Source: Baffinella frigidus
Lineage: Eukaryota > Cryptophyceae > Cryptomonadales > Baffinellaceae
Reading direction: 5' to 3'
Assembly: GCA_026770585.1 (NCBI GenBank)
Contig: MU646752.1
Coordinates: forward strand, 320,541 to 350,707
DNA: 30,167 bases
Shown here: in pieces, positions 1 to 30,167 of the stretch
Layout: every line of letters begins with the position of its first letter
Numbering within the stretch: position 1 is the first letter of the stretch
Program-made: the position numbers and the translations under genes
Notes under the pieces: model-generated
What the model was told of the DNA's origin: nothing
Seen by the model: the letters and a program-made list of their open reading frames with translations, nothing else
Database searches by the model: none

Positions 1-64
1 GGGGGGGGGGGGGGGGGGTCGGAAACAGCTGTTTGCAGGCAGCACGCACTGTTGACGGTGAGTA

Positions 65-181
65 CAGGGGTACCTCGCTCATAAGAACACGCCCCCTCCC
101 ATGACCCTACAGTAGGGCCATGCCTAGGGCCCTATGGTTGTCCTATGGGGGGTGCGCTTTCTTATGAGCGAGGTACCCCTG
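65..181. mobile_element. Foldback A1 (CAGGGGTACCTCGC ends)
   Basis: Inverted ends CAGGGGTACCTCGCTCATAA, flanked TA on the left and TG on the right. The interior has CCTAGG/CTAGGG core 2. The ends resemble pogo/Tigger-type termini (CAG..TACCTCG with TA target). No coding capacity. Confidence 0.85.
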
Positions 182-299
182 TGCCAGCATCGTCAACTTC
201 CCTCCGAGACAAGCGGTAGCAAGCAGTTAAGTTGATCACCTTTCAAAGGTCTTTGCGGGTAATCAAGAAGAAGAAGAAGACGAACAAGCAGAAGGAGTT

Positions 300-437
300 A
301 ATCCCGCCGAGTATTCAAGTTGAATACGATCTGGAACGAAAATTGCTACACAATTGTTTTTACTACTACGTGTATGGACGAACTGTACAGTAATTTTCGT
401 TGCCAGATCGCATTGAACTTGAATACTGGTCCGGATG
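300..437. mobile_element. Foldback D4 (TATTCAAGTTGAATACG arms)
   Basis: Arms GAGTATTCAAGTTGAATACG / complement around core 1 (GAAAATTGCTACACAATTGT .. GTACAGTAATTTTC). Its right arm lies 23 bases past the donor of the G1-box exon. Confidence 0.78.
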
Positions 438-451
438 AGAGTGTGGAGGAC

Positions 452-532
452 CTGGAGAAAAGAGAAGAGGCCGTTCATTCTTGAGCGCGGTATACCACCG
501 CCCTCGTCCGAAATCCGAATCGTCACATCCTC
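452..532 (-). CDS. PDK: PDK-family exon, GHKL G1 box
   Basis: The 81-nt, 27-codon exon has acceptor aacgcacag and donor CTCCAG|gtcctc. It reads EDVTIRISDEGGGIPRSRMN then GLFSFLQ. DEGGGIP is the G1 box that lines the ATP pocket in GHKL kinases. The family continues with '..y.sTa.' and the G2 box, which must lie left of this window. No degraded copy was seen. Confidence 0.93.
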
Positions 533-3500
533 CTGTGCGTTATTCGGGTGGTTGATAGACTCAGGGTTGGTTGGCTGAAACGGATTTCTCGAGGAGGCGA
601 CACGAGACAAGAAGATGTCGAAAGGTCACCTACCCAGAGTCGTATATCACAAAGTATGCAACGTACCCAGAGTCGTATATCACGTACCCAGAGTCGTATA
701 ACTAAGATTGAAGTTCAGCGGCTCGGGCCGACCCGGTACCACTCGAGGCTAGAGATGTGACTATTTTAAAACAGGGTTTCTTTTACAAGTGAAGGGGAAA
801 AAGATGGGTGTAGTAAATTTCACACAAATAGGGGCGTTTGGTCACGTAGCTGGGGGAATTCCCCCAGCTACGTGACCAAGCCTGCCCGTGACTGGTACCA
901 AATTTAACAACCCCACATTTGAAATACTCCCTCTTCCAGCCTGGAGTGGTACGCAAGGCAAACCTCCGGCACGGACTTGGCAACACACAACTGGGTACGA
1001 AACAAGCCGCGAGTGACGACCACGTTGACAGTCGGAATCTCCTCCTCAGACAAAACTAATACACACGTGCTTTACTGTTAACACATGCTTCACTGTTACG
1101 ATCAAGATCCAACTGTGTAGTAACTTTCATGGGCGGGAAACGCACTAATTAAAATGCATTCTCTGAGATAGAAATGGGTACGATCCATTCCGCGAGCGCA
1201 TTCGATTCCCGCCAATGAAAATTACTACACGGATCCTTTTACTATTACTGTTGGGATCCAAATGTGTAGTAACTTTCATTGGCGGGAAACGCACTAATTA
1301 ATAAGCATTCTCTGAGGGAGAAATGGGTACGGACCAGGCCGCGGGCGACGACGACTTTGACAGCTGGAAGGTCCTCCCCAGGCACGCCCGGATGCGACTC
1401 CACCACCGCCCGCACCGCGTTCTTCAGCAACTGCGCATGCAAAACACCAACCTTGAATGAGGAGTCATTTTGGTGTCCGAGGCCATGCAATTTAAACCAC
1501 CTTTTATGCTATGTTAAGGGTGGATTTTTCCAGATTTCGCTATCTTAGCTTCGACATAGCTGTAAAATAGCACAAAACCCACCCGAAGATAGCAAAACAC
1601 GGTTCAAATTGCATGGCCTCGCCCATGAATTTGGATGCGACTCGACCACCGCCCGCGCCGCGTTCTTGAGCAACTGCACGCGTGGCCAGAACAGGATGTA
1701 CATGTGTCGTGGTGTTACGCGCTAGTTGTTGACTGGAATTGGTCACGTAACTGAGACGATCAGGGAGACATAGGTGTTGAACATAGTCCGTCTGTCAGCC
1801 TCGAGTTCTGAGGCACGCCCAGGGAAATTTTATATAAAATATATGGTTAGTTATAAAATATATGGTTAGTTATTTGAAATAGTAGGCTCATACACCCTTA
1901 TAAAATATATGGTTATAAAATATATGGTTAGTTATTTGAAAAAGTAGGCTCATACACCCTTCACAAATACATCATATGGGATGCGACTCCACCACCGCCC
2001 GAACCGCGTTCTTCAGCAACTGCTGATGCAGAACGCCAACGTGGAAAGAGCAGTCATTTGGACGCGGCTCGGTACACAATTGACCATAGATGCTTGAGGA
2101 GCTGTGTGCGAGGCGCGCGCCGCCCGCATCACTTCTGGGGTGCGGCGCGGTGGTAGAGCGGGTGCGGGAAAACTTGGCCGATTTGCGAGAGAACCATTTT
2201 TAGAAACTCGAAATATGTGTACCAGAACTCGTCCAGGAATCATCTTTCACAAATGGGGACGAATACAGAATTTGAAACCCGAAACTGGTGCGGGATTCGC
2301 ACTTGGTGTCTCGGGTTTCGGGTTTCGGAGCGGGAGGAACCTCGGTGACCATGTACTGCATGTGCGACGGGACGTATTGTCGAAATGGGCTTCGCGCGGA
2401 ATCGAGGTCAGGTCAGGAAATCAGGATTTTTTTCAAAAAATGGACTTTTATGCTGTCGTGGGCATGATTTTTATCTCAAAATGGCATCTCCCACCCATAA
2501 GATGACACCAAAAGGCAAAAAGGTAAAAAAATGTTGCTGACCTGACCTCGATTTTTTCCGGGCGGAGCCCATTTCGACAATAGGTGGTGCTCGGGTGAAC
2601 CGTCCGTCAACTTTTCGTGTTATTTATTGCGTGAAACTCGTCAAAATTTTGTAGAATCGATCAGGGAACAAGGCTGAGGCAGATATAGACCTCGGTGACC
2701 ATGTACGGCATGTGCGACGGGACGTAGGCGATGCTTGGGTCTGGCGCCTTGCACACCACCCGGACTCAGGAAATACCTAGGGACCTAAGAAATTCCTACC
2801 AGGTGAACAGATGGCTCAGGATGTGAACTCAAGGATTTCCTCGATTTCTGGTACAAACCCAAGAATTTAGAAACCCAACGATACGCAGCTACGAATTGCT
2901 GGTGGACCTCGGTGACCATGTACTGCATGTGCGACGGCACGTAGGTGATGCTCGGGTCTGGCGCCTTACATACCACCTGCGCTTAGGGTTTCGGGTTCAG
3001 GGTTCAGGGTTCAGGGTTCAGGGTTCAGGGTTCAGGGTTTAGGTTTCAGCGTTTAGGGTGCAAGGGTGAGGGTGAGTGGTTCAGGTTGTATGGTTGTTTT
3101 TTCAGGCGGTGGGGCACTACCTCGATAGGTTCACGCCAGGTCGTAACTCGGAATTTCAGCTACAAGTCTGTTTTGAAAAAAATTACCCGGATCCAAAAAA
3201 ATGTATTCGGATCGGACGTGAAAAGGACGAGGAGCTGCCTCTCACGTGGGACCGCACACTCATTTAGTACCATGAAACAAACCGTTGCGTCCTGAAATTC
3301 CTAGTAATGGCCTCCCGTGGGGAGCGACGCCCGCGTGCGGAAAGCTGAAAAACAATCCAGGCTCACCAAATTGGTGATCCCAAATAAACTGAGACAGAGC
3401 TGGCTATCCCCCGCAGCCCTCGTTCTCAGGCGGCGGGGCGTTCTTGTTCAGGCGCCCTGAGCGCTCGTTTTCGGGTAAGGGGGCGCGACCTCGACAGGGG

Positions 3501-6500
3501 GGTCTCAGAACCCACAGGTCATGAGGCTCCCCTGAGGTCAGTTCTAAGTCAACCCCTTACCCGAAAACAGGGGGGGCGAACACAGGCATTGCCCCCCTGT
3601 CGAGGGGGGCGATGCCTGTGAGCGCCAAGCACAGCCCCACAACGGTATACACCCGTCTTGTGTCGTGTGGAGCGGAAACGAGCCCAGCCACACCACATCG
3701 GTGAGACCAAATAGACTGAGACAGCGCTAGAGTAACCTGGACGTGTGGAAGTGTGTGGGCTGGAGACAGAGCTTAGCGTATTGTCCATGTAGCTTATGAT
3801 CCATGCATCCCCTTTTTCGGCGGCGGGAGGCACCTCGACAGGGGGGGCTCCCCCCGGGGGCGCCCGTGTGAGCCACCACCAGCCACCAGAAGTGAACCAA
3901 ATCGAGGTGATGGCAAACGGTGTTTTCCCCTGCGAAGTACATGAAAAACGTGTACCATCCAGGGCAAATCAACGTTTGCCATTACCTCGATTTGGTTCAC
4001 TTCTGGTGGCTGGTGGCAGGCACAGCCCCACTGCGTCACCCGCCGCTTTCGGGGACCACCGATCCGATGTTGGTGTTTACTAAGGCCAGATAATGTGCAC
4101 TTGAGAATGTCAATGTCAATATTCACCCAACCAGCCTTACTATACACCAAACTTGGATCGGGGGGTCCCCGAAACAATTTTGACCGCGCGCGTTTTCAGG
4201 CAAGGGGGCGCAACCTCGATAGGGGGGGCGACGCTCGTGTGCGCAAGACACAGCCCCACTGCGTCATCCAAGCGCTCTCAACAAAACGGGCGCCGCAGGA
4301 ACCTTCGCCCATAAATCCCGTCGAAATATCGGGAAACAAAATGGTTTTTGCGAGCAATTATCAATTACCACGGAAATAAACGGACCGATCTGCGAAGGCC
4401 ACGGTGTGGGTCCGAGCGCCCTCGTTTTCGGGTAAGGGGGCGCGACCTCGACAGGGGGGGCGGCGCCCGTGTGCGCCAGGCACAGCCCCACTGCGTCGTC
4501 TGCCGCTTGCCCTGCGGTGTGCGTTTCGAGTCTAGCTTTCAGGGGTTTGGCGTGTGGGTTTGGGGGTGTCTCGTCGCCGCGTGTTACAGGGCTTACGGTG
4601 TGGGTGGGGTAGGGCCCCACTGCGTCGTCCGCCGTTTGCCCTGATTGCAGGGTGAAATGTTTCAGGGTGTTGTAGCCTGAGTCGGGGTAATACCACCTGA
4701 AACCCACCTGGCAGGGGCGGCCCAATACGGCAGTGCTGGGAGACACAGCAGAGGGCTCGGGCCGCCCCGGTACGTTCGTGAAGCAATCTCGTCTGGGGAC
4801 ATCACTCAATCCGTTCCACTTTGTATGCGATGTTAGGCTTTGATGTGGCAAAACTCCGGTACGGACCTCGCTTTCTCGAAACAGCTTTGAAAGTCGCTGT
4901 GGAAAGGTTCAAAGGGTTGAGGGTGGCCCGACCTGCGATCAAGTCGGGACGGCACGCCTTCGCCAGGATCCCGCTGTATCCTGGGTTCTCCACCTGCGAG
5001 AGACAGGCATTAATGGGGTAATGGACCAAAAAATGGGGTAGTTAGGCCTACGGGATTGCCTAGGACCTCCTACTGTAGGCATGCGAGCAGCGTCAGCGGG
5101 GCGTCCTGCAGAGAGACAACCACACGGTGGTCTACCAACCTTTCATCAAAAGTCAACTTACCTGAAGACAATTAACTTAACGATTTTTTCTGATGCAAAT
5201 TGGGCACGCATCACCCTGGAATCCAGGGTCAACGAAACCCTCGTAGCCCACCGTGTGGATGGTGCTCGATGAACAATGCCCTCCCGGTACGCGAAGTACG
5301 ACTGATGTTAATCACAGGTTGTCAGCTGATGGTGTTTGGTGTTTGGTGACACCAAATTTTACAGGTTGTGAGTCCTGAGATTTCATAGGTTATGTATGAG
5401 CCCTGAGATTTCACAGGTTATGAGACCTGGGTGCATACAGGCGCCTACCGTAGGGACTGGACTATGTTCATGGGGTAACGTCCTGAAAACCGGGTAGTTA
5501 GGCCTACCGTATTGCCTACGGTAGGCCGTAGGGCCCCTGGGACCTAATGTGTCATAGGAACCCCCTTAGGCCCCTACTGCCTACCATAGGCAATACCGTA
5601 GGCTTAACTACCCGGTTTTCGGGACGTTAGCCTATGAATGTGGGTGCCTTGCGCAAGTGGACACCTGCAGCACCACAACCTAGCGCCGTTTCCCGTAAAT
5701 CGTGGGACCGCATATAATCATGAATTAATCGGTATTGCCGGTGAAACAATTCATCCATGAGACCGCATGCAGGTCATGAAGCAATCATACTAAAGCTCAA
5801 GCCCTTCACACTACACTGCGAATCCGGATATTTTGCAAAAGTCAACACCCCCACAAATCTGCCAACTTTAGAAACGAGATGCACCATCGGTGTCCTTCGA
5901 TTTTCGATTTTCGCCATGAGTTGACTAATACAAAAAACTTGGCCCTGGCAGTTCACTAAGCACCTGTGCGGTGATATGGTGCTCCATGAGGAAGCGAAGC
6001 CCGATCCGCGCCGTGTAGAACGCCCCCAGAACCTGCGGGTTATGGCGTAGGGGTCACACGCGAGGTCATCATCGAGGCACCCTGAACCCACGGTCTCGGC
6101 TCGGCACCGCCAAGCCCGGTTCTGGTCCTAATTAAATTTACTTAAGGCCCTAATTAACCTTCGTCCAACTCCTATGAACAAATAGGGATCAATTTTGGTT
6201 AACATGGAGGCAGCCTTCACCCACGCGCATTGTCGGTCTCGGCTCGGCACCGCGAAGCCCTGGGTGGACCCCCGATACGCGCCGTGTAGCCCCAGAACCT
6301 GCGATTGCGATTTAGAGTGTAGGGTGTAGGGTGTAGGGGTGTAGGGTGCAGGGTGTAGGGTGCAGGGTGGAGGGTGGAGGGTGTAGGGTGTAGGGTGTAG
6401 GGTGTAGGGTGTAGGGTGTAGGGTGTAGGGTGTAGGGTGTAGGGTGTAGGGTGTAGGGTTTAGGATTTAGGGTGTAGGGTTTAGGGTGCAGGGTTTAGGG

Positions 6501-9500
6501 TTTGCGCATCACACGCGCATTGCCAATCTCGGCTGAGCACCAGGCATGGCTGGACCTTATCCGGGGACACCTATTTTTCTTTTATTTGATTCCAATGAAA
6601 ATCACTACAAAAATGATTGAACAAAAATTATTACTAGTAAGAACGAATTGTGTAGTAATGTTCATTGCCATCAAATGAAAGAAAAATAGGTTTCCCCGGA
6701 TACGACCCGCGAGCCACCGCGAAGTGTCCTGTTCACGACTCCTAGATCTGTTCGAGTTCGATTTGGTCTCATCATTAAAAACATTTAGACGTAGATGGAC
6801 GGTTAATTCGTACTGAAGATCCTTCTTTAAAACTAATAACGATGAGACAAGATTTAGTGGGACAGAGCTAGGACTCGGTCGCGACCGTGTGCTTCCCGCG
6901 CGGCTGCACGCAGGAGGAGGGGTGCTAATGCCACAAGCTAACGCCAGCGGACCCCTTAGCCTACGATAGGAACCCCCCCTCCTCCTACGACGTTTGAAAC
7001 AAAAAGGTCTTTAAAAGTCGTAGGAGGGGGTTTCCTACCGTAGACAATCCGTAGGCTCTAAGTACCTCACTGGCGTTGGCTTTTTGCATGAGTGCAGCTG
7101 GATATGGGCGTAAGCCAGTCGGTTCGCGGACATGGTGCTGAGAGTGGAGGGGGTGCGGATTCCTAGCTCTGCCTCACTCGGGTTGACGGAAACATGCACG
7201 ATCGTCCCAGACTCTGTCGTTTCGGTACTCAAGTACTAGCTCTGCCTCAGCCGGGTTGACCGACTATTGTCAAGTTAGCATGCTGGTTCCACGGTACAAA
7301 TCCGTCAACTTTGGAGCGGAAAAGAGCCCGGGCTCATCAAATTTGCGAGCCCAAATAGACTGAGACAGAGCTGGGATTCGAATAAGCCTGATCGATAGAC
7401 GCATGCATGTGATGGCAGGGTGTGCGGTCTCGGCAGGATGAGGTAGGGTAGGGTAGGGTAGGGTCGGGTCGGTAGGATTTCGTAGGGAATTTAAAACCTA
7501 AATCCAAAACAATAAACCCTAAACCCTAGGGAGGAGGGTTTAAGATCTAGGGTTTAGGGTTTAGGGTTTAGGGGGCAGAGTTTAGGGGTGTAACGTGTAG
7601 GGTGTAGGGTTTGAGGCTTCGGGGATCTAGTCGATGGACTCCTGCAACCGTGTTGTTGCTATCTTGGGATGGTTTTTCTTATATATTAAAGACATATCCA
7701 AGCTAATATAGCAAAATAAGAGAGTCACCACCCTTAAGATAGCATAAAAGGCGGTTTAAATTGAGTCGCCCCGCACACTAAAGTGATGGAAGCCGCGCGT
7801 TACAGTGAGGATCAGGGAGGATAGGGAGGGTCAGAAGCATTGTTTAGGGGGCTTAGGGTGCGGGTTCACGTGTAAATCTGGTCAACTTTCACACGTGTAA
7901 ACCTGGTCAACTTGAGAATAGTCGGTCAACCAAAGCGAGGCAGGGCTAGAGCGTGTCCGGTTGGGTGTGAGGGCAGATTCGGTTTGAGGGCGGGTTCGGG
8001 GGGGCCTGATCGATGGACTCCTGCATGAGATGGAACCGACCATTCTCAAGTTGGCAAGCTGGCTTCGAGGTAAAAAATCGTCAACTTTGGAGCGGGAAAG
8101 AGCCCGAGCTCACCAAATCCGCGAGCCCAAATAGACTGAGGAAGAGCTAGGATTCGACTTAGACTGAGGAAGAGCTAGGATTCGACTTAGACTGAGGAAG
8201 AGCTAGGATTCGAGAGAGCTAGGAGGCCTGGTCGATGGATTCCTGCATGTCATGGAAGCGCCTATTCGCAAGTTGGCATCGATGCCACCTTCACAAACGC
8301 ATCAACGTTGGAGCGAAAACACGCCCGGAATCGACAGATTGGTGCGGCACTTGGACAAAAGCAGGATTCGGGGGGACCTGGTCGATGGACTCCTGCATGT
8401 GATGGAAGCGCTCAGCCCCGACCTCGTCACGCAACTCCACTGCCAGCCCCCACCCTTCACTTCCAATAATAAAATAAATTAAAAATCTACACACGCAAGA
8501 AAAAAAGAAGAAAAAATTGGGAGGTGCTGCCCTTCAGTTCCACGCAAAAAGTGGCTACGTGAAAGAAAACAGAAACTACCCAACATGGTGCCTACACTTT
8601 GCTTACTGGCTGCAGGCGTGACTCCTCGTGGCCAAACTCAGAAACAAACCCTGTTAAGAGTGGGAGTTAATAGTGGGTTACATAAACAAACCCTAAGAGC
8701 GGCACTCTTAACGGCCGCGGGAGGGGGGCACGGGCCGAGAGTGGAGGGTGGAGGATACCGCATGCCTGAGCGAGGTTTCAGAATACTGCCGTGTGGTCCC
8801 GAACCAAGCTCGTCAAAATGTTTGTAGACTTTTGGACTACTCATTTCCAGGCTTGAGAGTAATAAAGATGGAGGAGGAGGAGGAGGAGGAGGGGGAGGAG
8901 TAGGAGGACGGAGGGTCGTCTTAATTATCATAGACTTTTGGATCACTCATCTCCAGGCTTGAGAGTAGTAAGGATAATGAAGAAGAAGAAGGAGGAGGCG
9001 GATGGAGGGTACCGCATCCCTGCGCGAAGTTGCGCAACCTCGCGCTAGGACTAGCGTTTGGTCCAGAGACGTCTTAGGGCTCACAAAATTTTGGTCTTAG
9101 GTCTCACAAATTTTTGGATCAGATCACTCATCTCCAGGCGTGAGAGCAATAAAGGCGAAGGAGGAGGAAGAGGAGGAGGGAAAAAAAGACGAAGAAGGAG
9201 AAGGAGCCTCCGTCTTCGTCTTTATTCTCAGGAGGAGGAGGAGGAGGAGGAGGAGGAGAAAGGAGGGCTGCCGCGTCCCTGCGCGAGGTTGCCGACTGCC
9301 GTGTGGTTCCGCAGCAGAAGAAAAACAACAGGGAGCGGGGTGAGGGGCGAAGAGATCACGGGCCAAAAGTAGAGGGTGGAGGCTCATAGACTTTTGTATC
9401 ACTCAACGCAAGGCTCAAGGGCCTCATTTAACTCAAGGCTCAAGGGCCTGATTTAGGACCTGTATCGAGAGTAAAAAAGAACAAGAAGAAGAAGAAAGAG

Positions 9501-12500
9501 GTGGAGGATACCGCATCCCTGCGCGAGGTTGCGCACGACTGCCGTGTGGTCCCGCAGCATCCGTTTCAGCATCGCTGCACCCCGCGGGCTCCCCTGTGTC
9601 AGCCACCGCCAGTTTCGAACACGCAACCATTATAGCTCTTGTCTTTGAGGCGGGCCCGTTTCTCGAGGCGCATAGACTGTTGTATCACTCAACTCAAGGC
9701 TCAAGGGTCTCATTTAGGAGCTGTATCGAGAGCCATCAAGAAGAAGAAGAAGATAGTCCCGCCTCCCTCCACGCAACCTCCCCTCCGCACAACTTCCATC
9801 CACACAACCTCCGCCTCGTTGCTATACGCCGTTGACCTACCGTTCCTGAACCCGCGACTCGTTTCCCTCCTGCAATTCGCAGTGTAGCAACGACCGTGTG
9901 GTCCCGCGGCATCCGTTTCAGCAACGCTGTTCCCCGCGATGAGGCCACGGTTAGCTCCAGGCGCCGTCCTTCTAGATCTCCTGGACGAAGCCTGCACAAA
10001 TCTGATGGAGTCGGTGTAAAGTACAGAAGAGGGTTCGCATGGAGGTGTCGCTTTACAAACAGGGCGGCTTTACCCACACAGCGGGCTGAGAAGGGATTCT
10101 TCGGCCCATTTTGGGGCCAACTTTCCGTTACCTTATCTCAAGGAAACCCCCCTACGGCGGCAAACAGCTCCAATTCCCAACACTTTTGGCGTGTTTCTCG
10201 GGTAGAATCAACTTTACTTCTAGATCGTGTAGTAAAATAAAAAACGTTCAAATTTCGACTTCAGACCTGGCACGGGCAGGGCGACGACGCCAGCTTTATC
10301 CGGGGAACCCTATTTTTCTTCTATTTCCTGGCAACGAAAATTACCACAGAAACGCTTTAATATTACTAATAAAAACGAATTGCGTAGTAATTTTCGATTC
10401 CAGGAAATAAAATAAAAATCCCCGGATAAAGCTCCGTCGCCTACCGAGGTTAGAGTTGCCTCGGAGTTCCCCACTCAGGTGGAGTTCCCCAACCTACCCA
10501 CACCACACGGCTTCGAAGGTTTCGGTGACCCTTGATTCCGGGGTGATACGTGACCAATTTGCATGGGAAAATCCTCCAAGTTAACTGTCTTCAGGTAAGT
10601 TGACTTTTGATGAAAGGTTCGTAGTCCACCGTGTGGTACCCACAGAAAGAGTACCTGTGAAGCGCGCCTCCTCCTCGACGGTGTGAGGGCAGGGCGAGGA
10701 TGCCAGATCCGTCGCTGCGTCTGCATACCTGCCCCGCTCTTGCTGTGTCAGTAACCTGACGAAGTGTCGTTGCTGTGTGTCAGTAACCTCATCAAGTGTC
10801 GTTGCGTCTTAAAGTGTCGCGCCACGGCCACGAGTTCAATCAAGTTCATAGGCCAACGGACTAAAAATGGGGTAGTTAGGCCTACGGAATTGCCTACCGT
10901 AGGCCGTAGGGCTTCCATGACCAAAAATTCCTAGGATTTTGGCCTACAGTAGGAGGTCCTAGGCAATGCCGTAGGCCTAACTACCCCATTTTTAGTCCAT
11001 TACCCTATTCAAGTCGCAGGAGGCTCCGCCGCTGCGTCTGCACACCTGCCGTGATTTACACCACAAGTGAGTGCAGCGAAATGGCTCCAAGCCCCGCGCA
11101 AATGTGAGATACAATCTAGAGAGGGCCGGGAGCCTCTCTGCGTCAGTGAGCTGACAACGTGCCTTGCCCTCCTGCTTCAGTCAGCTGACAACGTAGAGCG
11201 CTTGCGAGAAAACTTGGCCGATTTTAACGAGATTTTTTTCCAGAAATTCAGAGCTTTTGTACCAGGACGTGACATGAAACCGGTCCATCTAAACGATTCT
11301 GGTACAAATTCTGAAAACATTTCTCGTTGAAATCGGCCAAGTTTTCCCGCAAGCGCTCTATTATGATACCGCTTTGTTTTGAACGTCTGCATACAGGGGT
11401 ACCTCGCTCATGAGAAACTGCCCCCCCCCTAGGACCACCGTAGGGCCCTGGGCATAGTCCTACCGTAGGGTCCTAGGGGATGGTAGTTTCTTATGAGCGA
11501 GGTACCACTGTACCTGCCTCGCCTTTATGCTTCAGTCAGCTGACCTGGATTCCGCGATGTAACACCCAGGATTTCGCGATTTTTTGGGTATCCAACCAAT
11601 TTCATTCAGTGACCTGATCACGTACCGCTTCGTTTTGAGGTTCACACGAAATAAGCTATTGACACAACACAAGCCATCGCACTGGTGAAAGTAGCACCTC
11701 GTGTTGAAGTTTCTTGTCTCAGTCACCAGTTCAGGGAAGCCACCTCTCGCAGCGGAAAACTGTGCGAATGCCATGATGTCTGCTATCCCTTAAGTGGCGA
11801 GTAGGCCCATACGCCCTACCGTGGGGCCCTAGGACCTGCCTAGAACCTCTTGGTCGTTGGCCGTCGAATTTGACGGCCTCGCCACTTGAGGGATACGGCG
11901 TTGGCCTAGGGTTCCCACAACCGCGTCTCATAGTCTGAAAGACCGTTTGCACAGCCGTTCTCTCTGCAGAGAATTATGAACACGGGAGAAAAACGAGGCC
12001 TATTGAGTTGACAAACACGACCACTTCACGCTATTGTACTTTTCGGGTGAGCGCGGATTTTCTCGAGGTCGGGTCGGGGTGTCGGGAAATGAAAATCTCG
12101 ATAATTGGTGCGTCCATCTAAAGTTTTATGCTATCTTATTCATTGATATGATGACAAGATGCACCCCCCACCCATAATATGTCACAAATACTAGAGCCCT
12201 TTTTCGATATTTTCGATTTTTCCCGACTCCCCGACCCCGACCCAAAATCCGCGCTGACCCGAAAAGTACAATAGAGGGAGAGATACCACCCAGACCCAGA
12301 CAACCCAAGACCCCTCCTTTAACTGAAAGGGGGAGACCCACCAGAAGAAAAAACTCCGCACGGACCCCTCCTCTGTCAGGCTGGACGGGAGCGCCTACCT
12401 GAAACTCCACCTTCAATTCACATTGGTTCGGGGGAACATGGACACCCACCAGAAAAAAAAATAGCGCACCGACCGCTTTTCCGAGTAACCCAACGGCAAC

Positions 12501-14902
12501 GTCGCCAGCTGCACCGCGCACTGGGTCGTGCGGATCCATTCCAAGAATTCCAAGAATTCCAAGAATTCACAGGGGGGAGGCGGGACACTCACCAGAAGCA
12601 CACATCGCGCGATGTGGATCTTTTGTTTCGATAGGCCGAATGGCAGAATCGCCACCCACCCACCTTCTTCATCTGAAAAGCTAACGCCAGCGAGGTACTT
12701 AGAGCCTACGGATTGCCTACGGTAGGAGCCCCCCTCCTACGACTTTTAAAGACCTTTTTGTTTTAAACGTCGTAGGAGGAGGGGAGGTTCCTACCGTAGG
12801 CTAAGGGGTCCGCTGGCGTTAGTGTGTGGCATTATTCTGCGCCGTGTGGATAGCCAGCTCGCGGCAGAGGAAGCTCTACCCTCAATCCTTCCTTCGACTG
12901 ACACGAGACACTCACCAGAAGAACACATCGCGGACGGAGCGTTTTTCGGAGAGGTCGAACGGTAGGGTGGGGAGCTGCACCGTGCTCTGGGCGGCCGTGC
13001 GGATCAATTCCAAGAAAAGAAAAAACAGGGAGGTGGCGGGACACCCACCAGAAGAAGACATCTCTGACCGAGCGCTTTTCCGAGAGGCCGAACGGTAGCG
13101 TGGCGAGCTGCACTGCGCGCTGTGCCGTGCGGATAGCCAGCTCGCGGTGGAGGAACCGCGCATTTTCCAGTCGGTATTTGTCGACGGTGCCGCGCAGCCC
13201 GAACTGTTCGAGGGGAGGGGGTCTTAGTACGTCTTCGTGTGCCGCTTCCACGCAGCACTCCGGGGATTCGCGCGCTCGGCGTGTACACGGTTGCTCGCTA
13301 ATAATGCCTGAGTGTGTAGACCACTCTACTAGGGATGGCCAGGAGACCACTCTACTAGGGATACTAGGGATGGCCCTAGTAGACCACTCTACTAGCCACT
13401 AACCTTCACGGCTTGGGCAAATCGACGATTTTCGATTCGGGATTTCAAGGGGGTTGAAGTCGGAATCCGACTTCAACGGCTCCAACTCCCCTTAGAATCG
13501 GGAAATCAAAAATCGTCGATTTGCCCAAGCCGTGAGGGTTGGTGGAGGGATGGCCAGGAGCGGTGCCGCGCAGCCCGAACTGTTCGGGGCGGATGGGGGG
13601 GGGGGGTCGAAGGAGATCAAACTGCTTGCAGAGGTGAGAAGGTCTCAGGGGATCGAACTGCTTGCTTTTAAGGGGCGAAGATCCCGAAGTGTTCCGGGCG
13701 GTGGGGAGGGGGTCGCAGGGGATCGGGAACCCGAACTGCGCGCGAGGGGCTCATCCGGGAACAGCTTTAATGTAAAATAAAATGGATCCCTATTTGTTCA
13801 TATGAGTTGGACAAAGGTTCATTAGGGCTCTAAGTAAAATCAATTGGGACCAGAACCCGGTTTGGTTAGGCCATTTTCTTGAGGGGTCTCAGGGGATCGG
13901 AAGCACGAGGTGCGCGCGAGGGGCGGCGGGACGGAGGGGATCACTTGATGGGGGGGGGGGTTCGCGCGCTCGACGTGTACGTGCCACACAGCGGACTTCA
14001 AAGGGATTTTGAATAGCCCCTGAGCGATAACATCTAGGATCCTACAGTAGACAACCCGTAGGGACATAGGGGAGTTCCTACGGTTAAGGTAACGGAAACT
14101 CGGGCTCTCAGCGCCCGAAAATCCCTTCGTAGCCCGCTGTGTGGTTGATGAAATTGATTGGATACTCATAAAATCACAAACTCCTGGGTGTGACAGAGCG
14201 GAATGCAGACGAGCACAACCGTTCGAGGTTGCGTGTTGGTCGGTTTCGGGAAAGCACGGCGCGGATAGCCCGCCGGTGTGTTACACACGTGTCCACCAAT
14301 CTTCACGGTGGGACCAAATCGCTGATTTTCGATTTCCCAATTCCTATGGAAAATGGCTCCACCACAGGCGAATTCGCCTGGCTGCCCGGGTGAATCTGAG
14401 ATTTTAAAATCGGCGATTTGGTCCTTCCGTGAGGGTTGGTGGGTGTATGCGGGCAGGATGGTGAAGGCACCGTGGCGGATGCGGTCCTGAGGACTACTCC
14501 TGGAAAAAGTCGGGGAGCTGGCCGACACGCAACCTCGTACACGTCCTTTCGGAGGGTATCGGAAGGATTGGTCGGTTCAGGCACTGACAATGCATTTATC
14601 TGAGCACTCACATGGAAAAGGTCGGGGAGCCCAGCCACTGGGGCAGCAGGCAAGGCATGTCCCCGGGGGAGATGGATTTCGGGGGTTGACATTATCTGAG
14701 CAGAGTTGACCGGTAACCTAGCTCTGCCGAGCGCTTGACAGGTACCCTAGCTCTACCGCAGGTGAATTGACTGGTCTTTTTCACACCAAGAGTGGACGCA
14801 CCTGGAAGAGGTCGGGGAGCGCGACGGGCGTCGGTTCTTGCTCCGCGAGCCTCAGCAGCACGTTCTCTCTGTCGGGGTCGACTCCCAGCACGCCGGTCCA
14901 CA
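452..14902 (-). CDS. PDK: Mitochondrial PDK/BCKDK-family protein kinase gene, 12 exons, 5' and 3' ends missing
   Basis: Composite gene read on the minus strand from high to low coordinates. Known family role: GHKL-fold kinases in the mitochondrial matrix that phosphorylate the E1 subunit of pyruvate or branched-chain ketoacid dehydrogenase and switch the complex off. Seen in order: TPVALPDLFQ, FLHRELAIRTAQ, FPEL, EEEARFT, RDHTAVVRNLAQG, VELRDEVG, FYTARIGLRFLMEHH, ENPGYSGIL, ADDAVGLCLAH, YVPSH, the N-box E|LLKNAVRAVVE and the G1 box ISDEGGGIPRS. About 300 residues are visible against roughly 400 usual for the family. Ten of the eleven recognised junctions or flanking phases fit; phase is unresolved around the small exon at 11.73 kb. 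A start exon with a targeting peptide was not found, and the G2 region lies left of the window. Introns are 0.4-2.9 kb and packed with foldbacks and degraded exon copies. PDK and BCKDK cannot be separated from these pieces. Confidence 0.88.
631..702. repeat. Three copies of ACCCAGAGTCGTATATCAC
   Basis: A 19-bp unit at 632, 664 and 685 with short spacers; no function inferred. Confidence 0.85.
739..949. mobile_element. Foldback E1 (CCACTCGAGGCTAGA arms)
   Basis: 211 bp between TA and TA. Arms CCACTCGAGGCTAGAGATGT and CCTCTTCCAGCCTGGAGTGG. Contains the core-1 remnant GGTGTAGTAAATTTCACAC and a 42-bp perfect palindrome at 838-879 centred on GAATTC. Confidence 0.85.
996..1046 (-). pseudogene. Decayed 3' half of the N-box exon
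   Basis: gggtacgaaacaagccgcga through cagtcgg and ctcctcag parallels the 3' half of the exon at 1335-1430 with many substitutions. A shorter echo of the donor region (gaaatgggtacgatccattc) lies at about 1173-1195. Confidence 0.55.
1107..1340. mobile_element. Foldback D6 region with GGCGGGAAACGCAC arms
   Basis: GTGTAGTAACTTTCATGGGC, its inverted partner near 1200-1227, and a direct repeat of the first unit at 1264-1313. Core 1 again, with a third type of arm. The direct repeat runs into the end of the N-box exon. Confidence 0.65.
1335..1430 (-). CDS. PDK: PDK-family exon, GHKL N-box
   Basis: The 96-nt, 32-codon exon has acceptor tgcgcag and donor GGCCTG|gtccgt. It reads LLKNAVRAVVESHPGVPGED then LPAVKVVVARGL. 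This is the N-box of the GHKL ATP site, with Asn in LLKN as the expected Mg-ATP ligand. Phase is 0 at both ends, giving VVVARGL|EDVTIRIS. Copies of its first 41-43 nt with the acceptor occur upstream at 1631-1673 and 1979-2019, and a copy of its 3' half occurs downstream at about 996-1046. Confidence 0.93.
1479..1620. mobile_element. Foldback W1 (GAGGCCATGCAATTT arms)
   Basis: GAGGCCATGCAATTTAAACC and complement; core 5: GCTATCTTAGC..CGACATAGCT and CCACCCGAAGATAGCAAAAC. Confidence 0.85.
1631..1673 (-). pseudogene. Truncated N-box exon copy
   Basis: Carries acceptor gtgcag and LLKNAARAVVESHP, then stops matching. One residue (Val to Ala) and several silent positions differ from the exon at 1335-1430. 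It lies just upstream of that exon in the transcription direction. Confidence 0.75.
1826..1965. repeat. AT-rich tandem repeat
   Basis: TATAAAATATATGGTTAGTT repeated, embedded in two 65-bp units ending in AGTAGGCTCATACACCCTT. Confidence 0.85.
1979..2019 (-). pseudogene. Truncated N-box exon copy
   Basis: Carries acceptor atcagcag and LLKNAVRAVVESHP, then breaks at the same codon as the copy at 1631-1673. The shared breakpoint suggests the two arose together or one from the other. Confidence 0.75.
2156..2250. mobile_element. Half-copy of foldback family N
   Basis: GAGCGGGTGCGGGAAAACTT GGCCGATTTGCGAGAGAACC; one arm only. Confidence 0.65.
2341..2596 (-). pseudogene. Third YVPSH exon copy, split by a foldback
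   Basis: The 3' part of the exon (to GTGCGACGGGACGTA on the plus strand) is followed by foldback O1 and then by GGTGGTGCTCGGGT, the continuation seen uninterrupted in the two sister copies. The 5' end decays into unrelated sequence. Donor GAG|gttcct is kept. Confidence 0.75.
2377..2580. mobile_element. Foldback O1 with an empty-site partner
   Basis: TTGTCGAAATGGGCTTCGCG .. GGAGCCCATTTCGACAA with inner arms AATCGAGGTCAGGTCA. TA on both sides. The uninterrupted target, GACGTAGGYGATGCTYGGGT, is present at 2722 and 2939. Confidence 0.93.
2691..2759 (-). pseudogene. Second copy of the YVPSH exon, frame intact
   Basis: A full-length 69-nt copy of the exon at 2908-2976. By eye six bases differ: four are synonymous and two change residues (Thr to Ala, Gln to Pro). 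The donor GAG|gtctat is kept, but the acceptor AG is replaced by GG. The bias toward silent change suggests the copy was under coding constraint for a time, or derives from a sister copy that was. It could be a dead exon duplicate or an alternative exon. Confidence 0.75.
2908..2976 (-). CDS. PDK: PDK-family exon, YVPSH segment
   Basis: The 69-nt, 23-codon exon has acceptor taagcgcag and donor ACCGAG|gtccac. It reads VVCKAPDPSITYVPSH then MQYMVTE. It matches '..pyvPsHl.hml.E'. The last Glu is the catalytic Glu that precedes the N-box in this family and is joined to LLKNAVRA in the next exon. Two further copies lie downstream in the intron: an intact-frame copy at 2691-2759 and one split by a foldback at 2341-2596. 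Confidence 0.92.
2984..3075. repeat. Telomere-variant array (TTCAGGG)n
   Basis: Six TTCAGGG units with TTTAGGG and TTTCGGG at the edges, starting six bases beyond the acceptor of the YVPSH exon. Confidence 0.85.
3103..3135 (-). pseudogene. Faint copy of the ADDAVG exon donor region
   Basis: tttcaggcggtggggcacta then cctcgatagg resembles the intron-exon edge of 4447 (tttcgggtaagggggcgcga then cctcgacagg). Weak on its own, but it is one of a series. Confidence 0.35.
3416..3508 (-). pseudogene. Donor-side copies of the ADDAVG exon
   Basis: A close copy of the donor and first intron bases (cgttttcgggtaagggggcg then cgacctcgacagg) ends in unrelated sequence at about 3500. A second, poorer echo (ctcgttctcaggcggcgggg) precedes it. 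Confidence 0.55.
3555..3640 (-). pseudogene. ADDAVG exon copy plus an inverted donor fragment
   Basis: cccctgtcgaggggggcgat then gcctgtgagcgccaagcaca and gccccac copies most of the exon (3594-3634). Just before it, cccttacccgaaaaca is the donor region in inverted orientation, making a small local hairpin of exon-derived sequence. Confidence 0.55.
3811..4045 (-). pseudogene. ADDAVG exon copy interrupted by foldback K
   Basis: cacctcgacagggggggctc to cgcccgtgtgagcca, then foldback K, then ggcacagccccactgcgtca. Removing K and one CA restores gtgtgagccaggcacagcc, matching the exon at 4447-4511 (gtgtgcgccaggcacagcc). Confidence 0.75.
3876..4016. mobile_element. Foldback K in a ghost exon, CA target
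   Basis: About 50-bp near-perfect arms: CCACCAGCCACCAGAAGTGA, ACCAAATCGAGGTGATGGCA and complement. CA on both sides. Its ends (CCACCAGCC) and short variable target agree with family H. Confidence 0.9.
4190..4270 (-). pseudogene. ADDAVG exon copy
   Basis: Nearly the whole exon plus its donor intron side (cgttttcaggcaagggggcg, cctcgataggggggg, gtgtgcgcaagacacagccc). The acceptor end is lost into catccaagcg. Confidence 0.65.
4447..4511 (-). CDS. PDK: PDK-family exon, ADDAVGLCLAH
   Basis: The 65-nt exon has acceptor acaccgcag and donor GTCGAG|gtcgcg. After completing Gly it reads QAADDAVGLCLAHTGAAPPV then E. It fits the family helix 'a.eDA..lC...yG.aP.v'. It is the least degraded of at least seven copies in 3.1-4.65 kb and the only one seen with both junctions, full length and frame. 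It is followed in phase by VVCKAPDPS at 2976. Confidence 0.88.
4610..4650 (-). pseudogene. Acceptor-side copy of the ADDAVG exon
   Basis: agggccccactgcgtcgtcc then gccgtttgcc copies the first about 28 nt of the exon behind an acceptor reading tgcaatcag. It lies upstream of the exon at 4447-4511. Confidence 0.6.
4933..4993 (-). CDS. PDK: PDK-family exon, ENPGYSGIL
   Basis: The 61-nt exon has acceptor tctcgcag and donor ATCGCAG|gtcggg. It reads VENPGYSGILAKACRPDLIA plus a leftover G. It matches the family segment '..gyvGii...cspa.va'. It joins the next exon in exact phase (G|GG, Gly). No degraded copy of this exon was noticed. Confidence 0.85.
5012..5080. mobile_element. Half-copy of foldback family C
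   Basis: TGGGGTAATGGACC then ATGGGGTAGTTAGGCCTACG; only one arm and core 2 remain. It lies directly upstream of the ENPGYSGIL exon. Confidence 0.65.
5120..5258. mobile_element. Foldback F1 (CCACACGGTGG ends)
   Basis: CCACACGGTGGTCTACCAAC .. CCCTCGTAGCCCACCGTGTG; interior TTCATCAAAAGTCAACTTAC. Confidence 0.82.
5320..5430. repeat. Local direct repeats
   Basis: GGTGTTTGGTGTTTGGTGAC and two copies of CCTGAGATTTCAYAGGTTAT. No gene or foldback seen. Confidence 0.6.
5467..5638. mobile_element. Foldback C2
   Basis: Arms TTCATGGGGTAACGTCCTGA / complement, with GGGTAGTTAGGCCTACCGTA and core 2; 172 bp. Confidence 0.85.
5964..6032 (-). CDS. PDK: PDK-family exon, FYTARIGLRFLMEHH
   Basis: The 69-nt, 23-codon exon lies between cccgcag and CACAG|gtgctt, phase 0 at both ends. 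It reads VLGAFYTARIGLRFLMEHH then ITAQ, a close match to the family signature 'fLdrFY.sRIgiRmLi.qH'. One frameshifted copy, missing about six bases, lies at 6270-6308 with its acceptor retained. Confidence 0.92.
6116..6199. mobile_element. Family T fragment
   Basis: CCGGTTCTGGTCCTAATTAA ATTTACTTAAGGCCCTAATT .. AACAAATAGGGATCAATTTT. Shares core 4 with family S. Confidence 0.65.
6270..6308 (-). pseudogene. Frameshifted copy of the FYTARIG exon
   Basis: ccccgatacgcgccgtgtag then ccccagaacctgcg matches the 5' part of the exon at 5964-6032 with its acceptor, missing about six bases around Gly-Ala-Phe. A shared flank, ggtctcggctcggcaccgc, also occurs at 6089-6107, 6236-6255 and (degraded) 6525-6545. 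Confidence 0.6.
6308..6504. repeat. Telomere-variant array (GTGTAGG/TGTAGGG)n
   Basis: About 27 units of TGTAGGG with TGCAGGG, TGGAGGG and TTTAGGG variants. Confidence 0.9.
6560..6700. mobile_element. Foldback D1 (TCCGGGGA arms)
   Basis: TA-flanked. Arms TCCGGGGACACCTATTTTTC / complement, around core 1 (GAAAATCACTAC .. GTGTAGTAATGTTC). Confidence 0.88.
6928..7089. mobile_element. Foldback B1 (AAAAGCTAACGCCAGCG ends)
   Basis: 162-bp near-complete hairpin: ATGC.AAAAGCTAACGCCAG at one end and its complement at the other, with stem parts CCTACGGTAGGAACCCCC and CCTCCTACGAC around a spacer near AAACAAAAAGGTCT. The left end of this copy is decayed. Confidence 0.85.
7239..7371. mobile_element. Foldback I1 (GCTCTGYCTCAG ends)
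   Basis: GCTCTGCCTCAGCCGGGTTG .. GAGCCCAAATAGACTGAGAC AGAGC. TA left, TG right. Interior GGTACAAATCCGTCAACTTT. Confidence 0.8.
7438..7615. repeat. GGTAGGGTAG and TTTAGGG variants
   Basis: GTAGG units, then CCCTAAACCCTAGGGAGGAG, then inverted TTTAGGG units, so two opposite telomere-type strands meet at 7510-7560. Confidence 0.75.
7660..7768. mobile_element. Family W copy
   Basis: TGCTATCTTGGGATGGTTTT .. ACCACCCTTAAGATAGCATA and GGTTTAAATT; core 5. Confidence 0.65.
8006..8215. mobile_element. Family I copy with a triplicated end
   Basis: CAAGTTGGCAAGCTGGCTTC to GAGCCCAAATAGACTGAGGA AGAGCTAG, followed by two further tandem copies of the 28-bp end unit (ACTGAGGAAGAGCTAGGATT CGACTTAG). A second decayed copy runs 8262-8345. 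Confidence 0.65.
8378..8439 (-). CDS. PDK: PDK-family exon, VELRDEVG segment
   Basis: The 62-nt exon has acceptor gggctggcag and donor GACCAG|gtcccc. It reads (V)ELRDEVGAERFHHMQESIDQ. It fits 'mAqGv.El...' followed by the helix leading into 'fLdrFY.sRIgiR'. Phase is exact on both sides. Four shorter copies of its 3' end (CTGGTCGATGGACTCCTGCA as read on the plus strand) occur downstream in the same intron at 8228-8260, 8006-8037, 7627-7647 and 7388-7415. Confidence 0.78.
8761..9317 (-). pseudogene. Three copies of the RDHTAVV exon
   Basis: Copies at 8761-8802, 9012-9040 and 9271-9317 keep the NLAQG end followed by gcatgcgg, ggatgcgg or ggacgcgg. All are decayed upstream. Each is flanked by GGA/GAA tracts and by a repeated 'agacttttgg.tcactcat.tccaggc' segment, so the duplicated unit is larger than the exon. 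Confidence 0.6.
8868..9260. repeat. GGA/GAA trinucleotide tracts
   Basis: Tracts at 8868-8902, 8978-8999, 9155-9215 and 9229-9263; smaller ones at 268-285, 9478-9500 and 9738-9752. Each lies next to a copy of the RDHTAVV exon, as part of a repeated unit. Confidence 0.9.
9518..9574 (-). CDS. PDK: PDK-family exon, His motif RDHTAVV
   Basis: The 57-nt exon reads MLKRMLRDHTAVVRNLAQ plus a leftover G. It matches the family motif 'RH..VV..mAqGv' with the conserved His. The acceptor is ggtgcag. The exon end that keeps phase with the next exon (G|TG GAG, Val-Glu) is CAGG|gatgcg, a GA rather than GT donor; GA and GC donors are known in dinoflagellates. The degraded copy at 8.77 kb has gcatgcgg at the equivalent place. 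Copies lie at 8761-8802, 9012-9040, 9271-9317 and 9890-9930. Confidence 0.8.
9890..9930 (-). pseudogene. 5' copy of the RDHTAVV exon
   Basis: cgaccgtgtggtcccgcggc then atccgtttcagcaacgctgt copies the 5' two thirds of the exon at 9518-9574, with intron flank. Confidence 0.6.
10074..10162. mobile_element. Half-copy of foldback family G
   Basis: CCACACAGCGGGCTGAGAAG, TTCTTCGGCCCATTTTGGGG, CTTTCCGTTACCTTATC; the right half is absent. Confidence 0.65.
10299..10426. mobile_element. Foldback D2 (TCCGGGGA arms)
   Basis: TA-flanked sister of D1: TCCGGGGAACCCTATTTTTC / complement around GAAAATTACCAC .. GCGTAGTAATTTTC. Confidence 0.9.
10503..10636. mobile_element. Foldback F2 with 8-bp target duplication
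   Basis: Inverted relative to F1 and F3. TACCCACA occurs at 10495-10502 and 10637-10644, directly bordering both ends. An 8-bp duplication is typical of hAT and P superfamilies. Confidence 0.88.
10655..10720 (-). CDS. PDK: PDK-family exon, VEEEARFT segment
   Basis: It reads AATDLASSPCPHTVEEEARFT and ends ACA G|gtactc. In the family this is the acidic stretch 'deerFt.lL' before the His motif. The leftover G joins the CG that opens the exon at 9518-9574 to make Ala, an exact phase match. The start is uncertain: gtatgcag|AC at 10720 is preferred because the same acceptor sequence is copied at about 11020-11060. A second AG at 10742 would add seven residues in frame. Confidence 0.7.
10851..11005. 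mobile_element. Foldback C3
   Basis: Between TA and TA. Arms GGCCAACGGACTAAAAATGG and its complement, then GGTAGTTAGGCCTACGG. Confidence 0.87.
11196..11358. mobile_element. Foldback N2
   Basis: 163 bp between TA and TA. Arms GAGCGCTTGCGAGAAAACTT GGCCGATTTTAACGAGA and complement; core 3 (GGTCCATCTAAACGATTCTG) inside. Confidence 0.9.
11394..11510. mobile_element. Foldback A2
   Basis: Second copy of family A, 117 bp between TA and TA, same interior. Confidence 0.88.
11727..11759 (-). CDS. PDK: Candidate 33-nt PDK-family exon (FPEL)
   Basis: A tiny segment between gcacag and CTG|gtgact reads FSAARGGFPEL. The family has 'SF..lr.FPE' after the WY motif, so order and content fit. The phase does not: the preceding exon leaves two bases and this frame starts at a codon boundary. 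About four residues (Tyr-Val-x-Ser) and one base are therefore unaccounted for, and a further micro-exon may be missing. Copies of the gtcagtcagctgac donor side recur at 11131-11190, 11524-11545 and 10745-10797, which supports a genuine exon end here. Confidence 0.45.
11786..11893. mobile_element. Foldback U
   Basis: TCCCTTAAGTGGCGAG .. CTCGCCACTTGAGGGA, TA on both sides, core 2 inside. Confidence 0.82.
12034..12271. mobile_element. Foldback O2
   Basis: TTGTACTTTTCGGGTGAGCG CGGATTTT and complement, inner arms TCGGGTCGGGGTGTCGGG. TA on both sides. Interior shares CCACCCATAA.ATG.CAC with O1. Confidence 0.9.
12317..13002 (-). pseudogene. Several 3'-half copies of the FLHRELAIR exon
   Basis: Copies at about 12912-13002, 12838-12875 (middle part), 12590-12660, 12440-12525 and 12317-12350 (donor only). 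The two at 12590 and 12912 have a canonical donor CTG|gtgagt where the full exon has gtgggt. Each preserves parts of AVQLATLPFGLSEKRSVRD. Confidence 0.7.
12671..12832. mobile_element. Foldback B2
   Basis: 162 bp, inverted relative to B1, lying between ghost copies of the FLHRELAIR exon. Confidence 0.87.
13049..13203 (-). CDS. PDK: PDK-family exon, FLHRELAIRTAQ segment
   Basis: The exon has 155 nt (51 codons plus TG). Its acceptor is a C/T-rich tract ending in aacag and its donor is CTG|gtgggt. It continues in phase from the exon at 14802-14902, giving LFQ|FGLRGTVDKY. It carries RFLHRELAIRTAQRAVQL and LPFGLSEKRSV, equal to the N-terminal four-helix region of the family (..FLhrELpiRlAhRv.eL..LP..L...pSv). 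The expected Trp is completed across the junction (TG|G). Degraded copies of its 3' half, each with a caccagaag junction, lie at 12.3-13.0 kb, and a copy of its 5' end lies at 13.56 kb. Confidence 0.9.
13396..13545. mobile_element. Foldback H1 (CCACCAACC ends), AG target
   Basis: CCACTAACCTTCACGGCTTG .. AAGCCGTGAGGGTTGGTGG with stem GGGCAAATCGACGATTTTCG. AG borders both ends. Confidence 0.88.
13560..13920 (-). pseudogene. Acceptor-side copies of the FLHRELAIR exon
   Basis: gtgccgcgcagcccgaactg then ttcggggcgg at 13562-13590 copies the exon start. Weaker echoes (gatcaaactgcttgc, gatcgaactgcttgc, gggaacccgaactgcgcg, gcacgaggtgcgcg) follow at 13616, 13650, 13719 and 13898, as a decayed tandem series. 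Confidence 0.45.
13780..13862. mobile_element. Inverted family T fragment
   Basis: GGATCCCTATTTGTTCATAT GAGTTGGACAAAGGTTCATT .. TTGGGACCAGAACCCGG, the reverse complement of 6116-6199 with few changes. Confidence 0.7.
13984..14144. mobile_element. Foldback G2 (CCACACAGCGG ends)
   Basis: 161 bp, arms CCACACAGCGGACTTCAAAG and CTTCGTAGCCCGCTGTGTGG, core 2 inside. Confidence 0.85.
14293..14442. mobile_element. Foldback H2, GT target
   Basis: CCACCAATCTTCACGGTGGG .. TTCCGTGAGGGTTGGTGG; GT on both sides. Confidence 0.88.
14511..14640 (-). pseudogene. Two 3'-end copies of the ALPDLFQ exon
   Basis: tggaaaaagtcggggagc and tggaaaaggtcggggagccc repeat the last about 18 nt of the exon at 14802. The second ends TTCCAT|gtgagt, the first CCAG|gagtag. 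Confidence 0.55.
14802..14902 (-). CDS. PDK: PDK-family exon, TPVALPDLFQ segment
   Basis: The 101-nt exon follows a pyrimidine tract and AG and ends at CAG|gtgcgt. It begins with two bases of a split codon, so at least one exon lies upstream. It reads 33 residues, WTGVLGVDPDREN then LLRLAEQEPTPVALPDLFQ. In the family this is the stretch just before the conserved Phe-Gly that opens the next exon (..TPvsL.qL.eFG..). The same open frame continues upstream to about 15377, but I see no convincing start there. Partial copies of its 3' end lie at about 14511-14535 and 14611-14640. Confidence 0.8.
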
Positions 14903-15402
14903 CTGGGGGGGGCGGCACGCTGTCAGTTCGTTGGTTTATGTCGGGTCTTAGTACACGAGATGTGAGGGGTCGTGCAGAGGGTGCAGGCCAAGGAAGCTTT
15001 CTGTTGCAGTCGACGTCGGGAAGACAAGAGACGGTGCTCCTGCCGACGTGACGGGGCAGGAGAGGGACATGCAGGGGGCACGCACCGTAATTTTCGCTGC
15101 GTCGACTTGCGGAAGCGCCTGGGACGCGTCCGAAAGAGCGTGCCTGCCCCGCCTCCCCCCATCGCCTTGCCAAAATCGGTGTTGGCCGGGGTATGGAGAA
15201 ATGGTGTGAATGGCCCAGGTTCCGCACCACACCAACTACTGGCGCGATCTGGAACCAAACGGGGCTGTGCGTCGTGCGAACCACAGGGGCCGCACAAGCA
15301 ACAAACCCACCGCCTCTCATTTGAGAGAAGGATCCTGTGAACAGCTTTTTAAAACGATTGTAAAAAAAAGGTACCATTCAAGCTGCGGGTTTCCTTTTGC
15401 AG

Positions 15403-16026
15403 GGACCCAGTGTCGGAGGTTTGGTGCTGGGCACAAGTTTCGGCTGGGCGCTGGTCGCCTTGGAGGCCGGGCTTGAAGGGCTCACGGGCCCAGGATCGAG
15501 CGAGAGTCTGCCACAGCTACCTCGAGAGCAAAATCCGCGGGTTGCCGCGAAGAGTGCTGGGGTCTTGGGAAAGGGGCAGGCGGGTCAGTTGTGGTGCACG
15601 GCTTTCCGTGGCACCCTTGAGACTGTGGCATCAGCGTGTGCGCGACCGTTCCGGCTGCACACTCGTGTGCACAGTGCTCACGCAGGGGGGGGGATGGCGC
15701 GCTCGGCTCGTTGCCCGCTGCCAGGAGGATCTTGGCCCCTTCTCCTCCTCATATGGGCAGCAGGCACCGCCGACCACGCTCCCGCCGCCGGCGCGGCAGC
15801 CCACCTTTCTCGCAAATGTTCACCTTCGGAGCGCGCCTTGATTCTGCACCCACCAAGCGTCGGAAGAGCGCAGCGAGCTGTGGACCGCTGCTCGGCTGGC
15901 GTGTCCCCAGCAAAAGATCCCCGTCACTTGCCAGTGCGGCTGAGAGGGGGTGGGCAAGAAAATAACGCCGGGGGCTGGGTGCTCCGCGGTGGCGGAGGTC
16001 CTTTGGACGGGGCAACCGAGCCCCAG
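15403..16026 (+). CDS. Possible exon or open frame, unrecognised
   Basis: An open frame of about 235 codons (the longest in the window) follows a strong acceptor (tttccttttgcag). It starts GPSVGGLVLGTSFGWALVAL and runs to the VDFANEY segment. GC is high and foldbacks are absent, unlike the surroundings. Three other frames are also long and open here, so the GC content alone may explain it. Much of the internal peptide is low-complexity and Arg/Ser/Gly-rich, so only the first about 30 residues look protein-like. Confidence 0.25.
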
Positions 16027-16071
16027 GTGGATTTCGCGAACGAGTACGCCAAGATGTTCGGCGACTTTCCG
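16027..16071 (+). CDS. Exon-like segment VDFANEYAKMFGDFP
   Basis: 45 nt between ccccag and CCG|gtgcgt, phase 0. The peptide looks like ordinary globular protein but I do not recognise the family. The next acceptor (gtgcag at 16118-16120) opens GARYLFRCRWSL in the same phase, so the two could be consecutive exons. Confidence 0.45.
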
Positions 16072-16241
16072 GTGCGTTCTCCCCCCAGCCCGGTTCGTAC
16101 CTGATTTTTTGGCGGTGCAGGGTGCAAGGTACTTGTTTCGCTGCCGTTGGAGTTTGGTGGTGGCGATGCGCGCTGCGGACGGGTGGGAATGGTTGGGGTT
16201 GCCGCCATTGCCAGGAAAGCACGAGCTTGACGAACTTCGTA

Positions 16242-16374
16242 GCTCTGTCTCAGTTTATTTCGGCTCACCAATTTGGTGATCCCGGGCTCTTTTTCGCCCC
16301 AAAGTCGACGGATGTGTACCGCACACGCATCTTGTCAACTGCCGAATCGTCGGGAAACCCGAGTGCGGCGGAGC
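16242..16374. mobile_element. Foldback I4
   Basis: GCTCTGTCTCAGTTTATTTC .. GGAGC; TA on both sides. Interior CAAAGTCGACGGATGTGTAC is the reverse of I1. Confidence 0.8.
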
Positions 16375-16636
16375 TAGACGCTGGCCCCCAGAGCCCCTGT
16401 CGTCCGTACTCGATCCTACAACCAAGTGCAGTGTGTCAGAGAACTCCAGATCCGTGTAGTACCTGAAACCCCGCAGGGGGTCTTAGAATGTGGTCATGCT
16501 GGTCTTTGTAATCAATAAATTCTCTCTCTCCGTACTCGGCGAGTTGACCGATCCGTGGTTGGCTCCGGCACCAGTTTTTTTAATTAAAAATGTTTCCACA
16601 TTAGATCCGTGACCGATGCGCGGTTGGCTCTCGCAG

Positions 16637-16740
16637 GTGGCTCCAGCGAACCCCGGAGGAGAGCAGAAGGAGTATGACCCCCATTACGTGTGGAGCAAGG
16701 TTCCGGAGTTGGCGCGGAAGCACGGTCGCTCGCCCTACCT
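16637..16740 (+). CDS. Exon VAPANPGGEQKEYD..., unrecognised
   Basis: Acceptor ctctcgcag, then VAPANPGGEQKEYDPHYVWS and KVPELARKHGRSPY. The 3' end is not clear. A second copy at 16840-17036 preserves the frame (YVWSKASEPARKHGLLPY), which supports coding. Family not recognised. Confidence 0.55.
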
Positions 16741-16746
16741 CCTCCC

Positions 16747-16818
16747 TCTGTGTGCGCTCACCAATCTCGTGAGTCCGGGCGTGTTTTCGCTCCAAAGTTA
16801 CGGACTTGCACCGTGAAC
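16747..16818. mobile_element. Internal fragment of family I
   Basis: GCTCACCAATCTCGTGAGTC CGGGCGTGTTTTCGCTCC, matching the interior of I4 without ends. Confidence 0.55.
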
Positions 16819-16839
16819 CCAGCCTGGCATCTCAAGAAT

Positions 16840-17036
16840 AGAACCCGAATTACGTGTGGAGCAAGGCTTCGGAGCCTGCCCGCAAGCACGGTCTCTTGCC
16901 CTACCACGCCAGAGGGCTCGAAATATCCACTTGTGTCATCTTTCAGGGGAAATCCCTTAAACACTTAAGTCAACGACGTCAGATCTGATGTGGATAAGGC
17001 TTCGGTTTCCTTCGAGCCCTCTGGCGTGGTACCTCT
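16840..17036 (+). pseudogene. Copy of the KEYDPHYVW exon interrupted by foldback R1
   Basis: attacgtgtggagcaaggct to cttgccctA, then R1, then TACCTCTGG. The sister copy reads cgccctacctcctccctctg without interruption. Confidence 0.7.
16914..17029. mobile_element. Foldback R1 with an empty-site partner
   Basis: CCACGCCAGAGGGCTCGAA .. TTCGAGCCCTCTGGCGTGG, TA on both sides. Inserted in a ghost exon; the sister copy reads cgccctacctcc. Confidence 0.9.
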
Positions 17037-17048
17037 GGCCGATTTCTA

Positions 17049-17172
17049 GCTCTGCCTCAGTCGGGTTGGCTGATCGTTTTCACACCAAAAGTTGACGGAT
17101 TTGCACCACAGATACGGGAAATCAACCTCCGGTGTTCTCATTTTGAGGAGACCAGATTAACGCAGGCAGAGC
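17049..17172. mobile_element. Foldback I6
   Basis: GCTCTGCCTCAGTCGGGTTG .. GCAGGCAGAGC, TA on both sides. Confidence 0.82.
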
Positions 17173-17223
17173 TAGACTTGGTGTCAGTTGGTAGAGCGAA
17201 GGGGTGTCGTACGCGAACTCCTA

Positions 17224-17369
17224 GCTCTGTCCCACTTCAATTTCGGCTCGCCATTATTTCGCCCCGCCCGAAATTTCACTGGGGAATTTCATGGGGGGGT
17301 GTTCAAATTCACCTGTGAAATTTCGTGGGGTGCGAAATAATGGCGAGCCCAAATTTACTGGGACAGAGC
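17224..17369. mobile_element. Foldback I7, long perfect arms
   Basis: GCTCTGTCCCACTTCAATTT CGGCTCGCCATTATTTCGCC and complement. TA on both sides; AACTC also flanks the CTAG/CTAG ends. Confidence 0.88.
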
Positions 17370-17460
17370 TAGAACTCTGCGGGCGCCATGGTGTTGTTTG
17401 CATTACGCATCAGCCTGTACTTCTTGAGACCGTATCATCATGTGTGCATTGCACCGTTCA

Positions 17461-17775
17461 AACCCTAAACCCCAAACCCTAAACCCCAAACCCTAAACCC
17501 TAAACCCTAAACCCTAAACTCTAAACTCTCACCCCTCAACCCTAAAACCTAAACCTCAAACTCTAAACCCTAAACCCTAAACCCTAAACCCTAAACCCTA
17601 AACCCTAAACCCTAAACCCTAAACCCTAAACCCTAAACCCTAAACCCTAAACCCTAANNNNNNNNNNACCCTAAACCCTAAACCCTAAACCCTAAACCCT
17701 AAACCCTAAACCCTAAACCCTAAACCCTAAACCCTAAACCCTAAACCCTAAACCCTAAACCCCAAATCCTAAACC
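17461..17775. repeat. Interstitial telomere-type array (CCCTAAA)n
   Basis: About 40 units of CCCTAAA, degenerate at the left edge (CCCCAAA, CTCTAAA), nearly perfect in the middle. Contains the N gap. It separates the minus-strand gene side from the plus-strand gene side. Confidence 0.93.
17658..17667. other. Assembly gap of 10 N
   Basis: Ten N inside the CCCTAAA array. True array length is unknown. Confidence 0.99.
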
Positions 17776-17843
17776 CCGGGCACAGGGCTTCCCTTCGCTC
17801 CAGACAACCCGGTCTGTCCCCCCCATCAAGCACTGCTTCCCTA

Positions 17844-17961
17844 CAGGGGTACCTCGCTCATAAGAAACGCCCACCCCCCTAGGATCACCATACGGCCCTA
17901 GGCATGGTCCTACTGTAGGGTCCTAGGGGGGGGGGGGGTTCTTATGAGCGAGGTACCCCTG
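17844..17961. mobile_element. Foldback A3
   Basis: Third copy, TA on both sides, interior with a 12-G run. It sits just beyond the telomere-like array. Confidence 0.88.
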
Positions 17962-18038
17962 TACCCCAACCCTAAACCCTACGCCCCGACACCCCTACGC
18001 CCTACACTCTACGCCGCATCATTGATCCCGCACCCAAC

Positions 18039-18201
18039 CCACACGGCGGGCTACGGAGCGATTTTCGGCCCAAATCGGGCCGACTTTACGCCACCTTATC
18101 CGTAGGAACCCTCCCCATGTCCCTACGGATTGCCTACCGTAGGGTCCTGGGTCTTATTGTTTATGGGCTGTTCAAAATCTCGTCGAAGTCCGCTGCGTTG
18201 C
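18039..18201. mobile_element. Foldback G3, decayed right end
   Basis: CCACACGGCGGGCTACGGAG .. GAAGTCCGCTGCGTTGCG, core 2 inside. Confidence 0.75.
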
Positions 18202-18437
18202 GTAGCCTACGTCCAGGCGGGAGAAAAGGCTCAGCCCCCGCTTGTCACGGTTCCCAACAGTACCTCTGCCACAGTTTTGTTATGGCCCGTCCTAAAGGCT
18301 TTATATTCACCCGTGTGAACTGGATTTCTGCTCTTAAATACTTTTCAAGGACGAGCCAGAATGAAACGCAGGCACCGCTAGCGTGTCCGTGTGAGGCTGC
18401 CTCGCACATGAGTCATCTCACACCCAACAGCAGCCGG

Positions 18438-18606
18438 CCACACAGCGGGCTACGAAGGGATTTTCGGCCCAAATTGGGCCACTTTTCCGTTACCTTATCC
18501 ATAGGAACCCCCCCTATGACCCTCGGGATTGCCTACCGTAGGGTCGTAGGTCTTATCGCTTAACGCTTAAGGGTTATTCGAAATCCCTTCGAAGTGCGCT
18601 GTGTGG
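18438..18606. mobile_element. Foldback G4
   Basis: CCACACAGCGGGCTACGAAG .. TTCGAAGTGCGCTGTGTGG with CCTACCGTAGGGTCGTAGG core. Confidence 0.87.
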
Positions 18607-18819
18607 TAGTCAGGCTGGCTCGGAATCTCCCGGGAACAAATCGGTTCGGTGCAAGACACCCGTGTGCTCCTCCAGAAATTGCGGCGTGTGCCACGAAACG
18701 CCATAGGGAAGTCCGAGGACCTTCTAGAAGGTTCTGGATTCAGCACCTCCTTTCAAGGTGAACCTTCCGGGACTGGACTCTAAAACCTCTCTTGCCACGC
18801 TGCAAAACCTGTCTGGTTC
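18607..18819 (+). other. Unassigned stretch with one open frame
   Basis: A plus-strand frame of about 53 codons reads GISREQIGSVQDTRVLLQKL, continues to SEDLLEGSGFSTSFQ and then stops. Its end (tttcaaggtgaa) is echoed at 19066. No splice sites could be fixed; it may be an exon or remnant. Confidence 0.25.
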
Positions 18820-18905
18820 CCACCAGCCCTCACGGTCGAACCAAATCCACGAATTTCGATTCCCCAAGTCCTATGGAAAATGGCTGAACCACAGGGGGGT
18901 TTGTC
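18820..18905. mobile_element. Half-copy of foldback family H
   Basis: CCACCAGCCCTCACGGTCGA and AACCAAATCCACGAATTTCG, then ATGGAAAATGGCT as in H2; right arm missing. Confidence 0.65.
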
Positions 18906-19186
18906 AGAGTCACAGTTGGCGTCACCGCATCTCAGCCACGCACCTCTGCACCCATCGCAAAGTCACTCACCACTCGAAAAGTCACCCATTTTATCACGTG
19001 TGGCAGAACCTGCTGGGCAGGGTGTCATACCACTTAGCAGCGACCGGAGACCTTTTTACCTTGAATTCAAGGTGAAATTCCGGTTAGATTCCAGGGCAAT
19101 GGATACGATGCTGGTACGAATCGTTTGGATGGACTGTATCAGTGGAGCCCTAAGTGGAGAGACGCGACGAATGCTTTCTCAGGTGT

Positions 19187-19290
19187 GCTATCTCGAGGGT
19201 GCAACTTGCTATCTTAGCCTCGACATAGCTTTACCATAACACAAACCCCACCCACCTCTAAGATACAACATGGTGTTTTGAATTAAATCA
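19187..19290. mobile_element. Family W copy
   Basis: TGCTATCTTAGCCTCGACAT AGCTTTACCATAACACAAAC .. TCTAAGATACAACATGG. Follows a ghost exon directly. Confidence 0.68.
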
Positions 19291-19383
19291 CTTTGAATTT
19301 CAATAATCGAATATTTTTCCGGGTGAAATGGCAGAGCCTGTTGGACAAGGTCTCAGACAGAGACTTGATGAACGCTTTCCCGT

Positions 19384-19490
19384 GTGTGCCATCTTGAGGG
19401 TGGAATTTGCAATCTTAGCCTCTCATAACACAAAATTCACCCCTAAGATTAAAAATGGTGATTTAAATTAAATCAATTTAAAATTCAGTT
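19384..19490. mobile_element. Family W copy
   Basis: GCCATCTTGAGGGTGGAATT TGCAATCTTAGCCTCTCATA .. CACCCCTAAGATTAAAAATGG. Follows another ghost copy of the same exon. Confidence 0.68.
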
Positions 19491-19521
19491 GAATTTAATG
19501 TTTTCCCGTGTGAAATGGCAG

Positions 19522-19602
19522 AACCTGATGGACAAGGTGTCAGACAGAGACGCGACGAATGCTTTCCCGGGGGGGGGACGTGAGGGACTCGACCTTCCAG
19601 AG
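19522..19602 (+). CDS. Exon NLMDKVSDRDATNAF..., unrecognised
   Basis: 81 nt, 27 codons, acceptor atggcag, donor GAG|gtccta. Reads NLMDKVSDRDATNAFPGG then GREGLDLPE. A run of nine G inside the exon makes the frame after Phe-Pro fragile. At least six partial copies lie within about 1.3 kb. Family not recognised. Confidence 0.5.
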
Positions 19603-19608
19603 GTCCTA

Positions 19609-19753
19609 GCTCTGCCTCACTCACTCGGGTTGACCCACTATTCGCAAGTTGACACGGTACAAATCCCACAATTTTGGAGCGGAACAGAGCTTTGGAGCGA
19701 AACAAGGACCCGGACTCGCGAAATTGGTGAGCCGAAATAGACTGAGGCAGAGA
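19609..19753. mobile_element. Foldback I8 beside a splice donor
   Basis: GCTCTGCCTCACTCACTCGG .. GAAATAGACTGAGGCAGAG. Its left TA is four bases past the donor of the exon at 19522-19602; its right end abuts a ghost copy of that exon. Contains a short internal duplication (TTTGGAGCG.AAC). Confidence 0.78.
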
Positions 19754-20030
19754 CGCGATGGACGCTTTCCCCGGGGGGGACGTGAGGGCCTCGACCTCCC
19801 AGAGGTCCCCCCCCCCCCCCGCTATTCAGTGCTGCTGTTCTGTTGGTGCTATGCAGTTTAACCCTGTATGAACCTATTTTAAACTTCAGACGCGATGAAT
19901 GCTTTCCCGGGGGGAGGGCGTATTCCAAACTGGTCAAATTGCATAGTGGTCAAATCTACTAAGTGGCGAAATCCGCTCAGAGGGCCTCGACATCCCAGAG
20001 GTTCTAAACCCCAAACTCCAAAACCCAAAC

Positions 20031-20158
20031 CCACACGGTGGACTACGAACCTTTTATCAAAAGTCAATTCGCCCTGCGGCAATCAACTTTGCGGATTTTC
20101 TAGTGCAAATTTGGTCACGTACCCCGCGTAGTCGAAACCTTGGTAGTCCACCGTGTGG
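20031..20158. mobile_element. Foldback F3
   Basis: CCACACGGTGGACTACGAAC .. TTGGTAGTCCACCGTGTGG. No target repeat seen. Confidence 0.83.
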
Positions 20159-20221
20159 CCTGAACCCTGAATCGCCTGGGCCCCCTGCTCTGCCATTACG
20201 GGTGTCGGAGGTAACTGGAGG

Positions 20222-20412
20222 AATAGTCGGGCAACACGAGTGAGGCAGAGCTAGGGCGTGTCCGGTTGAGATCCTCCGTGTTGCGTTCTTGGAGATCTGG
20301 GACTATTCTCAAGTTGACCGGCTGGGTTCGCGGTACAAATCCGTCAACTTTGGAGCGACGACGAGCCGGGGCTCCCCATTTTTGGTCAGCCAAAATATGC
20401 TGATACAGAGAC
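20222..20412. mobile_element. Family I fragments
   Basis: A reversed end (GAGTGAGGCAGAGCTAGGG) at 20238-20257 and an interior (CTCAAGTTGACCGGCTGGGT, CGTCAACTTTGGAGCG) at 20299-20412. Other end fragments: 3361-3405, 3677-3732, 7162-7184, 14704-14760, 20953-20985. Confidence 0.6.
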
Positions 20413-20465
20413 TCAGCGAATGCCTTCCCGGGGTGTGTGTGGGGGGGGGGGGCTTGACATCGATG

Positions 20466-20637
20466 AGGTTCCACCAGAAACCTAATTTCGGACCAAGACA
20501 GAATCTGTCCCGCAATCTTAGGCTCGCCACGCGGAAGGTAAGGGTGTATATGCTACTTTAGGGATCACATGATGCTCTCGTATGCCTTTTATCAGGACAG
20601 ATTCTGGTGTGGTCCGAGATGAAACCTGAAGCGGCTT
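20466..20637. mobile_element. Foldback X (CAGAAACC..CGGACCA arms)
   Basis: GGTTCCACCAGAAACC and CGGACCAAGACAGAATCTGT CC against GGACAGATTCTGGTGTGGTC CG at 20595-20617. Interior unassigned. Confidence 0.6.
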
Positions 20638-21047
20638 AAATCGGGTTTGACGACTCAAGTAATCTTCGCCCAGATCGGAGGAATCTCTCGACGTTGAAAA
20701 CCGTCATAGGGCCCTGCCGTTAAAAACATCTCAGTTCCCTCATCCAAACCCATCATAGGTCGATAAGTTGCTACCGTAGGGTCCTAAGCTGAATAAAACT
20801 ATTTTATTCCATGTGAGGGTCGATTTGAGCCGCTGCGGGTTGCTGGTGGTTCCTCCGAGCTTCTCCCGTACGGCAGGTGGCTCATCGGAGGTCACTAAGC
20901 ATGCGGGCAAACCCAACCACGATCCGAATGAAACAAAGTCCCTACTCAACAAATTTCTTGGCCCAAATGAGACAGCGCTAGAAGATGAATGAGCGGTGTT
21001 GAACGCGAAGACGAAGACGATGGCGGTCCAGCCATGTCAGGTTGTGC

Positions 21048-21312
21048 ACTGGGTGACTCCTCCGGAGTAGTTGCTTTCGACAGCGCTCAGTTGCTTTCAA
21101 CAGCGCTCGTTTGCTTTCAACAGCGCTCATTCATGTTTTAGGTGCTTTCAAGCGCTCATTCATGTTCCAGTTGCTTTCATGTTCTAGTTGCTTTCACGTT
21201 CTAGTTGCTTTCAACAGTGCTCATGTTCTAGCGCTGTCTTCAGTTTATTTGGGCAAAGACATTTGCTCATTCATGTTCTAGCGCTGTAACTACTCCGGAG
21301 TAGTTACCCATC
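21048..21312. mobile_element. Tandem array between inverted ends (element Z)
   Basis: GGGTGACTCCTCCGGAGTAG TTG at the left and TAACTACTCCGGAGTAGTTA (a perfect 20-bp palindrome at 21287-21306) plus CCC at the right. Between them are about eight degenerate units of TTGCTTTCAACAGCGCTCA/TTCATGTTCTAG. Confidence 0.65.
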
Positions 21313-21439
21313 ACCTGTTCTGTTCGGATAGCATTCGTTTACCCCAGTGGTTCCCCACAGGTGTTCTTTCGATAATGAGGCGTGTACGTGCTCAACACGT
21401 ACACTGTGCGTCCTTCCGCTAGCGCCGAGTGACTAACCT

Positions 21440-21540
21440 AGTTTAGGGGTCAGACCCAAAACCAGGATTTAGACCCTGAACCTTTCGGGGTTAGACCCTC
21501 AACCTTTAGCGTTTAGACCAAAAACCTGAAACCTAACACC
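21440..21540. repeat. Degenerate CCCTAAA-like tract
   Basis: Repeats of the pattern GTTTAGAC/CCTGAACC with spacers; strongly decayed. Confidence 0.5.
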
Positions 21541-21545
21541 CACAA

Positions 21546-21712
21546 CAGATAAAGCGGCTCTACCAAAGCTGCCCGGGATTCTGGGGTCCGAGTTGAGCCG
21601 CCGCGGGTTGCTGGTGGTTCACCCCAAGCCTCTCCCGTTCAGATCCCAGGCGTAAAACCTAACCCCCGCATCAGATAAAGTGGCTCTACCAAAGCTGTCC
21701 GGGATTCGGGAG
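21546..21712 (+). pseudogene. Duplicated exon-like segment IKRLYQSCPGF
   Basis: cagataaagcggctctacca aagctgcccgggattc recurs at 21672-21711 with three changes. After cag both read IK(R/W)LYQSCPGF. Neither copy is clearly the active one. Confidence 0.35.
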
Positions 21713-21750
21713 ACCGAAAGGCGCCGATGTCCTCCATCCAGGTCAACTCA

Positions 21751-21884
21751 CCACCAACCCTCACGCCTTGGGCAAATCGACGATTTTCGATGTCCCGATT
21801 TCAAGGGGAATTGGAGCCGACTGCAATCCCCTTGAAATCCCGAATCGAAAACCGTCGATATGCCCAAGCCGTGAGGGTTGGTGG
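21751..21884. mobile_element. Foldback H4
   Basis: CCACCAACCCTCACGCCTTG .. AAGCCGTGAGGGTTGGTGG. Flanks CA and GA, so the target duplication is not perfect here. Confidence 0.85.
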
Positions 21885-21974
21885 GAAGGCTTAACCCCAA
21901 ACCCCTGAACCCTAAACCCTAACGGTACCTGTCATGAGACCTGTCCAGCTAGATCTGAAAGAGGGAATCTCATC

Positions 21975-22115
21975 CGGACGAGAATCCAAGTTGAATACGA
22001 TCCCTGCAATGAAAACTACTACGCAATTTCTTTGGGACGTGACCGGTCGTGTGGTAATTTTCGTTGCAAATCGGATCGGAGATCCCCGAAATCGGATTCA
22101 AGTTGAATACTCGCC
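21975..22115. mobile_element. Foldback D5, sister of D4
   Basis: Same arms (AGAATCCAAGTTGAATACGA; ATTCAAGTTGAATACTCG) and core 1 (GAAAACTACTACGC .. GTGGTAATTTTC). Shares CTCATCCGGAC on the outer side with D4. Confidence 0.72.
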
Positions 22116-22149
22116 GCGATTAAATCGGCGCCGATGTCCTCTACCCAGT

Positions 22150-22392
22150 TGGCTAAACCCCTAACCCTAAACCCGAAAGGAGCTCAATCCACAACCCTGA
22201 AACTTAAACCCTAAACGGTGCCGGGCATGAGACCAGTCCAGCATCTAAACCTAAACCCCAAACCATTCACCACCCACCCTTCCCCCCTACACCCCAAACC
22301 CCAAACCCCCAAACCCTCAACTCTAAACCCTGAACTTTGAACCCCAAATCCTCAACTTTGAACCCCAAACCCCAAACCCTAAACCCTATACC
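22150..22392. repeat. Degenerate CCCTAAA/CCCCAAA array
   Basis: Mixed CCCTAAA, CCCCAAA, CCTCAACTTTGAA units leading to a ghost copy of the DEVLVTPQ exon. A short run is also at 21892-21928 and 24000-24050. Confidence 0.75.
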
Positions 22393-22393
22393 T

Positions 22394-22482
22394 AGGGGAC
22401 GAGGTGCTGGTCACACCCCAGAAGACAGGCGAGGAATCGTACATCAGGACAGTGCCGGACATTCACGTGAAACCCCTGGCGT
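22394..22482 (+). pseudogene. 5' copy of the DEVLVTPQ exon
   Basis: Acceptor lost (cctaggggac). Reads DEVLVTPQKTGEESYIRTVP then DIHVKP before diverging. It lies directly after a CCCTAAA-like array. Confidence 0.65.
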
Positions 22483-22520
22483 TGAACCCTAAGCTCTAAA
22501 CGCTAAAACCCTATCCCCAG

Positions 22521-22641
22521 GGGATGAGGTGCTGGTCACGCCCCAGAACTCATGCGAGGAATCGTACATCGGGACAGTGGCGGACATTGACGTGATCCTC
22601 GCGCAAGAGACGCCGACCGATCCGCTCGCGCTCACGTACAG
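22521..22641 (+). CDS. Exon DEVLVTPQN...ALTYR, unrecognised
   Basis: 121 nt; acceptor tatccccag, donor TACAG|gtgatg; begins with two and ends with two bases of split codons. Reads DEVLVTPQNSCEESYIGTVA then DIDVILAQETPTDPLALTY. The pattern 'GDeVLV.....yIGtV.di' is reminiscent of BAH-type chromatin-binding domains, but this is a guess. Incomplete copies lie on both sides. Confidence 0.6.
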
Positions 22642-22745
22642 GTGATGAGGCTCGTTTAACTTTTGACATGGCACTAATTACTACCGCGAAAATATATAGA
22701 CTGTAGGGAATAAATGGACCGTAAAGGAGTAAATGGGCTGAGGCA

Positions 22746-22800
22746 TGACGTGACCCTCGCACAAGAGACCCCGACTGACCCGATCGCGCTCACGTACAGG
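22746..22800 (+). pseudogene. 3' copy of the DEVLVTPQ exon
   Basis: Reads DVTLAQETPTDPIALTY and keeps the donor TACAG|gtgatgaggc. Six or so changes, mostly silent. Confidence 0.65.
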
Positions 22801-22908
22801 TGATGAGGCTCCCGCAAATGTTGACACACTGGATTTCGCGATTTTATGGGTATCCAATAAACTTCGTCACAAAGCCTCTGGGGTGCATACGTGGTGGGGG
22901 TGATGGTC

Positions 22909-23070
22909 GTGCAAAAAGCTAACGCCAGCGAGGTACTTAAAGCCTACGGATTGCCTACCGTAGGAGCCCCCCTCCTACGACTTGTAAAGACCTTTTTGTT
23001 TTCAACGTCGTAGAAGGGGGGGGGGTTCCTACCGTAGGCTGAGGGGTCCGCTGGCGCTAGCTTTTCGCAT
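22909..23070. mobile_element. Foldback B3
   Basis: 162 bp, same orientation as B2, both ends well kept. Confidence 0.9.
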
Positions 23071-23357
23071 CATTGGTAGCATGAAAGGTCGCTCTCTTGA
23101 CGCGTCAACAGGTTTCCCCGTTGCTCAAAATGGGGACATGAAAACCCCTGTGGTAGATCCCCCCGTACGCCTGATACTAGTAGTAGAACCGACACTGCGG
23201 TGCTTATATAGGACACGCCGTCTGTCTGGCTTTATGCCAGTCATCCAGCGGTGTGCCCAAGACCCTCCAGGAATCCGAAGTGGACTTACCGAGCTCGTTT
23301 CCGTCGTCCGATGAGCACCAGGGAGTTGCCCTGATGAGACAATGTCCGATACAAACT

Positions 23358-23499
23358 GATCTCGGAAGGTAACTGAATCAGTTCCTTTTGAATAGGAGAT
23401 TGAAGAGGAGAAATTACTTAGGGCATAGTAAATTTAATTAGCCCTCCTAATTAAAGTGAAAACGCTAATAGGGAACTGATTCAGTTATCTTTCGAGATG
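23358..23499. mobile_element. Foldback S1 (ATCTCGGAAGGTAACTG arms)
   Basis: GATCTCGGAAGGTAACTGAA TCAGTTCC and complement; interior AATTTAATTAGCCCTCCTAA (core 4). Confidence 0.82.
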
Positions 23500-23668
23500 A
23501 AAACTCACCGGTGGAGACGTACTCGGGAAGTCCTCGTGGGAGTCATGTTGGGCAAGCTGCCCATTTTGCCCGATGTCAGCGGGAACACACCTTGCCCGAT
23601 TCCAGAGGGAAACTATCTTGCCCGATTTCAGAGGGAATGGACCTTGCCCTACAGCTTGCCACCCTGTA

Positions 23669-23831
23669 ATGCGAAAAGCTAACGCCAGCGGAACCCTTAG
23701 CCTACGGTAGGAACCCCCCCTCCTCCTACGACGGTTCAAAACCAAAAGGTCTTTAAAAGTCGTAGGAGGGGGGCTCCTACCGTAGGCAATCCGTAGGCTC
23801 CAAGTAGCTCGCTGGCGTTAGCTTTTTGCAT
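23669..23831. mobile_element. Foldback B4
   Basis: 163 bp, orientation of B1, ends ATGCGAAAAGC and GCTTTTTGCAT. Confidence 0.9.
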
Positions 23832-23871
23832 GACAACAGGAAAGATTCACGGTCAGTGAAGCCTCCACCAG

Positions 23872-23907
23872 GACTCTGAACCGGACTTGCCGAGCTCGTT
23901 TCCGCAG
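23872..23907 (+). CDS. Short exon DSEPDLPSSFPQ
   Basis: 36 nt between cctccaccag and CCGCAG|gtctgt. A copy at about 23268-23309 after ctccag reads ESEVDLPSSFPS without the donor. Function unknown. Confidence 0.4.
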
Positions 23908-24141
23908 GTCTGTCTGTATGGACAAGTCGCGTGTGAGACCCCATCTGGTGGAGGTCCTCTTTGTGAGAAACGTTCTGGCGGAGGTGGTTCGTGTGGGACC
24001 CTAACCCCAAACCCTCAACCCAAACCCCAAACCTGAACCATAAACCGAAACCCGGGACGCAGGTACGTAGTGTCGATGGATATGTTCGTCGGGCCGCCCC
24101 AAGTCCCCTCTCTCGTACGTTCCCGCCCACCCATTTTCATA

Positions 24142-24225
24142 GGATAACGGACTAAAAATGGGGTAGTTAGGCCTACGGTATTGACTACGGTAGGCCGTAG
24201 GGGCCTATGGGGGCTCCTACGAAAA
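24142..24225. mobile_element. Half-copy of foldback family C
   Basis: After TA: GGATAACGGACTAAAAATGG, then GGTAGTTAGGCCTACGGTAT. Only one arm. Bordered by GCCCACCCATTT on both sides. Confidence 0.7.
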
Positions 24226-24500
24226 ACCGGACCCTTGCCCACCCATTTCGTGCGGACGCGACCGAGGGTTGGACACACCTAAAACCCAGATATCGGTTAG
24301 GACGACAGGACACGAGCACGGGTTAGACACACCCATTTCAATGAAATTTCGCGACATCCTGGGTGAACGTTTTCAAGGAGTTCGACTCTGCGTATCCCGG
24401 GGGGGGCGTGATCAGGATTCATCGATTTCCCAGTGACACGGCGGAATCTAGCCGAGCGCGATCGCGGGAGCCACTAGGGGCGGGTGAAGTGTTCCCGCCT
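24226..24500. other. No gene seen
   Basis: Holds repeated ..ACACACCCATTTC.. pieces and an isolated ttcgactctgcgtatcccgg followed by a G run, a possible remote echo of the 19.5 kb exon. Nothing else identified; the same holds for 24547-24810, which has one 61-codon open frame without support. Confidence 0.4.
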
Positions 24501-24501
24501 C

Positions 24502-24546
24502 ATAGGATTTAGGATTTAGGGTTGAAGGTTGAGGGTTGAGGGATGA
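24502..24546. repeat. Short TTTAGGG/TTGAGGG tract
   Basis: GGATTTAGGATTTAGGGTTG AAGGTTGAGGGTTGAGGGAT. Confidence 0.7.
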
Positions 24547-24814
24547 AGTGTTCCCGCCTATCCACGGCTCCTTTCCCCTCAACACTTTGCTCCAATCCTC
24601 ATACCGTACCTTCGTGTGCTCTGTTCGGGCGTGGAATGTTGCCGGATGCGCATGCGAATCTCGCTCTTCCCTTCTCTACGCTGACCATGGCGTGACGCTT
24701 GGTGTCTTCCCGCTACGCTGAGCATTGCGTGACGACCACGCGACTCTCCGCTGAGCTGGGACCTTCGTTAAACCCTAAATTCCTGAACCCAAACCCTAAA
24801 CCTCGCGGCCAAAA

Positions 24815-25035
24815 GGACATGGAGCCGGGAGTCTATTTCACTCCGACCCACAAGATTTAAGCTAAGTTAACTAGCTCACCTAAGTCAACTTTCCCCTGAT
24901 TTTGTTTAGATGGACCCTGGTCTGGGACCAGGCATTCGACTGAAGGCGCTAGCTTTCAGGGAGAGTTTACTAGGGCGAAATGTTGTGGCTCCGAGTCTAT
25001 TTGAAGAAGTTCTATCCATCAATGCCGGTCGAGGT
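24815..25035 (+). pseudogene. DMEPAAYL exon copy split by foldback M1
   Basis: gacatggagccgggagtcta ttt, then M1, then gtctatttgaagaagttcta tccatcaatgccggtcgagg. The 10-bp GAGTCTATTT occurs on both sides of the insert. Together they read DMEPGVYLKKFYPSMPVEV. Confidence 0.65.
24832..24998. mobile_element. Foldback M1 in a ghost exon
   Basis: Ends ACTCCGACCCACAAGATTT and AAATGTTGTGGCTCCGAGT. CTATTT (or GAGTCTATTT) on both sides. Interior CACCTAAGTCAACTTTCCCC and GTTTAGATGGACC (core 3). Confidence 0.75.
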
Positions 25036-25044
25036 GTTCTCATA

Positions 25045-25175
25045 GGGAAACGGTTTTAATTTAAAACCATTGGATTCAATGAAAATTACTACACGAATTC
25101 TTTAATATTACTAGTAAAACTCATAATGTTCAGTTAATTTCATTGCCAGAATTTTTTAAATTAAAACCGTTTTCC
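25045..25175. mobile_element. Foldback D3 (GGGAAACGGTTTTAATT arms)
   Basis: TA-flanked. Arms GGGAAACGGTTTTAATTTAA / complement around core 1 (GAAAATTACTACACGAATTC .. GTTAATTTCATTG). Confidence 0.88.
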
Positions 25176-25494
25176 TATGATACTTGCTGGCTCCAGCAAC
25201 ATTACCCTGCTGTGGACGGCGCTGTACCCTGAACCAGAACGACGCCTCAAAATCAGCTGTCTGGTCGGTGGTGGGCCCCGAACAAAAGAACACGGCGCCA
25301 CCCGAGTACCGTGCAGTACTAGCGCCGTGATCTTATACAATTGTATCATCCTTTTCGAGAACCTCGCTATCCACGCCAGGCTCTAGGGTAGGGTATTCCA
25401 TGTGCGTTTTTGGAGCCGTTTAAATCTTAAAATTGACTTTTGAACACCGGTTTCACTTGAAAAATGACTGCTGAATACCCCCCCCCTCCAGCCC

Positions 25495-25545
25495 TGCGTG
25501 GACCAGGACGTGGAGCCAGCGGAGTACCTGAAGAAGTTCTGCCCT
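25495..25545 (+). pseudogene. 5' copy of the DMEPAAYL exon
   Basis: Acceptor gtggaccag, then DVEPAEYLKKFCP; the match ends after 38-40 nt. Confidence 0.6.
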
Positions 25546-25745
25546 TTGATTCACTGTCTAGCACTAGAAGTGGGCGTGGCAGTAGGCGTGGGGGTAGTAC
25601 TGGGGGTGGGGGTGGCCCGCAAGTGGGTGTGTAAATGTCTCGGGCACGGCATATACGGACGAATTACAGCCCAAGAAGACGACCAGATTTGACCATTGGT
25701 GCATCCTTTTTGCGTGGCCAACAGACGTGAAACCCGCTCTACCAG

Positions 25746-25859
25746 GACATGGAACCGGCAGCCTACTTGCGCAAGTTCTACCCGTCGATGCCGGTGGACG
25801 TGATTGGCTGGCTCCACAACATCACGCGCGATGACGGCCTCGTCGCGGTCATCGTTAAG
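25746..25859 (+). CDS. Exon DMEPAAYLRKFYPSMP..., unrecognised
   Basis: 114 nt, 38 codons, acceptor ctctaccag, donor GTTAAG|gttctt, phase 0. Reads DMEPAAYLRKFYPSMPVDVI then GWLHNITRDDGLVAVIVK. It joins in phase with the exon at 26707. Six or more partial copies surround it (24.8, 25.0, 25.5, 25.93, 26.11, 26.46 kb). I do not recognise the family. Confidence 0.65.
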
Positions 25860-25920
25860 GTTCTTGCCCCGTCTCATACGCTCTCCACTCTTCAGAAACA
25901 CGCGGGGTGGGCCTTGATTC

Positions 25921-26175
25921 CACCCTGATGGGCTCCACTACATCACGCGCGACGACAGACTCGTCGCTGTGATATACAATCTCAAGGTTGTTTTTTCTCT
26001 TCTTAGTCCCGTCACCTGCACTGATTAGATAGGGATATTAGGGGTATCTATTAGGACTAATTATAGCAGTATCTGTTGGTTGCTAATTGATTGATAGGGA
26101 TATCTATAGGAAATGGGCTGGCTCCACAACATCACGCGCGATGACGCACTCGTCGCGGTCATCGTTAAGGTTGTC
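25921..26175 (+). pseudogene. Two 3' copies of the DMEPAAYL exon
   Basis: 25930-25989 reads GLHYITRDDRLVAVIYNLK before gttgtt. 26115-26169 reads GWLHNITRDDALVAVIVK before gttgtc and differs from the full exon in only a couple of bases, so it is recent. Between them lies an AT-rich tract with repeated gatagggatat motifs. Confidence 0.65.
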
Positions 26176-26299
26176 TCCGCAAAAACTCAAGACCCATAAC
26201 CTACACTCCGTATTCAGGATTACCTCCTTCACTTTTGCCGTCTCGTACGCTTTTGACGCGCCGTTTATCACGTAATGTCCGCCTTGCTGTGGAATGTAC

Positions 26300-26515
26300 C
26301 CTTCGACGTGATGGGCTGGCCGCTGTCGAGTGAGCCGCTGTTGAGCGAGCTTGGCACGAAATCAAAAGCCAAGGTCGAAAATCGACCTTGGCTTTTTCAT
26401 AGGAACCCCCTATGTCCCTACGGGTTTGATCCGTAGGGCCTATGGATTACGTTTAGATGGATACCACATTGCGCGCGACGAGTTCAACAACGCCTTTTTC
26501 GTGATCATATAATGT
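26300..26515 (+). pseudogene. Further decayed DMEPAAYL copies around a hairpin
   Basis: gacgtgatgggctggc (26308) and gataccacattgcgcgcgac (26460) are remnants of one copy separated by the 26.36-26.45 kb foldback. The tail reads IARDEFNNAFFVII. Confidence 0.45.
26364..26450. repeat. Compact hairpin with T-tail plus core 2
   Basis: AAAAGCCAAGGTCGA - AAA loop - TCGACCTTGGCTTTT, 15-bp perfect stem followed by T's, then CATAGGAACCCCCTATGTCC CTACGGGTTTGATCCGTAGG. It resembles a bacterial terminator in shape, but in this context it is a foldback remnant. Confidence 0.6.
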
Positions 26516-26546
26516 ATTTGTTAAGGGCGTATGAGCCTACTCATTC

Positions 26547-26684
26547 CCACCAGCCTGCGAGGCGGACCAAATCGATGATTGTTTGGAGCCATTTCCTCGG
26601 GTGGTTCATTCGTTTTCGAAGGTGCCGCCCGAGGAATTGGCGCATGCTCCAGCCTTGATTTGGTCCGCCTCGGAGGGCTGGTAG
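26547..26684. mobile_element. Foldback H5, TC target
   Basis: CCACCAGCCTGCGAGGCGGA .. CGCCTCGGAGGGCTGGTAG; TC on both sides. Confidence 0.85.
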
Positions 26685-26706
26685 TCTGATGATGACTTTT
26701 GAGCAG

Positions 26707-26793
26707 GACCCGGAAGACAACGCGACGCTCCTGAAGGAAGTCGACCGCGACTGGGTCTCGCCCACCGGGGGAGGCTCCCCGAAACTCGGCAAG
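26707..26793 (+). CDS. Exon DPEDNATLLKEVDRDWV..., unrecognised
   Basis: 87 nt, 29 codons, acceptor ttgagcag, donor GGCAAG|gttcca, phase 0 both sides. Reads DPEDNATLLKEVDRDWVSPT then GGGSPKLGK. Foldback H6 begins three bases after the donor. Partner copy at 27190-27270. Confidence 0.65.
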
Positions 26794-26796
26794 GTT

Positions 26797-26967
26797 CCAC
26801 CAACCCTCACGGAAAGACCAAATCGTCGATTTTCAGACCTCAAATTCACCTTGCAGACACCCCAGATCTGGGGTGTCTGATCTTAGGTTGACAAAATCTT
26901 GGTACATAATCAACTTTTGGGAACAGGTCGAGATCAATGGATTTGGTCCTCCCGCGAGGGTTGGTGG
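26797..26967. mobile_element. Foldback H6, TT target, at a splice donor
   Basis: CCACCAACCCTCACGGAAAG .. CCGCGAGGGTTGGTGG, TT on both sides. A 26-bp perfect palindrome lies at 26854-26879 (CAGACACCCCAGA and its complement). Inserted three bases past the donor of the exon at 26707-26793. Confidence 0.88.
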
Positions 26968-27076
26968 TTCTCCCCCCTCTAAGATTGGGCAAGGTCCGTT
27001 CCCTCTGAAATTAGGGGAAAGGTTTGTTCCCTCTGAAACCAAGGGCGTTTCCATCTGACAGCGGGCAAGATATTTG

Positions 27077-27128
27077 TTTTAAAAGAGTCATTCATCCACT
27101 CGAGGCTGGATGTATGACTCTTTTAAAA
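27077..27128. repeat. Short hairpin
   Basis: TTTTAAAAGAGTCATTCATC C / complement with a 10-base loop (ACTCGAGGCT). Not assigned to a family. Confidence 0.6.
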
Positions 27129-27187
27129 GTGGGGTTCTTGAATGTGTACCAGGCACGGGCGGACTTGGTCGCGTTACTGACAGATAT

Positions 27188-27271
27188 CGGGCAGTGAAGC
27201 GACGCTCCTGAAAGAAGTCGACCCCGACTGGGTCTCTCCCACCGGTGGAGGCTCCCCGAAACTCGGCAACG
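27188..27271 (+). pseudogene. Copy of the DPEDNATLLKEV exon
   Basis: Keeps EATLLKEVDPDWVSPTGGGS then PKLGN and donor gttctttccc; the acceptor end is replaced. It supplies the empty site for H6. Confidence 0.65.
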
Positions 27272-27286
27272 TTCTTTCCCCATGAG

Positions 27287-27391
27287 CCTTACAGCAGGCT
27301 ACGAGGGAAATTCTGGCACAAACTGTCGCCATTGTTTCCGAGGACAACAGGTGCGAAAACGTCTTTCATCCCTTCGTAGCCCGTTGTGTGG
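27287..27391. mobile_element. Foldback G5, short variant
   Basis: CCTTACAGCAGGCTACGAGG .. CCTTCGTAGCCCGTTGTGTG; AG on both sides; unlike the others it lacks core 2. Confidence 0.75.
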
Positions 27392-27432
27392 AGGTTCTGG
27401 ATGATGTCCTGAAAACCGGCGAGCAATTGCAG

Positions 27433-27480
27433 GGGCAGACGCGGGAAAACACCATCGACATGTTCTATGCCTGCGTCGCG
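27433..27480 (+). CDS. Exon NTIDMFYACVA, unrecognised
   Basis: After aattgcag it reads GQTRENTIDMFYACVA, then gtccct. A second AG at 27438 could be the real start. A copy at 27617-27652 (acceptor cagcag, ETTIDVFYACTS, then gtctct) supports both boundaries. Between the two lie five 16-bp repeats. Confidence 0.5.
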
Positions 27481-27511
27481 GTCCCTCCCTCCCGAAACCG
27501 TGACACTCCGA

Positions 27512-27605
27512 CTGTCTAAGATCCGACTGTCTACGATCCGACTGTCTAAGATCCGACTGCCTAGGAGCCGACTGTTTACGGGCGGAATGGCTAAGAGCCG
27601 CCTGT
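27512..27605. repeat. 16-bp tandem repeat (CCGACTGTCTAAGATC)
   Basis: Five to six units, decaying to the right, between the NTIDMFYAC exon and its copy. Confidence 0.85.
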
Positions 27606-27699
27606 CTATTCAGCAGGAAACAACCATCGACGTGTTCTATGCGTGCACCTCGGTCTCTCCCTCCCGATTCCGTGACCCTGTCTATTCCGAGTCAGTGCG

Positions 27700-27834
27700 G
27701 TTAGGGTTGAGGGTTGAGGGTGTAGGGTTCAGGGATTAGAGTTGAGGGTTTAGGGTTTAAACTGTACACAGTGTTCAGGTTTAAGGTTTAAAGTTTAGGG
27801 TTTAGGGTTTAAAGTTTAGGGGTTTTGGTTTCAG
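27700..27834. repeat. TTTAGGG/TTGAGGG variant array
   Basis: GTTAGGGTTGAGGGTTGAGG onward with TTTAGGG and TTTAAAG variants. Confidence 0.8.
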
Positions 27835-27905
27835 GTGCGTGGGGCAGCGTGTCCCATTCCTGCCTCTTCTGCGCTTCGTCTTTGTCACTCTCGATGCAGG
27901 TCCTA

Positions 27906-28031
27906 CCACGCCAGATTGGACGCGGGGGAAGATTCTTTTAAAACACCACAGGAAGTGTTTGTTAACTTTTGAAAACCACTGCCTTCAGGAGGAATTGATT
28001 TTTGGCGACCCCTTCCAAGACTCTGGCGTGG
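27906..28031. mobile_element. Foldback R2
   Basis: CCACGCCAGATTGGACGCGG .. CCTTCCAAGACTCTGGCGTGG ends, TA on both sides; interior unlike R1. Confidence 0.82.
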
Positions 28032-28104
28032 TAGGTAGGCCCTTGGGCATCCCTACATCCCTTCCGTTCGGGTGGTGTCACGTTCGGGCCTCTCCCAGGA
28101 ACCT

Positions 28105-28247
28105 CATCTCGAAAGATGCCTGAATCAGTTCCCTTATTACCGGGCTTCATTTCATCAGGAGGCCTAATTAAATTTACTGCGCCCTAACGAATTTCTCCTA
28201 TTCAACCTCCTATTGAAAAGGAACTGGTTCAGTCATCTTCCGAGATG
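28105..28247. mobile_element. Foldback S2, inverted sister of S1
   Basis: CATCTCGAAAGATGCCTGAA TCAGTTCC .. GGAACTGGTTCAGTCATCTT CCGAGATG; core 4 inside. Confidence 0.83.
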
Positions 28248-28408
28248 AGATTTGGCTTCGTGCTTACACCACATCTAGACCATATTCAGACTTCTGTGTC
28301 ACGCAACTCAAGGCTCAAGGGCCTCAGTTCTCTTCCGAGATTGGTTGGGGTGGTGTCTCGTTCGGGCATCCCTCAGGAATCCCGTTGAACGTCTTGGGTG
28401 CGGAGCAG

Positions 28409-28606
28409 CCACTCGAGGCTAGAAATGTGACTATTTTAAAACAGTCATTTTTTTACCAGTGAAGGGAAAAAAAGAATTGTGTAGTAATTTTCACACAAAT
28501 AGGGGTCTTTGGTCACGTATCTCAAGTTATAACCAAACCTGCCCGTGACTGGTACTAAATTTAACAACACCACATTTAAAATAGTCCCTCTTCTAGTCTC
28601 GAGTGG
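28409..28606. mobile_element. Foldback E2
   Basis: Sister of E1 with core 1 intact (GAATTGTGTAGTAATTTTCA). The palindrome position reads TCACGTATCTCAAGTTATAA and is not palindromic. Confidence 0.85.
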
Positions 28607-28620
28607 GGAGGGCAACGTTG

Positions 28621-28850
28621 TGCATCTCTCTATATATTTCTCTCTCGCTCACTCTCTCGCTCTCTCCCCCACCCTCCAACCACCACCCTTCTCTCTCACA
28701 CACACTCTCTCTCTCACTCTCTCTCTTTCTCTGTCTCGCTCTCTCGCTCTCTCTCTCTCTCGCTCTCTCTCTCTCCCCCTCGCTCCCTCTCTCTCCCTCC
28801 CTCCCTCCCTCTTCCTCGCTCCCTCTCTCTACACACACACGCACAAACAC
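28621..28850. repeat. (CT)n-rich tract
   Basis: About 230 bases of CTCT with CTCGCT and CCCT variation, ending in ACACACAC. Long open frames here are artefacts of the repeat. Confidence 0.95.
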
Positions 28851-28873
28851 ACACCTGAATCGTGACCAACCCC

Positions 28874-29115
28874 GGGCGGAGCGCTTGCACGGGGACGCGT
28901 CGGGAGGTTGGAGCACTCTCTCTGCACCAGGGGAAATCACTGCTGATCAGCCCTACTTCCTTTTCTCGGAGAAACATGTTTCCACGTGAAATCATGACCT
29001 CCTCGGGTGGAGCGCGTGCAGGGGGGCGTTGGGCGGGTGGAGTTGTGCTTCTGCTCCGTGGAGCGGGTTTCGGGAAATCACCGCTGATTCGCCCCACGTC
29101 CGTTTCTCGGAGCGC
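28874..29115 (+). pseudogene. Two decayed copies of the ankyrin-like exon
   Basis: gagcgcttgcacggggacgc (28879) and gagcgcgtgcaggggggcgt (29009) followed by gggaggttgg / gggcgggtgg. Both are followed by a further shared block (gggaaatcac.gctgat.... then tttctcgga), so the duplicated unit was about 110 bp. Confidence 0.55.
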
Positions 29116-29211
29116 CGGGGGGCGTCTCACCACACGAAACTATGCATGCCAACAGATTCATGAGTCAACTATTGGATTTTGCCCAGGAAACACGCCAAAA
29201 GTCAGCAATTA

Positions 29212-29250
29212 ATCACGTTTCCGCCGGGAAAAGCAGGAGGAAACGTGATC
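29212..29250. repeat. Short hairpin
   Basis: ATCACGTTTCCGCC and GGAGGAAACGTGAT around a 10-base loop. Confidence 0.55.
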
Positions 29251-29417
29251 ATTTCCCATAAATTCGTAAAATGTCCTTTCATTATGTTCGCATGGACAGC
29301 CTCGTGTAGCACCTGGCTCGTCGCGGTCGTGGTTGACAATGTATTAATATTTAAGATATTATGTATCATATTATGAAAACCCGTTTCCCCCCCCTGAAGC
29401 GTAAGCCCTCCCTGCAG

Positions 29418-29498
29418 GGGGACGTCGGGCGGGTGGAGTACTGTCTGTCACAGAAAGGCGTGAACATCCACGCTCGTGACCCTGACCGCGCCTCCATG
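29418..29498 (+). CDS. Exon with an ankyrin-like repeat
   Basis: 81 nt, 27 codons, acceptor ccctgcag, canonical donor ATG|gtaaga. Reads GDVGRVEYCLSQKGVNIHAR then DPDRASM, which fits the ankyrin pattern 'Gd...V..lL..g.dvna.D..g'. One repeat only. Two decayed copies lie upstream. Confidence 0.65.
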
Positions 29499-29507
29499 GT
29501 AAGAGTG

Positions 29508-29666
29508 AACTCGAAGTCAGAACATTTCGCCTAAGTCAACTCCCCCTGAAAGCCAGCGCCTTAAGTCAAATGCTGTCCATAGTGGCCAGGTCCATCTAAA
29601 CGAAAACAGGGGAAAGTTGACTTAGGTAAGCTGGTTGACTTAGCTGAAATCGTGTGGCTCGGAGTG
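29508..29666. mobile_element. Foldback M2, inverted sister of M1
   Basis: GTCCATCTAAACGAAAACAG, GGGAAAGTTGACTTAGGTAA, then GAAATCGTGTGGCTCGGAGT. It lies 10 bases past the donor of the ankyrin-like exon. Confidence 0.78.
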
Positions 29667-29680
29667 GAGTGCACCACCTA

Positions 29681-29760
29681 ATTCCGGCGTTGCGCAACAC
29701 CCTACTGTATTGTCTACCGCAGCATCCTACGGAATGCCAGAATTGGGTTGACGCCGGAAT
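29681..29760. mobile_element. Foldback V
   Basis: ATTCCGGCGTTGCGCAACAC .. GGGTTGACGCCGGAAT, 80 bp, TA on both sides, with CCTACTGTATTGTCTACC core 2. Confidence 0.78.
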
Positions 29761-29816
29761 TAGATCGTCCACCCTCACCGCTCCAAGCTACATGGCGGAA
29801 GGCGTCAACATTGATA

Positions 29817-29957
29817 GGGTAACGGACTAAAACTGGGGTGGTTAGGCCTACGGTATTACCTACGGTAGGCCGTAGGGTTTTTCGTAGGAGCCCCCCTAGG
29901 CCCGTAGGATGCTACGGTAGACATTCCGTAGGATGCTACGGTAGACAATACAGTAGG
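29817..29957. mobile_element. Half-copy of foldback family C with core 2 repeats
   Basis: After TA: GGGTAACGGACTAAAACTGG, then the core. The far arm is replaced by GTAGGATGCTACGGTAGACA repeats, then a GA tract. Confidence 0.65.
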
Positions 29958-30167
29958 GTGAGAGAAAGAGAAGGAGAGAGAGAGCGCGCGAGAGAGAGAG
30001 AGAGAGCGAGAGAGAGAGAGCGAGAGAGAGAGCGCGCGAGAGAGCGAGAGAGAGATAGCGAGAGAGAGAAAGAGAGAGAGAGCGAGCGAGAGAGTGAGCG
30101 AGAGAGAGAGAAAGAGAGCGAGAGAGTGTGTGAGAGAGAGACAGAGAGCGAGAGAGAGAGAGAACGA
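29958..30167. repeat. (GA)n-rich tract at the window end
   Basis: About 210 bases of GAGA with GCGA interruptions, complementary in type to the CT tract at 28.6 kb. Confidence 0.95.

Follow-up and report, generated by a model that had tools for sequence, protein, structure and literature searches.

Partial copies of exon edges recur in the introns of a mitochondrial kinase gene of Baffinella frigidus

Nine of the 11 kinase exons in a window of Baffinella frigidus DNA (the whole stretch that was analysed, 30,167 nucleotides) have same-strand copies overlapping the exon in the neighbouring introns, all less than 1 kb away. These copies are confirmed as real. They lie on the strand of the exon and close to it, they pass one splice junction and never both, their origin is star-like, and their enrichment at exon borders exceeds what detection bias can give. 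Nine exons with nearby copies in the same orientation had been named in an earlier reading of the sequence (the original prediction), and this number stands; its count of twelve kinase exons does not, as the window contains 11. The comparisons below support several origins of the copies from the same living exon, in agreement with the repeated local process that had been postulated.

The kinase gene

The window belongs to a eukaryotic scaffold, has a GC content of 53% and contains one gap of 10 Ns at 17658-17667. Its minus strand carries a gene for a mitochondrial kinase of the PDK/BCKDK type, for which 11 in-window exons were built from homology: E1 (14802-14902), E2 (13049-13203, the exon matching PF10436), E3 (10655-10728), E4 (9512-9574), E5 (8378-8439), E6 (5964-6032), E7 (4933-4993), E8 (4447-4511), E9 (2908-2976), E10 (1335-1430) and E11 (452-532). 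The gene runs past the left window end, so the C-terminal part of the kinase, including the last part of the ATPase domain, is outside the window. Every junction in the model is GT-AG and all 11 exons are jointly in frame. With the start of E8 placed at 4511 from homologues, the corrected reading frame of 896 bases has no stop. The copies were not used in defining these exons.

Among the raw frames, PF10436 was matched in two, one of them just below the curated cut-off. The spliced model matches PF10436 (E=1.1e-33) and then the GHKL ATPase domain PF02518 (4.8e-06), and this order, with the BCDHK N-terminal domain ahead of the GHKL ATPase domain, places it among the PDK/BCKDK kinases. The spliced kinase also matches PDB 1y8n (PDK3, E 3.5e-31) and, with 59% identity, an environmental protein. 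In a quick tree of 46 sequences from the best 120 of 1,293 matches, the kinase clusters with four environmental proteins (SH-aLRT 100). No dinoflagellate spliced-leader sequence was found in the window with up to three mismatches allowed, nor any Rfam match at the gathering score, nor any tRNA. A search of viral contigs with the kinase and two foldback patterns gave no relatives, the window's own genome records possibly being excluded from it.

Detection of copies and controls

Each exon was compared, together with 60-bp flanks, with the whole window (E<0.05). This search found no copy of E7 or E11, and on the opposite strand it gave two weak matches, touching exons E4 and E8. When the exons alone were used as queries (E<0.01), 26 same-strand matches were found within 1 kb and none farther away, against one near and none far on the opposite strand. 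Run against 20 first-order Markov-shuffled versions of the window, the same exon-only queries yielded two matches in total, both strands included.

Non-exon DNA was put through comparable searches. Among 86 tiles of 70 bp outside the exons, placed so as to avoid foldbacks, marked tandem repeats and copies, 12 have a near same-strand match. For a random control, 600 non-exon intervals were passed through the exon pipeline; 178 overlapped copies and were removed, leaving 422. Of these, 23.5% have a near same-strand match, compared with 9/11 exons (binomial P 7e-5, the intervals not being independent), and 57.8% have far matches, which exons never have.

The self-alignment of the window that had been proposed as a check comes out in favour of the copies. 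All-versus-all comparison at E<=1e-3 gave 48 local same-strand pairs, from which 11 pairs of dispersed families (one touching E5) were removed. Exons are involved in 25 of the 37 non-dispersed local direct pairs, whereas circularly shifted exon maps average 6.3 such pairs and never exceed 16. By our own reading, six of the 12 non-exon local direct pairs are copy-copy pairs of the same exons. None of the six local inverted pairs involves an exon.

Catalogue of the kinase copies

All of the following copies are on the minus strand. Comparison of E1 with the window gave two donor-edge copies (14606-14630, 14499-14518). E2 has four donor-edge copies, at 12904-13004, at 12546-12606 plus 12837-12872 (probably a single copy split by a foldback), at 12440-12535 and at 12331-12393, and one acceptor-edge copy (13561-13598). 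E3 has an acceptor-edge copy (11025-11050) and an interior copy downstream (10274-10293) with no extension across the adjoining foldback; a candidate E3 copy split by the foldback at 10298-10436 was dropped, the joined flanks giving no longer match. The three donor-edge copies of E4 (9271-9316, 8961-9036, 8747-8801) are interleaved with a dispersed element, and its acceptor-edge copy is at 9894-9938. E5 has four donor-edge copies (8227-8261, 7992-8038, 7621-7646, 7387-7418) and E6 one acceptor-edge copy (6271-6303).

E8 has three donor-edge copies, at 4182-4268, at 3832-3864 plus 4017-4048 (split by a foldback) and at 3461-3502 plus 3604-3640 (probably also a single split copy), and one acceptor-edge copy (4614-4643). 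For E9 there are two donor-edge copies, at 2688-2760 and at 2339-2376, the latter broken by a foldback. The former contains the entire exon with the acceptor missing, and is the nearest case to a whole-exon copy. E10 has two copies of its donor edge (1126-1198, 989-1052) and two of its acceptor edge (1633-1677, 1979-2059).

The kinase total is 31 matched stretches (E1 2, E2 6, E3 2, E4 4, E5 4, E6 1, E8 6, E9 2, E10 4); three pairs look split by inserts, giving about 28 copies. The stretches are 73-98% identical to their exons, with a median length of 42 bp and a median spacing of 372 bp.

Layout and ancestry of the copies

The arrangement of the kinase copies is strict. All 20 donor-passing stretches lie downstream of their exon and all seven acceptor-passing stretches upstream, while the four interior stretches are all downstream. 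The claim that copies cross one exon edge with its splice junction is borne out by 27 of the 31 stretches, and none passes both junctions; the donor was counted as passed from one base beyond the exon, and 5/20 stretches reach just one or two bases. Five introns (E1/E2, E2/E3, E3/E4, E5/E6, E9/E10) have both donor-side copies and acceptor-edge copies of the next exon, with no interleaving of the two.

Copies of at least 91% identity, taken over both genes of the window, have a median extent of 30 nt on the exon side and 4.5 nt on the intron side, although an overlap of about 8 nt with the exon was needed for a copy to count, which favours the exon side. Within this class, 10 of 14 copies in both genes, and 7 of 10 in the kinase (Wilcoxon P 0.012, kinase), reach no more than 6 nt past the junction into the intron side. 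Up to the donor, the copies of E9 show 92-97% identity; beyond it, unrelated DNA follows at all three places.

To resolve ancestry, 32 three-way comparisons were made in the kinase, each of an exon and two of its copies; those that share an exon overlap, and their counts are to that extent dependent on one another. There are 16 exon-private changes (codon positions 2/1/13) against 144 copy-private changes (49/27/68). Because the exon's changes are few, with 13 at third positions, and those of the copies are many and spread over all positions, the exon is the conserved living parent. The copies are its near-independent offspring: comparing copy with copy gives 159 differing sites, while the exon-copy differences sum to 206, which is close to a star.

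The exon-copy ratio of nonsynonymous to synonymous changes is 0.36 (bootstrap 0.22-0.67, an interval that includes the expected value of about 0.5), and the copy-copy ratio is 0.44 against an expected 1 (a point value without interval), with base composition unmodelled in both. Both values are lower than neutral decay of the copies would give, which counts against the origin proposed below. The third-position excess in the differences is not fully accounted for and is left as an unexplained residue.

Border preference

An exon under constraint is easier to recognise as a parent than decaying intron DNA. Of 31 pairs, 25 are detectable; had the parent decayed like its copy, 14.9 of these, about 60%, would remain so. 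Easier detection of exon parents therefore fails to explain the enrichment, since a decaying parent would cost just about 40% of the pairs. About 860 start positions give a duplication at an exon border, compared with roughly 6,700 bp of non-repeated intron, and by our own rough estimate uniform duplication would leave about 117 intron-only pairs, against at most 12 seen. Intron deletions lie outside this estimate and could cut the expectation up to about two-fold. A border preference of roughly five-fold or more remains.

Spacers and foldbacks

The gaps measure 73-361 bp in 27 of the 31 cases and 10-46 bp in the other four, all at E2, for which pure tandem duplication fits. Seven of 24 spacers fold strongly (z below -5 versus shuffles) and 17 do not, two of the 17 lying near z -2.2; the folding test skipped the remaining seven of the 31 gaps, namely the four short ones of E2, two inserts in split E8 copies and one at E5. 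The inserts in the split E8 copies are foldback-rich, yet fall outside the folding test, and the foldback inside the E9 copy is cut off. Outside the arms as drawn, a target duplication is absent in 33 of 43 scored foldbacks.

Two foldbacks interrupt copies. The one at 2377-2582 breaks an E9 copy with a TA duplication, and the joined flanks form a 61-column match with one gap base; the one at 3876-4018 breaks an E8 copy with a CA duplication, and the joined flanks form a 74-column match with ten extra bases. As they cut existing copies, at least these foldbacks are younger than the copies.

By eye, the spacers around E4, E5 and E10 belong to one family each, a hint that copy and spacer were in some cases amplified together locally. 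Several spacers have no other match in the window.

The plus-strand gene

A second gene spans about 16-30 kb on the plus strand. It has no homologue at E<=0.001 and no Pfam domain. Candidate exon P2 (16637-16724) has a donor-edge copy at 16843-16905, and P3 (19522-19570) has copies on both sides, lying within 19001-19382 and 19745-20433. P7 (22521-22641), a candidate without homology support, has an acceptor-edge copy at 22358-22470 and a donor-edge copy at 22746-22811. P10 (25746-25859) has copies upstream at 24814-24838, 24994-25036 and 25502-25550, and downstream at 25931-25973 and 26113-26172, and P11 (26707-26793) has a donor-edge copy at 27199-27274. Candidate exon P12, like P3, is without a clear GT donor.

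The layout matches that of the kinase (donor 8/8, acceptor 8/8, 4 interior, 0/20 stretches passing both junctions), although it is not independent of the exon choice and is to that extent circular, the plus-strand exons having been selected partly by their copies and the exon taken as the copy with both ends. For the same reason, the claim that every better-supported plus-strand exon has copies stands only in part: 8/9 candidates have them, but these are exons without a homologue. Three-way comparisons, 15 in number, give 10 exon-private against 73 copy-private changes.

Origin of the copies

We propose that the introns grew partly by recurrent short duplications at exon-intron borders, mostly with new DNA between the copies, and that the events which survived were those leaving a whole exon. 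This explanation, drawn from two genes of one scaffold, has in our estimate an even chance of being correct. Each event would double about 20-100 bp across one splice junction and would usually leave about 70-360 bp of other DNA between the two copies. In its simplest form, the event would start from a break or a pair of nicks with a long stagger, whose ends are filled in and rejoined with additional DNA; alternatively, DNA may have been inserted with a target duplication of unusual length. The staggered-break step, the arrival of the spacer in the same event and the cause of the border preference are our inferences. Selection would keep events that leave one complete exon, so that the copy joined to the rest of the exon stays functional and the other decays as intron. 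Copies with two splice sites would presumably be spliced into the message and selected against.

The one-junction layout is what such a duplication, of the form [A][T]..[T][B], yields. Copy-and-paste into random intron sites is disfavoured, as it would also place donor edges upstream and acceptor edges downstream, and these are not seen. A longer tandem unit is disfavoured because the young E9 copies lack long matches beyond the duplicated stretch. Taken together, these two points argue for a short stretch duplicated with other DNA between.

Strict outward stacking of the copies by age is not supported, divergence not rising with distance from the exon (18 concordant versus 14 discordant pairs in the kinase, 4 versus 7 in the plus gene, in a weak test on matches of 20-80 bp). 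Either the test is too weak, or the copies do not always land beside the exon.

More tentatively, a DNA process aimed at splice junctions may operate in this lineage, with breaks or insertions falling preferentially at exon-intron borders. One end of the duplicated stretch would have a set position no more than a few bases from the splice site, and the other would lie 20-70 bases into the exon; introns would then lengthen from their ends and preserve copies of former borders that can be dated. We lean against this stronger statement, while regarding it as possible.

Ordinary tandem duplication throughout the genome is a possible, if rather doubtful, explanation. Duplications at borders would be overrepresented among those noticed, their exon parent being preserved, whole-exon duplications would be purged, and later insertions would separate the copies. 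Any tandem-type duplication, combined with selection, would produce the layout and leave no two-junction copies; the E2 copies are near-tandem, and short pure tandem repeats are present in the introns. However, the 25 exon pairs among 37 exceed all circular shifts, and intron-only pairs should outnumber exon pairs several-fold, with roughly 117 expected by the estimate above and at most 12 seen. The 92-97% identical copies of E9 should also match over the rest of a longer unit, but no such match is found.

It is improbable that foldback (MITE-like) elements made the copies by inserting at exon borders with long target duplications. The foldback at 1206-1288 lies exactly between two E10 flank copies, some spacers fold strongly, and a lenient scan assigns 3,184 of 13,555 intron bases to foldbacks, a figure inflated by one 505-bp pair at 9031-9535. 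On the other hand, 17/24 spacers are not below z -5, and the foldbacks at 2377-2582 and 3876-4018 came after the copies, with target duplications as short as TA and CA. The link to foldback movement that had been suggested for the copies is thus not upheld, and movement of foldbacks is an unlikely cause, with seven of 24 spacers strongly folding and foldbacks breaking older copies.

An origin from RNA, in which fragments of pre-mRNA around splice sites were copied back into the gene during repair, we likewise judge to have a small chance. The copies are centred on splice sites, keep the strand of the gene and tend to end a few bases past the splice site on the intron side, all of which would suit it. 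But 7 of the 27 junction-passing kinase stretches carry at least 29 nt of intron, an RNA template alone does not account for donor edges lying downstream and acceptor edges upstream, and when the spliced sequence was matched to the window, none of 35 matches crossed an exon-exon junction.

That pieces from related strains or haplotypes were joined in one scaffold by the assembly is very improbable. Although the window has its 10-N gap, and the synonymous bias is in the direction that exons of other strains would give, the copies differ from their exon by 2-27% and sit in different flanks, their private changes are distributed over codon positions unlike those of the exon, and about 28 separate false junctions would be required in one gene. 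Finally, a use for the copies, such as serving as splice-site decoys or reserve exon ends, is scarcely credible: AG is kept in 7/7 acceptor-edge copies (by eye) and the synonymous bias of both ratios points that way, but GT is kept in just 12/20 donor-edge copies (by eye), copy-private changes fall at all codon positions, and no copy has both splice sites.

Comparison with known systems

The lengthening of existing introns is difficult to follow, since old intron DNA offers nothing to compare it with. The introns described here keep a record of it: every decaying edge copy stands for one event whose exon border is known, and the parent, which barely decays, supplies the comparison. If the pattern is genome-wide, intron growth would be datable event by event, neutral decay inside genes would be measurable, and the preference of breaks or insertions for splice junctions could be examined.

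Tandem exon duplication produces local same-strand copies of whole exons with both splice sites. The present copies are likewise local same-strand copies of exon sequence, but none includes both junctions (0/31 kinase and 0/20 plus-gene stretches). Head-to-tail homology of a unit over the whole spacing is not found, with none following the E9 copies; the near-tandem E2 is an exception, and E5 and E10 show it partially. The copies are therefore, as the original prediction held, more than ordinary tandem exon duplication, being partial, limited to one junction and mostly separated by other DNA, clearly unrelated at E9.

Several described systems share features with these copies. In Daphnia neointrons, 33 direct repeats of exon ends, of 4-12 bp, are ascribed to staggered double-strand breaks with insertion; internal repeats occur in 55/90, and repeated bouts are proposed to lengthen the introns (PMC4202315). 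What the two cases share is that bases from the end of an exon recur as a direct repeat, on the same strand, in the intron next to it. Unlike the short repeats of those new introns, the repeats here are about 20-100 bp, with up to four per exon edge; the kinase median is 42 bp, from a matching method that is blind to repeats of 4-12 bp. In potato RdRp, an intron was gained by one tandem duplication across an intron-exon boundary (PMC4974935). There, too, the duplicated segment crosses one splice junction and a former exon part becomes intron, but as a single event making a new intron, whereas in the present case introns that already existed are enlarged by many events, mostly with other DNA between the copies.

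Direct repeats near splice sites across taxa, of 4-30 bp (mean 11.4) and attributed to insertion and break repair, join the two ends of one intron (PMC11782384), while here one exon edge is joined to copies in the adjacent intron. Introners are known in families with target duplications of 3-9 bp, some with terminal inverted repeats (PMC9860276, PMC7789003). They resemble the present case in being repeated DNA inserted at gene positions with target duplications, but they create whole introns of one family, whereas our case has spacers of diverse sequence and a far longer duplicated stretch. The foldback or one-family spacers that introners or MITEs would give are not the rule, with 7/24 spacers foldback-like and E4, E5 and E10 as exceptions. 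In mouse and human cells, small tandem duplications arise by fill-in at staggered breaks (PMC8355091), which, like the route proposed here, doubles tens of bases; the breaks there are experimental and have no tie to splice junctions.

No description of recurrent, decaying exon-edge copies was found in a literature search of titles and the starts of abstracts, with few subscription papers covered. The original prediction that no described system matches exactly is fair with regard to size and recurrence, but Daphnia (PMC4202315) and potato (PMC4974935) show the same kind of event. The copies described here differ from known cases in their length, in their recurrence at the same edge and in their strict layout, and the kind of event is one already known.

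Splice sites and repeats around the kinase exons

The donor sites of the minus-strand PDK/BCKDK-type kinase gene are weak; six of the 11 have C at position +3 (GTC), and all 11 of its acceptors end in CAG. Around kinase exon E4 (9512-9574, minus strand), the dispersed element 'CATAGACTTTTG...' recurs between 8825 and 9753, where it is interspersed alternately with partial copies of the E4 donor edge, and one additional, distant match (71%) is found at 28279-28330. More weak local repeats are seen upstream of kinase exon E2, at 13599-13948, adjoining the copy of the E2 acceptor edge (13561-13598); these were left out of the copy count.

Plus-strand gene and other repeats

On the plus strand, a gene of spliced appearance lies at 16-30 kb, for which a protein search (E<=0.001) found no homologue and a Pfam search found no domain. 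A foldback family of ~165 bp is present in both orientations, with 89-92% likeness among the members at 6926-7091, 12669-12834 and 22907-23070, and greater divergence in the fourth (23665-23835). Long CT-rich and GA-rich arrays (28639-28830 and 29960-30163) are mutually complementary, with a spacing of ~1.1-1.2 kb. Arrays of the CCCTAAA/TTTAGGG type, with variant units TTCAGGG and TGTAGGG, are internal to the scaffold (2985-3085, 6313-6501, 7527-7612, 17460-17776, 22250-22392 and 27701-27821), and some of them are held in introns. The sole N gap in the window (17658-17667) falls inside the longest of these arrays (17460-17776).
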